The notes under the pieces: model-generated | What the model was told of the DNA's origin: nothing | The model's database searches: none | The model's input: only the letters and a program-made list of their open reading frames with translations | Translations under genes and position numbers: made by a program | Assembly: GCA_029056055.1 (NCBI GenBank) | Contig: JAIDCC010000070.1 | Coordinates: 1-53,256 of the forward strand | DNA length: 53,256 nucleotides | Source of the DNA: Duncaniella sp. | GTDB taxonomy: Bacteria > Bacteroidota > Bacteroidia > Bacteroidales > Muribaculaceae | Reading direction: 5' to 3' | Shown here: positions 1-53,256 of the stretch, piece after piece | Numbering within the stretch: position 1 is the stretch's first letter | Layout: each line of letters begins with the position of its first letter

Positions 1-51
1 ACCCCCGCCTCATCCCCCCGCCCCATTTTGTTGAAATTCCCATCGTAATTA

Positions 52-83
52 TTTGCATATCATCCGCCAATTCCCTATATTTG
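52..83 (+). promoter_or_regulatory. Bacteroidetes-type promoter
   Basis: TTTG at 52-55 and TATATTTG at 76-83 are separated by 20 nt, matching the Bacteroidetes -33/-7 consensus (TTTG, 19-21 nt, TAnnTTTG). Transcription would begin around position 90, which decides the start of the next gene at 104 rather than at an upstream TTG codon at 53. Confidence 0.7.
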
Positions 84-103
84 CGGTTCAAAACAAATAT
101 TCA

Positions 104-457
104 ATGGAAGAGAAGCAGACCATATTGCCTCACGATGATGACTCTTTTTCGGAAGAGAAGGACATCTGTGCCAACGATGCCTATTTGAGAAAACTTGCAC
201 GAAAGTCTCTCGAGGACTATCGCGAGAAACGCATTAAGTCGAGTAATGTGAATGACGTTTGCTTCAGTGAAAATTTTGCCATAGGTTTTGAGGAGGGTTT
301 TATTGAGGGATACAAAGAGGGTTATACTAAAGGCCGGCTGAAAATTTTGCGCAAAATCATTCCGTCGCTGGTGTCGTCAGGCCTAAGCGCTGAACAGATT
401 TCCGATGAGTTTGAAATTTCAATCGACGATGTCAGGACTATTCTGGCTGCCTCGTAG
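104..457 (+). CDS. small hypothetical protein with Gly/Lys-rich repeat and helical C-terminus
   Basis: A protein of 117 residues. The start ATG at 104 is chosen because a clear promoter ends at 83; the frame stays open upstream to a TTG at 53, but those codons overlap the promoter. The middle holds the repeated pattern EGF-EGY-EGYTKG, followed by a C-terminal segment with HTH-like spacing (LSAEQISDEFEISIDDVRTIL). This layout resembles the C-terminal tails of Rpn/PD-(D/E)XK transposase-like proteins of Bacteroidales, where a Gly-Lys segment precedes a short helical motif, but the nuclease domain is absent. Function unknown. It is monocistronic: the next gene has its own promoter. Confidence 0.6.
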   Translation: MEEKQTILPHDDDSFSEEKDICANDAYLRKLARKSLEDYREKRIKSSNVNDVCFSENFAIGFEEGFIEGYKEGYTKGRLKILRKIIPSLVSSGLSAEQISDEFEISIDDVRTILAAS

Positions 458-480
458 ACGCCATCTCCCCCACTGCTTCC

Positions 481-511
481 TTTGCGTTTTGCTGAAAAAT
501 GTGTAACTTTG
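481..511 (+). promoter_or_regulatory. promoter of the MFS transporter gene
   Basis: TTTG at 481-484 and TAACTTTG at 504-511 with a 19-nt spacer match the Bacteroidetes consensus. The start codon follows 41 nt after the -7 box. Confidence 0.7.
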
Positions 512-552
512 CAGCGTAAAATCAATCCTATCACACATTTCATTTCAACAAA

Positions 553-2265
553 ATGCAACCCCCTTCAACTACCATGAAAGCCCCCGTGGCTCTCAACGAC
601 AAGGCCTGGGCGCGTTGGACCGCGCTCGGACTGCTGGCGTTTGCAATGTTCTGCTCCTACATCTTCATGGACATTCTCTCGCCTATCAAAGACCTCTTGC
701 AAAGCGAGAAGGGATGGGACTCCACCGCCTTCGGCACGATGCAGGGCTCGGAGACCTTCCTCAACGTCTTCATCTTCTTCCTCATTTTTGCCGGCATCAT
801 CCTCGACAAGATGGGCGTGCGCTTCACCGCTGTCTTCTCGGGTGCCGTCATGCTCGTCGGCGCCACAATCAACTGGTATGCCCTCACCGACGCCTTCGCA
901 GGTTCGAGCCTCGACGTATGGTTTACCGAGCATCTCAACTATATCCCCGTTTTCGACGAACTCGGCATATCCCCCTTCTATAAAGGCATGCCTGCCTCGG
1001 CCAAGTTCTCGGCTGTCGGTTTCATGATTTTCGGCTGCGGAGTCGAAATGGCCGGCATCACCGTCAGCCGCGGCATCGTCAAATGGTTCAAAGGCCGCGA
1101 GATGGCTCTCGCCATGGGTTCCGAAATGGCTCTCGCGCGTCTCGGCGTAGCAACGTGTATGATTTTCTCGCCCATGTTTGCCACTCTCGGCGGCGTCGTT
1201 TCGGTGTCGCGCTCCGTGGCCTTCGGCGTGGTGCTCCTGATGATTGCCCTCATCATGTTTATCGTCTATTTCTTTATGGACAAGAAGCTTGACGCCCAGA
1301 CCGGCGCCGAGGAAGAGAAAGACGACCCCTTCCAGCTGCGCGACCTCGGCCAAATCCTCACCTCGTCGGGCTTCTGGCTCGTGGCTCTGCTCTGCGTGCT
1401 CTACTACTCGGCCATCTTCCCATTCCAGAAGTATGCCGTCAACATGCTGCAGTGCAACCTGACTTTCACCGACGTCGCCCCCGACTCGTTCTGGGCTTCC
1501 GACACGGTGGTCATGGTGCAATACGTCATCATGATTGTCGTGGCCGCCTGTGCTTTCGCCAGCAACTTCTCGCGTAAGCCTGCCCTCAAATGGGGTCTTA
1601 TGGCGGTGGCCATCATCTCCCTCGTGGCTTTCTGCGTCATGGGCTACAAACGCCAGAGCGCGTCGACCATCTTCGCCGTCTTCCCCCTCCTCGCCGTTGG
1701 CATCACCCCCATCCTCGGCAACTACGTCGACCATAAGGGCCGCGCAGCTACGATGCTCGTGCTCGGCTCGCTCCTCCTTATAGCCTGCCACCTCACCTTC
1801 GCCTTCATCCTGCCCCAGTTCAAGGATTCGCCCGTCGGCGGAGTCACCGTGGCCTACCTCACCATCCTCGTGCTCGGCGCCTCGTTCTCGCTCGTGCCCG
1901 CTTCGCTTTGGCCCAGCGTGCCCAAGCTCGTCGACGCCAAAATCATCGGCTCGGCCTACGCGCTGATTTTCTGGATTCAGAACATCGGCCTCTGGCTCTT
2001 CCCGCTGCTCATCGGCAAAGTGCTCGACGCCACCAACCCCGACATCACTCAAGCGCTCGCCGCAGGCACAATGACCCCCGAGGAGGCCTCTGTCAGCTAC
2101 AACTACACCGCTCCCCTCGTGATGCTCGCCTCGCTCGGCGTGGCCGCTCTCATCATCGGTCTCATCCTTAAGGTCATCGACCGTCGCAAGGGCCTCGGTC
2201 TCGAGCTCCCCAATGTCGTGACCCCCGCCACCGAAGAAGCCGAAATCCTCTCGGCCGAAGAGTAA
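553..2265 (+). CDS. major facilitator superfamily (MFS) transporter
   Basis: An inner-membrane protein of 570 residues with about 12 hydrophobic helices. The first helix follows the conserved-looking N-terminus ARWTALGLLAFAMFCSYIF; a cytoplasmic loop rich in Asp/Glu/Lys (DKKLDAQTGAEEEKDD, about residues 240-255) splits the two six-helix halves. GNYVDHKGR near residue 390 resembles the MFS signature loop (G-x3-D-x2-G-R). An extra-membrane stretch sits in the first half between the early helices. MFS proteins move small solutes by secondary transport; the substrate cannot be read from sequence or from neighbours. A second ATG at 574 is possible. It is flanked by its own promoter and terminator, so it is monocistronic. 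Confidence 0.85.
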   Translation: MQPPSTTMKAPVALNDKAWARWTALGLLAFAMFCSYIFMDILSPIKDLLQSEKGWDSTAFGTMQGSETFLNVFIFFLIFAGIILDKMGVRFTAVFSGAVMLVGATINWYALTDAFAGSSLDVWFTEHLNYIPVFDELGISPFYKGMPASAKFSAVGFMIFGCGVEMAGITVSRGIVKWFKGREMALAMGSEMALARLGVATCMIFSPMFATLGGVVSVSRSVAFGVVLLMIALIMFIVYFFMDKKLDAQTGAEEEKDDPFQLRDLGQILTSSGFWLVALLCVLYYSAIFPFQKYAVNMLQCNLTFTDVAPDSFWASDTVVMVQYVIMIVVAACAFASNFSRKPALKWGLMAVAIISLVAFCVMGYKRQSASTIFAVFPLLAVGITPILGNYVDHKGRAATMLVLGSLLLIACHLTFAFILPQFKDSPVGGVTVAYLTILVLGASFSLVPASLWPSVPKLVDAKIIGSAYALIFWIQNIGLWLFPLLIGKVLDATNPDITQALAAGTMTPEEASVSYNYTAPLVMLASLGVAALIIGLILKVIDRRKGLGLELPNVVTPATEEAEILSAEE

Positions 2266-2295
2266 TCTCCCCTCATTCCCCAACGCAATCTCAGT

Positions 2296-2330
2296 CCCCC
2301 GACAGGCTCTCCGCCTGTCGGGGGCTTCTG
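2296..2330 (+). terminator. intrinsic terminator after the MFS gene
   Basis: A perfect 12-bp stem (2296-2307 with 2313-2324, GC-rich) with a 5-nt loop, followed by a weak T-containing tail. It lies 30 nt after the MFS stop codon. Confidence 0.7.
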
Positions 2331-2385
2331 CATCATTATCCCCACAACCATGTGAACAAACGTTAAAAGATGCCAATTCTTGCGA

Positions 2386-2412
2386 TTTGTCAAATTTATA
2401 TCATTAACTTTG
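2386..2412 (+). promoter_or_regulatory. probable promoter of the lipoprotein gene
   Basis: TAACTTTG at 2405-2412 is a good -7 box. The nearest TTTG (2386-2389) is only 15 nt upstream, shorter than the usual 19-21. If used, it gives an untranslated leader of about 415 nt before the lipoprotein start at 2836. Confidence 0.45.
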
Positions 2413-2835
2413 CATATCAATCCCCGCCGGGCTGCTCAAGAGTGAACGTCTCCCCGGCCTACGATTTCATAGTTTGTAATAAAGCGTTTATCAAACGTTA
2501 GTTCTTTTCTGACGAAATTCTCGCAAAATTTCCAAAATAGAAACAAGAACGCGCGACGATAGATGCCTTCTTGCAGTGTATCCCGTTCATTTCGGCATAC
2601 ATGCCTTGACCGTCACAACCTGTCGGTCAGTGCGTGTTGTCGGTATATATGAGATATACTCGTGGGGCTTCTCCGTTGTCGTCTGTTTCTATTAGGCAAT
2701 GCGAGAAGCCTCGTCGGAAAGATGACCTCGGTAAGAGCACCACGTTTTTTTACGACCTGACTTTTACTCATTTACCTAACATTTTTTTGCCCGGAGGTGC
2801 CCACGGGTCTGTCATCCTTTCTTTTTTTACCTAAC
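2413..2835 (+). other. long untranslated leader before the lipoprotein gene
   Basis: No convincing gene. A 66-codon open frame from 2634 has no protein-like features. Two copies of TTTACCTAACAT lie at 2771-2782 and 2827-2838, the second overlapping the start codon. The long leader may hold a regulatory RNA, but I see no recognised riboswitch. Confidence 0.4.
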
Positions 2836-4917
2836 ATGAAACTTCTAAGAGTTTTGTTTGGCGTAATGTTCGTGGCAGCGGTTATGACATCCTGCTCCGA
2901 CGATTCCCCGACGCCAACCGGTGCACCAACCGAAGACTACAATCGAGCTTTTATCAAGGAGTTCGGTGTGCCTGCTAAAGGCCGCGATTATTCTACCGCA
3001 CGCTCCGCAGGGCTAAAGATCAAGGCATCGCGTAACACTGCGATTATGGTGACAGCCGAAGTCGACGGCACAGAATACCTCTTCGCCAACCTCACTGTCC
3101 CCGCCGGCCTCACCTCCGTCCCCGCGACAATCCCCTCTGACATCACCTCGCTCAACGTCTACGTCTATGGCGAGCCCTACGCCGTGTCTCCCGACGCAAC
3201 CCTCGACATCGATAACCTCCTTGCTCGTAATCAGGCTTCAAGGTCAATTGATTTCCATTTGGGTGAGAAATATATGAATGATGGTAAGCCCCAGCCTATA
3301 CTCTATTGCAAATTCAGTGACTTTTTGGAGGAATATTTCGAAAAATATCCTATCGGTGAAGATATTCCGTGCTGGGGCTTTGAGCCGCCTCTTCCCGGAT
3401 GGTCAGGAGTAGGCTTTTATAATGCCGAGACTAAATTAGTCAACAACAGCAATTTGAGTGCAAAGTGTTACTATCTCATTTTCCCAATATATATAAAGTC
3501 TGACGATTATACCGGGACACTGTTGGAAGAGAGTGATGGTAAAACATATTCGTTGGGAAAGCCACAAGATAACCTTGTGACGAGTACATCGATAATGGAA
3601 ATCGGGGATATACCTAATCCCATAGGTTTCAAAAATTATGGCAATAATAGTGTGTATCAGCCTGATGGTCGGGATCGCATGATAATGTCGAGAGGAGTAA
3701 GATTCCAACCTGACGAAGCTGTCTACGTTCATGTAGAGTCAAATCAGGGGATAAGCAGCTCGATATTTAGAGAGAATATTAGAAACTGGGGCGACAATTA
3801 CTATCCCGCTACACTTGATAATCTATATGATTTGTTCGCATGCACGCGTCGTTATCATTTGAGTAAAGCTGCTATTCAGGTATATATAGACGGCAGTTGG
3901 AAAACTTATGGAGATCGGACAAATTCGGCATTCCTTATAGGCTTCAACAAACCGCCTCGTGTGCCGAACGACACTGAAACTATCAGAGACTATTCGGAGG
4001 TTGTATACTTGGTTTTGATGGAAGATACAGAGAAATTGGCCGAATATCAGGAGAAAAAGCCTACTTATAAAGCATACGAGTGGATGCTGGCAGCTGAAGA
4101 CCTCGGCGGTACGTTCGATTGGGATTTCAATGATGCTGTCTTTAAGTTTACCGACGTGGTTGAAAATCTTGTAACTGTCAATACCGGCAGCGGCAAACAC
4201 TATTTCGCAACGCCTACAGACATCACGCCTGTGCGCAAGGTGACGGTTACGCCTATGGCGGCCGGAGGTACGATGCCCCTCTACATCACCTACACCGGAA
4301 AAGTTTCGGCTATGCCCGACATGCCCACCGCTGGCCCTATCGACTACTACACCGCCAACGAGGCACTGCGTGCTAGTCTCAACGACCCCGAAGAGGGCAC
4401 CTACGTAATTGGCACCGAAATCCACAAGTGGCTTGGCGGGTCGACTTACAAAAAGCAGCTCAATACCGGTGAGAAGGTTGAGCTTCCCTACGGCGAGCCT
4501 ATTTCCTTCGCCATCCCCACGGATGCTACCCCCTCCACTGAGCGTTTCGCGGGAGGTTGCCAGGCTTATTCAGAGGATAATCAGCCTCTTTACGGATTTG
4601 CAGTGCTTGTTGACAAGGAAAACAAGCTCAACATCGACACCCGTGCTACCGGCGGAGTGGAATATCTGCCCACTCATACAATCGGACAAGGTGCATATCT
4701 CATCGGTCGCCCTGACGAAACTACCGACAACGTGGCGCCACAGATGGTCATGTTTTGCCAAAATCATTTTATCGAATGGCCAAGGGAATACGTCAACATA
4801 AACGATGCCTATCCGTATTTTAGGGAATATATAACCCGAAATGCGCCACAGCCCTTGTGGTGGAATAAAAATCATGACATGGTGACCCATAGCGATGAAC
4901 ATCACGATGGGAAATAA
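2836..4917 (+). CDS. LruC-domain surface lipoprotein
   Basis: A predicted outer-membrane or cell-surface lipoprotein of 693 residues. The start at 2836 is chosen because it gives a lipoprotein signal peptide (MKLLRVLFGVMFVAAVMTSC, lipid Cys20); an ATG 39 nt upstream would bury it. The residues after the cysteine (SDDS) are acidic, as in the Bacteroidetes surface-export signal. Around residues 412-437 is EWMLAAEDLGGTFDWDFND, the Asp-rich signature of the LruC/DUF4842 family (possible metal site), followed by a beta-rich C-terminal half. LruC-type proteins are large Bacteroidetes lipoproteins of unknown role. Monocistronic, with a terminator at 4958. Confidence 0.75.
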   Translation: MKLLRVLFGVMFVAAVMTSCSDDSPTPTGAPTEDYNRAFIKEFGVPAKGRDYSTARSAGLKIKASRNTAIMVTAEVDGTEYLFANLTVPAGLTSVPATIPSDITSLNVYVYGEPYAVSPDATLDIDNLLARNQASRSIDFHLGEKYMNDGKPQPILYCKFSDFLEEYFEKYPIGEDIPCWGFEPPLPGWSGVGFYNAETKLVNNSNLSAKCYYLIFPIYIKSDDYTGTLLEESDGKTYSLGKPQDNLVTSTSIMEIGDIPNPIGFKNYGNNSVYQPDGRDRMIMSRGVRFQPDEAVYVHVESNQGISSSIFRENIRNWGDNYYPATLDNLYDLFACTRRYHLSKAAIQVYIDGSWKTYGDRTNSAFLIGFNKPPRVPNDTETIRDYSEVVYLVLMEDTEKLAEYQEKKPTYKAYEWMLAAEDLGGTFDWDFNDAVFKFTDVVENLVTVNTGSGKHYFATPTDITPVRKVTVTPMAAGGTMPLYITYTGKVSAMPDMPTAGPIDYYTANEALRASLNDPEEGTYVIGTEIHKWLGGSTYKKQLNTGEKVELPYGEPISFAIPTDATPSTERFAGGCQAYSEDNQPLYGFAVLVDKENKLNIDTRATGGVEYLPTHTIGQGAYLIGRPDETTDNVAPQMVMFCQNHFIEWPREYVNINDAYPYFREYITRNAPQPLWWNKNHDMVTHSDEHHDGK

Positions 4918-4957
4918 GTAAGTCTTGTTCTTGAGATCGAGAACATTCTCAATTTAC

Positions 4958-4990
4958 CCCCCGGCAGGCCCAGCCCGCCGGGGGCTTTTT
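4958..4990 (+). terminator. intrinsic terminator after the lipoprotein gene
   Basis: An 8-bp GC stem (4958-4965 with 4977-4984), 11-nt loop and a run of five T at 4986-4990. Confidence 0.8.
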
Positions 4991-5053
4991 CGTCTCGGCG
5001 GAGGGGGTGAAAAATGCTACGAATGTGAAATAACACAAAAAGTTGTGCAATTG

Positions 5054-5085
5054 TTTGGTATTTAGCGAAATAATTTGTAATTTTG
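5054..5085 (+). promoter_or_regulatory. main promoter of the ribosomal protein supercluster
   Basis: TTTG at 5054-5057 and TAATTTTG at 5078-5085 with a 20-nt spacer, a near-perfect Bacteroidetes promoter. It leaves a leader of about 160 nt before rpsL, long enough for regulation by a ribosomal protein or growth rate, though no specific fold is recognised. Confidence 0.8.
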
Positions 5086-5254
5086 CATCGTTTTTAGGAG
5101 CAGTGTGCCGTCACGACAAGCTAACTCTTTGATAGATAGGCATGTCGAGGCATCAAGTGTATGTATGACGCACGGCGTCAAAAGTGCAGAAATCCTTGAA
5201 AACACCCTCGAAAACGAACGCTACATAATCTCAAAAATTAAGTAATACCAAAAA

Positions 5255-5638
5255 ATGCCTACTATTCAGCAATTAGTAAGAAAAGGCCGCGTGGCTCTCG
5301 AAGACAAGAGCAAATCGCCCGCACTCGACTCGTGCCCCCAGCGTCGCGGCGTGTGTGTGCGTGTCTACACCACCACCCCCAAAAAGCCTAACTCGGCTAT
5401 GCGTAAGGTGGCTCGTGTACGTCTCACCAACGGCAAAGAAGTCAACAGCTACATCCCCGGCGAAGGCCACAACCTCCAGGAGCACTCAATCGTCCTCGTT
5501 CGCGGCGGTCGTGTGAAAGACCTCCCCGGTGTGCGCTACCACATCGTTCGCGGCACTCTCGACACCTCCGGTGTCAAAGACCGCACCCAGCGTCGCTCCA
5601 AGTACGGCGCCAAGCGTCCCAAGGCTGCTAAGAAGTAA
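5255..5638 (+). CDS. rpsL: 30S ribosomal protein S12
   Basis: A 127-residue protein with the universally conserved S12 segments [15 protein letters not shown] and [11 protein letters not shown]12 sits at the decoding centre of the 30S subunit. The lysines whose changes give streptomycin resistance in other bacteria (Lys43 and Lys88) are both present, so the streptomycin-sensitive form is predicted. First gene of the supercluster, after a strong promoter and a leader of about 160 nt. A 196-nt spacer follows. Confidence 0.97.
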
Positions 5639-5834
5639 GAGCCTCTCACGCTGAAACCCTTTCCTTACTAAACAATTTCAACTAAAAACCACCCTCGGTT
5701 TTTGATTGGCAGGCTAAGTCGAAACGGTTGAGTAAACCCCTCGGAAACGTTGCCCGGTGAGGGCGCACCGATGGAGTTGAAGATTCAAAAGATGACAGCA
5801 ACCAAGCAATTAAACCCCCAACCACCCCACCAAA

Positions 5835-6311
5835 ATGCGTAAAGCTAAACCTAAGAAGCGTGTGATCCTGCCGGATCCCGTGTTCCACGACGTGCGCGTC
5901 TCGAAGTTCGTCAACCACCTCATGTATGACGGCAAGAAGAACACTTCCTATACCATCTTCTACAGCGCACTCGAACTCGTTGGCAACAAGCTCCCCAACG
6001 AAGAGAAGACTCCCCTCGAAATCTGGAAGAAAGCCCTCGAAAACGTCACTCCTACCGTCGAGGTGAAGAGCCGCCGCGTCGGCGGTGCCACTTTCCAGGT
6101 GCCTACCGAAATCCGTCCCGACCGTAAGGAGTCGATTTCGATGAAAAACCTCATCATCTACGCCCGCAAACGTGGCGGCAAGACCATGGCCGAGAAGCTC
6201 GCAGCCGAAATCGTCGATGCCTACAACGAGCAGGGTGGCGCTTACAAGCGTAAGGAAGACATGCACAAGATGGCCGAGGCTAACCGCGCATTCGCTCACT
6301 TCCGCTTCTAA
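5835..6311 (+). CDS. rpsG: 30S ribosomal protein S7
   Basis: A 158-residue protein, a normal S7 length. The N-terminus MRKAKPKKR and [18 protein letters not shown] are S7 hallmarks. S7 nucleates folding of the 3' major domain of 16S rRNA and lies next to the E-site tRNA. In E. coli it represses its own operon by binding the S12-S7 spacer; here that spacer (5639-5834) is also long, 196 nt, so similar control is plausible but not shown. It lies 48 nt before fusA. Confidence 0.97.
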
Positions 6312-6359
6312 TCATTTCCTTTATCTCTTTCTAACACAACAGTTTTTCCAAGCTTTCAA

Positions 6360-8483
6360 ATGGCAAAATCTGACGAACTCAAATATACGCGCAATATCGG
6401 CATTATGGCCCACATCGATGCCGGTAAGACCACTACCTCCGAGCGTATCCTTTTCTATACCGGTCTGACCCACAAGATTGGTGAGGTGCACGACGGTGCA
6501 GCCACCATGGACTGGATGGAGCAGGAGCAGGAGCGTGGTATCACCATCACCTCTGCCGCCACCACTACCTTCTGGAAGTATGACGGCGACAAATTCAAAA
6601 TCAACCTCATCGACACTCCGGGACACGTCGACTTCACTGTCGAAGTAGAACGTTCGCTCCGTGTGCTCGACGGCGCCGTGGCTACTTTCTGCGCCGTTGG
6701 CGGTGTCGAGCCCCAGTCGGAGACCGTTTGGCGTCAGGCCGACAAATATAATGTGCCCCGTATCGGCTACGTCAACAAGATGGACCGCTCGGGTGCAAAC
6801 TTCTTCGAAGTGGTGCGTCAGCTCAAGGAAATCCTTGGCGCCAACCCCTGTCCCATCCAGGTGCCCATCGGTGCCGAGGAGACTTTCAAGGGTGTTGTCG
6901 ACCTCATCACTATGAAGGCTATCTTCTGGCATGACGAAACCATGGGTGCAGACTACTCTGTAGAAGAAATCCCCGCAGGTCTCGTTGACGAAGCCGAAGA
7001 ATGGCGCGACAAGATGCTCGAGAAAATCGCCGAGTTTGACGACGCTCTCATGGAGAAGTACTTCGACGACCCCTCTACCATCACCGAGGAGGAAATCCGT
7101 CGCGCTCTGCGCAACGCTACCCTCAAGATGGAGGTCGTGCCCATGATTTGCGGTTCGTCGTTCAAGAACAAGGGCGTTCAGTGTCTGCTCGACGCTGTCT
7201 GCGCCTACCTTCCCTCGCCCCTCGACTCGGGCGCTGTAGAAGGCACCAACCCCGACGATCCCGACCAGGTAGAGGTGCGTGAGCCCTCTCCCGAGGCTCC
7301 CATGTGTGCCCTCGCGTTCAAGATTGCCACCGACCCCTACGTAGGCCGTCTCACCTTCTTCCGTGTCTACTCGGGCGACGTCGTTGCCGGCAGCTATATC
7401 CTCAACAGCCGTTCGGGCAAGAAAGAGCGCGTAAGCCGTCTCTTCCAGATGCACTCCAACAAGCAGAACGCCAAGGAATTCATCGGTTGCGGTGATATCG
7501 GCGCAGGCGTAGGCTTCAAGGACATCCGCACCGGCGATACCCTCTGCGACGAAAACCACCCCATCGTGCTCGAAGCCATGGAGTTCCCCGATCCCGTTAT
7601 CGGTATCGCCGTCGAGCCCAAGACTCAGAAAGACCTCGACAAGCTCGGCGTAGGCCTCCAGAAGCTTGCCGAAGAAGACCCCACCTTCCGCGTTGAAACC
7701 AACGAAGAGACCGGCCAGACCGTCATCTCGGGTATGGGTGAGCTTCACCTCGACATCATCATCGACCGTCTCCGCCGCGAGTTCAAGGTAGAGTGCAACC
7801 AGGGTCGTCCGCAGGTTACCTACAAGGAAGCTATCACCAAGCCCGTCGAACTCCGCGAAGTGTTCAAGAAGCAGACCGGTGGTCGCGGTAAGTTTGCCGA
7901 CATCATCGTACGCGTCGAGCCCGTCGACGAAGATTTCCAGGGCAACCTCCAGTTTGTCGACGAAGTCAAGGGCGGTAACATTCCCAAGGAATTCATCCCC
8001 TCTATCCAGAAGGGCTTCCAGGCCGCTATGAAGAACGGTGTGCTCGCAGGCTTCCCCGTCGAGCAGCTCAAGGTGACCGTCATCGACGGCTCGTTCCACC
8101 CCGTCGACTCCGACCAGCTTTCGTTTGAGCTCTGCGCCATCCAGGCCTTCAAGAAGGCTTCTGAAAAGGCCAACCCCGTGCTCCTCGAGCCTATCATGAA
8201 GATTGAAGTCGTTACCCCCGAGGAATCGATGGGCGACGTCATCTCCGACCTCAACAAGCGTCGCGGTCAGGTAGAAGGCATGGAGTCGTCGCGCTCAGGC
8301 GCCCGCGTTGTCAAGGCTAAGGCTCCTCTGGCCGAAATGTTCGGCTATGTTACGGCTCTCCGTACCATCACTTCGGGCCGCGCTACCTCGACAATGTCGT
8401 TCAGCCACTACGCAGAAGTATCTTCGTCTATCGCCAAGAACGTTCTGACCGAGTGCCAGGGCCGCGTAGACCTCATCAAGTAA
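6360..8483 (+). CDS. fusA: translation elongation factor G
   Basis: A GTPase of 707 residues that drives tRNA-mRNA translocation on the ribosome. Visible G motifs: AHIDAGKTT (P-loop, residues 17-25), DTPGHVDF (G3) and NKMDRSG (G4), followed by domains II to V. The cluster position between rpsG and rpsJ is typical for the housekeeping EF-G. Tuf is absent from this window; it does not follow fusA here as it does in E. coli. Confidence 0.97.
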
Positions 8484-8520
8484 TCATCCCGTCCGGATCA
8501 CTTTCATTCAACTTCAATAT

Positions 8521-8826
8521 ATGGATCAGACAATCAGAATCAAGCTCAAGTCGTATGACTACAACTTGGTAGACAAGTCGGCCGAGAAGATTGTGAAGAC
8601 CGTGAAGGCCACCGGCGCCGTCATCAACGGCCCCATACCCCTGCCTACTCACCGTCGCATCTTCACCGTCAACCGTTCGACCTTCGTCAACAAGAAGTCG
8701 CGCGAGCAGTTCCAGCTCTCAAGCTACAAGCGCCTCATCGACATTCACAACTCGACCGCCAAGACCGTCGACGCTCTCATGAAGCTCGAACTCCCCAGCG
8801 GTGTCGAAGTAGAAATCAAGGTCTGA
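8521..8826 (+). CDS. rpsJ: 30S ribosomal protein S10
   Basis: A 101-residue protein beginning [14 protein letters not shown], with [17 protein letters not shown], typical of S10. It is a 30S head protein that doubles as NusE, the NusB partner in antitermination. It lies 37 nt after fusA and is followed by a 215-nt spacer with a strong hairpin, so the S10 gene is physically set apart from rplC. Confidence 0.97.
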
Positions 8827-9041
8827 TAGAGACGCCCCGACAAGCGATTTGTCCCGACGAAGCAGATTGAAAGTAAATCCCCGCCAACGGCCCCGGCCTT
8901 GCGGGAAAAGATAACAGAAGGGTAGGGGAGCGGCTCCCGCTCCCCCCGCCCCTCTCCTTCAGACGAGCTTCGCGGAGTCATCGCGACAAAAAGCAAAGAT
9001 TCAAACAAAGAAATTCAACCAATTTCCAAAATCAAAGAGAA
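8827..9041 (+). other. hairpin-bearing spacer between rpsJ and rplC
   Basis: 215 nt without a gene. It contains a perfect 9-bp GC-rich stem (8925-8933 with 8937-8945) with a 3-nt loop and no T-run after it, so it is unlikely to be a full terminator. It may be a processing or attenuation element. Confidence 0.6.
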
Positions 9042-9659
9042 ATGCCAGGATTATTAGGAAAGAAAATCGGAATGACATCCGTTTTCAGTGCCGAGGGCAA
9101 GAACGTGCCATGCACTGTTATCGAAGTAGGGCCCTGCGTAGTTACTCAAGTTAAAACCGCCGACAAAGACGGCTACGAAGCCGTTCAGCTTGGCTTCGAG
9201 GAGAAGAAGGAAAAGCACACCACTGCTCCTATGGCCGGCCACTTCAAGAAGGCGGGAGTAGCTCCCCAGCGTCACTTGGCCGAGTTCACAGGTTTTGACG
9301 GAGAAGTCAAGCTCGGTGACACCTTCACCGTCGAGCTCTTCAACGAAAACGACTTCGTCGACATTCAGGGTACATCAAAAGGTAAAGGCTTCCAGGGCGT
9401 AGTTAAGCGCCACGGCTTCGGCGGTGTAGGCCAGGCTACCCACGGCCAGCACAACCGTCTCCGCGCTCCCGGTTCGGTAGGCGCCTGCTCATATCCCGCT
9501 AAGGTGTTCAAGGGCATGCGTATGGCCGGCCAGATGGGCAACGAGAAAGTCACAGTTCAAAACCTCCGCGTCATCAAGGTTATGCCCGAGCACAACCTCC
9601 TGCTCATCAAGGGCAGCATCCCCGGAAGTAAAGGTTCAATCGTTTTAATTGAGAAATAA
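9042..9659 (+). CDS. rplC: 50S ribosomal protein L3
   Basis: A 205-residue protein beginning [12 protein letters not shown] and containing the conserved loop [18 protein letters not shown] that reaches toward the peptidyl transferase centre. L3 is a primary binder at the 3' end of 23S rRNA. Its stop codon overlaps the rplD start by one base (TAATG). Confidence 0.97.
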
Positions 9660-10279
9660 TGGAAGTCGCTATCTACAATATCAAAGGTGAAGACACAGGT
9701 CGCAAGGCTCAGCTCAGCGACGAAGTGTTCGCAGTCGATGCAAACGAACACGCCGTTTATCTCGATGTGAAGCAGTACCTCGCCAACCAGCGTCAGGGTA
9801 CTCACAAGTCAAAAGAGCGTAGCGAAGTCTCCGGCTCTACCCGCAAGCTCCACAAGCAGAAGGGTGGCGGCGGCTCTCGTATCGGCGATATCAACTCTCC
9901 CGTCCTCGTCGGTGGCGGCCGCGTTTTCGGTCCCCGTCCCCGCGACTATCGCTTCAAGTTGAACAAGAAAGTGAAGCAGCTCGCACGCAAGAGCGCTCTG
10001 ACCTACAAAGCTCAGGACAATCAGATTATCGTCGTCGACGACATCGTGCTCAACGCTCCGAAAACTAAAGATTTCGTAAATATTGCTAAAAATCTTAAAG
10101 TTGACGGCAAAAAGCTCCTCGTCGTTTTACCGACTGAAAATAAAAACGTAACTTTGTCTGCCCGTAACGTGGCCGACGCAGCTACAATGGTTGCCAACGA
10201 GCTCAACACTTACGCTCTGATGAACGCCGACGCTATCATCCTCACCGAAGGCAGCCTCGACTTCATCAACAATCTTTAA
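9659..10279 (+). CDS. rplD: 50S ribosomal protein L4
   Basis: A 206-residue protein with the conserved loop motif ([10 protein letters not shown] and [15 protein letters not shown]) that lines the exit tunnel. L4 represses the S10 operon in E. coli. It shares one base with the stop codon of rplC, so translation is probably coupled. Confidence 0.97.
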
Positions 10280-10302
10280 TCCTCAAAAAGAGAAACAAAG
10301 CA

Positions 10303-10593
10303 ATGGAAATCTCCATCAAACCTATCGTAACCGAAAAGGCCAGCCTCCTCACCGAGAAGCTCGGCCGATACACGTTTGCCGTTTCTCCCGAGGCCAACAA
10401 GTATCAGATCAAAGACCTCGTTGAGAAGCTCTACGGCGTCAAAGTGACTCGCGTCAACACCTGCAACGTCCGCTCGAAAAACAAGTCGCGCTGGACTAAG
10501 AGCGGCCTCCTCCGCGGCAAGACTGCCGCTTGGAAGAAAGCCATCGTCGACCTCGCTGAGGGTCAGACCATCGACTTCTACAGCAATATCTAA
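10303..10593 (+). CDS. rplW: 50S ribosomal protein L23
   Basis: A 96-residue protein; EISIKPIVTEKASLLTE and the VNTCNVRSKNK loop are typical of L23, which sits at the tunnel exit and docks trigger factor and SRP. It lies between rplD (23 nt) and rplB (9 nt). Confidence 0.96.
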   Translation: MEISIKPIVTEKASLLTEKLGRYTFAVSPEANKYQIKDLVEKLYGVKVTRVNTCNVRSKNKSRWTKSGLLRGKTAAWKKAIVDLAEGQTIDFYSNI

Positions 10594-10602
10594 TCATATA
10601 AA

Positions 10603-11430
10603 ATGGCAGTAAGAAAATTCAAGCCCACAACCCCGGGCCAAAGACACAAGGTTATCGGTGTTTTCAAAGGTACCATCACTGCTACAACACCGGAAAAATC
10701 TCTTACAGTCGGCAAGAAGGCCTCCGGAGGCCGTAACTCCGAAGGACACCTCACCACTCGCTACCTTGGTGGTGGCCACAAGCGCAAATACCGCATCATT
10801 GACTTTAAGAGAACGAAAGACGGCGTTCCCGCCGTAGTGAAGAGCATCGAGTATGATCCCAACCGTTCGGCTCGCATCGCTCTCCTCTACTACAAAGACG
10901 GCGCCAAAGCTTACATCATTGCACCCAACGGCTTAAACGTGGGCGACGAGGTAATCTCCGGTCCCGATGTTCAGCCCGAAGTAGGCAACTGCCTCCCTCT
11001 GGCAAACATCCCCGTCGGTACTCTCATCCACAACATTGAGTTGCGTCCCGGCCAGGGCGCTTTCATGGCACGTTCTGCCGGCACTTTCGCCCAGATCGTC
11101 AGCCGCGAAGGCACCTACGCCATCATCAAGCTTCCTTCAGGCGAAACCCGCAAGATTCTCGCTGCATGTCGCGCCACCGTCGGTGTCGTCGGCAACTCCG
11201 AGCACTCTCTCGAACGTTCCGGCAAGGCCGGTCGCTCGCGTTGGCTCGGCCGTCGTCCCCGCAACCGCGGCGTAGTGATGAACCCTGTCGACCACCCCAT
11301 GGGCGGTGGCGAAGGTCGTGCATCAGGCGGTCATCCCCGCTCGCGCAAGGGTCTCTACGCTAAGGGTCTCAAGACTCGTGCTCCTAAGAAGCACTCTTCG
11401 AAGTATATCATCGAAAGAAGAAAGAAGTAA
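10603..11430 (+). CDS. rplB: 50S ribosomal protein L2
   Basis: A 275-residue protein with conserved [13 protein letters not shown] and the C-terminal [13 protein letters not shown], which contains the histidine close to the peptidyl transferase centre. L2 is needed for subunit joining and peptidyl transfer. A 35-nt gap leads to rpsS. Confidence 0.97.
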
Positions 11431-11465
11431 TCTGATCATCTCATTCCCACGCAACACTTATCTAT

Positions 11466-11735
11466 ATGAGTCGTTCATTAAAAAAAGGACCCTTTATCAG
11501 CGTGAAGCTCGAAAAGAAGGTTGCCGCCATGGAAGAATCGGGCAAGAAGCAGGTCATCAAGACCTGGAGCCGTGCCTCCATGATCGCCCCCGAGTTCGTC
11601 GGCCATACCTTCGCTGTTCACAATGGTAACAAGTTTATCCCTGTTTACGTAACCGAAAACATGGTAGGCCACAAGCTTGGTGAGTTTGCTCCCACGCGCA
11701 CCTTCCGTGGTCACTCCGGCAACCGTAAGAAATAA
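11466..11735 (+). CDS. rpsS: 30S ribosomal protein S19
   Basis: An 89-residue protein beginning [12 protein letters not shown] with the conserved [16 protein letters not shown]. It is a 30S head protein that forms a complex with S13. A 58-nt gap leads to rplV. Confidence 0.97.
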
Positions 11736-11793
11736 CCTTGGGCCCTGATATAAATAATTCACAAAGTCGTTTACACAGAAGAATTAACATAAA

Positions 11794-12204
11794 ATGGGTG
11801 TAAGAAAAAGAAATGCAGCAGACCTTCGCAAGGCCGAACAGAAGACTGTCGCCTTCGCTAAGCTGCTCAACATCCCCACCTCTCCGCGCAAGATGCGCCT
11901 GGTGGCCGATATGATTCGCGGCGTCGAGGTCAACCGTGCCCTCGGCATCCTCGAATTCTCCAACAAGGAGGCTGCCGCTCGCCTCAAGAAACTCCTCCTC
12001 TCTGCCATTGCCAACTGGGAGGCCAAGAACGAACGCAAAGCCGATGCAGGCGAGCTCTACGTCAGCACCATCATGGTCAACTGCGCTCCCATGCTCAAGC
12101 GCCTCCGTCCCGCTCCCCAGGGCCGTGGCTACCGCATCCGCAAGCGTGCCAACCACGTCACCATGATTGTTGACACTATCGATAACAAAAACGCAAAAGC
12201 TTAA
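11794..12204 (+). CDS. rplV: 50S ribosomal protein L22
   Basis: A 136-residue protein with [16 protein letters not shown] near the N-terminus and the beta-hairpin segment [17 protein letters not shown], which lines the exit tunnel and is a macrolide-resistance site elsewhere. It ends 4 nt before rpsC. Confidence 0.97.
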
Positions 12205-12208
12205 CCAA

Positions 12209-12946
12209 ATGGGACAGAAAGTTAATCCAATCAGCAATCGTCTGGGTGTTATCCGCGGATGGGACTCAAACTGGTATGGCGGTAAGAAATACGGCGATAC
12301 CCTCCTCGAAGACTCCAAGCTCCGCAAATACCTTGATGTCCGTCTGGCAAAGTCAAGCGTTTCGCGCATCGTCATCGAGCGCACCATGAAGCTCATCACC
12401 ATCACTATCTGCACCTCGCGTCCCGGTCTCATCATCGGCAAGGGTGGTCAGGAAGTTGACAAACTCAAGGAAGAGCTCAAGAAAATCACCGACAAGGATG
12501 TTCAGATCAACATCTACGAGGTGAAGCGCCCCGAACTCGACGCTCAGATCGTAGCAGCCAACATCGCACGTCAGATCGAAGGCAAGATTGCCTACCGTCG
12601 TGCTGTCAAGCAGGCCATCATGGGCACGATGCGTGCCGGTGCCGAAGGCATCAAGATACAGGTTTCAGGCCGTCTCAACGGTGCTGAAATGGCCCGCTCG
12701 GAAATGTTCAAGGAAGGACGTACTCCGCTCCACACTCTCCGCGCCGATATCGACTACGCACTTGTCGAGGCTCACACCAAGGTGGGCGTCGTAGGCGTAA
12801 AGGTATGGATTTGCCGCGGCGAAGTTTATGGCAAGCGTGACCTCGCCCCCAACTATACCAACGGTCAGAAAGAGACCCGCGCTCAGGGCGGCCAGAACGG
12901 CGCTCCCCGTCGCGGCGGTTTCCGCAAACCCAAGAACAACCGTTAA
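12209..12946 (+). CDS. rpsC: 30S ribosomal protein S3
   Basis: A 245-residue protein. The start [14 protein letters not shown] at 12209 is the conserved S3 N-terminus; the frame is open 42 nt further upstream but into rplV. The KH domain motif [16 protein letters not shown] is present near residue 70. S3 lies at the mRNA entry tunnel and has helicase-like activity with S4 and S5. The C-terminal tail is Gly/Arg-rich. Confidence 0.97.
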
Positions 12947-12972
12947 ACCCACTCTCTTGATTCAACAAAACT

Positions 12973-13404
12973 ATGTTACAGCCTAAGAAAACCAAATTCC
13001 GCCGCGCGCAAAAGGGCCGCATGAAAGGCATCGCTCAGCGTGGCAACCAATTGGCCTTCGGTTCGTTTGGCATAAAGACACTGGAGTCTAAGTGGATTAC
13101 CGGTCGTCAGATTGAAGCCGCCCGTATCGCCGTTACCCGCTACATGCAGCGTCAGGGTCAGATCTGGATCCGCATCTTCCCCGACAAGCCCATCACCAAG
13201 AAACCCGCCGAAGTGCGAATGGGTAAAGGTAAAGGTGCTCCCGAAGGCTTCGTTGCTCCCGTCACTCCCGGCCGCATCCTCATCGAGGTCGAAGGCGTAA
13301 GCTACGACATCGCCAAGGAAGCTCTTCGTCTGGCAGCTCAGAAACTCCCCGTGACCACCAAGTTCGTCGTTGCCCGCAACTACGATCCCACTCAAAACGT
13401 CTAA
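12973..13404 (+). CDS. rplP: 50S ribosomal protein L16
   Basis: A 143-residue protein beginning [19 protein letters not shown] with the conserved [14 protein letters not shown]. It binds near the A site and peptidyl transferase centre. It lies 26 nt after rpsC and 18 nt before rpmC. Confidence 0.97.
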
Positions 13405-13422
13405 GCATCCCCGCAGCAACAT

Positions 13423-13620
13423 ATGAAAAAGGAATCTTTTGCTGAAGTCAGCACACAAGACCTGCGCGACCGCCTGGAGGTGATGGAGAAGGACTATGCT
13501 CAACTGAAGATAAACCACACCATCTCCCCCCTCGACAGCCCCGCCAAGATCACCAAAGCTCGCAAGGACATCGCTCGCGTGAAAACCGAACTCCGTGCCC
13601 GCGAACTCAATAACAAATAA
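13423..13620 (+). CDS. rpmC: 50S ribosomal protein L29
   Basis: A 65-residue, two-helix protein with the S-TQDLRDRL start and [12 protein letters not shown] end typical of L29, located at the tunnel exit next to L23. Confidence 0.95.
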
Positions 13621-13642
13621 TTCACCCCTATCCACGCTACAA

Positions 13643-13900
13643 ATGGAAAAGAGAAATTTAAGAAAAGAACGCATCGGGGTTGTTTCGAGCAACAAGGGTG
13701 ACAAGACCATCACCGTTCAGGTGAAATGGAAAGAGAAGCACCCCATCTACGGCAAGTTCGTAAACAAAACAAAGAAGTACCACGCACACGACGAGAACAA
13801 CGAGTGCTCAATCGGCGACACCGTGCGCCTCATGGAGACCCGTCCCCTCTCGAAGACCAAGCGCTGGCGCCTCGTAGAAATCATCGAAAAAGTGAAATAA
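13643..13900 (+). CDS. rpsQ: 30S ribosomal protein S17
   Basis: An 85-residue OB-fold protein. The start at 13643 ([20 protein letters not shown]) is chosen by family alignment; an upstream ATG at 13595 would overlap rpmC. S17 is a primary 16S rRNA binder. Confidence 0.96.
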
Positions 13901-13903
13901 GCC

Positions 13904-14272
13904 ATGATACAGACCGAAAGCCGTTTAACCGTCGCTGACAACAGCGGCGCCAAAGAGGCCCTCTGCATCCACGTTCTCGGTGGCACCGGCCGCCGCTATG
14001 CCTCCGTAGGCGACATCATCGTTGTCTCCGTAAAGAGCGTGATTCCTTCGTCTGACGTCAAGAAAGGCACCGTGTCGAAAGCTGTCGTCGTCCGCACCAA
14101 AAAGGAAATCCGTCGCCCCGACGGCTCCTACATCCGCTTCGACGACAACGCTTGCGTGCTGCTCAACAACGCCGGCGAACTTCGTGGCACCCGCATCTTC
14201 GGCCCCGTCGCTCGCGAGCTGCGTGCCGCCAACCAAATGAAGATCGTTTCACTCGCACCAGAGGTTCTCTAA
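13904..14272 (+). CDS. rplN: 50S ribosomal protein L14
   Basis: A 122-residue protein beginning [20 protein letters not shown] with [10 protein letters not shown] near the end, the two L14 signatures. It lies at the subunit interface and is the docking site for RsfS. It starts 3 nt after rpsQ. Confidence 0.97.
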
Positions 14273-14311
14273 ACCACTTCACTAACCCCAACCGTCAAAA
14301 CATCAAAAGTA

Positions 14312-14629
14312 ATGCACAAGTTACACATCAAGAAAGGCGACAACGTCTATGTACTTGCCGGTGACGACCGTGGCAAGGAGGGCCGTGTGCTCAAGGTGCT
14401 CGTCTCCAAGCAGAAGGCTTTGGTAGAGGGTGTAAACATCGTGACCAAGGCCACCAAACCTTCGGCAGCACATCCCGAAGGCGGCCTCATCAAGATGGAA
14501 GCCCCCATCGCTATTTCGAATATAGCTCTCATCGACCCCAAAACCGGCAAGCCCACCCGCGTGCGCATCGAGCGCAAGGACGGCAAGGCTATCCGCATCG
14601 CTAAAAAATCAGGAGAGGAGATTAAGTAA
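14312..14629 (+). CDS. rplX: 50S ribosomal protein L24
   Basis: A 105-residue protein with the KOW motif [20 protein letters not shown] at its N-terminus. It is an initiator of 50S assembly. Its TAA overlaps the rplE ATG by one base, suggesting coupled translation. Confidence 0.97.
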
Positions 14630-15180
14630 TGAGCAACAAGACCGTTAAGAAGGACTATCAGGAGCGCATCGTTCCTGCCCTCACCGAAAAGTTCAGCTAC
14701 ACCACCCCCATGCAGGTGCCCCGTCTCGAGAAGATTGTCATCAACCAGGGTCTCGGTGCAGCCACTCAGGATAAGAAACTCATCGAGACTGCCATCAACG
14801 AGCTCACCGCCATCACCGGCCAGAAGGCTGTTGCCACTCTCTCGAAGAAGGATATCTCAAACTTCAAGCTCCGCAAGAAAATGCCCGTAGGTGTGCGCGT
14901 CACCCTCCGTCGCGAGAAAATGTATGAGTTCCTCGAAAGACTCGTGCGCGTGGCTCTGCCCCGTATCCGCGACTTCAAAGGCATCGAGAGCAAGCTCGAC
15001 GGCCGCGGCAACTACACCCTCGGCATCACCGAGCAGATCATCTTCCCTGAGATCAACATCGACGCTATCAACAAGCTCATGGGTATGAACATCACCTTCG
15101 TCACCTCGGCCAACACCGACGAAGAAGGTTATGCACTCCTCAAAGAGTTTGGTCTCCCCTTTAAAAACGCTAAAAACTAA
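14629..15180 (+). CDS. rplE: 50S ribosomal protein L5
   Basis: A 183-residue protein with the conserved [10 protein letters not shown] and the RDFKGI segment. L5 binds 5S rRNA and the P-site tRNA. It shares one base with rplX and lies 12 nt before rpsN. Confidence 0.97.
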
Positions 15181-15192
15181 GCATCTCTCACC

Positions 15193-15462
15193 ATGGCAAA
15201 AGAATCAATGAAGGCCCGCGAGGTAAAGCGTGCCAAGCTCGTGGCCAAGTATGCTCAGAAGAAGGCCGAACTCAAGGCCGCAGGCGACTATGAAGCTCTC
15301 CAGAAGCTCCCCAAGAACGCCTCGTCGGTGCGCCTCCACAACCGTTGCTCTATCACCGGTCGTCCGAAAGGCTACATGCGCCAGTTTGGCATCTCCCGCA
15401 TCCAGTTCCGCGAGATGGCTTCTGCCGGCCTCATCCCCGGCGTGAAGAAAGCTTCCTGGTAA
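15193..15462 (+). CDS. rpsN: 30S ribosomal protein S14 (zinc-independent form)
   Basis: An 89-residue protein of the long, cysteine-poor type: the zinc CXXC pairs of the short form are absent. [20 protein letters not shown] is the conserved core. A 300-nt spacer follows, unusual for this position. Confidence 0.96.
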
Positions 15463-15762
15463 GCAGCTTCGCCAAGCGCACCCACCCCACACAGGCAGCA
15501 CGCTTCCGTGCCACGCTGCCGCAAGCGAGTCAGGTTTTGATGTCGTGACGGCCCGAGCGCCACAGCCTCCGCCGGCTGTCGCCTGAAGAGTTTCGGCTCC
15601 GGCCTGACCTTCACCCCTCCCGGGGGCCCGATCGACTCACCTCCCGACTTGAATTGTACCCCACGGCACGAAACTCTCCCCTCATATCACCCACGAATTT
15701 TTTTTAGTGAGTTTTTTAAATATTGTTGGCACATCGAGCCAATCAATTTAACTTTTCAACCA
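15463..15762 (+). other. 300-nt spacer between rpsN and rpsH
   Basis: No gene is seen. The first two thirds are GC-rich with hairpins, for example GGCAGC 15494-15499 with GCTGCC 15515-15520, and ACAGCC 15562-15567 with GGCTGT 15574-15579. The last 70 nt are AT-rich, with a run of eight T at about 15699-15706, and lead into rpsH. This position separates the first part of the spc group from the rest. Confidence 0.6.
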
Positions 15763-16161
15763 ATGACTGATCCTATTGCAGATTATCTGACAAGATTGAG
15801 GAACGCCATCAAAGCCGGCCACCGTGTCGTCGAGATTCCTGCCTCAAACTTGAAGAAGGAAATCACGAAGATCCTCTTCGAACAAGGCTACATCCTCAAC
15901 TACAAGTTTGAGGAGGGCCAGAATCCCGCGGGCATCATCAAAATCGCCCTCAAGTATGACCCCAAAGACAAGGTCAACGCTATCAAAGACCTTCAGCGCG
16001 TGTCGCGTCCCGGTCTTCGCCGCTACACCGGCTACAAGGATATGCCCCGTGTGCTCAACGGCCTCGGCATCGCTATCCTTTCGACCTCGAAAGGCGTTAT
16101 GACTAACAAAGCAGCCCGCGACCTCAAAATCGGTGGCGAAGTGCTGTGCTACGTTTACTAA
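15763..16161 (+). CDS. rpsH: 30S ribosomal protein S8
   Basis: A 132-residue protein. The start at 15763 gives the conserved MTDPIADYLTRLRNA; the frame is open upstream but without S8 similarity. In E. coli S8 represses the spc operon by binding near rplE; the long spacer just upstream could host an equivalent site (inference). Confidence 0.96.
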   Translation: MTDPIADYLTRLRNAIKAGHRVVEIPASNLKKEITKILFEQGYILNYKFEEGQNPAGIIKIALKYDPKDKVNAIKDLQRVSRPGLRRYTGYKDMPRVLNGLGIAILSTSKGVMTNKAARDLKIGGEVLCYVY

Positions 16162-16185
16162 TCAAGATAGGAGGATACAAGAATT

Positions 16186-16743
16186 ATGTCACGTATAGGT
16201 AAAGCTCCCATTGAGATTCCCGCCGGTGTCACCGTCACCGTCGACGCAGAAAACGTAGTAACCGTCAAGGGTCCCAAGGGCACCCTCACCCAGAAAGTCA
16301 ATCCCGACCTGACTGTCAGCGTAGCCGACGGTCACGTCACCCTGACCCGTCCGTCAGACGACCGCGAGCACCGTGCCCAGCACGGCCTCTACCGCGCTCT
16401 CATCCACAATATGATTGTCGGTGTTTCCACCGGCTACCGCAAGGAGATGGAGCTCGTCGGCGTAGGCTACCGTGCCGCTTCAAACGGACAGGTGCTCGAG
16501 CTCTCGCTCGGCTATTCGCACGCTATATATCTCAAGCTCCCCCCCGAGGTGAAGGTCGAGGCAAAGACCGAGCGTAACAAAAACCCGCTCATCATCCTCG
16601 AGAGCGACGACAAGCAGCTTCTCGGCCAGGTATGCGCCAAGATTCGCTCGCTGCGTAAGCCCGAACCCTACAAGGGCAAAGGTATCAAGTTTGTTGGCGA
16701 GGTTATCCGTCGCAAGTCGGGTAAGTCGGCAAGTGCTAAATAA
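16186..16743 (+). CDS. rplF: 50S ribosomal protein L6
   Basis: A 185-residue protein of two repeated L6 domains beginning MSRIGKAPIEIPAGV, with the C-terminal RKPEPYKGKGIKF signature. It lies near the factor-binding site and the sarcin-ricin loop. Confidence 0.97.
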   Translation: MSRIGKAPIEIPAGVTVTVDAENVVTVKGPKGTLTQKVNPDLTVSVADGHVTLTRPSDDREHRAQHGLYRALIHNMIVGVSTGYRKEMELVGVGYRAASNGQVLELSLGYSHAIYLKLPPEVKVEAKTERNKNPLIILESDDKQLLGQVCAKIRSLRKPEPYKGKGIKFVGEVIRRKSGKSASAK

Positions 16744-16762
16744 TTAAATTGATCTTACGACA

Positions 16763-17104
16763 ATGGTATCAAAAATCCAACGCAGAAATAAAATCAAGGC
16801 CCGCATCCGCGGCAAGATTTCCGGCACTGCTGCTCGTCCCCGCATGAGCGTTTTCCGCTCCAACAAGCAGATTTATGTTCAGCTCATCGACGACCTCGCC
16901 GGCAAGACCATCGTAGCCGCTTCTTCGAAGGGCATCGAGGAAGGCACCAAGACTGAAATCGCCGCCAAGGTAGGCGAAGCCATCGCTAAGAAGGCTCAGG
17001 AAGCAGGTGTCACTGAAGTAGTTTTCGACCGTAACGGATATCTTTTCCACGGCCGTGTCAAATCTCTCGCCGACGCCGCACGCGCAGCTGGCCTCAAATT
17101 CTAA
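16763..17104 (+). CDS. rplR: 50S ribosomal protein L18
   Basis: A 113-residue protein with [20 protein letters not shown] and [13 protein letters not shown], both L18 signatures. It binds 5S rRNA with L5. It lies 9 nt before rpsE. Confidence 0.97.
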
Positions 17105-17113
17105 CAGACAGTT

Positions 17114-17632
17114 ATGGCAAACAAGAATAGCAAAGTAAAGTTCTCGGGCGACATCGAACTCAAGGATCGCCTCGTGGCCATCAACCGTGTGACCAAGGTG
17201 ACCAAGGGTGGCCGCACCTTCACCTTCGCCGCCATCGTCGTAGTCGGCAACGGCAACGGCATCGTAGGCTGGGGTCTCGGCAAGGCTAACGAAGTTCAGG
17301 CCGCTATCGCCAAGGGCGTTGAAGCAGCTAAGAAAAACCTCATCAAGGTGCCCGTTCACCGCGGCACTATCCCCCACGAGCAGTCGGCCAAGTTCGGCGG
17401 TTCGCGCGTCATCCTGAAGCCCGCTTCTCACGGTACCGGTGTAAAGGCCGGTGGTGCTATGCGCGCCGTGCTTGAGACTGTCGGTATCCACGACGTGCTC
17501 TGTAAGTCGAAGGGTTCATCCAACCCCCACAACCTCGTGAAGGCTACCATCGAGGCACTGAGCGAAATGCGCTCGCCCGCCCAGGTGGCTCAGAACCGCG
17601 GTATCTCTGTCGAAAAAGTGTTTCACGGCTAA
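17114..17632 (+). CDS. rpsE: 30S ribosomal protein S5
   Basis: A 172-residue protein with the double-stranded RNA-binding N-terminal domain ([16 protein letters not shown]) and [17 protein letters not shown]. It acts in decoding fidelity and is a spectinomycin-resistance site elsewhere. Confidence 0.97.
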
Positions 17633-17643
17633 TCATATCTGCT

Positions 17644-17823
17644 ATGGCAAAAATCAAAATCACTCAGATTAAGAGCCGCATCAACGCGCCCGCTGTTCAG
17701 AAGCGCACCCTTGATGCCCTCGGCCTCAAGAAGATGCAGCATTCCGTAGTGCTGGAAGACACTCCCTCCATCCGCGGCATGGTCAAGGCCGTTCACCATC
17801 TCGTAGAGGTGACCCCTGCATAA
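17644..17823 (+). CDS. rpmD: 50S ribosomal protein L30
   Basis: A 59-residue protein. Its start reads MAKIKITQIKS, and LDALGLKKMQHSVV and VKAVHHLVEV are the L30 signatures. It lies 11 nt after rpsE. The following 102-nt spacer contains two competing hairpins. Confidence 0.93.
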   Translation: MAKIKITQIKSRINAPAVQKRTLDALGLKKMQHSVVLEDTPSIRGMVKAVHHLVEVTPA

Positions 17824-17852
17824 CCAAGCACCTTCATAACCCCCAATCAGAG

Positions 17853-17882
17853 GTGAAGCCGGGCTTCACATGCGGCCCGGCT
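17853..17882 (+). promoter_or_regulatory. two mutually exclusive hairpins between rpmD and rplO
   Basis: GTGAAG (17853-17858) can pair with CTTCAC (17864-17869), and AGCCGGGC (17857-17864) can pair with GCCCGGCT (17875-17882). The two stems share bases, so they cannot form together. This is the layout of an RNA switch or attenuator, but the ligand and function are unknown. Confidence 0.5.
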
Positions 17883-17925
17883 CATCTCGAACATATCTAC
17901 CAAACCTCAAAACTCATAAGACATT

Positions 17926-18372
17926 ATGAATCTTAGCAATCTTCAGCCCGCTGAAGGCTCAGTGCAGAAGAAGACCCGCATCGGCCGTGGCCCCGGCTCC
18001 GGCAAGGGTGGTACTTCTACACGCGGTCACAAGGGTGCTAAATCGCGCTCGGGCTATAGCCGCAAAATAGGTTTTGAAGGTGGCCAGATGCCCCTCCAGC
18101 GCCGTCTTCCCAAATTCGGTTTCAAGCCCCTCAACAAGACTGTCTACAAGGCTGTCAATCTCTCTGACATTGCTGCTCTCGCCGACGCTCTCGCTGTCGA
18201 CACCATCACCGTTGCCGACCTCATCAAGGCCGGTCTCGTAAACGGCAAGCAGCCCGTCAAGATTCTCGCCAACGGTGCTCTCACCAAGGCAGTCACCGTG
18301 GAGGCTAACGCTTTCTCCGCTACCGCTGAGAAGGCCATCACCGAAGCCGGCGGCGCAGCTAAAAAAATCTAA
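17926..18372 (+). CDS. rplO: 50S ribosomal protein L15
   Basis: A 148-residue protein with the Gly-rich N-terminal tail (RGPGSGKGGTSTRGHKGAKS) and QRRLPKFGF, typical of L15, a late-assembly 50S protein. A 294-nt spacer follows before secY. Confidence 0.97.
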   Translation: MNLSNLQPAEGSVQKKTRIGRGPGSGKGGTSTRGHKGAKSRSGYSRKIGFEGGQMPLQRRLPKFGFKPLNKTVYKAVNLSDIAALADALAVDTITVADLIKAGLVNGKQPVKILANGALTKAVTVEANAFSATAEKAITEAGGAAKKI

Positions 18373-18666
18373 GAATCGCCTGATCTGAATCAGTCACCCG
18401 CAAGAGGGTGTTTACGATAAGAGTCAATTCCCCCGCGACAAGTTTTTTGCCCCCGACGCAATAAAACGCAGTTTCGGCAGTTACTCTTATTAGAGGTCGA
18501 GGCTCGCGACGAGTCTGAACGGATTTCACCGCCGCCCAGGCGCGACGTGAGCCTCACTTCTGTATCCATGCCGGCCGAACTTTCAGGTAAGGCCGACGAT
18601 AAAAACAATCCTCTTTCCCTTTTTTAGATTTTTATCCTTTTTTCTAAACACCCTCAACACCTCGCA
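18373..18666 (+). other. spacer with long-range pairing between rplO and secY
   Basis: 294 nt without a gene. ATAAGAGT at 18417-18424 pairs with ACTCTTAT at 18483-18490, enclosing 58 nt that themselves can fold. The last 60 nt are rich in T (runs at about 18617-18647), like a leader. Confidence 0.5.
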
Positions 18667-20016
18667 ATGAGATTTATTCAAACCATACGCAACATCTGGA
18701 CCATCGAGGAACTGAGAAAGCGCATTCTCATCACGCTCCTGCTGGTGCTGGTCTATCGTCTGGGTTGCTACGTAGTTCTGCCCGGTATCTCGCCGGCCGA
18801 CCTTCAGGCACTCTCTGACTTCACCAACAAAAGCGGTCTGATGCAGCTGCTCGATATGTTCTCGGGCGGTGCGTTCTCGCAGGCTTCAATTTTCGCCCTC
18901 GGTATCATGCCCTACATCACGGCGTCAATCGTGATACAGCTTCTCGGCATGGTGCTTCCCTCGTTCCAGAAGATGCAGCGCGAAGGCGAAAGCGGTCGTC
19001 AGAAGCTCAGCCAGTACACCCGTTATCTCACGGTGGCGATTCTGCTTCTTCAGGGCCCCGCATATCTCGTCAACCTCCGCATGCAGGTCAGCGCCGCCGT
19101 CGGTGGTGCTTCAATGAGCGGCTGGACCATTGCCTATCTCACCGTAATCCTCGCCGCCGGCTCGATGTTCATCATGTGGCTTGGCGAGCGTATCACCGAC
19201 CGAGGCATCGGCAACGGTATCTCGTTTATCATTCTCGTAGGTATCATCGCCCGTCTCCCGGGAGCTCTTCTCTATGAGTTCACCTCGCGTCTGCCGGGAT
19301 CAACCGGTTCGCAGGGCGGTCTGATTATGTTTGTGGTCGAGCTTATCCTCCTCTTCGCCGTGACCGTAGGTGCTGTGCTTCTCGTGCAGGGCACACGCAA
19401 GGTGCCCGTGCAGTATGCCAAGCGCATCGTCGGCAATCGCCAGTATGGTGGTGCCCGCCAGTACATCCCCCTCAAGGTGAATGCAGCCGGCGTGATGCCC
19501 ATCATCTTCGCACAGGCCATCATGTTTATCCCCATCACCGTGGCCGGTTTCGGCTCGTCTGACGGAGCTAACGGCTTTGTGCAGGCGTTCAGCGACATCA
19601 ACGGTTTCTGGTATAACTTTGTCTACTTCATCCTCATCGTAGCCTTCACTTACTTCTACACCGCCATCACCGTGCGTCCCACCCAGATGGCAGAAGACAT
19701 GAAGCGCAACAACGGATTCATCCCCGGCGTGAAGCCCGGCAAGAAGACCGCCGAGTATCTCGACTCAATCATGTCGCGCATCACTCTGCCCGGTTCTATC
19801 TTCCTCGGCATCGTGGCCATCCTCCCCGCTTTCGCCCGTTTCTTCGGCATCTCGCAGAACTTCGCCCAGTTCTTCGGCGGCACCTCGCTGCTCATTCTCG
19901 TGGGTGTAGTGCTCGACACGCTCCAGCAGGTTGAAAGCCACCTGATGATGCACCACTACGACGGTCTGATGAAGGACGGCAAAATCAAAGGCCGCACTAC
20001 CGGTTCAGCTTACTAA
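18667..20016 (+). CDS. secY: preprotein translocase subunit SecY
   Basis: An inner-membrane channel protein of 449 residues with ten hydrophobic segments; it forms the SecYEG pore for protein export. Recognisable parts are the N-terminal TIRNIWTIEELRKRI, the plug region after helix 1, and the ADQ-like cytoplasmic loop NNGFIPGVKPGKKTAEYL. It lies between the last large ribosomal gene of the spc group and map, as in most bacteria. Confidence 0.97.
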   Translation: MRFIQTIRNIWTIEELRKRILITLLLVLVYRLGCYVVLPGISPADLQALSDFTNKSGLMQLLDMFSGGAFSQASIFALGIMPYITASIVIQLLGMVLPSFQKMQREGESGRQKLSQYTRYLTVAILLLQGPAYLVNLRMQVSAAVGGASMSGWTIAYLTVILAAGSMFIMWLGERITDRGIGNGISFIILVGIIARLPGALLYEFTSRLPGSTGSQGGLIMFVVELILLFAVTVGAVLLVQGTRKVPVQYAKRIVGNRQYGGARQYIPLKVNAAGVMPIIFAQAIMFIPITVAGFGSSDGANGFVQAFSDINGFWYNFVYFILIVAFTYFYTAITVRPTQMAEDMKRNNGFIPGVKPGKKTAEYLDSIMSRITLPGSIFLGIVAILPAFARFFGISQNFAQFFGGTSLLILVGVVLDTLQQVESHLMMHHYDGLMKDGKIKGRTTGSAY

Positions 20017-20136
20017 CACACTCCCTCTTCATAGGGTCGACCTCAACGGAGCCTCCGGGCTTTCGCGCGGGCCGACCCCGTGGAGTTTGAGTGACTAACC
20101 GCTTTTACTGAACAGAGAAACATTCAGCAGACATTA

Positions 20137-20919
20137 ATGATCTATCTCAAGACACCGGAAGAAATCGAATTGGTGAAGCGGGCATGTGAGCTCGTGAGCC
20201 GCACGATGGGCGAAGTGGCCCGCAACGTGGCTCCCGGAGTGAGCACCCGCCATCTCGACAACATAGCCCGCGAGTTTATGCGCGACAACGGCGGCATCCC
20301 CGCCTGTCTCGGTTATGGCGGTTTCCCCGCAACGCTTTGCATCGAGGTCAACGAGACCGTGGTCCACGGGTTTCCTTCGGGCTACGAGCTGCGCGACGGC
20401 GACATCGTAGGTGTCGACACCGTAGTGACTCTTGACGGCTACAACGGCGATATGTGCTACACCTTCCCGGTGGGTGATGTGGCCGAAGATGTGATGAAGC
20501 TTCTCCGCACCACCAAGGAGAGCCTTTACGTAGGCATCGAGGCTGCTCAGCCTGGTCGTCGTACGGGCGACATCGGCAACGCAATCCAGACCTACGTCGA
20601 GAAGCGCGGCTACAGCGTAGTGCGCGAGTTCTGCGGCCACGGCATCGGAAAGAGCATGCACGAAGACCCCGAAATCGCCAACTACGGGCGTCGCGGCATG
20701 GGGCCTGTCCTCAAGCCCGGCATGTGCATCTGCATCGAGCCGATGATTAACCTCGGCAGCAAGAACATCGTGATTGGAGCCGACGGGTGGACCACCCGCA
20801 CCAAGGACCGCAAGCCTTCGGCCCACTACGAGCACACGCTTGCCATCACCACAGAGGGCAATGAAGTGCTCACGACATTCGACTACATCCGCGAAGCACT
20901 CGGGGATAGATTTATCTGA
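20137..20919 (+). CDS. map: type I methionine aminopeptidase
   Basis: An enzyme of 260 residues that removes the N-terminal methionine from new proteins. Ligands of the two-metal site are visible: HGFPS, the paired aspartates in DIVGVDTVVTLDGYNGDM, the histidine in CGHGIGKSMHEDP, EPMIN, and the final Glu in YEHTLAIT. The length fits the short type Ia. It lies 120 nt after secY, whose spacer carries a GC-rich hairpin. Confidence 0.96.
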   Translation: MIYLKTPEEIELVKRACELVSRTMGEVARNVAPGVSTRHLDNIAREFMRDNGGIPACLGYGGFPATLCIEVNETVVHGFPSGYELRDGDIVGVDTVVTLDGYNGDMCYTFPVGDVAEDVMKLLRTTKESLYVGIEAAQPGRRTGDIGNAIQTYVEKRGYSVVREFCGHGIGKSMHEDPEIANYGRRGMGPVLKPGMCICIEPMINLGSKNIVIGADGWTTRTKDRKPSAHYEHTLAITTEGNEVLTTFDYIREALGDRFI

Positions 20920-20983
20920 AAACTGAATTTTCATTCCGGTCGGGCTCAGGCCTCCGGACTCTAAAAGAAACAAACAATAAAGT

Positions 20984-21202
20984 ATGGCAAAGCAAGCTGC
21001 AATCGAACTTGACGGCACCATCGTCGAAGCCCTCTCGAACGCTATGTTCCGCGTAGAGCTCGAAAACGGGCACGAAATCACCGCCCACATCTCCGGGAAG
21101 ATGCGTATGCACTACATCAAGATTCTCCCCGGCGACAAGGTGAAGGTAGAGATGTCGCCCTACGACCTCACCAAGGGCCGTATTTCGTTCCGCTACAAAT
21201 AG
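20984..21202 (+). CDS. infA: translation initiation factor IF-1
   Basis: A 72-residue OB-fold protein with the conserved [20 protein letters not shown] and [15 protein letters not shown] end. It occupies the 30S A site during initiation. Its position before rpmJ is typical. Confidence 0.97.
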
Positions 21203-21301
21203 GTGACGGCCGGCGTCTGACGCTTCAAAGAAGGCGCAACACCCCCCCACTACTCTCCCCACTCAAAGAAATTTCGAATCCACTAAATATTATTATCAAC
21301 A

Positions 21302-21418
21302 ATGAAAGTAAGAGCCTCTGTCAAGAAACGCACCCCCGACAGCAAGATCGTACGTCGCAAGGGTCGTCTCTATGTCATCAACAAGAAAAACCCCAAGTAC
21401 AAGCAGCGTCAGGGCTAA
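21302..21418 (+). CDS. rpmJ: 50S ribosomal protein L36, cysteine-free form
   Basis: A 38-residue protein that begins [11 protein letters not shown] and ends [10 protein letters not shown]. The zinc-binding cysteines of the ancestral form are all missing ([11 protein letters not shown] in the middle), so it should not bind zinc. This form is usual in Bacteroidetes. Confidence 0.93.
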
Positions 21419-21529
21419 TTGATGGCATCAGGCCATGGAAACAGGTGAATAATGCTTAATATTTCCCAATGATTCTTAAATAATGTTTCGTTGGGAGAAA
21501 TTTCTATGGTCTATCCCGGAAAATAGTCG

Positions 21530-21537
21530 TAACTTTG
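21530..21537 (+). promoter_or_regulatory. internal promoter for the alpha group (rpsM-rplQ)
   Basis: TAACTTTG at 21530-21537 is an exact -7 box in the AT-rich 153-nt spacer between rpmJ and rpsM. No good TTTG sits 19-21 nt upstream. It lies 34 nt before the rpsM start and would let rpsM-rpsK-rpsD-rpoA-rplQ be transcribed separately. Confidence 0.6.
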
Positions 21538-21571
21538 CAAAAATTTTCAAGTTAAGTAATCAAGCACTTAT

Positions 21572-21952
21572 ATGGCAGTACGTATCGTGGGAGTTGACCT
21601 CCCCCAAAACAAAAGAGGTGAAATCGCCTTGACCTATATCTTCGGTATCGGTCGCAGCGCTGCTAAGAGCATCCTTAAGAAGGCCGACATCGATGTCAAC
21701 ATCAAGGTCAAAGACTGGACTGACGACCAGGCCGCTAAGGTGCGCGAAGTGATCTCGACAGATCACAAGGTCGAAGGTGACCTCCGCAGCGAAATCCAGC
21801 TCAACATCAAGCGTCTCATGGACATCGGTTGCTACCGCGGCATCCGCCACCGCAACGGTCTTCCCGTGCGCGGCCAGAGCACCAAGAACAACGCCCGCAC
21901 CCGCAAGGGCCGCAAGAAAACAGTTGCTAACAAGAAAAAAGCTACTAAATAA
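21572..21952 (+). CDS. rpsM: 30S ribosomal protein S13
   Basis: A 126-residue protein beginning [20 protein letters not shown] with [20 protein letters not shown], typical of S13, which contacts tRNA and forms bridges to the 50S. First gene after the internal promoter. Confidence 0.97.
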
Positions 21953-21961
21953 TAACGAAAT

Positions 21962-22351
21962 ATGGCAAAAAAGACAGTTGCAGCCAAGAAGCGTAACGTC
22001 AAGGTCGACGCCGCAGGTCAGCTTCACGTTCACTCCTCGTTCAACAACATTATTGTCTGCTTAGCCAACTCTGAAGGTCAGGTGATCTCATGGAGTTCAG
22101 CAGGCAAGATGGGCTTCCGCGGCTCGAAGAAAAACACCCCCTATGCAGCCCAGATGGCCGCACAGGATTGCGCAAAGGTGGCCTACGACCTCGGTCTCCG
22201 CAAAGTCAAGGCCTACGTCAAGGGTCCGGGCAACGGCCGTGAGTCGGCTATCCGCACCGTGCATGGCGCAGGTATCGAAGTGACCGAAATCGTCGACGTT
22301 ACCCCGCTGCCCCACAACGGTTGCCGTCCTCCCAAGCGTCGTCGCGTCTGA
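21962..22351 (+). CDS. rpsK: 30S ribosomal protein S11
   Basis: A 129-residue protein with [18 protein letters not shown] and the C-terminal [16 protein letters not shown], the S11 hallmarks. It lies on the 30S platform. It starts 9 nt after rpsM and is followed by the longest spacer of the supercluster. Confidence 0.97.
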
Positions 22352-23000
22352 TGCCTCACTGCCTTCCGAGGCATTGAGAGCCACCAGACTCAGACCCCGC
22401 ACTTCCGGAACGATGTGTGCCACGGCAGGACGCAAGTCTGCCCGAAGGCATCTTCAGCCCGACAGGATAATCCGGCCGGCTTGAAAGACGATTGTTGGAA
22501 ATCGTCCTTCCGGCATCTGTCCCAGCTCTTCTTTCAACGTATAATGAGACAGGACCTTCAAGCCTACACGAAGTTGTCGGATTCCGTCAGACGAAGACAC
22601 CCCCTCGGCCGCCACGGCAATCACTTCCGAACAGTAAATTTTGATTATTCAATATTTTACACCGCTGAGCCAGGTCAACACCTCAACCGAAGAGTCGGAC
22701 GTCTCCGACTCCCTCCCCCACTTCCCCGGGAACGCACGGATAGCAATAGTCAGGAAAAACGAAGAGCCCGCTTGCAGACGCAGTGTCTGCACCGAAGTCT
22801 GACCCTTACCTAACAATGCTGCCACAGAGTCCCTCTCGCCACAACACTCAGACCCGCACGCATCCGGAGTCGCTCACACGAACATTCACCTCTTGCGACC
22901 CCGGCGACGGCTGAAGGCGACGGACCTATCCCCCTGCCTCCCGGAGTGGCGCAGGCGAAAACCTCCCGCTCGGCAAACCCCCAACAAAACCTCCAAACAA
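22352..23000 (+). other. 649-nt structured spacer between rpsK and rpsD
   Basis: No supported gene. It holds at least three perfect hairpins: 22487-22493 with 22500-22506 (7 bp), 22692-22699 with 22704-22711 (8 bp, 4-nt loop), and 22773-22779 with 22785-22791 (7 bp). An AT-rich island at about 22635-22661 includes a weak promoter-like TAAATTTTG. A 36-codon in-frame extension upstream of rpsD exists but does not resemble S4. Confidence 0.65.
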
Positions 23001-23606
23001 ATGGCAAGATATACAGGCCCCCGCACCAAAATCGCCCGTAAATTCGGCGAGCCCATCTTCGGCGAAGACAAAGTGCTCGCCAAGAAGAACTATCCCCCGG
23101 GCCAGCACGGTCTCAACAAGCGCCGCAAGACTTCAGAATACGGCCTTCAGCTCCGTGAAAAGCAGAAAGTGAAATACACCTACGGTGTGCTCGAAAAGCA
23201 GTTCCACAATCTCTTCGACAAAGCATCTCGCGCGAAGGGCACCACGGGTGAAATCCTCCTCCAGCTCCTCGAAGGTCGTCTCGACAACGTGGTCTATCGT
23301 CTGGGCATCGCTCCGACCCGCGCCGCAGCCCGTCAGCTCGTCCTTCACCGTCACATCGTAGTCAACGGCAAGGTTGTCAACATCGCCTCGTATGCCGTAC
23401 AGCCCGGCGACGTAATCGGTGTGCGCGAAAAGTCAAAGTCTCTCGAAGTAATAGCCGACGCCCTCGCCGGCTTCAACCACAGCAAGTATCCCTGGATAGA
23501 GTGGGATGAGAACCAGAAGGCAGGCAAATTCCTTCACGTTCCCGCCCGCGAAGATATCCCCGAAAAGATCCAAGAGCAGCTTATCGTCGAGTTGTATTCT
23601 AAATAA
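23001..23606 (+). CDS. rpsD: 30S ribosomal protein S4
   Basis: A 201-residue protein. The start at 23001 gives the conserved [20 protein letters not shown]. The S4 RNA-binding domain ([20 protein letters not shown]) lies in the middle. S4 nucleates 30S assembly and represses its own operon in several bacteria, so the long upstream spacer is the natural place to look for a control site. Confidence 0.97.
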
Positions 23607-23623
23607 TCAATAATCAAAGATCC

Positions 23624-24616
23624 ATGGCTATATTAGCATTCCAGAAGCCCGACAAGGTCATCATGTTGGAGGCCGACAACTATTTCGGAAAATTTGAGTT
23701 TAAGCCATTGGAGCCCGGATATGGTATCACCATCGGTAACGCGCTTCGCCGCATCCTTCTGAGCTCGCTCGAAGGTTTCGCCATCGCAAGCATCCGCATC
23801 GACGGTGTGAAACACGAATTCGACACTATCCCGGGCGTCAAGGAAGATGTGACCAACATCATACTTAACCTCAAAAAGGTCAACTTCAAGCAGAAGGTAG
23901 ACGACACCGAAACGGAGAAGGCCACAATCACTGTGTCAGGTCAGGAAGAGTTCACAGCCGGTGACATATCCAAGGCTCTTACAGGGTTTGAGGTGCTCAA
24001 TCCCGAGCTTGTGATCTGTCATTTGGATCCGAGCGCCAGCTTCACTATCGACCTCACTATCAACAAGGGTCGCGGATGGGTGCCCGCCGAGGAAAACCGT
24101 AGCGAAAACGATCCTATCGATCTCCTCGCCATCGACTCCATCTACACCCCCATCAAGAATGTGAAATACACAGTGGAGAACTTCCGCGTTGATCAAAAGA
24201 CCGACTACGACAAGCTGACACTTGAAATCACCACCGACGGTTCCATTCTCCCCAAGGACGCCCTCAAAGAGGCCGCAAAAATCCTCATCTATCACTTCAT
24301 GCTCTTCTCGGACGAGAAAATCACCATCGAGACCGACGAGCAGGAAGGCGAAGAGGAATTTGATGAAGAAGTGCTCCACATGCGACAGCTTCTCAAGTCG
24401 AAGCTCGTCGACATGGACCTCAGCGTCCGCGCCCTTAACTGCCTCAAGAGCGCCGAAGTCGAGACTCTCGGCGAGCTGGTGGTCTACAACAAGACCGACC
24501 TGCTCAAATTCCGCAACTTCGGTAAGAAGTCGCTCACGGAGCTCGACGCACTCCTGGCCAGTCTGAATCTCTCCTTCGGAATGGACATTTCAAAATATAA
24601 ACTTGATAAAGAGTAA
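23624..24616 (+). CDS. rpoA: RNA polymerase alpha subunit
   Basis: A 330-residue protein. The N-terminal assembly domain (about 1-230) carries [20 protein letters not shown]; an acidic linker ([10 protein letters not shown]) leads to the C-terminal domain with [18 protein letters not shown] and [16 protein letters not shown], the part that contacts UP elements and activators. It lies between rpsD (17 nt) and rplQ (8 nt). Confidence 0.97.
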
Positions 24617-24624
24617 TTACCCCG

Positions 24625-25125
24625 ATGAGACACAATAAAAAATTCAACCACCTCAGCCGCAAGAAGGCTCATCGCGACGCTCTCCTGGCCAACATGACCA
24701 TTTCGCTGATCATGCACAAGCGCATCTTCACCACGCTTGCCAAGGCCAAGGCACTCCGCATGTATGCCGAGCCCCTCATCAACCGCGCTAAGGAAGACAC
24801 CACCCCCAACCGCCGCCTCGTCTTTGCTCACCTCCAGAACAAAGAGGCCGTGACCGAGCTTTTCCGCGAAATCGCGAAGAAGATTGAGAATCGTCCCGGT
24901 GGCTACACCCGCATCCTCAAGACCGGCAACCGTCTGGGCGACAACGCCAAGACTTGCTTCATCGAGCTCGTTGACTACAACGAACTCATGCTCAACGACA
25001 AGCCCGCGAAGAAGGGTCGCACCCGTCGCTCGCGTCGCGGTGGCAACAAGCCCGCTGCCGAGGCTCCCGCTGCAGAAGCTCCTGCCGTAGAAGCTACCGA
25101 GGAAAAGGAACTCCCCGAAGCATAA
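24625..25125 (+). CDS. rplQ: 50S ribosomal protein L17 with C-terminal extension
   Basis: A 166-residue protein. The L17 core ([20 protein letters not shown] to about residue 130) is followed by a basic segment ([12 protein letters not shown]) and then an Ala/Glu/Pro-rich acidic tail. The core alone is the usual bacterial length; such tails are common in Bacteroidetes. Last gene of the supercluster, followed by a terminator. Confidence 0.96.
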
Positions 25126-25158
25126 GCATCTTTGTCCGTTCAGCCGGACAAGCGATAT

Positions 25159-25218
25159 AATTCTCCCTGAAACGAAAAGTATCTCCGATACCCCCGTTTC
25201 GGGGAGAATTTCTTTTTT
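25159..25218 (+). terminator. strong terminator at the end of the ribosomal supercluster
   Basis: A 16-bp stem (25159-25174 with 25195-25210, one G-U pair), 20-nt loop and a T-rich tail at 25211-25218. Confidence 0.9.
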
Positions 25219-25293
25219 CCACATTCCCCTGGCGATACTGCCGCCGGGGTGTTAGGATACTTTTCATCTAACATCGAAACAACACCATCGGCC

Positions 25294-25656
25294 ATGTCAT
25301 CAGGAAAACCGTTCTTAAGCCGTCAGGAGCGCGTGGGGCTTCTCGCGCTGCTCGTGGTGCTCCTCGCCATTCTTCTTTTCCGAGTGGCCGACGTCAAGCT
25401 CAGAAGTACTAAAAGCGACGCAGTGTCAGCGAAGACTGTCGCGCCGTCTCACGCTGCCGACAGCACGTCAGAATCGGTAGATAGTGCTATCAACGGGGGT
25501 GCCGCGCTCGAATCCGACACGGGGTTCGTAGAGTTCGCCACCTCCAAGCCGGGCACCCGCTCCAAGCGCAAAAGCAAACGCAAGCAAAAGCGCACAACCC
25601 CTCGCAGCGAGGAGCCGGACCCGACACCCCGCAAACCCCTCGACGAAATTTTGTAG
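25294..25656 (+). CDS. small single-pass membrane protein with basic tail
   Basis: A 120-residue protein beginning at ATG 25294; a GTG 45 nt upstream is possible but overlaps the end of the terminator region. One hydrophobic helix follows a basic start (SRQERVGLLALLVVLLAILL), then a Ser/Ala region and a very Lys/Arg-rich stretch (TRSKRKSKRKQKR). The start resembles the membrane anchor of Bacteroidetes ComEA-like helix-hairpin-helix proteins, but the DNA-binding domain is missing. Function unknown; it could be a gene remnant. Confidence 0.5.
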   Translation: MSSGKPFLSRQERVGLLALLVVLLAILLFRVADVKLRSTKSDAVSAKTVAPSHAADSTSESVDSAINGGAALESDTGFVEFATSKPGTRSKRKSKRKQKRTTPRSEEPDPTPRKPLDEIL

Positions 25657-25730
25657 TGTCTTGAACCTTAGTGAAGAGCAAAGCGTTAAATCTGTGAACA
25701 AAGTCCCGCAGAGGGCACACCGCCCACTCG

Positions 25731-25747
25731 CCTTTTCCTAAAAGGCT
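25731..25747. repeat. short perfect hairpin
   Basis: A 7-bp stem GCCTTTT/AAAAGGC with a 3-nt loop, between the small membrane protein and the hydrolase. It is a weak terminator candidate. Confidence 0.4.
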
Positions 25748-25801
25748 GTCGGACTAAAGCAATTACGATTACTCACGCACACACACTTCAATTATTTCGT
25801 T

Positions 25802-26842
25802 ATGAAGAAGCTCCTCACCCGAATTTTCGCTGCCGCCGCACTCCTCGTTGCCGCCGGTACACAATATGCAGATGCATGCTCGCGCATTCTCTACGTAGGT
25901 TCAGACTCACTGCGAATCGTGGGCCGTTCGCTCGACTGGAAAACCCCCATCCCCACCAACCTCTACGTCTATCCCCGCGGCATAGCCAAGGAAGGCCACT
26001 CGCTCCCCGGCGCCGTGAAATGGGTGTCGAAGTATGGCGCAATCTACGCCGTAGGTTATGACGGCGGCGTCACCGAAGGCATGAACGAAAAGGGTCTCGT
26101 GGTCAACGGTCTCTTCTGCAAAGGCACCGTCTACGAGAACGACTCAACCAAGAACCTCCCTCCCATGTCTCTCGCCATGTTCCCCGCATGGCTCCTCGAC
26201 AACTGCGCCAACACCGCCGAGGCCGTAGCGCTGCTTGAGAAGCACGACTTCAACATCTCGGGCGCCTCGTTTGACAACGGCACTACCTCAACCCTCCACT
26301 GGGGCATCACCGACCCCACCGGCGCATCGGCCGTCGTAGAATTCGACCACGGCTCAATCCGCATCTACACCGGTCAGGACATCACCGCCATGACCAACGA
26401 CCCGACGTTCCCCTCGATGAACGCCATCAACGACTACTGGCAGGCTAAGGGAGGCACCCACACCCTTCCCGGCACCGTAAGCTCGCCCGACCGTTTCGTG
26501 CGCGGCTACTTCTTTGCCCACCACGTAGACCCCACTTCCGACCCCGACCTCGGTTTCTCGATAATCCGCTCCATACTGATGAACGTCTCCGTGCCTTACA
26601 CCTACACCGTAGGCGAAGCCAACGTTTCGTCAACCCAGTGGCGTTCGTTTGCCAACCTCCGCGACCTTCGTTACTACTTCGACGTGGTCACCAATCCGGG
26701 TGCCTATTACATCGACCTCTCCAAGTGTGACCTTCGTCCCGGCGCATCGGTCATGAAGCTCGACACATCGAAATCGTCGACATTCGTAGGCGAAGCAAAC
26801 AGCCACCTCTTCAAGAGCGCGCCCTTCACCCCGATGTATTAA
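25802..26842 (+). CDS. secreted linear amide C-N hydrolase (choloylglycine hydrolase / penicillin V acylase family)
   Basis: An Ntn-hydrolase family enzyme of 346 residues. A signal peptide (MKKLLTRIFAAAALLVAAGT to QYADA) ends right before Cys26, so signal cleavage would expose the catalytic cysteine as the new N-terminus. Other active-site positions of the family are visible: Arg42 and Asp45 in VGRSLDW, Asn199 in MTNDPTF and the Arg in PDRFVRGY (231/234). The family includes bile salt hydrolases and penicillin or N-acyl-homoserine-lactone acylases; periplasmic export and a gut host make bile acid or amide hydrolysis plausible, but the substrate is not decided by sequence alone. Confidence 0.85.
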   Translation: MKKLLTRIFAAAALLVAAGTQYADACSRILYVGSDSLRIVGRSLDWKTPIPTNLYVYPRGIAKEGHSLPGAVKWVSKYGAIYAVGYDGGVTEGMNEKGLVVNGLFCKGTVYENDSTKNLPPMSLAMFPAWLLDNCANTAEAVALLEKHDFNISGASFDNGTTSTLHWGITDPTGASAVVEFDHGSIRIYTGQDITAMTNDPTFPSMNAINDYWQAKGGTHTLPGTVSSPDRFVRGYFFAHHVDPTSDPDLGFSIIRSILMNVSVPYTYTVGEANVSSTQWRSFANLRDLRYYFDVVTNPGAYYIDLSKCDLRPGASVMKLDTSKSSTFVGEANSHLFKSAPFTPMY

Positions 26843-26932
26843 ACCGCCAAAAGATATTTTTGGGAGAATTCCCGGTCTGATACGAAGAAAAACACACACT
26901 CAATAACATCAACCACAACTCTCCCTCTCCCG

Positions 26933-26964
26933 GTCCGACGTCGCCCCGACGCCGGACTTTTTTT
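26933..26964 (+). terminator. intrinsic terminator after the hydrolase
   Basis: An 11-bp stem with one mismatch (GTCCGACGTCG with CGACGCCGGAC) and a run of seven T at 26958-26964. Confidence 0.8.
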
Positions 26965-26992
26965 CACGTGAGGAGGATGGGAATTTGAAATT

Positions 26993-27023
26993 TTGACAAA
27001 TTGAGAAATTGACAAATTGAGAA
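26993..27023. repeat. two-copy 16-bp tandem repeat
   Basis: TTGACAAATTGAGAA occurs at 26993-27007 and 27009-27023. It lies between convergent genes in otherwise GC-rich DNA. No function is evident. Confidence 0.6.
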
Positions 27024-27091
27024 TTTTGGGGCGACGAGGGGCGGCAAAGAGACGCCGCGGGCGGAGCTGAAGCCCCCCACCTCCAAAAAGG

Positions 27092-30000
27092 CTAAGGCGC
27101 GTCGGGGAGGGCGCGCGATTGGTCTTTTTTGAGTGTCAGGTCGGCGAGCAACACGGCGTGTTCTTTTTCGTCGGGGGCGGCATCTTTGGGTCGCCAAGCC
27201 ACGATAAATCTCACTGATGCCTCATGCACGCGATAGCCCCTTTCACCCCAGTGCTTTAGCTCGCCCTGCATTTTCTGCGATAATTGGCCTACGACGACAT
27301 TGCCGTCATAGGTGTAGAGATAATTGTTGGCGAAACGAAGTTGCGCCCCCGCTCTGAGCGAGAGAATCTCATGCTTTCGCATCTTGAAAAATCCGAGATT
27401 CACATCTCTGTGGGTGAGCTGCAAGACTATTTCATCGGGCATGCCGTAGAGCTCTCGGCACACGATGTGTTCGTCGGCCGGCATGGGTTCGAAAAGCGGT
27501 GAGTCGGAGTGGATAAACAGACGCTCTTTAGCGCGTGTGGCCCCTACGTAATATCGCCGCAGATTCTGATTGCTGACCGCTGGAGGCGCGGCCACGAGCA
27601 TATAGACGTCGTCAAACTCTCGCCCTTTAGCCTTGTGTATGGTAGAGACCACCACGTCGGCGCCCGAGAAATCACAGAAGTCCTCAATCGACGATTCAAA
27701 GAGGAATTCTTTGAAATCGGTGTGATATTTCACCCTGTTTGTCTGCTCGAATATCTCAAGGCAGCGTTGCAGATAGTGGAGGCTCGCCGACCCGTCATAG
27801 GTGGCGGCCACTTTCTGCTTGGCCTTTTCCCACGTCTCGTCGGGGATTGTAGGCACGGTAGAGTTCGTGGCAATCTGCTTGAGAAACATCCGGACTTCGG
27901 CCATGTTCCAAAACCGAAATCCATCCATGCTCTGCACCAGGCGGCAGTTCAATCCTTGTCTGCGCAGCAGCCCGACGAGTATCGCAGCCTCTTCATTGGT
28001 CTGAGTCAGCACACACGTCGACCCCTCGCGACGACGGTGTTTCAGAAGGTCGGCTACAATGGGTTGGAACATCACATTCGAGGCGTGATGACGTAGGGAG
28101 ACACACCCCTCGACCGGTTTCATTGACACGATTGGGACGGTCTTCATTCTGCCTCCTATCCGGCTCACAAACGAGTTGGCGAAATCAACCACCCGGCGGC
28201 TGCTGCGATAGTTTTCAGTCATTTCCACAAAGCGCGATTCGGGCTCTTTGAGGAGTTCGGCCATATAGCGTGAGTCAGAGCCTCGAAACTCAAAAATGTT
28301 CTGGTCGTCGTCGCCCACGGCTATCACTCGCATTTCCTCATTGAAAGACATAAGAGCGTGCAAAAGCGCATACTCTTCGGCGCTCATGTCCTGCGCCTCG
28401 TCGATGACCAGCACCGTCTTGGCTATGCGATTAGGTTCAACCTCTCCGCGCTCAATCATCTGCGCAGCTTCGCCCACCACATCCTTCACCCCATCGAGAT
28501 TTCCGATTCTTCCCAACAGGTCGAAGCAATAGGAATGGAAGGTCTTTATCTCGACAAAGTGGGCTGCATTGCCTATGAGTCCCAGCAACCGCTGCTTGAA
28601 TTCAGTGGCTGCCGCGCGCGAGAAAGTCAACATCAGCAGCTGTTCGTGCTTCACGTCCTCAAGCAGAAGCAACGACGCGAGCTTATGCACCAAAACGCGG
28701 GTCTTGCCGCTCCCCGGGCCCGCCGCCACCACAATACACCGCGAGGTCTTGTCGGCGATAATCTCCATCTGTTTTGCCGAGAGCGCGCCGAAAATATGAT
28801 TATACTTATCGGGCGTGACGTTGCGCTCTATCTCGCGCAGGCGTTCTCCCTTGAAGTATTTCGCAACAAACTGTCTGTAGTCCATCCGGAAGTAATCATG
28901 GACATATGTAAGAGCCGCATTGTAGTCGCGCACCATCAGATTGGCATACTCTCCCACGATATGAATCTGCTGGATTTTCTGTTTGTAGAACTCGCTGAGC
29001 ATGCGGTAGTCTTCCTGCTTGTAACGCGTGCGACTCTCTTTGATACGGCGGATATCCATCGCGTTGTAGAGCACGAGGAAGCCACCTTCGAGTTTCAACG
29101 CCCCGATGCGCGACAGATAGAGCAAAGCTTCCTCCACATCGGCCAGCTGCACGTCGTCCATCGCTGAGAGCAGTGTGTTGCCGGCCGACTTCAAATCGTT
29201 CAGCAGCTCCACCACGGAAAATCTGACATCCTTCTTGTCGTGTCCCTCTTGGGCAGACTCCGACGTCAGCTTGTAGAGCCATCCTATGGCAAACTGACAT
29301 ATCTCGAGACGTCGCTCAAACCGCTGCACGACCGACGTCATGTCAGCACGCCCGGTCAGCTCGATGTTGTGAGCCCCGTCCTCTCTCTTGTGCATATACC
29401 CCTTGACCGTCAGAAAGTATAGCAACGTGCGCAAATCCTTCTCGGTAGCGGTGGCCACCCCGTCGCGGAGAGCATTGTCGTTGAGCTGTTTGTAGGAGAT
29501 ATGACACGTCTCGGCCGACACACACCCGAAGATGTAGCGCTCAAGGCGCGCGAAACGCTCCAGAAGTCGCTTCGACTTGTTTTCCGACTCTCCCGTATCA
29601 TAGAGATAGGCCGAAATATCCTTGGAGTCGGCCAGAATACCCTCCTGACGCATACGCACCACGCTCGACACCACATCGCTCTTGCTGAGCCCCAGAACAT
29701 CGGCCAGATAGTCAATGCGCGATTCCGACTCCGCATCCTTGCCCTTGGCCGTGTATTTCTGCGAAATTAACGACCTTATGATTCTCACCGCTTTCTCCAC
29801 ATCATCCTCCTCGAACAGCAGCGAGCGGGCTATGCGCTCACGTGCTTCATCGAGATTCTTTACGGTGATACCGGTGGCATAGACGTGCGGCACGTTGTTG
29901 CCTCGCTCAAGATAGCCGGCTTGCTCCAAGGCAGCCAGCGCCGTGCGCACACGTGTCTCTATGTCAGACACCGAATCGTCCCACCCCGCCTGACGCGCTA

Positions 30001-31996
30001 TCTCAAGAGCCGAGCAACAAACTCGCATCCGCTGTTTGGTCATATCCTTTACAGCCTTCCACACCTGTTGAATCTCGCTGATGCTCAGCTTTGTCTGATT
30101 GAGCAGGATAAAATGCTTGTCGAGGTCGTTGTCGCTGTAGAGCACGTAACATCGCGCCTCAAGATGAGGGTCGCGCCCCGCACGTCCCGACTCCTGAACA
30201 TAATTTTCAAGCGAATCTGAAATATCGTAGTGTATCACCAGGCCGACATCTTTCTTGTCGACACCCATACCGAAAGCCGACGTGGCCACAATGATGCGGA
30301 CTCTGTCGGTCATGAACGCCTCCTGATTGGCAATCTTGTCTTCGGCATTCATCTTGCCGTCAAACGGGAGTGCCTTCAGCCCGTCAGACGTCAGCTTCTC
30401 GGCCAACTGCCGCGTGCGCTTCGTACGCGACACATACACTATGACCGGTCCCGACGACTCGGCTATCAGCCCGCGAAGCGTCTGATACTTCTCCTCGTCA
30501 CTGTCGACATGTATCACCGAATAGCGGAGATTCTTACGGGCGGCCGACGAAGCGAAAATATCTAGATTCACGTCAAGCCACTTCTTGAAATAATCGCGTA
30601 TATCCTGAATAACCTTCTGCTTGGCCGTAGCCGTGAAACACGACACAGGTATTCCCTCCCGGCACTTCTTCTTTTTCTGATACTCGCTGATAAATTTGCC
30701 GATATACAGGTAATCCACCCTGAAATCCTGCCCCCATGACGAAAAACAATGAGCCTCGTCGATGACAACGCGCACCAGATGGCGGGCAAATAAAATCTTC
30801 TCGATTGTCTTCGACCGCAGCATCTCAGGTGAGATGTAGAGCAGCGACGCATCGCCGTCCATCACGCGGCGGATAGCCTCCGCGCGGCTGAGTGGGTCAA
30901 GCAGCCCGTTGATTGTCACAGCATCCGTGATGCCTCTCTCCGCCAGATTGTCCACCTGGTCTTTCATAAGCGACTGCAACGGAGATATGACCACCGTAAG
31001 CCCGTGAACAGCACGGCCCTCCATCAGCGCCGGCAACTGAAACGTCAGGGATTTTCCCCCGCCCGTCGGGAAAATCGCCAGCAGCGAGCGACCCCCGACA
31101 GCCGCCCTCACCGCATTCTCCTGCAAAGGTTCTCCCTCATAGGTCCTGAACTCTTCAAAACCGAAGAAGCGGCGCAGATTGGCATGCACATCCAGAGCCG
31201 AGCGGCAATAGTCGCACCCCTCGCTACATCCTACCTGTCGGAGCATCCTCACGACATTCTCGACATTCGGGAAATTATGTAACACCCACGCCGGCGTCAC
31301 CGAACGATAATCTGTCGTGCCCACCAGCGCAAGCGCATAAGCCAGCTCGCGCGGATACTGACGTATCATACTCTCAATATCGGCATTTTGGCAAATGCTG
31401 CCTGCATATTCCTCGCGAATCAACTCCGCCAGCCGGCCCTTATCCTTCGCCTCCGCCCCGACAAAGGCCAGAAAGCCCTTAAACTCGTCGAAATCTTCGA
31501 GCAATCCGGCAAAAATCTTCTGTTTTCCCTCCGGAGTCTTCTCCCAGCGGGCCACCTCGTCCATCAACAAATCACGGGCTTTTTCGCAATCGTTCACCGG
31601 ATTGTTCATCTGCTCGACAACCAGCTTGTCGTCCTTTACCAGACGGTGATAAGGACGCTCCGGAAAAAGCAACGGCGACACATAAAGCGTGTCTACCGGC
31701 AAATATCCCCGTTCCCCCTCTCCAAACAAATACTTCGCATCGTGATTGACAATGTTATGGCCGCACACAAACGACACATCCTTGATGAATGACAGCAGCT
31801 CCTGCTTATCGGCCGAATGAAACACCGCCCCGTCCCATCTCACGGCCCCGATATCGTGAATCCTCCTGTCGGACAATCCTACCTCGACATCCACAAAACA
31901 ATAGCGTGACGCATCCGCCCCCTTCTTCGTGCGGGCAGACAGCCTGCTGTCCAAGACATTGAGAGAATCGATAAGTCTATTCCAAAGCGACGACAT
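27092..31996 (-). CDS. DnaQ-like exonuclease / RecQ / UvrD fusion helicase
   Basis: A very large protein of 1634 residues. The start ATG at 31996 is preferred to an in-frame TTG at 31999. Approximate layout: residues 33-130, DEDD-type 3'-5' exonuclease-like (CFVDVEVG, D-x-E); a small Cys cluster near 258-265; 290-640, RecQ-like SF2 helicase (PTGGGKS near 311, DEAH near 414, QESGRAGRD near 602); 640-1000, helical/winged-helix RecQ-C-like region; 1075-1600, UvrD-like SF1 helicase (AGPGSGKT near 1093, DEAQD near 1200, TIHKAKGREFD toward the end). It should unwind and process DNA. Such fusions occur in Bacteroidetes, often in variable regions; repair or defence roles are both possible. A reverse transcriptase gene lies 274 nt upstream on the same strand. 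Confidence 0.85.
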   Translation of the reverse strand: MSSLWNRLIDSLNVLDSRLSARTKKGADASRYCFVDVEVGLSDRRIHDIGAVRWDGAVFHSADKQELLSFIKDVSFVCGHNIVNHDAKYLFGEGERGYLPVDTLYVSPLLFPERPYHRLVKDDKLVVEQMNNPVNDCEKARDLLMDEVARWEKTPEGKQKIFAGLLEDFDEFKGFLAFVGAEAKDKGRLAELIREEYAGSICQNADIESMIRQYPRELAYALALVGTTDYRSVTPAWVLHNFPNVENVVRMLRQVGCSEGCDYCRSALDVHANLRRFFGFEEFRTYEGEPLQENAVRAAVGGRSLLAIFPTGGGKSLTFQLPALMEGRAVHGLTVVISPLQSLMKDQVDNLAERGITDAVTINGLLDPLSRAEAIRRVMDGDASLLYISPEMLRSKTIEKILFARHLVRVVIDEAHCFSSWGQDFRVDYLYIGKFISEYQKKKKCREGIPVSCFTATAKQKVIQDIRDYFKKWLDVNLDIFASSAARKNLRYSVIHVDSDEEKYQTLRGLIAESSGPVIVYVSRTKRTRQLAEKLTSDGLKALPFDGKMNAEDKIANQEAFMTDRVRIIVATSAFGMGVDKKDVGLVIHYDISDSLENYVQESGRAGRDPHLEARCYVLYSDNDLDKHFILLNQTKLSISEIQQVWKAVKDMTKQRMRVCCSALEIARQAGWDDSVSDIETRVRTALAALEQAGYLERGNNVPHVYATGITVKNLDEARERIARSLLFEEDDVEKAVRIIRSLISQKYTAKGKDAESESRIDYLADVLGLSKSDVVSSVVRMRQEGILADSKDISAYLYDTGESENKSKRLLERFARLERYIFGCVSAETCHISYKQLNDNALRDGVATATEKDLRTLLYFLTVKGYMHKREDGAHNIELTGRADMTSVVQRFERRLEICQFAIGWLYKLTSESAQEGHDKKDVRFSVVELLNDLKSAGNTLLSAMDDVQLADVEEALLYLSRIGALKLEGGFLVLYNAMDIRRIKESRTRYKQEDYRMLSEFYKQKIQQIHIVGEYANLMVRDYNAALTYVHDYFRMDYRQFVAKYFKGERLREIERNVTPDKYNHIFGALSAKQMEIIADKTSRCIVVAAGPGSGKTRVLVHKLASLLLLEDVKHEQLLMLTFSRAAATEFKQRLLGLIGNAAHFVEIKTFHSYCFDLLGRIGNLDGVKDVVGEAAQMIERGEVEPNRIAKTVLVIDEAQDMSAEEYALLHALMSFNEEMRVIAVGDDDQNIFEFRGSDSRYMAELLKEPESRFVEMTENYRSSRRVVDFANSFVSRIGGRMKTVPIVSMKPVEGCVSLRHHASNVMFQPIVADLLKHRRREGSTCVLTQTNEEAAILVGLLRRQGLNCRLVQSMDGFRFWNMAEVRMFLKQIATNSTVPTIPDETWEKAKQKVAATYDGSASLHYLQRCLEIFEQTNRVKYHTDFKEFLFESSIEDFCDFSGADVVVSTIHKAKGREFDDVYMLVAAPPAVSNQNLRRYYVGATRAKERLFIHSDSPLFEPMPADEHIVCRELYGMPDEIVLQLTHRDVNLGFFKMRKHEILSLRAGAQLRFANNYLYTYDGNVVVGQLSQKMQGELKHWGERGYRVHEASVRFIVAWRPKDAAPDEKEHAVLLADLTLKKDQSRALPDAP

Positions 31997-32031
31997 CAAA
32001 TTCGGGTTTCAATTGAGGTGGTTTTCAACTT

Positions 32032-32076
32032 CTACCTAATGAATTTTTATTTCACCGTAAAAAGTTTAAACAACTT
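32032..32076. repeat. dispersed repeat, copy 1
   Basis: A 45-bp sequence nearly identical to 39533-39578 (shared core GAATTTTTATTTCACCG plus flanks). Its last 18 bp (32059-32076) recur exactly inverted at 39380-39397. It lies in the leader of the fusion helicase gene. Confidence 0.75.
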
Positions 32077-32201
32077 CATAGTGTGCACACATACCGAGTC
32101 AACGGCAAAAACCATTGCAAAAATAATAAATATCCCGATATTCCCCAAAAATCCCCGCACTTTTATCCCTCCCCGCCTCACTGAAGCTGCCTATCACCGA
32201 C

Positions 32202-32268
32202 GCATGTCCCGAAACATTCTTGAACGGATATAATGGGTTTCTCTGTTCAAGAATGTCTCGGGACATGC
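32202..32268 (-). ncRNA. 24-bp hairpin directly after the reverse transcriptase stop codon
   Basis: Arms 32202-32225 and 32245-32268 are inverted repeats of 24 nt with a single mismatch. In plus-strand RNA the odd pair would be A-C, but in minus-strand RNA (the transcript of the reverse transcriptase) it is a G-U wobble, so the whole 24-bp stem can pair. The 19-nt loop is AT-rich. It begins 5 nt after the stop codon and has no T-run behind it, so it is not a classic terminator. Candidates: 3' stabiliser, template or primer RNA for the reverse transcriptase, or a mobile-element end. Confidence 0.45.
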
Positions 32269-32273
32269 TTGGC

Positions 32274-34010
32274 TCAATACTCCATCTCGTCGTATTGGCG
32301 TTTGGCTTTGAAGGTGATGACTTGGCCTGTCTTGGCCAGTGACTCGCGGTCGACGATGCTGTCCTGAGGGAATGCTTCGGCTATCTCGGGGTTGAGCCAG
32401 ACGTTGTTCCATAGCTCCACCGGCTGTCGGGCCACGACTTTGCAGAGGGGCATGTCGTAGATTTCGGTGGCAGCCCAATCGTCGGTGGTGTGGGTGATGT
32501 TCTGGAGCCATACCTGCAGGAAGGCCGAGTTGGGGATGCGTATGAGTTTTCTGTAAATGAGGTCGATAATCTCTTTCTTCTTTTGAGCATCTTCCTCGCG
32601 CATATCGGCCAACAGTTGGCTGGCAATCTTCAGGGCGTTGTTGGCGGCGCGCAGATTGTTGCCGGCTATTTCGACTGCGATGGCCACCATCACCGAGATG
32701 TCCTCCCACAGGTGTCCTTTGCGCTCTTCTTTGCGTATCTCTTTTGTGGCCGTATGCTCTTCTAAAACATACACCTCCTCGGTAACGATTTTGGTGGCCA
32801 GCTGCTCGTCGACGCGCTTGCTGAACGCTTCGAGTTGTGTGACGAGCTGTCCGGAGTTGGGGAAACGTTTCGAAAACTCGTAGATAAACAGAAGGTGTTT
32901 CTGAAAGCTTTCGAAGTCAAAGCCGCGGGCCTTGCGTTGCTGCCCGTCGCCGTCTCTGTAGGTCACGTTGCTTTCTATCGGCGTGTTGAAAATATAGAAT
33001 GCCTTGTCGGACTTGACGGAGTCGTCTATCAGATGGCTCGAAGTGCGGGTCTTGGCGGCATTCATGCGGAAATTGAAGCGCTCCAGGATATGCTGAAGCA
33101 TGTATGACACTCGGTCTAACGCATCGCGGTCGTTGCAGAATATTCGATAGTCGTCGACATATCTGAGCACTTCATACTCCAGCCCCTCGGGCAGAGTGCC
33201 GTCAGCCTGAGCGCGGGCTATCTCGCGGGCCAGAAGCATATCGGTGTAGCCGAGCACAATCTCTGCAATCAGCGAGAAGAGGGTGCTTCCTTGCGGGATG
33301 CCGATATTCCTGCCCTCCTGCATGGCTCTGAGATAGCGCTGTATGGCTGAGGCAAGCTGCGCGTTGTCGGCGGTTTCATGCTCTGTGCCTTTTCTGGACA
33401 ACGCCCAGCCTATCGACTCGGGGTTGATTTGACCGAAGCAATTCGTGATGTCGGTCATAAACATATAGCGATATTTCAGCGACAGCTCAATGGAGCGCTG
33501 CTCCATCGTTTTCCACCAGTTGAGTATCGACGTGGCGCATTTGAACGCCTCGGGCTTCTCCCCGACATTGACCATCGGGATGGAGCAAGCCGTGATATGC
33601 TCGTCGGCAAACAGGTTGAAACACTCCTTGACGGCTGCCCAGGCCCCCTCGCTGCAAATGTCGCGGGCAAGCATGTAATAAAGAAACGGATTGGCGAGCG
33701 TCAGCGGGCGCACCGCATACCCCCCGTCCTTATTGGTTATCACCTCGAGGTTGACCCCGCTCACGGCCTCCGGACGCCAATCGCCGGCGACGCATTCATC
33801 AAGCGTCTTCGTGCCGATGCTCGCGGCCGCGTAACCCAACACCTCGGAAAAATCAAAATATTCCGGCAGCTCGGTGGTGCAATAGGCATCATTGCTCATC
33901 AGCGCCTCAAGCGCATCTGTGGCGGAAAGGTCGGTGATGCGCTGCGCCGTCGTGGTGGTTTTGTGGCTGTTGAAGGTGTATAAATGCAGTCTGTCTTTAA
34001 TTGAACACAT
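32274..34010 (-). CDS. reverse transcriptase of the unknown-group / defence (DRT-Abi-like) type
   Basis: A 578-residue RNA-directed DNA polymerase. Visible RT motifs in order: RPLTLANPFLYYMLARDI (about 101-118, motif 1), FMTDITNCFGQINPESIGWA (184-203, catalytic Asp187), GIPQGSTLF (237-245, motif 4), YVDD (284-287, catalytic Asp pair) followed by YRIF. A mainly helical C-terminal region of about 230 residues follows. There is no maturase X domain or HNH, so it is not a group II intron RT; it is too long for a typical retron or DGR RT and no template/variable repeat was seen. This layout matches unknown-group RTs used in phage defence; I cannot assign the group. It starts 24 nt after a DUF1810 gene on the same strand, so the two probably form one transcript. 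Confidence 0.85.
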   Translation of the reverse strand: MCSIKDRLHLYTFNSHKTTTTAQRITDLSATDALEALMSNDAYCTTELPEYFDFSEVLGYAAASIGTKTLDECVAGDWRPEAVSGVNLEVITNKDGGYAVRPLTLANPFLYYMLARDICSEGAWAAVKECFNLFADEHITACSIPMVNVGEKPEAFKCATSILNWWKTMEQRSIELSLKYRYMFMTDITNCFGQINPESIGWALSRKGTEHETADNAQLASAIQRYLRAMQEGRNIGIPQGSTLFSLIAEIVLGYTDMLLAREIARAQADGTLPEGLEYEVLRYVDDYRIFCNDRDALDRVSYMLQHILERFNFRMNAAKTRTSSHLIDDSVKSDKAFYIFNTPIESNVTYRDGDGQQRKARGFDFESFQKHLLFIYEFSKRFPNSGQLVTQLEAFSKRVDEQLATKIVTEEVYVLEEHTATKEIRKEERKGHLWEDISVMVAIAVEIAGNNLRAANNALKIASQLLADMREEDAQKKKEIIDLIYRKLIRIPNSAFLQVWLQNITHTTDDWAATEIYDMPLCKVVARQPVELWNNVWLNPEIAEAFPQDSIVDRESLAKTGQVITFKAKRQYDEMEY

Positions 34011-34034
34011 GGTCGTGAGGGTTTTGAAAGGTTT

Positions 34035-34475
34035 TCAGTTGGTTTGTTCGATGGTCTCGATAATGGAGATGCTTCTGCGGTCGCGGCTTCCGGCAAAGAA
34101 TTTGTCGAGCACCTTCCCGAAGACGTCCTGCGGCGACACGTAGTCGAAAAGTGTCATCGAAGAGCCAAGTTTCATCCAATCCGGAGAGCCGAAGATTGCC
34201 TCGGGGTCCGACTCCGGCAGGGTGAGAAGAGCCTCGCATATTTCCCGCAACCTGCCTCCCAGCACCGGGTCGTCGAGATAGGCGCGGGCCTCGCCCACGC
34301 TCTTTATCGAGTAGAACTTCGTATTGCGCGAGTGGCCGAATCCGGTAATCTGCGGGAAAACAAACCACATCCAATGGCTCGTCTTGCGACCGTTTTTTAT
34401 TTCAGAAAGAGCCCTTTCATAGACCCCGAAGTCTTGCGCATCCTTGAATCTTGCCAGATTATATTCGTCTGCCAT
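34035..34475 (-). CDS. DUF1810 family protein
   Basis: A 146-residue protein. The start at 34475 gives MADEYNLARFKDAQDFGVY, the family's usual N-terminus; the frame is open upstream without similarity. Conserved family features are SHWMWFVFPQ and an Asp-rich SPDWMKLGSSMTLF segment. The biochemical role of DUF1810 (calpastatin-like fold) is unknown. It lies 24 nt upstream of the reverse transcriptase and is transcribed in the same direction; whether it works with it is open. Its promoter was not recognised in the 250-nt divergent region shared with the sulfatase. Confidence 0.8.
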   Translation of the reverse strand: MADEYNLARFKDAQDFGVYERALSEIKNGRKTSHWMWFVFPQITGFGHSRNTKFYSIKSVGEARAYLDDPVLGGRLREICEALLTLPESDPEAIFGSPDWMKLGSSMTLFDYVSPQDVFGKVLDKFFAGSRDRRSISIIETIEQTN

Positions 34476-34613
34476 AATTGTTTGATTGTTTTCTTGTAGT
34501 TGAATGTTTCCTATACACTGACTAATGCCGCATCCCCGCCGGATGTAAACATCCCGCCCGCAAAAAAATCTCCCGATCCGAAAGAGCGAAATCGCAAGTG
34601 CGGGGGCTGGGGG

Positions 34614-34644
34614 TTGGATAAGTGCCGGAAAAGTGCTATATTTG
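34614..34644 (+). promoter_or_regulatory. promoter of the sulfatase-maturase operon
   Basis: TTGG at 34614-34617 and TATATTTG at 34637-34644 with a 19-nt spacer. The start codon follows 81 nt after the -7 box; the leader includes the palindrome CCGCCGGCGG. Confidence 0.7.
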
Positions 34645-34725
34645 CACTCCTGAAGTGACATCGCCGCCGGCGGAGAGCGGGTAACCCCGGGTCGGCGGAG
34701 GTGCTTTAAAAAATCGAAATTCCAT

Positions 34726-36126
34726 ATGAAAAACGTTCTGATGGCTGTGGGAACCCTGCTGGTGCAGCAGGCGCACGCGGCAGAGTTGCAACAGTCGCGG
34801 GAGGCTACCCCCGAACAGCCAAACATAGTTTTCATCCTGGCCGACGATATGGGCTACGGCGACCTGGCTTGTTATGGCAACAAGTATATCCGTACGCCCA
34901 ACATTGACCGCCTGGCCGCCACGGGCACAAGTTTCACTCAGGCCTACGCGGGCAGCGGCATCAGTTCTCCGTCGCGCTGCTCGCTGATGACCGGCAAGAA
35001 CAGCGGCAACACCCGCATCCGCGACAACCAGTGCTATGCGGGAGGCATGACCGGATTGAAAATCCAGACCAACGGCGACACCACGATAGTGAGGCGCGCC
35101 AATCTGCTGCCCGAAGATGTCACGTTGGGCAACGTTGTCGGGGCGGGCGGCTACCGCACCTGTCTCGTCAACAAATGGCATCTGGATGGCTACGACCCCG
35201 GCGCGGCGCCAAACCACCGCGGTTTCGATGAGTTTTACGGCTGGACCATTTCGACCGTCCACAGCAATGCGCCCTACTACTATCCCTATTACCGCCTGCA
35301 TGGCGACAGCCTGATAAACATCCGCGAGAACGAGCATGATGCCCATGTGCGCCACAACACAGAGATTTCAACCGACGACGCCATAGCCTTCATACATCGC
35401 AACAAGGACAACCGTTTTTTCCTGTTCCTCGGCTACGACGCACCCCATGAGCCTTACAATATCGACGATACGTCATGGTATGACGAGCAAGGGGAGTGGT
35501 CGATGAACACCAAGCGCTATGCCGCGCTGGTGTCTCACATGGACTATAACATCGGGCGCCTTTTGGGCACGCTCGATGCCTTGGGACTGCGCGACAACAC
35601 CCTCGTAATCTTCGCCTCCGACAACGGCGCCGCCGTGATGGCACCGCTGAAGGAGCTCAACTGCGGAGCCGGTCTGAAAGGGCGCAAGGGGCAGCTTTAC
35701 GAAGGGGGCATCCGTGTGCCTCTCATCGTTAACCAGCCGGGGCGCGTGCCTGCCCGACAGATTGACAACCTCGTCTATTTCGCCGACTTCATGCCCACGC
35801 TGGCGAGTCTGGCGGGAAGCACCGACGCCGTGCCTGCCGACACCGACGGCATGGATGTCTCGCCGTTGTTTTTCGGCCGCGACATCGACACCGACAGCCG
35901 TCCGCTCTACTGGGAATTTCCCGGCAAGCAGCGGGCCATACGCTTCGACGGGTGGAAATGTGTCACCGTGAAGAAGAACGCCCCGCTTGAGCTATACCGC
36001 ATAAAGGAGGATCCCGCCGAAGAGCATAATCTGGCGGCCGACCACCCCGATGTCGTAAAGCGCCTTGACGAGATGATGCACAGCCTGCGCACCCCCAGCC
36101 CCAATTATCCCATCGACGATGAATGA
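34726..36126 (+). CDS. serine-type arylsulfatase
   Basis: A 466-residue enzyme of the S1 sulfatase family, which hydrolyses sulfate esters, in gut Bacteroidales typically on mucin glycans or glycosaminoglycans. An N-terminal signal peptide (MKNVLMAVGTLLVQQAHA) directs export. The metal-binding start NIVFILADDMGYGD holds Asp40 and Asp41. The sulfatase signature SSPSRCSLMTGK has a serine (Ser80) at the position converted to formylglycine, so it needs an anSME rather than an aerobic FGE. Asp-Asn ligands (FASDNGA) appear near residue 297. It overlaps by 8 nt the gene for the matching maturase. Confidence 0.92.
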   Translation: MKNVLMAVGTLLVQQAHAAELQQSREATPEQPNIVFILADDMGYGDLACYGNKYIRTPNIDRLAATGTSFTQAYAGSGISSPSRCSLMTGKNSGNTRIRDNQCYAGGMTGLKIQTNGDTTIVRRANLLPEDVTLGNVVGAGGYRTCLVNKWHLDGYDPGAAPNHRGFDEFYGWTISTVHSNAPYYYPYYRLHGDSLINIRENEHDAHVRHNTEISTDDAIAFIHRNKDNRFFLFLGYDAPHEPYNIDDTSWYDEQGEWSMNTKRYAALVSHMDYNIGRLLGTLDALGLRDNTLVIFASDNGAAVMAPLKELNCGAGLKGRKGQLYEGGIRVPLIVNQPGRVPARQIDNLVYFADFMPTLASLAGSTDAVPADTDGMDVSPLFFGRDIDTDSRPLYWEFPGKQRAIRFDGWKCVTVKKNAPLELYRIKEDPAEEHNLAADHPDVVKRLDEMMHSLRTPSPNYPIDDE

Positions 36127-37279
36127 CATTGTCGCGTCGCCTTTCGCACGCCCGATGTTCGTGATGCTGAAGCCTGTCGGCTCACGTTGCAATCTGGGGT
36201 GCGACTACTGCTATTATCTTGACAGAGGCAGCCGCGGGGTGATGGACGAGCGTTTGCTCGACCTCTTCATCCGGCAATACATCGAGTCGCAGAACACTCC
36301 CCAGGTGCTTTTCACCTGGCACGGCGGCGAGCCGCTCCTGAAGCCCCTTGCCTTCTACCGCAAGGCTCTCGAGCTGCAACGCCGATATGCCGGAGGGCGG
36401 CGCATAGACAACTGTTTGCAGACCAACGGCACACTGCTCACCGAAGAGTGGTGTGAATTTCTGCGCGACAATCGCTTTCTCGTGGGCATTTCGATTGACG
36501 GGCCTCAGCCCCTCCACGATGCCTGCCGGCGCACGTCGGGGGGCGGTGCCTCGACGTGGGGCGATGTCATGCGCGGCATCAGCCTGCTGCAACGCTACGG
36601 CGTAGAATGGAACGCCATGGCCACCGTCAATGCCGTCAACGTCAACCATCCCAAAGCCTTCTATCACTTTTTCCGCGACATCGGATGCGAGTTTCTGCAA
36701 TTCACCCCCGTCGTCGAGCCTGACAATCCCGCCCGTTCCATCACCGCCGACCAATGGGGCAGTTTTCTCTGCTCCCTCTACGATGAATGGGTGAGGCGCG
36801 ACGTCGGCCGTCTGTTCGTGCAGCTGTTTGATGCCACGCTGGCCAATTGGGTCGGCGAGGCTCCGGGAGTGTGCTCGATGTCGGCTGTCTGCGGCCTCGC
36901 TCCCGTAGTTGAAGCCGACGGCTCCGTGTATAGCTGCGACCATTTCGTGGGCCCCCGGCATAGGCTCGGGAATATCCTTGAGCGTCCGCTCGCCGAAATG
37001 CTCTACGGCGAGACGCAGAGGCGGTTCGGAGAGTCAAAACACACCTCGCTCCCCCGTGAGTGCCGCGAATGCCGATGGCTCTTCGCCTGCCACGGAGAAT
37101 GCCCCAAAAACCGACTTCTCACCGACCGTTACGGCCGCCCCGGTCTCAACGCCCTGTGCGGAGGCTACCGCCGCTTCTTCTCACACGTCGCAGCCGACAT
37201 GGATTTTATGAAAAGAGAGCTCGCCGCAGGCCGTCCCCCCTCCAACATCTGCCGCCTCAAAAATCACCCTCCAATCTGA
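36119..37279 (+). CDS. anaerobic sulfatase-maturating enzyme (radical SAM)
   Basis: A 386-residue enzyme that oxidises the active-site Ser or Cys of sulfatases to formylglycine. The radical SAM cluster is C24-x3-C28-x2-C31 (CNLGCDYC). The C-terminal SPASM domain supplies further cysteines for two auxiliary clusters (CSMSAVCGL, SVYSCDHF, CRECRWLFACHGECPKN). FTWHGGEPLL is the conserved GGEP motif. Its start overlaps the sulfatase end by 8 nt, so the two are translationally coupled. No signal peptide: it acts in the cytoplasm before sulfatase export. Confidence 0.93.
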   Translation: MNDIVASPFARPMFVMLKPVGSRCNLGCDYCYYLDRGSRGVMDERLLDLFIRQYIESQNTPQVLFTWHGGEPLLKPLAFYRKALELQRRYAGGRRIDNCLQTNGTLLTEEWCEFLRDNRFLVGISIDGPQPLHDACRRTSGGGASTWGDVMRGISLLQRYGVEWNAMATVNAVNVNHPKAFYHFFRDIGCEFLQFTPVVEPDNPARSITADQWGSFLCSLYDEWVRRDVGRLFVQLFDATLANWVGEAPGVCSMSAVCGLAPVVEADGSVYSCDHFVGPRHRLGNILERPLAEMLYGETQRRFGESKHTSLPRECRECRWLFACHGECPKNRLLTDRYGRPGLNALCGGYRRFFSHVAADMDFMKRELAAGRPPSNICRLKNHPPI

Positions 37280-37401
37280 GCCGCTCCGAATTTCCGCAGC
37301 CTGAACGGCTTTCCCTTCCCCGGCGACGCCGAAACCGAGGACGCCGGCCCCGTCATGCGCAAAATCAAGAAATCACCCTCCCGGGTCCCCGCGGCCGGAG
37401 G

Positions 37402-38373
37402 TCAGAGAAGCCTCAGTTCGTCGTTGACGTCTTCGATATCGAAGAGGGAGGAGTTAAGAAATTCAATGTATTCCTTTTCCGATTCAAACCCAACGTTTTC
37501 GCTGCGTTCTTTTCGCTCCTTTTTCGATAACTTGCTCCAATCTTCCAAATCCTTCCGCGCCTGCAGGTAGGCCCACACCCCGCCGAAATCCTCGAGAGCA
37601 TTGAGGTCGCCCTTATACTTGAGGCAGACAGCATTATCGATTCTCTTGGCAATCAAATCCTTCACCTCCACCACGAAAATCCAGTCGTCGCCGAAATCAT
37701 AGACATATTCCAGCTTGTCACCCTTCTTCTGCAAGAACTGAGTGACTTCTGTCTCGTCGGCATCGTGGGTGACGTATTCCAATCCGGGGCGGTAAGGGTT
37801 ATTATCATCCCCCTCGATACCAATTATAAGCGCCTTGTCGTAGGCCTTGACATTAAACTGCCAGAGATGGCTGTCATAGAGGCCCGCCACAGACTGAATC
37901 ACCTCGTGAAGCTGCCCGAAAGTAAAATCAGCCGGAATTTCCACCTCGCGCCACATCGGAGGCTTCGTCACACCTTTCATCTGAATTTTCAGCACAAGCG
38001 TATAGTCTTCAGCATCCTTCAGCGGCGCGTATTCATTGACCGCGCATTCGCCCCCGCGCAACATATTCCCTGCAAACGGCAGCGCGGCATCATCGTCGTC
38101 AGCATCCATGCTTGGTGCAAACCCCTCAATCAGGTTGGCGCTTGCCTCGAAAAAGCTGTAAAACTCAGCATATTCATCGGGAGTGACCCCATTCGAGGCA
38201 AGTGTACACATCAGCAAGAACTTTCTTTGCTCGTCGTCCTCGAGACCATCCATAGCCATGTCGGCCATCTCCTCCGGCTTCGTCATATCCGAAGAACCGT
38301 TATCTGAACCATTGCCTTTAAAATTGCTCAGAATCTGAAAATTGTTCGCGCGTTTATTATCCTTTTTTGCCAT
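37402..38373 (-). CDS. plasmid pRiA4b ORF-3 family protein
   Basis: A 323-residue protein. The family domain (about residues 128-250) is clear: LKIQMKGVTKPPMWREVEIP, FTFGQLHEVIQSVAGLYDSH, HLWQF and YVYDFGDDWIFVVEV. An N-terminal region of about 120 residues is acidic and helical. The family is found on plasmids and as passenger genes of IS1096-like elements; function unknown. A minus-strand promoter lies at 38399-38429. It is convergent with the anSME gene. Confidence 0.85.
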   Translation of the reverse strand: MAKKDNKRANNFQILSNFKGNGSDNGSSDMTKPEEMADMAMDGLEDDEQRKFLLMCTLASNGVTPDEYAEFYSFFEASANLIEGFAPSMDADDDDAALPFAGNMLRGGECAVNEYAPLKDAEDYTLVLKIQMKGVTKPPMWREVEIPADFTFGQLHEVIQSVAGLYDSHLWQFNVKAYDKALIIGIEGDDNNPYRPGLEYVTHDADETEVTQFLQKKGDKLEYVYDFGDDWIFVVEVKDLIAKRIDNAVCLKYKGDLNALEDFGGVWAYLQARKDLEDWSKLSKKERKERSENVGFESEKEYIEFLNSSLFDIEDVNDELRLL

Positions 38374-38398
38374 AAGTAAGACTTACATATATTTTCCG

Positions 38399-38429
38399 CT
38401 AAATTAGTAAAATTCAGCCATACTACAAA
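38399..38429 (-). promoter_or_regulatory. promoter of the pRiA4b ORF-3-like gene
   Basis: Read on the minus strand: TTTG (38426-38429), a 19-nt spacer, then TAATTTAG (38399-38406), close to the consensus. Confidence 0.55.
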
Positions 38430-38451
38430 ATTATTTGCCACCAAACCCTGA

Positions 38452-39330
38452 TTACAGCCGAGCCAATAATTCCGCGCCGGTCATTACTTCCATTTTGGAG
38501 AAAGCGAAGAGCTTCTTGCCGAGGTCTTTGAGTGACGCTCCGATATGGTAAACAGTCTCATCTATTATCAGAAAGCGATCGTGAGCCTTGGAATATTTAT
38601 GAAGCGTCACGCCGGGATACTGCTCATTATGCTTCTCCACATCCTGCCGCAATTGTTTTGAAATCTGGCCGTCATAAATATCTACCGTCACCCCCGGCTG
38701 CCGCTTCGAAAGCTGCACCAGTACGGAGTCATCAATATAATTGTCGATTACGACAATACGGCTTTGGGCTTCCCGGATAAGGTCGGCCACAAGCGCATAG
38801 GCATCGAAAATCTGCCCGTTGAAAAACACACCCTCCTTCGGTTGGAGAGAAGAGCGCACAAAGAAATCCACCTTCTCATCAAGTTGAAGTAGATGACGGT
38901 CATGCTCTGACAAACGCCTGTCAATTCTGTCTTCAAGCTGCATCAAACGCTGATTTACAGAATATCCCCGCAGAAGATAATCTTTCAGCACCTTATTAGC
39001 CCATTGTCGGAACTGAATACCTCTGATAGTATTAACTCTGTATCCCACAGATATAATTACATCAAGATTATAATACAAAATCTTACGCTTGACGTTTCTA
39101 TTACCTTCCTTCTGAACTGTCAAGTATTCCTTGACAGTTGCCACAGCATCTAACTCATCCGCCTTATAGATATTTCTAATATGAAGGCTGATATTTTGTT
39201 TAGTGGCCTGAAATAACTCGGCCATCTGAGTCTGTGTAAGCCACACCGATTCATCCTCAACTCTTACATCAAGAGCCAAGGTGTCATCCGGGTTATAGAG
39301 TATTATCTCGTTAGCCTGATTCTTATCCAT
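38452..39330 (-). CDS. RhuM-family protein with C-terminal PLD-like region
   Basis: A 292-residue protein. The N-terminal half has the RhuM signature: WLTQTQMAELFQATKQNISL (HTH-like), ILYYNLDVIISVGYRVNTIR and FRQWANKVLKDYLLRGYSVN. The C-terminal half (about 180-292) contains YSKAHDRFLIIDETVYHIGA, which resembles an HKD/phospholipase-D-like site (H-D-R-F-x-I-x-D). RhuM proteins are named from a Salmonella pathogenicity island but have no known activity; they are common in accessory regions, often near restriction or toxin-antitoxin genes. A -7-like TAAATTTG on the minus strand at 39335-39342 lies right before the start, giving almost no leader. Confidence 0.8.
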   Translation of the reverse strand: MDKNQANEIILYNPDDTLALDVRVEDESVWLTQTQMAELFQATKQNISLHIRNIYKADELDAVATVKEYLTVQKEGNRNVKRKILYYNLDVIISVGYRVNTIRGIQFRQWANKVLKDYLLRGYSVNQRLMQLEDRIDRRLSEHDRHLLQLDEKVDFFVRSSLQPKEGVFFNGQIFDAYALVADLIREAQSRIVVIDNYIDDSVLVQLSKRQPGVTVDIYDGQISKQLRQDVEKHNEQYPGVTLHKYSKAHDRFLIIDETVYHIGASLKDLGKKLFAFSKMEVMTGAELLARL

Positions 39331-39532
39331 GTCGCAAATTTACTCAAAAATTCCGACATTCTGCCTATTTGAATAATTGAAGTTGTTTAAACTTTTTCCT
39401 TTTCGAATATTTTCAGATTTTTGAAATGATTTTCCAACTCGAAGTGGGAGTATAGCGAGCTACATGACCCATGAGAGGTAAAAAACAGCCAAAAAGAAGA
39501 TGAAAGACCCGAAAAGAGGTCGTCCCCGACCT

Positions 39533-39578
39533 CTACCTGAATGAATTTTTATTTCACCGAAAAAAGTTTATGCAACTT
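39533..39578. repeat. dispersed repeat, copy 2, with hairpin head
   Basis: It matches 32032-32076 with few differences. On its left side it carries the perfect hairpin AGAGGTCG/CGACCTCT (39515-39534). Read on the minus strand, both copies contain a short frame Lys-Leu-x-Lys-Leu-Phe ending at the same TAA. Confidence 0.7.
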
Positions 39579-39629
39579 TGTAATCATTCCCTGATTATAG
39601 TGCTTCACCTGATAAGTTTTCCCATCTGC

Positions 39630-39660
39630 TCCAGTTGTCGCAAATTTTGCGACAACTGGA
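39630..39660. repeat. 31-bp perfect palindrome
   Basis: Two 15-bp arms (39630-39644 and 39646-39660) around one central base; half-site CCAGTTGTCGCAAA. It could be a regulator site or a cruciform. The minus strand also reads as a gene fragment here (about 39585-39671, containing FATTGADGKTYQVKHYN) that resembles part of RhuM-like proteins. Confidence 0.8.
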
Positions 39661-39745
39661 ATTCCTTCAAACTCCTCAGGTTATATTAAATCCACACGCT
39701 CCCTACGCCCGAGCTATTCACAGCCGAATTCTACTGCGGATACTA

Positions 39746-39856
39746 TTACAAGCCATATAATAATTCCGCGCCGGTCTTTCGCCTGATTTCGTCGGTTACG
39801 GGCAATGATGAAGACAACTGGACGTTGAAAATTGTTAGGGTAAAAGTTTTACGCCC
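39746..39856 (-). pseudogene. remnant of a RhuM-like gene end
   Basis: 36 codons plus a stop on the minus strand ending EIRRKTGAELLYGL. The neighbouring intact RhuM-like protein ends EVMTGAELLARL, and 18 bp are identical (39759-39776 with 38465-38482). The frame has no start codon and meets a stop just upstream. Confidence 0.55.
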
Positions 39857-39968
39857 TTACGCCGTAAAAACATCAAGTGTCCGTGTCAATCGTCGGAAAC
39901 AAGGCAGGTTTGCAGACCGCGAACCATTGTCCTGTATTGCCTTTATTCATTTACGTTATGTGCAAAAA

Positions 39969-40009
39969 CACTAATTTCTTTGATAATCTGAAATATTAGT
40001 GTAACTTTG
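39969..40009 (+). promoter_or_regulatory. promoter with overlapping inverted repeat
   Basis: TTTG 39979-39982 and TAACTTTG 40002-40009 with a 19-nt spacer. CACTAATTTC (39969-39978) and GAAATATTAGTG (39990-40001) form an inverted repeat (2-nt bulge) covering the spacer, an operator-like position. Confidence 0.65.
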
Positions 40010-40073
40010 CAGAGAAATCAAAGACTTACCTTAAACTATATTAAAGTAATATAATCGACTAATATATTAATTT

Positions 40074-40289
40074 ATGGAAAGAAAATCTTATGGTCTCAGC
40101 CATGAATTTCATAATGAGCCATTGTCGTCCGAACTTGAAAAAGTCTGCGCGGCACTTGAAATGCCCATAATCAAGATGGGCGTGCGGATAATTGCTGGCG
40201 ATACCCTTACCGGCAAGTATGGTTACTACTATCCCCAGATCGGGCAACTGGTTAAGACAGTAGAGGCCAAGAATGGTCGTGTCTTGTAA
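40074..40289 (+). CDS. hypothetical 71-residue protein
   Basis: A small soluble protein beginning MERKSYGLSHEFHNEPLSSE. A central segment (IKMGVRIIAGDTLTGKYGYY) is beta-like and Gly-rich. No family is recognised. It follows a strong promoter with a 64-nt leader and precedes the next gene by 59 nt. First gene of the 40-52 kb array. Confidence 0.6.
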   Translation: MERKSYGLSHEFHNEPLSSELEKVCAALEMPIIKMGVRIIAGDTLTGKYGYYYPQIGQLVKTVEAKNGRVL

Positions 40290-40348
40290 CACGGTCGTCA
40301 TCATATGACTTCAATATAAATGTATATTAATTATTATTTGATTTTGCA

Positions 40349-41044
40349 ATGAGCTTTTTTGACGATATAGAAGATGATTTAGATACGTCTGATGATGTAC
40401 TATACACCATTACACGATGGAATGTTAATACATCAATTGAGGATTATGTAAAAAGTGTATTCTCAAATGTAACTTTGGTGGACCCATGTTCTGAAGAGGA
40501 ACTTTCTAAGAAGATTTTCGATATTCTCACCTCGGCTAAGTATCATTTGTCAATTGGTGCATTGTATGCAAAGGCAAAGGTCTGTGAAGGCCGTATAACT
40601 TCACAATCTAAATTGAGGTATGACGAAGTTATAGCGCTTTTCAGCCGGTATCTCAAATTTTTCTCTGATGGTGCAATAACCACTAATGTAGAGAATTTAG
40701 CTATCAATACGCCTGAATATGTGATTTATTTTCACATGGATGATAAGTGCTATTCCCACGAATTGCGACAACTAAACAAGTATCTTTATAATGACGTAAA
40801 GCGAGATATCTTGCCTGTCTATGACTCGGAGAATGGCATGAATACTATTCCTTACGACGAGTGGAAATCAGCTCTCAACGATAAACCTGTACTGATGTTT
40901 GGATGGGAAGAGAAAAAGGTTTTTGAGTCTATCGGCATGCAGGCATGGAATTGCTTCCTTGGCAAATACAAAATCAAAGGTGTTGATAAGGACGGAAATT
41001 TTGAATTAGAGCTATCCTCAGACAATTTCAATTTCTGGGATTAA
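40349..41044 (+). CDS. hypothetical 231-residue protein
   Basis: An acidic soluble protein beginning MSFFDDIEDDLDTSDDVLYT. A helical middle (KLRYDEVIALFSRYLKFFS) and an aromatic C-terminus (DKPVLMFGWEEKKVFESIGM, ending DNFNFWD). No family is recognised. Its DNA is visibly AT-richer than the ribosomal and sulfatase regions, a sign of recent acquisition. The repeated promoter cassette starts 10 nt after its stop. Confidence 0.6.
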   Translation: MSFFDDIEDDLDTSDDVLYTITRWNVNTSIEDYVKSVFSNVTLVDPCSEEELSKKIFDILTSAKYHLSIGALYAKAKVCEGRITSQSKLRYDEVIALFSRYLKFFSDGAITTNVENLAINTPEYVIYFHMDDKCYSHELRQLNKYLYNDVKRDILPVYDSENGMNTIPYDEWKSALNDKPVLMFGWEEKKVFESIGMQAWNCFLGKYKIKGVDKDGNFELELSSDNFNFWD

Positions 41045-41054
41045 TAATAGGTAC

Positions 41055-41112
41055 TGTCAATTTTTTCCGACACTGAAATCGGCGGCCGTTTGCGGGCGGG
41101 GCGGTAACTTTG
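41055..41112 (+). promoter_or_regulatory. cassette promoter 1 with TGTC-N10-GACA operator
   Basis: TGTC 41055-41058, ten bases, GACA 41069-41072, then 32 bases to TAACTTTG 41105-41112. It continues into ATTGAAATCA. The block from the operator to about 20 nt past the -7 box is almost identical to cassette promoter 2. No TTTG stands at the normal -33 distance, which suggests an activator or alternative factor. Confidence 0.7.
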
Positions 41113-41151
41113 CATTGAAATCAGAAACTAATCTTTAACTATATTAGAGCA

Positions 41152-41850
41152 ATGAACAATGCAGAAAATCGCCTTGCCATTCGCCCGACTCTGGAGCGGA
41201 TTATGGCAACGGCCGACGGTGGTGTGGCGACCGAGCGTTCGCTGGTGGTGCGTACCGATTCTGTCGTCACGTCAGACATCCTCCGGGATGCCGCTGTGCG
41301 ACTGATTAAGCATTCTCAGAGGGTGACGATCGGCAAAAATGCGATATTCGAAGACGGGTTCAACATAGTCTACAATTATGACTCCTCGACGATTGACGAG
41401 TCTATCGAGCTGCTCAAGGGCAAGAGATATGTCATCATCGTCGATTGGGATTTCCAGCCCTCGGAGGAGACGCTTGAGCGCATTGACCTCGTGGATTGCG
41501 TCAACGAGGATGCGATGACGGCTGCTTCTCTCTTCTCCGAACTGAAGTCTCTCCCGGAAGACCTCTACATCTTCGCCCATGAGGATTTTTCGCATGGACT
41601 GATTCCCATCGAACTCAATCAGGTGACCGCCGGGACTGTCGGCTATTCCGATACAGTCGGGAAGTTGCGCCGCGTCGGTCAGATGCTCGACGAGTTGGAG
41701 TCGGTCCGCGATTCCTCACGGGCGGTCATTTATCCAAATGACTTCTTTGCCGGTGTCGAAGACTATGACTCGGAGAGTGATTATGCCATCATTGAGATGG
41801 TGTCGAGAGAAAAGTGTGTTGACAAACTTGTCAATTTTTTCCGACACTGA
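41152..41850 (+). CDS. hypothetical 232-residue protein
   Basis: A soluble protein beginning MNNAENRLAIRPTLERIMAT. Beta strands alternate with helices (RYVIIVDWDFQPSEETLERI; VYNYDSSTIDESIELLKG), suggesting an alpha/beta fold. No family is recognised. Expressed from cassette promoter 1 with a 39-nt leader. Its last codons (KLVNFFRH) run into the next cassette operator, so the repeat overlaps the end of the gene. Confidence 0.6.
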   Translation: MNNAENRLAIRPTLERIMATADGGVATERSLVVRTDSVVTSDILRDAAVRLIKHSQRVTIGKNAIFEDGFNIVYNYDSSTIDESIELLKGKRYVIIVDWDFQPSEETLERIDLVDCVNEDAMTAASLFSELKSLPEDLYIFAHEDFSHGLIPIELNQVTAGTVGYSDTVGKLRRVGQMLDELESVRDSSRAVIYPNDFFAGVEDYDSESDYAIIEMVSREKCVDKLVNFFRH

Positions 41851-41886
41851 AAACGGCGGCCGTTTGCGGGCAGAGCGGTAACTTTG
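41829..41886 (+). promoter_or_regulatory. cassette promoter 2 with TGTC-N10-GACA operator
   Basis: TGTC 41829-41832, GACA 41843-41846, TAACTTTG 41879-41886, with the same 33-nt step as copy 1 and near-identical sequence between. Confidence 0.7.
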
Positions 41887-41930
41887 CATTGAAATCAATA
41901 ACGAACCTCTAACTTCCAAACACCTGAGTT

Positions 41931-42050
41931 ATGATATTCTTTGCACTCGGACTTGTCATCGCCCTGCTCGCCGGCTACATCATCATCGGCCTGCTCCAAC
42001 TTGTATTCTCGCTCATCGGCTGCATCCTCTCATGGGTATTCGACCGATAA
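41931..42050 (+). CDS. 39-residue hydrophobic membrane peptide
   Basis: MIFFALGLVIALLAGYIIIG begins a peptide that is hydrophobic over nearly its whole length and ends SWVFDR. It would span the membrane once, or twice as a hairpin. It is the first open frame after cassette promoter 2 (44 nt after the -7 box), with a good ATG and GC-rich codons in contrast to the next gene. Single-helix peptides of this size include type I toxins and small complex subunits; no family is recognised. Confidence 0.55.
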   Translation: MIFFALGLVIALLAGYIIIGLLQLVFSLIGCILSWVFDR

Positions 42051-42073
42051 ATAAATGTCAAAATAATAACAAT

Positions 42074-43459
42074 ATGGATAATAAGAAAACCGATACAATC
42101 GACAACAAAAGATTTGCCGATCTGGAGTTTGTTCTCAATCCAATTCTTCCTACATTTGGCGAAGTAGATGTTTATGAGATTCCGGAAGTAAAGAAAATAG
42201 TAACAAAAGCTCTGAAAGCCCATAAATTAAAATTTAAATTTGACGATGAAACAGGAAACTTCATTATTCCGATTATCGCCGGTGTCGCGATAATTGCTGA
42301 ATTCGGCAAAGAAACCCGAGGAATATATGAGTGTGGGGTGGGACTTAACACTGAGACCCTTGAATATGGTTCAGAAAACACGATGCATGGACAGCTCAGT
42401 TTCTCTCCTGAGGCAATAGATCGATACATCCCGACACTGGAAGCTATTATTTCTAAAACCGAGGAATTTTTGCAACCATTTATTGTTGCGGAGACTGAAT
42501 CCAAGGATTTCAAAGATATGGTAACCCGTGAAATTGCAAGTCTGGGTTTGAAAGATGTCGTGGTTGCCCAATTGGAAAAGTATGATTTTAAAATGAATGT
42601 GAATGTCTGGGTAAAAGATACTTATACATTGACTAAGGAAATCATACCGGGACTCCGAATTGGGATTAGATTTACTCCCGAGGACTATAAATCGAAATGC
42701 GTCCGATTTATAGAACTTGTCAACATGGTTCCTGAAACATTCGCAGGGAATGACTGGAATAATATTCAGTGTAAACATGAAACACGGCCAAGTAGCGACC
42801 ACTTTAAAACGGGGGGCGGATCTTGGACAGAGTCTCCTGAAAAAATGAACTATACAGATGTGATTGCTGTAGGGAATGATATTCCCGATGAGCTGCCTAT
42901 TCCTGAAAAAGTCTTGAATAGGCTATCTGAAATGGGATTTATATTCTCATTTAAAGAGAATATCCTTAATGTAGTTCTGAGTAACGACTTTGTTTTGTGT
43001 AGAGATGCCAGAAAAGTATATTTCAAGACATCAGAGAGAGAATCAAAAAAAATTCCTTTAAATGATGATGAGTTTATTACCATTCTGCGTATTATAGCAA
43101 AGGCTTCTACCCGAAACGGATACTTAACCCCCAAAGCAAGTGGGCTGGATTACCCTGAGTATGGGCAGTATCCTCTCGATTTTTATGGCGGGATGATTCC
43201 GGCTATCAGAGAGTTTATTCCTCCGATGTCAGACATTCGCACTTCCTCTATTCGCAATGGCGATTGCGTTATAACATTATTGCCCGGGATAGGTTTTATT
43301 CTGCCAAATGATCATAATGCGTCTAATGCGCTTTGGACTTTTTTGGGTAATAATGACGCAATACAGGATGTCCTAAAGATGCAGTCAAAGAAGGCAAAAG
43401 GTCCATTTGTGGAAGTTGGAAATGGAGATTACTGGACTATGTTAAACAAAATTGGATAG
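42074..43459 (+). CDS. hypothetical 461-residue protein
   Basis: A soluble protein. The start at 42074 (MDNKKTDTIDNKRFADLEFV) is chosen for its A-rich upstream region; an ATG at 42032 would overlap the membrane peptide gene. About residues 15-150 and 150-290 alternate helical and beta segments; a C-terminal part (from about 330) has DFYGGMIPAIREFIPPMSD. No family is recognised. AT-rich DNA. Followed after 17 nt by a 34-bp intercistronic repeat. Confidence 0.6.
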   Translation: MDNKKTDTIDNKRFADLEFVLNPILPTFGEVDVYEIPEVKKIVTKALKAHKLKFKFDDETGNFIIPIIAGVAIIAEFGKETRGIYECGVGLNTETLEYGSENTMHGQLSFSPEAIDRYIPTLEAIISKTEEFLQPFIVAETESKDFKDMVTREIASLGLKDVVVAQLEKYDFKMNVNVWVKDTYTLTKEIIPGLRIGIRFTPEDYKSKCVRFIELVNMVPETFAGNDWNNIQCKHETRPSSDHFKTGGGSWTESPEKMNYTDVIAVGNDIPDELPIPEKVLNRLSEMGFIFSFKENILNVVLSNDFVLCRDARKVYFKTSERESKKIPLNDDEFITILRIIAKASTRNGYLTPKASGLDYPEYGQYPLDFYGGMIPAIREFIPPMSDIRTSSIRNGDCVITLLPGIGFILPNDHNASNALWTFLGNNDAIQDVLKMQSKKAKGPFVEVGNGDYWTMLNKIG

Positions 43460-43476
43460 TCAATAATGATTTAAAA

Positions 43477-43510
43477 CAGAAAAAGCCGAGGCACTGGAAA
43501 GGCGGTAGGC
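43477..43510 (+). repeat. 34-bp intercistronic repeat, copy 1
   Basis: It has 33 of 34 bases identical to 43941-43974 (begins CAGAAAAAGCCGAGGC, ends GGAAAGGCGGTAGGC). It stands 31 nt before the next start codon. Confidence 0.85.
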
Positions 43511-43541
43511 GTAAACTCATAATCAATACATAATAGAAAAT

Positions 43542-43907
43542 ATGATTGAAAAAAGAAACTTTAAGGAGGAAATCAAAAAACTCCAAAGAGAAAGTGCAGA
43601 AGCTTGCCTTTCCCTCTTTAAAGAGTATTCAATTTCAGAGATGGAGTTGATGGTATCAGTTTGGATTGAAAGAGAAGGTATGAGTGAATTAGCTGATGCC
43701 ATAGAGCTTGACAATCCAGACGCTGAGAAGCCGTTTGAGTGGTTTTCACTTCGAGGAGAGTACGGTGATTGGATTTCAATCGGCGATGGATACGGGAACT
43801 TTGACTGGGCAGACCTATATGATAGCCTCTGTGATACGATTAACCACTTCCTTGAGAAGGGTATTCCGGTTTCCGAATGGAATAGCCGCGAGTCGTTTGA
43901 TGAGTAA
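43542..43907 (+). CDS. hypothetical 121-residue acidic protein with GIPxSEW motif
   Basis: A small acidic protein: a helical N-terminus (KEEIKKLQRESAEACLSLFK) and an acidic aromatic C-terminus (YGDWISIGDGYGNFDWADLY). Its end, FLEKGIPVSEWNS, matches a motif found twice in the protein at 45161 (GIPTSEWHK and GIPRSEWHK), so the two are probably related. Size, acidity and setting resemble immunity proteins; the function is not known. Confidence 0.6.
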   Translation: MIEKRNFKEEIKKLQRESAEACLSLFKEYSISEMELMVSVWIEREGMSELADAIELDNPDAEKPFEWFSLRGEYGDWISIGDGYGNFDWADLYDSLCDTINHFLEKGIPVSEWNSRESFDE

Positions 43908-43940
43908 TCCTGTGGAATCTCGTCATAAAGAAAACTTCAC

Positions 43941-43974
43941 CAGAAAAAGCCGAGGCGCTGGAAAGGCGGTAGGC
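43941..43974 (+). repeat. 34-bp intercistronic repeat, copy 2
   Basis: Differs from copy 1 by one base. It stands 23 nt before the next start codon. Confidence 0.85.
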
Positions 43975-43997
43975 AAAAACAATTATAATCCATTATC

Positions 43998-44183
43998 ATG
44001 GCGTACTTTAAATTAAAAGGGACGGCAACTATTAATGGTTCATGTAAAAAACCATTTGAAGTAGTTGTCGAATCCAATGACTCTAATTTCACTACTTTCA
44101 GCGACAGGAAGGTAGAGGCTGTTAAAAAACTTTATCCCAGCTGGGAAGCCATCTGTGTAGACTTCTGGGAAAAGATTTCATGA
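43998..44183 (+). CDS. hypothetical 61-residue protein
   Basis: A small protein beginning MAYFKLKGTATINGSCKKPF, with beta-like repeats and ending PSWEAICVDFWEKIS. No family is recognised. It stands behind copy 2 of the intercistronic repeat and is followed by a large RNA fold. Confidence 0.55.
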   Translation: MAYFKLKGTATINGSCKKPFEVVVESNDSNFTTFSDRKVEAVKKLYPSWEAICVDFWEKIS

Positions 44184-44254
44184 TTTTTAATTAAAAACTT
44201 GTATAGAGGTATAACCTTCGCAAGTTAATAATTAAAGACAAAGCTATTTTTCCT

Positions 44255-44318
44255 ATCAGCCGGGTCAGAGGCGCGCCTGAGCGCCCGAATGCCGGTGTGG
44301 TCCGGTGACCCGGCTGAT
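44255..44318 (+). other. three-way-junction-like structured element
   Basis: An outer perfect 13-bp stem (44255-44267 with 44306-44318) encloses two smaller hairpins: GGCGC/GCGCC with a 6-nt loop (about 44270-44285) and CCGG/CCGG around TGTGGT (about 44292-44305). A T-rich stretch follows at 44323-44331, so it could act as a terminator, but the double inner fold is more than a terminator needs. It ends 2 nt before the ATG at 44321. Confidence 0.55.
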
Positions 44319-44320
44319 GG

Positions 44321-44872
44321 ATGTTTTTATTTAGACGAGGACTTGAACTTGAAATGAAATCAGAGGAAGAGCTTTCAGCGGAGGAAGTCGGGGGCAAGTG
44401 GGGCTATGTCGGCGAGGACGGGGCGTGGGTGATTGAGCCGCAGTTTAAGGATGCCTTCGATTTCCTTGACGGGAGGGGATGGGTGAAGGACGACAGCGGC
44501 AAGTGGGGGTGTATCGACCTGTCGGGTGAGTGGATGATTGAGCCGCGGTTTGACGACGTGTGGTGCTGGAATCATGATGAGGGTATCACTCATGTGAGAG
44601 TGGGCGCGAAGCGTGGACTCATTAATAAGGAGGGGCAATGGATTGTCGAGCCGACGTTTGACGACCTGACATGGTTTCACGGGGGGATGGCACTTGCCTT
44701 GGTGGATAGAAAATGGGGCGTAATCGACACGAGTGGCGCGTGGATTACCAAGCCCGAATGGTATTTCGTCGAGATAACCGCTGACATGAGAGTGCGCGCA
44801 AGCGAGGGAGGCCTCGACGATGTGTGGCGATATTTCGACAGGACAGGCAAGGAGATTGACGCAGCAACCTGA
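44321..44872 (+). CDS. WG-repeat protein
   Basis: A 183-residue protein of about four WG repeats (GGKWGYVGEDGAWVIEPQF, SGKWGCIDLSGEWMIEPRF, GAKRGLINKEGQWIVEPTF, DRKWGVIDTSGAWITKPEW), each a short beta unit of about 40 residues. WG-repeat proteins are common in Bacteroidetes, with poorly known roles. The start is uncertain: ATG 44321 touches the structured element, ATG 44354 lies just downstream and may be the true start. Confidence 0.75.
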   Translation: MFLFRRGLELEMKSEEELSAEEVGGKWGYVGEDGAWVIEPQFKDAFDFLDGRGWVKDDSGKWGCIDLSGEWMIEPRFDDVWCWNHDEGITHVRVGAKRGLINKEGQWIVEPTFDDLTWFHGGMALALVDRKWGVIDTSGAWITKPEWYFVEITADMRVRASEGGLDDVWRYFDRTGKEIDAAT

Positions 44873-44893
44873 CAGAGATTGTAAGATTTTTCC

Positions 44894-44937
44894 GACACAC
44901 GAAACGGCACATATCCCGCTACCATGAAGTAACTTTG
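44894..44937 (+). promoter_or_regulatory. cassette promoter 3
   Basis: A diverged copy: TTGT instead of TGTC at the left half-site, GACA at 44894-44897, then TAACTTTG at 44930-44937, again with a 33-nt step. Confidence 0.6.
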
Positions 44938-44943
44938 CAATGA

Positions 44944-45126
44944 AAGTAAGTTCGAAAAATAAAACGATATATGTAAAGAAAAATTCTTGAACAATAAAAC
45001 TCGTTCTTTTTGGATGCTTGAAGCTTGTCATTCAGTTGCATAGCACGCTATGCGCCTTCATTCCGCACTCCAACCATCTCAAAAATAACTTCGTCTTATA
45101 TGTTCATTTATTTTTCTCACTTACTT
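44944..45126. mobile_element. 183-bp MITE-like element
   Basis: Both ends carry inverted AAGTAAGT-N2-GAAAAATAAA (44944-44963 and the reverse complement at 45107-45126). The interior has a perfect GCATAGC-AC-GCTATGC hairpin at about 45038-45053. It codes for nothing and sits in the leader between cassette promoter 3 and the next gene. A half copy lies inverted at 51987-52067. Confidence 0.65.
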
Positions 45127-45160
45127 AAATCATTAATAACTCTTAAATCACGCCGACATT

Positions 45161-46012
45161 ATGAATCAGGACATCATCACCCGCCAAAAGGTAACGGAAC
45201 TCGAAATTAAGCTTAACAAGATATGGGAAGAACAAGGGTGCTTAGCTCGTATTGATGCTCTATACGATATCCAGGAGTTGATAACTAAACATCTACAGGC
45301 TTATGGTATTAACCAGATTGCTGTCCCTGTCAATCGCAGGTCAGGACTGTTTGAATTCATACGGTGCAGGGATATGAGCGGAGTGATAGATGACGGAAAT
45401 CAACAATCCTGTACGGAGGGTTGTCAATCATACAACACAGAGCCGACCTCAGATGAGATATTTGATGAGTATCTATGTGATACGAACACGATAAAGACTA
45501 TACTCCTTACTATGGATCAATTAACTGAACACGGGATACCTACATCGGAATGGCATAAGGCTCAAGATATATCGGTTTACTGCAACCTCAGAGATCTTGT
45601 CACCCGTGAACAGATTGACCGGATTGAAGAGGGTCTTATCAAAGCTAAGAATGCCCATGACATGAAGGAATATTTCCGTCTCTCTACCATACTTCAGAAG
45701 GGGGTAGTGGCAATACTTGAGAGTAACGGCATTAACCAGATCGCGTTGAAGTATGATGATGGACCGGAATATGAGTTTATAAAGGGTTTCAGTTCATACG
45801 ATATTGACGATTTGGGCTGTTGTCTTCAGACCATGGACTCAATAGAGGAACCTTCTTGTGGCGATTACATAGATTGCATATTGGATCCCGAAACCGCGAG
45901 GGCTATTCTTGACAGACTCGACCGATATAAAGAGCTCGGAATACCGCGCTCGGAGTGGCACAAGCCCCTTGACCTTTCAAAGTATACTGACAAAACTACC
46001 CCCACAGCATGA
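45161..46012 (+). CDS. hypothetical protein made of two related halves, GIPxSEW motif
   Basis: A 283-residue protein with internal duplication. The first half reads YGINQIAVP, FEFI, then EHGIPTSEWHKAQD; the second reads NGINQIALK, YEFIKGF, then KELGIPRSEWHKPLD. The same GIPxSEW motif ends the 121-residue protein at 43542. No known family. It lies between a MITE-like element and the next gene, whose ATG overlaps its stop by 4 nt. Confidence 0.6.
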   Translation: MNQDIITRQKVTELEIKLNKIWEEQGCLARIDALYDIQELITKHLQAYGINQIAVPVNRRSGLFEFIRCRDMSGVIDDGNQQSCTEGCQSYNTEPTSDEIFDEYLCDTNTIKTILLTMDQLTEHGIPTSEWHKAQDISVYCNLRDLVTREQIDRIEEGLIKAKNAHDMKEYFRLSTILQKGVVAILESNGINQIALKYDDGPEYEFIKGFSSYDIDDLGCCLQTMDSIEEPSCGDYIDCILDPETARAILDRLDRYKELGIPRSEWHKPLDLSKYTDKTTPTA

Positions 46013-47397
46013 GAACCTCTTACGGAGACCTGGAAGAACTCGCGTGGCTGGCTGATGTGGTAAAATACAAGCCGGGCACGCCTGAACATGATGAGGCATT
46101 GAAAGAATTTCAGGCGAAGTGTGCTGCGAAACGAGCCGGTGATACCACCGCGGAGGAGAGTCACGATAACAAAGAGGCTTCATCGGGTGAAGTGTCAGGA
46201 ATTTCCGACACCGAAAATCAGCCGGAATCTCATGAAAATAACTTATCTTTGCATCAGAATCAACAGACACACATTATGAGCGAATATCATATCGGAGAAG
46301 AAATCAACAAGGAGATGCGCCGTCAGGGTATGACACTCTCCGACTTTGCCCGGGCATTGCACCGCGAGCGACCGACGGTGTATAACATCTTCAAAAAACG
46401 CCACATTGCCACCGACACTCTCGCCAAGATATGTCGTCTGCTAAACCGTGACTTTTTCAAGGAACTCTCTCGGGTTAATTTCAACTATCAGGAGATGGCT
46501 GAAGAGGATGACTCGCCTGACTTGAAGGAATCAGTGAGCGCACTCATGCCCGAGGATAAACTTCATTCTGTGCCGGACAACTATATGCTTTACGATATTG
46601 TAGAGGAATTTCTGCTCTCCGACAGGGAGAAGCCATTGGTGATATTCTACACCCCGCTTTTGCCCGGAGAGCGAAAGCCGACACTTCAGACACGAATCGA
46701 ACGGCTGGCTCTCAGTCTCTGGGGGCAGGAGGATAGGAAGCACGTATGCGAGCTTCGTCAGTGGGGACCGGAAGATACGGATATCTATATGAGCACATGT
46801 GTGGTGGACGAAGCAAAGCTGAAAAGCTATGTGTTGAATGATAAACATTACAGAGTGGCCATGGGGATGGCAAAGCGCAGTGCTCTGCATGAAGGATGCC
46901 GGACAATCCTCTATATTCCGATTGAAAATGGCACCAACAAGATGCGGCTCGGGCGTACCGGCGGACTGGTCTATGATGATATTGCCGAAGAACTCTTTGA
47001 GGCGTGGAAGGATGAGGCTCATTTCGTCTATGCTCCGGCACTCGGTCCGCGTCTTACCCGCGAACTTTATCACGCCTACCGACGCACGGGCATCATCGAC
47101 CGATTGATTGAACGACTGACCGTAGGTGATGACATATCTATGGATCTTTATGACTTTATCATCGCCCACGACATTCTCGAAGTGGACGAAATCAAAGAGG
47201 CCGACTCAACGGGTCTTTCGCGTATCAAGGTATATTACACCGACTGTGATTCCTTATCGGAGGGCAAGCGGAAACACCTGTTGGAAAATGGAGTCAACGA
47301 CAATCCGCGCCTGAGTATGTGGATAGACATACGCAACGGCTACATAGTAGATTTTGAATACAACAAGCGCACACAGCCATTTACATCAAAGAAATGA
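46009..47397 (+). CDS. HTH (XRE-like) protein, possible regulator, with two candidate starts
   Basis: The frame from 46009 encodes 462 residues; its ATG overlaps the previous stop by 4 nt, which favours coupled translation. An internal ATG at 46276 (373 residues, MSEYHIGEEINKEMRRQGMT) has its own cassette promoter 25 nt upstream, inside the frame. After this internal start comes an XRE-like HTH (DFARALHRERPTVYNIFKKR, then TDTLAKICRLLNRDFF). The rest (about 280 residues) is unrecognised: alternating strands and helices with YDIVEEFLLSDREKPLVIFY and an N-terminal-like Trp-Gly cluster. The first 89 residues have a small folded-looking part and an acidic linker. Possible role: operon regulator or sensor. 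First gene of an eight-gene operon. Confidence 0.65.
   Translation: MRTSYGDLEELAWLADVVKYKPGTPEHDEALKEFQAKCAAKRAGDTTAEESHDNKEASSGEVSGISDTENQPESHENNLSLHQNQQTHIMSEYHIGEEINKEMRRQGMTLSDFARALHRERPTVYNIFKKRHIATDTLAKICRLLNRDFFKELSRVNFNYQEMAEEDDSPDLKESVSALMPEDKLHSVPDNYMLYDIVEEFLLSDREKPLVIFYTPLLPGERKPTLQTRIERLALSLWGQEDRKHVCELRQWGPEDTDIYMSTCVVDEAKLKSYVLNDKHYRVAMGMAKRSALHEGCRTILYIPIENGTNKMRLGRTGGLVYDDIAEELFEAWKDEAHFVYAPALGPRLTRELYHAYRRTGIIDRLIERLTVGDDISMDLYDFIIAHDILEVDEIKEADSTGLSRIKVYYTDCDSLSEGKRKHLLENGVNDNPRLSMWIDIRNGYIVDFEYNKRTQPFTSKK
46193..46251 (+). promoter_or_regulatory. cassette promoter 4 with TGTC-N10-GACA operator (inside a coding frame)
   Basis: TGTC 46193-46196, GACA 46207-46210, then a 34-nt step to TATCTTTG 46244-46251. 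It lies inside the frame that starts at 46009 and 25 nt before ATG 46276. Confidence 0.65.
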
Positions 47398-47774
47398 AAA
47401 TTGAAGATATAATAGCGGTACTCAAATCTGTCGGAGATTCTGCCACTATCGATGATTATGTGACCGAAGTTTATAATGTTGACTACGGCGATGATCGCCG
47501 GTTGTTACTGGCACTAAGTGTAGATGAAATGATTCTGCTGGAATCAAAGATAGTCGATACTTTCGAGGAGGAAGTCTATAGCCTGACAATGACAGACGGC
47601 TACGAAGGCGTTGCGAAACTCATTGCGTATTTCGGGCTTGAAATCTCGGATGCAGATGAGTGTATCGACTCGTTGTTTGACGCGCTGGACCTACTCGTCG
47701 GTCAGGATGGCAATATCGATAAAATCATTGCCCTGCTTAAGCAGCTCGGCATCGGCTATAAAGAATCATATTGA
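47394..47774 (+). CDS. hypothetical acidic 126-residue protein
   Basis: An acidic protein, mostly helical by eye (MKIEDIIAVLKSVGDSATID; DADECIDSLFDALDLLVGQD). No family is recognised. Its start overlaps the upstream stop by 4 nt (ATGA), so it is probably translated together with the HTH protein. Its pI and size fit a small partner or immunity protein. Confidence 0.65.
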   Translation: MKIEDIIAVLKSVGDSATIDDYVTEVYNVDYGDDRRLLLALSVDEMILLESKIVDTFEEEVYSLTMTDGYEGVAKLIAYFGLEISDADECIDSLFDALDLLVGQDGNIDKIIALLKQLGIGYKESY

Positions 47775-47778
47775 GGCC

Positions 47779-47976
47779 ATGAAGTATCTGCGAATCATAA
47801 TCCTGTGCGTTGTCGTATCGGCAACAGTGCTCATTCCTTTCGGGTTGATTGCCGCCGCTTTTACGCCCGGACTTCCGTGGTGGGGACGTCTCTCGCTCGT
47901 CGGTGGTGGACTCCTGACGGCACGGCTTGTCAAACCATTCTCCATTGTCACGGGCAAGGATTTGAAAATCATCTGA
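47779..47976 (+). CDS. two-helix membrane protein of 65 residues
   Basis: MKYLRIIILCVVVSATVLIP starts a first membrane helix; WWGRLSLVGGGLLTARLVK leads a second. The start ATG lies 4 nt after the previous stop. No family is recognised. It is a small membrane component of the operon. Confidence 0.6.
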   Translation: MKYLRIIILCVVVSATVLIPFGLIAAAFTPGLPWWGRLSLVGGGLLTARLVKPFSIVTGKDLKII

Positions 47977-47992
47977 CTTAAAAAACTTACTT

Positions 47993-49327
47993 ATGCAATA
48001 TTGTTTTAACATAGGCAGTCTTTACAAAGACTGGGATATAGAAATGGTCATTACTGTGAGCGAACAAGAACTGACTTTCACTGAGCGCCTCGTCCATCCC
48101 GACTACCGCAAAGAAATCCAAGGCAGAAGATTGTCGATTCTTGACATTCCTCTTTTTGAGAATGTAGTGGGAACATTTAAAGAGCGACTTGATGCCTTTC
48201 TCATGGAACGCCACGAAAAGGGCAAGCTGACAATCGACTCCTTGAAACGTCTGTGCGAACGTCATCGCATAAAATACGAGGAGTCAGGTCAACGGCTCGT
48301 GACAGCTTATCGTAAGCACATAAAGGAGTTGCGGACCTCGGTCAATGAGCGCGAGTTGAAGGGGCGGTCGTTATGTAAAAGGGCAGAGTTATGGCGAAAG
48401 GGCAATCGGCCCGGAACTCCGCAGGATTATGATGAAGCCACCCGTCTGTTCAATGAAGCCATAGCATTGGACTATCTGCCTGCCTACGGGCATCTGGCAA
48501 CTATGCTCGTTCAACGCGGATTTATCCATTCGGCTATTGAAATGGCTGAGAAAGGAGAGAGACGAGGCGACGGACTGTCGATGATTGTGCTCGGCGATAT
48601 CTTATCTGATGTAGTTCAGTCACAGATTCCGACCGACTATAAGCGTGCAGCCAAACTCTATATCTCCGCCTGCGAAAATGGCTATTGTCATAAGGCCACA
48701 CCCCGTCTGCGACACCTTATCAATATCGGCGAATATACCCCTAACGGTAATCTGTTCATGCGGCTGGTCATGTATGAAGCCAAGCGTACCCGTCAACTGC
48801 GTGAGCATCCGGAGGATGAATACTATTTAGACACTGAATATCGGGAGGCAATGCTCCTCAAGATGGATGGCGGCGACGAGGCAAAGATAAACGAGATTCT
48901 CGAACATGCTGTCGAGGTTAACGGCAAGGAATGGCTCAGCGGTTTTCTCGCTACGAGCTATATGCGCATGCATCGGTGGGGGAAGGCTGCCATGATGTCC
49001 ATTAGAGGTACAGAGGGTATAAATACACGCTACTCGTATGCCGCATGGCTCGCTGAGATGGGAGCCGACTTTACCGGTGCCTCCGATGAGTTGGGCACTC
49101 CCGATTATGAGAGTGCCGTCGCTTGGAGCATCAAGGACATCGAGACAGATGGCTACTTCGGATTTGTCATGCTCAATCATCTTATAGCCGAAGGGCATCT
49201 CAATCAGGCGTCGCTCCCTGCCGAAATTGCCATGCGTCTTGACGATTTCAATGCCCGCGCCGAACCCGAGCGCCGTGACATCAATAACTACAACAGTGAC
49301 TGTAGTTTTAATAAAAACGCGAAATGA
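47993..49327 (+). CDS. Sel1/TPR-like repeat protein
   Basis: A 444-residue protein. The middle, from about residue 140, shows helical repeats of the Sel1 type: DYDEATRLFNEAIALDYLPA, YGHLATMLVQRGFIHSAIEM, DYKRAAKLYISACENGY. The N-terminal 110 residues are helical and charged (LERLCERHRIKYEE-like). Such repeats usually bind partner proteins. It starts 16 nt after the membrane protein, and its stop overlaps the next start by 4 nt. Confidence 0.6.
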   Translation: MQYCFNIGSLYKDWDIEMVITVSEQELTFTERLVHPDYRKEIQGRRLSILDIPLFENVVGTFKERLDAFLMERHEKGKLTIDSLKRLCERHRIKYEESGQRLVTAYRKHIKELRTSVNERELKGRSLCKRAELWRKGNRPGTPQDYDEATRLFNEAIALDYLPAYGHLATMLVQRGFIHSAIEMAEKGERRGDGLSMIVLGDILSDVVQSQIPTDYKRAAKLYISACENGYCHKATPRLRHLINIGEYTPNGNLFMRLVMYEAKRTRQLREHPEDEYYLDTEYREAMLLKMDGGDEAKINEILEHAVEVNGKEWLSGFLATSYMRMHRWGKAAMMSIRGTEGINTRYSYAAWLAEMGADFTGASDELGTPDYESAVAWSIKDIETDGYFGFVMLNHLIAEGHLNQASLPAEIAMRLDDFNARAEPERRDINNYNSDCSFNKNAK

Positions 49328-50352
49328 TACATGCTGATTTTCCCGCCGACCTGACTTTCGAGCAGTTCAAGGCTCTTGCCGTGCGTGAGCCTGCCCTCGC
49401 GGGCGACTGGATTTATGAGCTTGAGGCGACTGAGTTTGACGACGAGGCGACAGCATTGTATCCCTGCTTTGAACTTTACTCGACTTCGCGCTACTTCTTC
49501 CGTTCACTTGACGAAGCCGAAAAGTATATGCGTGAGAAGCTTGTCACCCCCTCGGTCTATCGTTTCGTAATCACGCAACGCCCTCTGGGCCGACTTTTCA
49601 ACGAACATGGTGCGCAATGGCTCTACGACCACACGGGCGCGTTGATTGACCGCACCATCACCCGCTGGGACTCTGACGGCGGTATGGAAAGCGTCTTTTT
49701 CGGTCGTCCTGCCGGGCAATTGCGTTTCAAGGGTGGCGATATTGTAGAAGTCATCGGTCATGATAAAGTCAATCTTGGAGTGGTGGTAGGCACGCCCTAT
49801 CCCCTCGAATGGTATTGGGAGAACTACTTGAAACATGGCAAAGAGTATTATTTCGACGCGTCCGACGAGGCAAATTACTACCTCCTCGAAGGTCCGGGCT
49901 ATATGCACCATGTCCATGCCAACACTATTTCTCTAATGTCGCCACGCTGGCCGGTTCCTGATGATATACGCCGCTATTTCGAACACAGTCTCAGACATGC
50001 CGACGATGAAGATTGCGAGGAGGTGTATCGAGCCACCTATTTCGATGATAACGAAATCGGTTTGCTCGGCAGAAATGAAATAGACATAATCTACGATGCC
50101 TCAACCCGCCGTCATCGGCTCACCTACATCTGCGACGATGCCATCAGGAGTGTCAACGATAAGCGGATGGTGTTGCCCGGCACGCTCGATGCAGCGCAGC
50201 TCGGCAGGCTTACTCGTTGGCTCTCGGAAGTGATGTATGGCCGCCCGCGGTTGTGGTATCTCATACGCCACTGGAACGAGAATTGCTGCAACTACGTTTC
50301 GCAACCCCAACTCCCGCTTGACACCACCATAGAACAACTACTGAAACAATAA
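49324..50352 (+). CDS. hypothetical 342-residue protein
   Basis: A soluble, acidic protein beginning MIHADFPADLTFEQFKALAV. It contains GGDIVEVIGHDKVNLGVVVG (a small beta domain, residues about 138-160) and ATYFDDNEIGLLGRNEIDII. No family is recognised. It overlaps the preceding gene by 4 nt. Confidence 0.6.
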   Translation: MIHADFPADLTFEQFKALAVREPALAGDWIYELEATEFDDEATALYPCFELYSTSRYFFRSLDEAEKYMREKLVTPSVYRFVITQRPLGRLFNEHGAQWLYDHTGALIDRTITRWDSDGGMESVFFGRPAGQLRFKGGDIVEVIGHDKVNLGVVVGTPYPLEWYWENYLKHGKEYYFDASDEANYYLLEGPGYMHHVHANTISLMSPRWPVPDDIRRYFEHSLRHADDEDCEEVYRATYFDDNEIGLLGRNEIDIIYDASTRRHRLTYICDDAIRSVNDKRMVLPGTLDAAQLGRLTRWLSEVMYGRPRLWYLIRHWNENCCNYVSQPQLPLDTTIEQLLKQ

Positions 50353-50357
50353 TCGTA

Positions 50358-50573
50358 ATGAACAGCGACGCATACGGTAACGACAATCCGCCTTACACTC
50401 TCTATCAGTCTCCCGACGGTAAATGGGGACTGATGGATAAAGACGGCGTGAGACTCCCCGCTATCTTCAACAGACATGATGACCGGTTTTCGTCTGTCCC
50501 ATGGGAAGTGGTCACTTTCAACGAGCAAGAGGGATGGGACATCCTCGCATGGTATGACCCCGGAGAAATGTAA
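50358..50573 (+). CDS. WG-like 71-residue protein
   Basis: A short protein with one WG-type unit (QSPDGKWGLMDKDGVRLPAI) and an acidic aromatic tail. It starts 5 nt after the previous stop. Confidence 0.6.
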   Translation: MNSDAYGNDNPPYTLYQSPDGKWGLMDKDGVRLPAIFNRHDDRFSSVPWEVVTFNEQEGWDILAWYDPGEM

Positions 50574-50585
50574 TAATAATCAACG

Positions 50586-51377
50586 ATGAATAAACTCAAC
50601 ATAGACGAGGTTCTGGCATTGCATCAGCTTGGCTTGCCGACATCACAGATACTTAAAACCGACCTCGAGGCTTTCAACAAGCTCTATGACGAGCATCCCG
50701 AGATGGATGAATGGCTTGAAAAAATCAACGACAAGCTCGATCGTCAGGAGCGGATGGGCATCGTCAGCCTCTCCTGTCAGGACCGCGATTTTCCTGCACG
50801 CCTGCTGGCGATAGGAGACGACTGCCCGGCAGCCATACATTGCAAAGGCAATCTCGGTCTGCTCACGTCAGAAAAGGCGGTCGCCATTATCGGTGCCCGC
50901 TCTGCCGACAAGGAGGGAAACACAAAAGCCTATCAGCTTGGGGCAGACTATGCACGTGACGGTTATGTCATAGTCAGCGGACTTGCTCTCGGCTGCGATG
51001 CGGCGGCTCATCGCGGCTGTCTTGCGGCGCGAGGCGGCACGATAGCCATCGTCGGCAACGGTCTCGACATCTGTCATCCGAGGGAAAACAAGCCGCTTGA
51101 AGATGCGATTCTTGCCGGAGGCGGACTCATGTTCTCCGAACAGATGATTGGCGTAAAGGCAAACCCCACACGCCTTGTTGCCCGCAACCGTCTTCAGGCA
51201 GCACTCTCAGAGGCTGTAATCCTCGCCCAATGTCCCGCCCAAAGCGGCTCGCTCCACACCATGCGCTTCGCCCGCAAGTATGGCAAACAGAGCCTCGCCG
51301 CCACATTCCCCCGCCGCACTGAGGCCAACGCCGGCAACTATGCCCTCCTCGACAACCACCAAGCCAAACCTATTTAA
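50586..51377 (+). CDS. DprA/Smf-like Rossmann-fold protein
   Basis: A 263-residue protein. From about residue 65: CQDRDFPARLLAIGDDCPAA, AVAIIGARSADKEGNTKAYQ (Rossmann G-x-R), VIVSGLALGCDAAAHRGCLA, GGTIAIVGNGLDICHPRENK, RNRLQAALSEAVILAQCPAQ and SGSLHTMRFARKYGK, all DprA motifs. DprA loads RecA on single-stranded DNA in transformation. The C-terminal winged helix of housekeeping DprA is missing; the protein ends soon after the Rossmann fold. Stand-alone DprA-like proteins occur in several defence-type loci. The first 65 residues are helical. Confidence 0.8.
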   Translation: MNKLNIDEVLALHQLGLPTSQILKTDLEAFNKLYDEHPEMDEWLEKINDKLDRQERMGIVSLSCQDRDFPARLLAIGDDCPAAIHCKGNLGLLTSEKAVAIIGARSADKEGNTKAYQLGADYARDGYVIVSGLALGCDAAAHRGCLAARGGTIAIVGNGLDICHPRENKPLEDAILAGGGLMFSEQMIGVKANPTRLVARNRLQAALSEAVILAQCPAQSGSLHTMRFARKYGKQSLAATFPRRTEANAGNYALLDNHQAKPI

Positions 51378-51388
51378 AATTTCAACAA

Positions 51389-51805
51389 ATGAATGAATCT
51401 ACCTCATGGAATGGCTACACCGTCAATGGTGACAGTTCCGAACTCGACAAAATTATTGCTACACCGAATATCATATCTCTTGATAAGAATGATATTATCA
51501 GCGTATTGTCCCGCGAAGGGGAGCATAGGATAACGACCGGAGTCGGTGCCGACAGCCTTAGTGCGCTCAACGCCGCAATCTCCGCCCTCGGGCGTCCTCT
51601 TGACAAGGTCACGGCCATGCTCGTGAACATCTATTGTAAGGATAAGCGTCAACTCCTGATGTCGGAAATAGGCAGTATGTTGGAGCCGTTTAAGGAATGT
51701 CTCGACACCGACTGCGATGTGCTGTGGGGCGTCGCAGAAGATTCTGAAATAGAGTCTCCGCGAAAGGTCACATTACTCGTTACGATACAACAGGATGGAG
51801 AATAA
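51389..51805 (+). CDS. stand-alone FtsZ C-terminal-domain-like protein
   Basis: A 138-residue protein. Residues from about 50 read ADSLSALNAAISALGRPLDK, then VTAMLVNIYCKDKRQLLMSE, IGSMLEPFKECLDTDCDVLW, and finally RKVTLLVTIQ. This follows the FtsZ C-terminal domain: A-x3-A-x2-SPL, a hydrophobic strand with NI, a helix with D/E, then D(A/C)D-x2-(I/V)-x(W/F)G, and a final strand. The GTPase domain is absent. It could bind FtsZ or poison cell division, but this is inference. Last gene of the operon, 11 nt after the DprA-like gene. Confidence 0.6.
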   Translation: MNESTSWNGYTVNGDSSELDKIIATPNIISLDKNDIISVLSREGEHRITTGVGADSLSALNAAISALGRPLDKVTAMLVNIYCKDKRQLLMSEIGSMLEPFKECLDTDCDVLWGVAEDSEIESPRKVTLLVTIQQDGE

Positions 51806-51807
51806 AT

Positions 51808-51975
51808 CAGTATAGACAAGCCTTGAATATCCTCCGCACTGCAATCGTAGAAATCTCCGACTATCTTGAGAGGTTATATAAATCTAAACCTCACAAAAAC
51901 TAAGGCATTCTCCCCTATATCGAATGGCTGAAAGATTATGAAATCACCCGAGCCGAGATTTTGAGAGACATTTAG
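51808..51975 (+). pseudogene. broken gene fragment after the operon
   Basis: One frame reads ALNILRTAIVEISDYLERLY, meets a TAA at 51901-51903, then continues in the same frame as GILPYIEWLKDYEITRAEIL to a TAG at 51973. The two parts look like one protein interrupted by a stop. No start codon. Confidence 0.5.
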
Positions 51976-51986
51976 TGAACGAAAGG

Positions 51987-52067
51987 CTCAAAGCATCCAA
52001 AAAGAACGTGTTTTATCTGTTCAATAATTTTTCTTCACACATGTCGTTTTATTTTTAGAACCTACTT
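51987..52067 (-). repeat. inverted half copy of the MITE-like element
   Basis: Read on the minus strand it matches 44944-45024 with about ten differences in 82 positions, including the AAGTAGGTTC end and CGTTCTTTTTGGATGC. The matching outer end faces away from the 45-52 kb genes. Confidence 0.8.
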
Positions 52068-52075
52068 AAACAAAA

Positions 52076-52368
52076 TATCATGCAGTGGGGGCAATCATCG
52101 AATACAGCCAAACAAATCGTGACGACTGAGGCTATAAAACAACAATGGTCAAACAAATTGATTTTTGTTTGACCAATCTATTATTAGATATTTTCGCCGG
52201 TTATCATCTTGACGAACCTGTAAGAAATACTTACAGGTTACCGGTCCCCCAATTCTCAATCGGCATATATTTACGAATGTGCTGCACGATGTTTGGGCGA
52301 GAGGTCTGATATCTTCTTATCAATTAATGTGTTCGCTTGGAGACTTACTTAAGCTGATGTCGCTGCCA
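52076..52368. other. intergenic region with three hairpins between convergent genes
   Basis: No gene. TGGTCAAACAAA/TTTGTTTGACCA (52146-52157 with 52164-52175, perfect 12 bp), ATCTA/TAGAT nearby at about 52176-52189, and AACCTGTAAG/CTTACAGGTT (52215-52224 with 52230-52239, perfect 10 bp). Confidence 0.7.
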
Positions 52369-53256
52369 CTATTGATGAGATGAGAGAATCTTTTCTGCGA
52401 AGGTCTTGATTTGATGGCGGAGCCATGCGGGCTCGAGCACTTCAATCGACTCTCCCATCCTCATTAGCTCGTGCTGAAACTCATATTCGGGGCTGAGACG
52501 ATACTCGTATATGGTGTATCCCTCGGTGGTCTCCACCGCCCTCTGTGTGTGATGAAGCGGAAGATTATCAAGATAGTTGCGCTGTGGCGCGGTCACCTTC
52601 ACGAGCACACGTTCCACGCTGTAATCTGAATCCAAATTCACTCCGACCACCTCTGAAAAATATGTTGAAGGCTCAATCTCGGGGTCAAATTCAAAGCGGT
52701 CGGCCGTGAGCTCGACTGACAATATCCGGTCGAGAGCCAACGGAATAATCGCGCCCGTCTCCAGACGCGACACTACATACCACAGTTGCTTGCTCTTTTT
52801 AAGGAACTGAGGTTCGACGATATGACGGCGGGTCTTGCCTGAGAATTGCGACCGATACACGACCGAAATCTTCACCTGAAGCTGCAAAGCATCAAGCACC
52901 GACGAAATATTTGACATACCCGCGGCATTCGGCTCGTCAATCACTCGGTTCGCCAAATCCTTATTATCCAACAATCGGTTGTCGACAGCCAGACGACTGA
53001 ACAGATTTGCCGTAAAAGAATTTTCCTCCAGCACCTCCGGATTCTCAATATAATATTCATTTCCCGAGCGGCGGTCGCAGACAATATCTATTCCGAAAAT
53101 GTCGGCGATGGCTTGTCTGTGACGATGAAACGTCCGCTCCGGAATCTCTGATTCACCATCGTAGTTGAGTGTGGAATTCCGGCTCCACAGACGGTTTACC
53201 TCGTCAATGGTGATTCGTCCCGACCTGCGAATGGTCTCCGCAAGCCACACATATTT
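52369..53256 (-). CDS. WYL-domain transcriptional regulator (5' end outside window)
   Basis: At least 293 residues are visible; the frame runs past the right edge (upstream codons Lys-Tyr-Val precede the GTG at 53250), so the start is cut off. The N-terminal HTH-like part reads RRSGRITIDEVNRLWSRN and ERTFHRHRQAIADIFGID. The WYL domain (about 130-200) includes KKSKQLWYVVSRLETGAIIP, then a C-terminal extension (EYEFQHELMRMGESIEVLEP). WYL regulators bind nucleic acid-derived ligands and often control defence or DNA-damage genes. It is the nearest regulator to the shared operators, so it is a candidate for binding them, without direct evidence. Confidence 0.8.
   Translation of the reverse strand, partial: KYVWLAETIRRSGRITIDEVNRLWSRNSTLNYDGESEIPERTFHRHRQAIADIFGIDIVCDRRSGNEYYIENPEVLEENSFTANLFSRLAVDNRLLDNKDLANRVIDEPNAAGMSNISSVLDALQLQVKISVVYRSQFSGKTRRHIVEPQFLKKSKQLWYVVSRLETGAIIPLALDRILSVELTADRFEFDPEIEPSTYFSEVVGVNLDSDYSVERVLVKVTAPQRNYLDNLPLHHTQRAVETTEGYTIYEYRLSPEYEFQHELMRMGESIEVLEPAWLRHQIKTFAEKILSSHQ

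Follow-up and report, generated by a model that had tools for sequence, protein, structure and literature searches.

A candidate modular accessory island of Duncaniella sp. with a repeated operator-promoter, a ShosA-like DprA and a stand-alone FtsZ C-terminal domain

Several described conflict systems come close to the locus analysed here. DprA homologues serve as antitoxins in shosTA (PMC9122126, in excerpt). FtsZ together with the phage protein Gp0.4 triggers CapRel immunity, and Gp0.4 is predicted to bind the synergy-loop face of FtsZ and is likened to SulA and MciZ (PMC13423816, in excerpt). This loop is the T7 loop of FtsZ (PMC8456036, in excerpt). FtsZ/FtsK-type domains occur also in the vWA-MoxR conflict systems (PMC7159879, in excerpt), and the Bacteroidales carry the rAID arrays (PMC12247911, in excerpt).

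The window, a 53,256-nt stretch of a Duncaniella sp. genome, contains an eight-gene block that is best explained as the distal part of a ~12-kb modular accessory island between 40 and 52 kb. What is new here is that one operator-promoter is common to four transcription units, of which the block is the last. We put at about an even chance the reading that it is an HTH-controlled modular defence or counter-toxin island, in which the FtsZ C-terminal domain (FtsZ-CTD) would act in trans, through its synergy-loop face, on the cell's own FtsZ or on factors that attach to this face. The features are as follows.

41055..41114, + strand: unit 1 operator (TGTC-N10-GACA) and promoter (TAACTTTG)
41152..41850, + strand: unit 1 protein, 232 aa, no Pfam match, also in the G205 and G196 islands
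41829..41888, + strand: unit 2 operator and promoter
41931..44872, + strand: unit 2, proteins of 39, 475, 121 and 61 aa and a WG-repeat protein (44321/44354-44872)
44880..44939, + strand: unit 3 operator half-site (TGTA...GACAC) and promoter
44944..45126, no strand: high-copy MITE-like repeat with inverted ends, in the unit 3 leader
45161..46012, + strand: B gene, 283 aa, two internal repeats, 4-nt overlap with gene 1
46009..47397, + strand: gene 1, HTH protein, whole frame; spacing to gene 2, -4 nt
46009..46275, + strand: first 89 residues encoded by the gene 1 frame; conserved in G205, G196 and G278, absent from the distant HTH homologues
46193..46253, + strand: operator and promoter of the HTH gene, within the gene 1 frame
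46276..47397, + strand: gene 1 from its probable start at 46276, Cro/C1-type HTH regulator with an unknown C-terminal part of ~300 aa
47394..47774, + strand: gene 2, acidic protein, 126 aa; gap to gene 3, +4
47779..47976, + strand: gene 3, membrane protein, 65 aa; gap to gene 4, +16
47993..49327, + strand: gene 4, Sel1/TPR-like protein, 444 aa, sub-threshold; gap to gene 5, -4
49324..50352, + strand: gene 5, G5 family, DprA partner; gap to gene 6, +5
50358..50573, + strand: gene 6, 71-aa protein between G5 and DprA; gap to gene 7, +12
50586..51377, + strand: gene 7, short DprA, ShosA-like, 263 aa; gap to gene 8, +11
51389..51805, + strand: gene 8, stand-alone FtsZ-CTD, synergy-loop D32 and D35
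51806..51975, + strand: tail remnant of another array gene, recognised by eye in comparison with a gene of G205

The preliminary description had proposed eight co-oriented frames with overlaps of 4 nt or gaps of at most 16 nt, and this holds, the spacing being -4 to +16 nt and all frames lying on the + strand. Its run of genes from 46009 is right in the frames but not in the start, as the last 4 nt of the B gene lie within gene 1. In a set of 297 genomes from the family, all eight genes are syntenic in G205 (locus L042), in whose record the HTH gene, G5 and gene 6 are each split into two frames and many bases are ambiguous, and genes 1-5 are syntenic in G278 (locus L062), with gene 5 cut by the contig end. 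The dN/dS values are 0.09 for FtsZ-CTD and 0.11 for DprA against G205, and 0.15 for HTH, 0.17 for the Sel1-like gene, 0.12 for G5 and 0.32 for the acidic gene against G278. The 5' part of the HTH gene runs counter to this purifying trend with 0.67 against G205, where the acidic gene has three replacement and no silent changes. Because of the synteny in both genomes and most dN/dS values well below 1, the eight frames are real genes and not chance. The GC content of nine genes is 0.438-0.567.

Three family labels given earlier stand in similarity and fall short of the Pfam cut-offs or models. Gene 4 is Sel1-like at 22.9 bits (cut-off 30.7) and finds no usable relative among solved structures (best E 0.096), while gene 8 reaches 17.8 bits for FtsZ_C (cut-off 27) and is recovered at the profile level. 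Gene 6, called WG-like, has no Pfam match and a weak link to the WG-repeat proteins (~1e-6); its relatives lie in L035, L042 and L078. The two helices of gene 3 are the preliminary description's view from the sequence.

That the eight genes form one system, as had been proposed, is not supported. Gene 4 has homologues in 3 of the 297 genomes, gene 2 was found among the compared loci in the same three only (G000, G205 and G278), and DprA, G5 and FtsZ-CTD recur with other partners. A single eight-protein complex is thus rejected, its homologues being scattered; this scattering, named earlier as grounds for refutation, largely applies to the octet but does not apply to the DprA-G5 pair. The dS against G205 is 0.31 for DprA and 0.03-0.07 for the membrane protein, Sel1-like, G5 and FtsZ-CTD genes, so that the silent-site divergence of DprA between G000 and G205 is 4-9 times theirs and 2.4 times that of the second half of the HTH gene, as if DprA had been swapped in singly. 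G205 has three extra genes between DprA and FtsZ-CTD. By these comparisons the cargo genes are exchanged between relatives, and FtsZ-CTD is a separate cassette.

Such turnover, the high-copy repeat in the leader and the gene remnant at 51806-51975 would also suit a hypervariable spot that gathers unrelated genes without any joint function, the common promoter being a local duplication only. This is very unlikely, as another genus (L064, L065 and L066) keeps the operator together with the HTH family, DprA pairs with G5, and selection is mostly purifying. The inverted repeats at 44944-45034 and 51976-52067 might have flipped the operon as a whole; this was considered and rejected, their pairing being likely incidental because the repeat stands at 42 places in the genome among the matches listed.

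The HTH protein probably starts at 46276: the distant homologues begin at this position, and an operator with its promoter stands shortly before it within the frame. The 10-base core TTTCCGACAC followed by N(20-45) and TAnnTTTG has four matches in the 2.88-Mb genome, all in the island and one inside gene 1, and the controls have none. The TGTC-N10-GACA dyad with a loose spacer gives background matches in 25 of 37 genomes and was therefore replaced by an 18-base form. Six of the seven genomes that have a full-length HTH homologue, or a nearly identical beginning of one, carry this form, as do 5 of 70 other genomes chosen by us (reversed control 2/77; Fisher 1.3e-5); as the pattern was drawn from sites in the positive loci, its rarity elsewhere is the informative part. 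Only two of the four window sites match it, and the site at 44889 is half of the dyad.

Genes 2 to 8 all lack TAnnTTTG in the 150 nt before their starts; this check is blind to promoters with a long leader, as in unit 3 itself. The extent of unit 2 likewise follows from gene spacing and from no TAnnTTTG within 150 nt of its later gene starts. The HTH family has no relative among solved structures at 0.01. From operator position and co-occurrence, the HTH protein would repress its own unit and the other three via TGTC-N10-GACA, and may release the DNA on a signal sensed by its C-terminal part.

Gene 7 has ShosA as its best PADLOC match (PDLC03961, 3.3e-57) and aligns with the ShosA structure 9vzo (2.4e-34); against the canonical DprA model TIGR00732 it scores 154.3 bits, below the NCBIfam cut-off of 191.15. 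A second DprA, 30% identical, is on contig C90. The SGLA-GCD, ARNR and SG(S/T)-H stretches are conserved across 13 DprA relatives. Short DprA occurs in 17 and G5 in 20 of the 297 genomes, with eight in common versus 1.1 expected (p 1.6e-6, kinship being ignored in this and the other co-occurrence p-values), all within ~1 kb. The neighbour pairing of DprA with G5 is real.

G5, which is elsewhere fused behind a UPF0227 hydrolase, has no usable relative among solved structures (best E 0.13). The neighbours of the DprA relatives match AbiL, AriA, PtuA and PDDEXK models, as counted without a matched control, and AriA and PtuA could have been matched by generic ATPases. A bpMoxR and a sub-threshold vWA protein stand beside short DprA in L074, and bpMoxR in L077. 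Short DprA has no plasmid match at E 1e-40 and seven matches in phage records, below 60% identity. The ShosA-like DprA could be a conserved sensor, either of single-stranded DNA or of a nucleotide. Output or regulation may fall to its variable partners (G5, the UPF0227 hydrolase, bpMoxR with the vWA-like protein and a sacsin-type protein).

The FtsZ match of gene 8 by chance is rejected by the profile E of 2.3e-10 against solved FtsZ. It covers only positions 202-325 of the FtsZ model and ~186-303 of solved FtsZ, namely the end of H7 through the C-terminal domain; both the N-terminal GTP-binding domain and the FtsZ C-terminal tail are absent from the FtsZ-CTD proteins. Where 66 columns are invariant in 10 FtsZ of the family, FtsZ-CTD keeps 15, loses 32 and is in between at 19. 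The synergy-loop aspartates D32 and D35, aligned with E. coli D209 and D212, are kept in 15/18 and 18/18, respectively. The FtsZ-CTD clade support is low (0.32), and ten pairwise dN/dS values within one close group are 0.19 to 0.80, so constraint in that group is not uniformly strong.

Stand-alone FtsZ-CTD is present in at least 21 of the 297 genomes, among matches listed to about E 7e-7. Two remote FtsZ-CTD-like groups appear in DprA loci at a relaxed cut-off (L079, E 2.3e-5; L067 and L068, E ~0.002); these marginal groups are outside the 21 yet make up 3 of the 25 neighbourhoods compared. Phage and plasmid records contain no FtsZ-CTD match at E 1e-5, and at a strict E of 1e-26 only the window's own genome matches among 393 of the order, a sample with few family members among the genomes listed. 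Among the titles listed in a literature search, none dealt with a defence role of stand-alone FtsZ C-terminal domains.

FtsZ-CTD co-occurs with G5 in six genomes (1.4 expected, p 0.001) and with DprA in five (1.2 expected, p 0.004). DprA and FtsZ-CTD lie within 2 kb only in G000, G205 and G243, and 20 of the 25 FtsZ-CTD neighbourhoods have no DprA within 3 kb; therefore the support for genes 7 and 8 acting together is weak. This separation counts against a toxin-antitoxin or abortive system resembling ShosTA, where DprA would restrain a toxic G5 or FtsZ-CTD, the latter as a division toxin, until phage infection. The closeness of gene 7 to ShosA, the antitoxin role of DprA homologues (PMC9122126, in excerpt) and the tight coupling of G5, gene 6, DprA and FtsZ-CTD speak for it. 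No phosphoribosyltransferase is found, however, among the window proteins scanned or in 25 of the 26 Pfam families of 73 DprA-neighbour proteins, and we regard it as unlikely; ShosTA membership itself is rejected with no adjacent ShosT among the window proteins.

An ADP-ribosylglycohydrolase is within 3 kb in 4 of the 25 neighbourhoods listed and at 3.9 kb in one more, a HAD_SAK_2 RNA-repair-type phosphatase is near in 7 of the 25, and RtcB is 2 of 72 neighbour proteins of the FtsZ-CTD relatives. A T6SS toxin ADP-ribosylates FtsZ, and an ADP-ribosylhydrolase is the immunity protein. The damage-reversing enzymes beside FtsZ-CTD relatives, and a co-oriented run of mostly unknown, partly duplicated families with conserved intergenic sequence, give some room to an rAID-like reading in which FtsZ-CTD is a decoy or spare for an FtsZ-attacking toxin and DprA one for DNA damage.

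We consider such an array possible but doubtful: the 15 window proteins scanned include no recombinase and no Pfam immunity family, the GC is 0.44-0.57 and not below 0.41, and no toxin family is matched. That scan gave no Pfam match to a tyrosine recombinase or integrase, the small genes at 40074, 41931, 43542, 43998 and 47779 lying outside it, and the integrase of G205 (PF00589, 3.6e-24) lies past the opposite end of its island and on the other strand. With no recombinase heading the array among the proteins scanned and none of the nine genes measured below 41% GC, rAID membership is rejected.

Returning to the HTH-controlled island, it would serve defence or damage survival. FtsZ-CTD lacks the GTP site but retains the loop by which FtsZ reaches into a neighbour's GTP pocket. 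Most likely it would meet FtsZ from outside, cap filaments and hold division; next most likely it would soak up the phage or rival proteins gripping the same face. The synergy-loop conservation fits both. The earlier claim of an undescribed, conflict-type gene set is supported, one with a DprA relative close to the anti-phage antitoxin ShosA and an FtsZ domain that could touch division.

More tentatively, the stand-alone FtsZ-CTDs, here in only one gut family, might form their own defence family, as bait or filament caps copying the FtsZ face gripped by division inhibitors of phages and rivals. They would be coupled to exchangeable modules for output or repair (ShosA-like DprA-G5, ADP-ribosylglycohydrolase, the HAD repair-type phosphatase and an FtsK motor fusion) and, in this island, switched by one dedicated repressor. 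If so, they would be a bacterial counterpart of the integrated decoys in plant immune receptors. As a filament cap, FtsZ-CTD would be a division brake built from FtsZ itself; as bait, it would mean that bacteria guard FtsZ with a copy, in line with the Gp0.4-CapRel report (PMC13423816, in excerpt). A piece of the division machinery cut loose among conflict genes is a testable family, and the dedicated operator is a handle for finding further such islands.

Compared with the known systems, gene 7 resembles ShosA and DprA (PDLC03961; PDB 9vzo and 3uqz), aligned over the DprA core, but the window lacks the phosphoribosyltransferase partner of ShosTA among the proteins seen and has G5 and others instead. 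The likeness to the vWA-MoxR systems, as excerpted, is an FtsZ-type domain in a conflict setting and the bpMoxR/vWA pair beside short DprA in L074, while the 15 window proteins scanned match neither MoxR ATPase nor vWA. The rAID arrays, as excerpted, are likewise co-oriented with conserved intergenic sequence and duplicated families, whereas the island has no recombinase found, higher GC and several larger genes; its repeated operator-promoter is present, the rAID motif sequence itself being outside the comparison. Like FtsZ (TIGR00065, PF12327), gene 8 has the C-terminal domain and the synergy-loop aspartates, and its W-G pair is common to FtsZ of the family but not of E. coli; unlike FtsZ, it has its own conserved WNGYPV-GD--ELD start. 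Relative to the FtsZ inhibitors of the Gp0.4, SulA and MciZ type, as excerpted, FtsZ-CTD keeps the targeted loop and so copies the target face, not the inhibitor.

The eight close-set frames first described at 46009-51805 (+ strand) were confirmed, with gaps of -4, +4, +16, -4, +5, +12 and +11 nt. Judged from sequence, they are genes and not chance frames, because they are syntenic in two other genomes of the family, G205 and G278, and most replacement/silent change ratios, taken pairwise against relatives, are well below 1. The full octet stands in G205 (locus L042) in a stretch rich in ambiguous bases, with the HTH gene, the gene 5 family (G5) and gene 6 each broken into two frames. G278 (L062) keeps genes 1-5 up to a contig end that cuts gene 5; in a third relative, G196, the contig ends within gene 1 and carries its start. 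The exceptions in ratio are both against G205: 0.67 for the HTH 5′ part, and three replacement with zero silent changes for the acidic gene.

The gene run begins upstream of 46009, since a frame at 45161-46012 shares 4 nt with gene 1. The true start of the HTH protein is most likely 46276: this is where its counterparts in L064, L065 and L066 start, and the portion of the frame upstream of that point contains a promoter. The part names Sel1 and FtsZ_C are based on sub-threshold Pfam scores, and the 71-aa product of gene 6, called WG-like in the preliminary description, has no Pfam match.

Around the block, PRiA4_ORF3-like and RhuM family genes (37402-39330) stand at the island's left edge, beyond a ribosomal-protein gene region. 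A WYL/WCX regulator (52369-53250) is convergent to the block; counting this one, the loci compared contain 11 rows of the WYL family. A repeat about 184 bp long whose ends are inverted (44944-45126) has no fewer than 42 genomic places, with 40 of 121 candidates scored, and an inverted, truncated copy lies behind gene 8 (51976-52067).

The intergenic repeats of the island make a candidate operator-promoter, TGTC-N10-GACA and then TAnnTTTG, the latter a Bacteroidetes-type promoter element. The pattern TTTCCGACAC-N(20-45)-TAnnTTTG has four places in the 2.88-Mb genome, all inside the island, and 0 control matches:

41064, + strand, first candidate operator-promoter site
41838, + strand, second site
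44889, + strand, third site, keeping half of the dyad
46202, + strand, fourth site, preceding the probable HTH start

TAnnTTTG is absent within 150 nt upstream of all seven genes after gene 1, a distance that longer-leader promoters would escape. The block is therefore plausibly a single transcript from about 46260.

In L062 and L065 the same dyad precedes the HTH homologue, and L064 and L066, which belong to another genus, have sites with it too. Its 18-base form TGTCNANTTTTNCNGACA, matched by two of the four window sites, is in 6/7 HTH-positive genomes, where its 11 places all fall within the HTH islands, and in 5/70 other, hand-chosen genomes at one place each (Fisher 1.3e-5; reversed control, 2/77 genomes). 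The sole HTH-positive genome without it is G205, with its many ambiguous bases in the stretch. The pattern was derived from the positive loci, and the informative part is its rarity in the other genomes; a looser dyad pattern has background (25/37 genomes).

The eight genes had been proposed as one system. A survey of 297 genomes of the family, counting that of the window, gives the Sel1-like gene in 3, the short DprA in 17 (E up to 1e-45), G5 in 20 (E up to 1e-6) and the stand-alone FtsZ C-terminal domain (FtsZ-CTD) in at least 21 among the matches listed, those in long FtsZ frames set aside. HTH homologues, full-length or as a near-identical start, occur in 7, the remaining matches, barely more than HTH domains, being set aside. 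In the family the syntenic octet recurs in G205, and genes 1-5 in G278. The DprA-G5 pair recurs as well, on the same contig within about 1 kb in 8/8 co-occurring genomes.

Pairwise co-occurrence exceeds independence in all three cases, by p-values ignoring kinship: 8 genomes against 1.1 expected for DprA and G5 (p 1.6e-6), 6 against 1.4 for FtsZ-CTD and G5 (p 0.001), and 5 against 1.2 for DprA and FtsZ-CTD (p 0.004). The last two genes lie within 2 kb in three of the five (G000, the window's own genome, G205 and G243), about 9 kb apart in G102 and on separate contigs in G159. In a sixth genome, G199, only DprA fragments adjoin the FtsZ-CTD.

Three extra genes separate DprA from FtsZ-CTD in G205. 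Silent-site difference between G000 and G205 is 0.31 for DprA, 0.13 for the HTH second half and 0.03-0.07 for the membrane (TM), Sel1-like, G5 and FtsZ-CTD genes. From these extra genes and DprA's larger silent difference, the island cargo appears to be swapped one gene at a time, which makes the octet a local assortment around the recurrent DprA-G5 pair. Seven DprA islands (L035, L042, L067, L068, L069, L073 and L079) share a 73-aa acidic gene no more than about 8 kb away, which suggests a chromosomal hotspot. In four of them there is an adjoining gene that resembles cobalamin adenosyltransferase.

The similarity of gene 8 and its relatives to FtsZ is confined to the stretch that starts at the end of helix H7 and takes in the C-terminal domain. 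In the tree, 18 stand-alone FtsZ-CTDs with the HAD and FtsK fusions are one clade; E. coli FtsZ and 10 FtsZ of the family lie outside it, and the support at that node is low (0.32). The set of 18 omits the G205 copy, which is near-identical, as well as a truncated form, the two fusions and a whole-length but degenerate form. Among 66 FtsZ-invariant columns, 15 are kept (in ≥75% of the 18), 32 lost (≤20%) and 19 between. Five of the 18 invariant D/E/K/R/N columns are kept in at least 14 FtsZ-CTDs, two of them the synergy-loop aspartates D32 (15/18) and D35 (18/18), aligning with E. coli D209 and D212. The ten pairwise dN/dS values of one close group span 0.19 to 0.80, so the constraint is not strong throughout.

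Most simply, the FtsZ-CTD would act in trans, either on FtsZ or on whatever factors bind that face, because it has no GTP site yet keeps the residues entering the neighbour's GTP site. One report predicts that phage Gp0.4 binds the FtsZ synergy-loop face, compares it with SulA and MciZ, and has CapRel sensing FtsZ together with Gp0.4 (PMC13423816). Capping of FtsZ is a tentative assignment, a little short of an even chance, and a role as bait is less likely.

Of the 25 FtsZ-CTD rows listed, three of them marginal and remote, 7 have HAD_SAK_2 within 3 kb and 4 have ADP-ribosylglycohydrolase. One fusion is to HAD (L044) and one to an FtsK motor (L081:8194-9897, motor and gamma domain joined to the FtsZ C-terminal domain), the latter followed after 4 nt by an ADP-ribosylglycohydrolase-family gene. 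FtsK- and FtsZ-type domains are noted in PMC7159879 as infrequent effectors of vWA-MoxR conflict systems.

Two further loci hold other FtsZ forms. In L053, a lone N-terminal half (11003-11554) and a lone C-terminal half (11848-12345), 293 nt apart, flank a small gene and resemble split FtsZ. In L057, a degenerate whole-length FtsZ-like protein (8955-9785, 276 aa) follows a stand-alone FtsZ-CTD at a distance of 30 nt and precedes ADP-ribosylglycohydrolase, DprA and G5 genes.

At the level of sequence, we show a common operator-promoter, cargo turnover, the DprA-G5 pairing and the synergy loop. In the mechanism that we propose, the HTH protein would repress the units, DprA would be the sensor and G5 the output. 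The reading that sums this up best is a modular island under regulation, for defence or counter-toxin use, and an eight-part machine is not favoured.

DprA is the best conserved of the three recurrent parts, with a mean column identity of 72% (n=13) against 44% for FtsZ-CTD (n=18) and 24% for G5 (n=14). Among 24 DprA rows, G5 lies within 3 kb in 10 and a UPF0227 hydrolase, alone or G5-fused, in 8; bpMoxR, accompanied by a sub-threshold vWA protein, and a sacsin-type protein also occur as neighbours. PADLOC matches of 73 DprA neighbours include AbiL, AriA, PtuA and candidate PDC (best 25 of 122 models, without a matched control).

Gene 7 falls under the DprA equivalog cut-off, and aligns to solved DprA and solved ShosA. 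Among the best 25 of 26 Pfam families in the 73 neighbours, no phosphoribosyltransferase adjoins gene 7 or its relatives. Of the PADLOC models, ShosA is the one that gene 7 matches best (3.3e-57).
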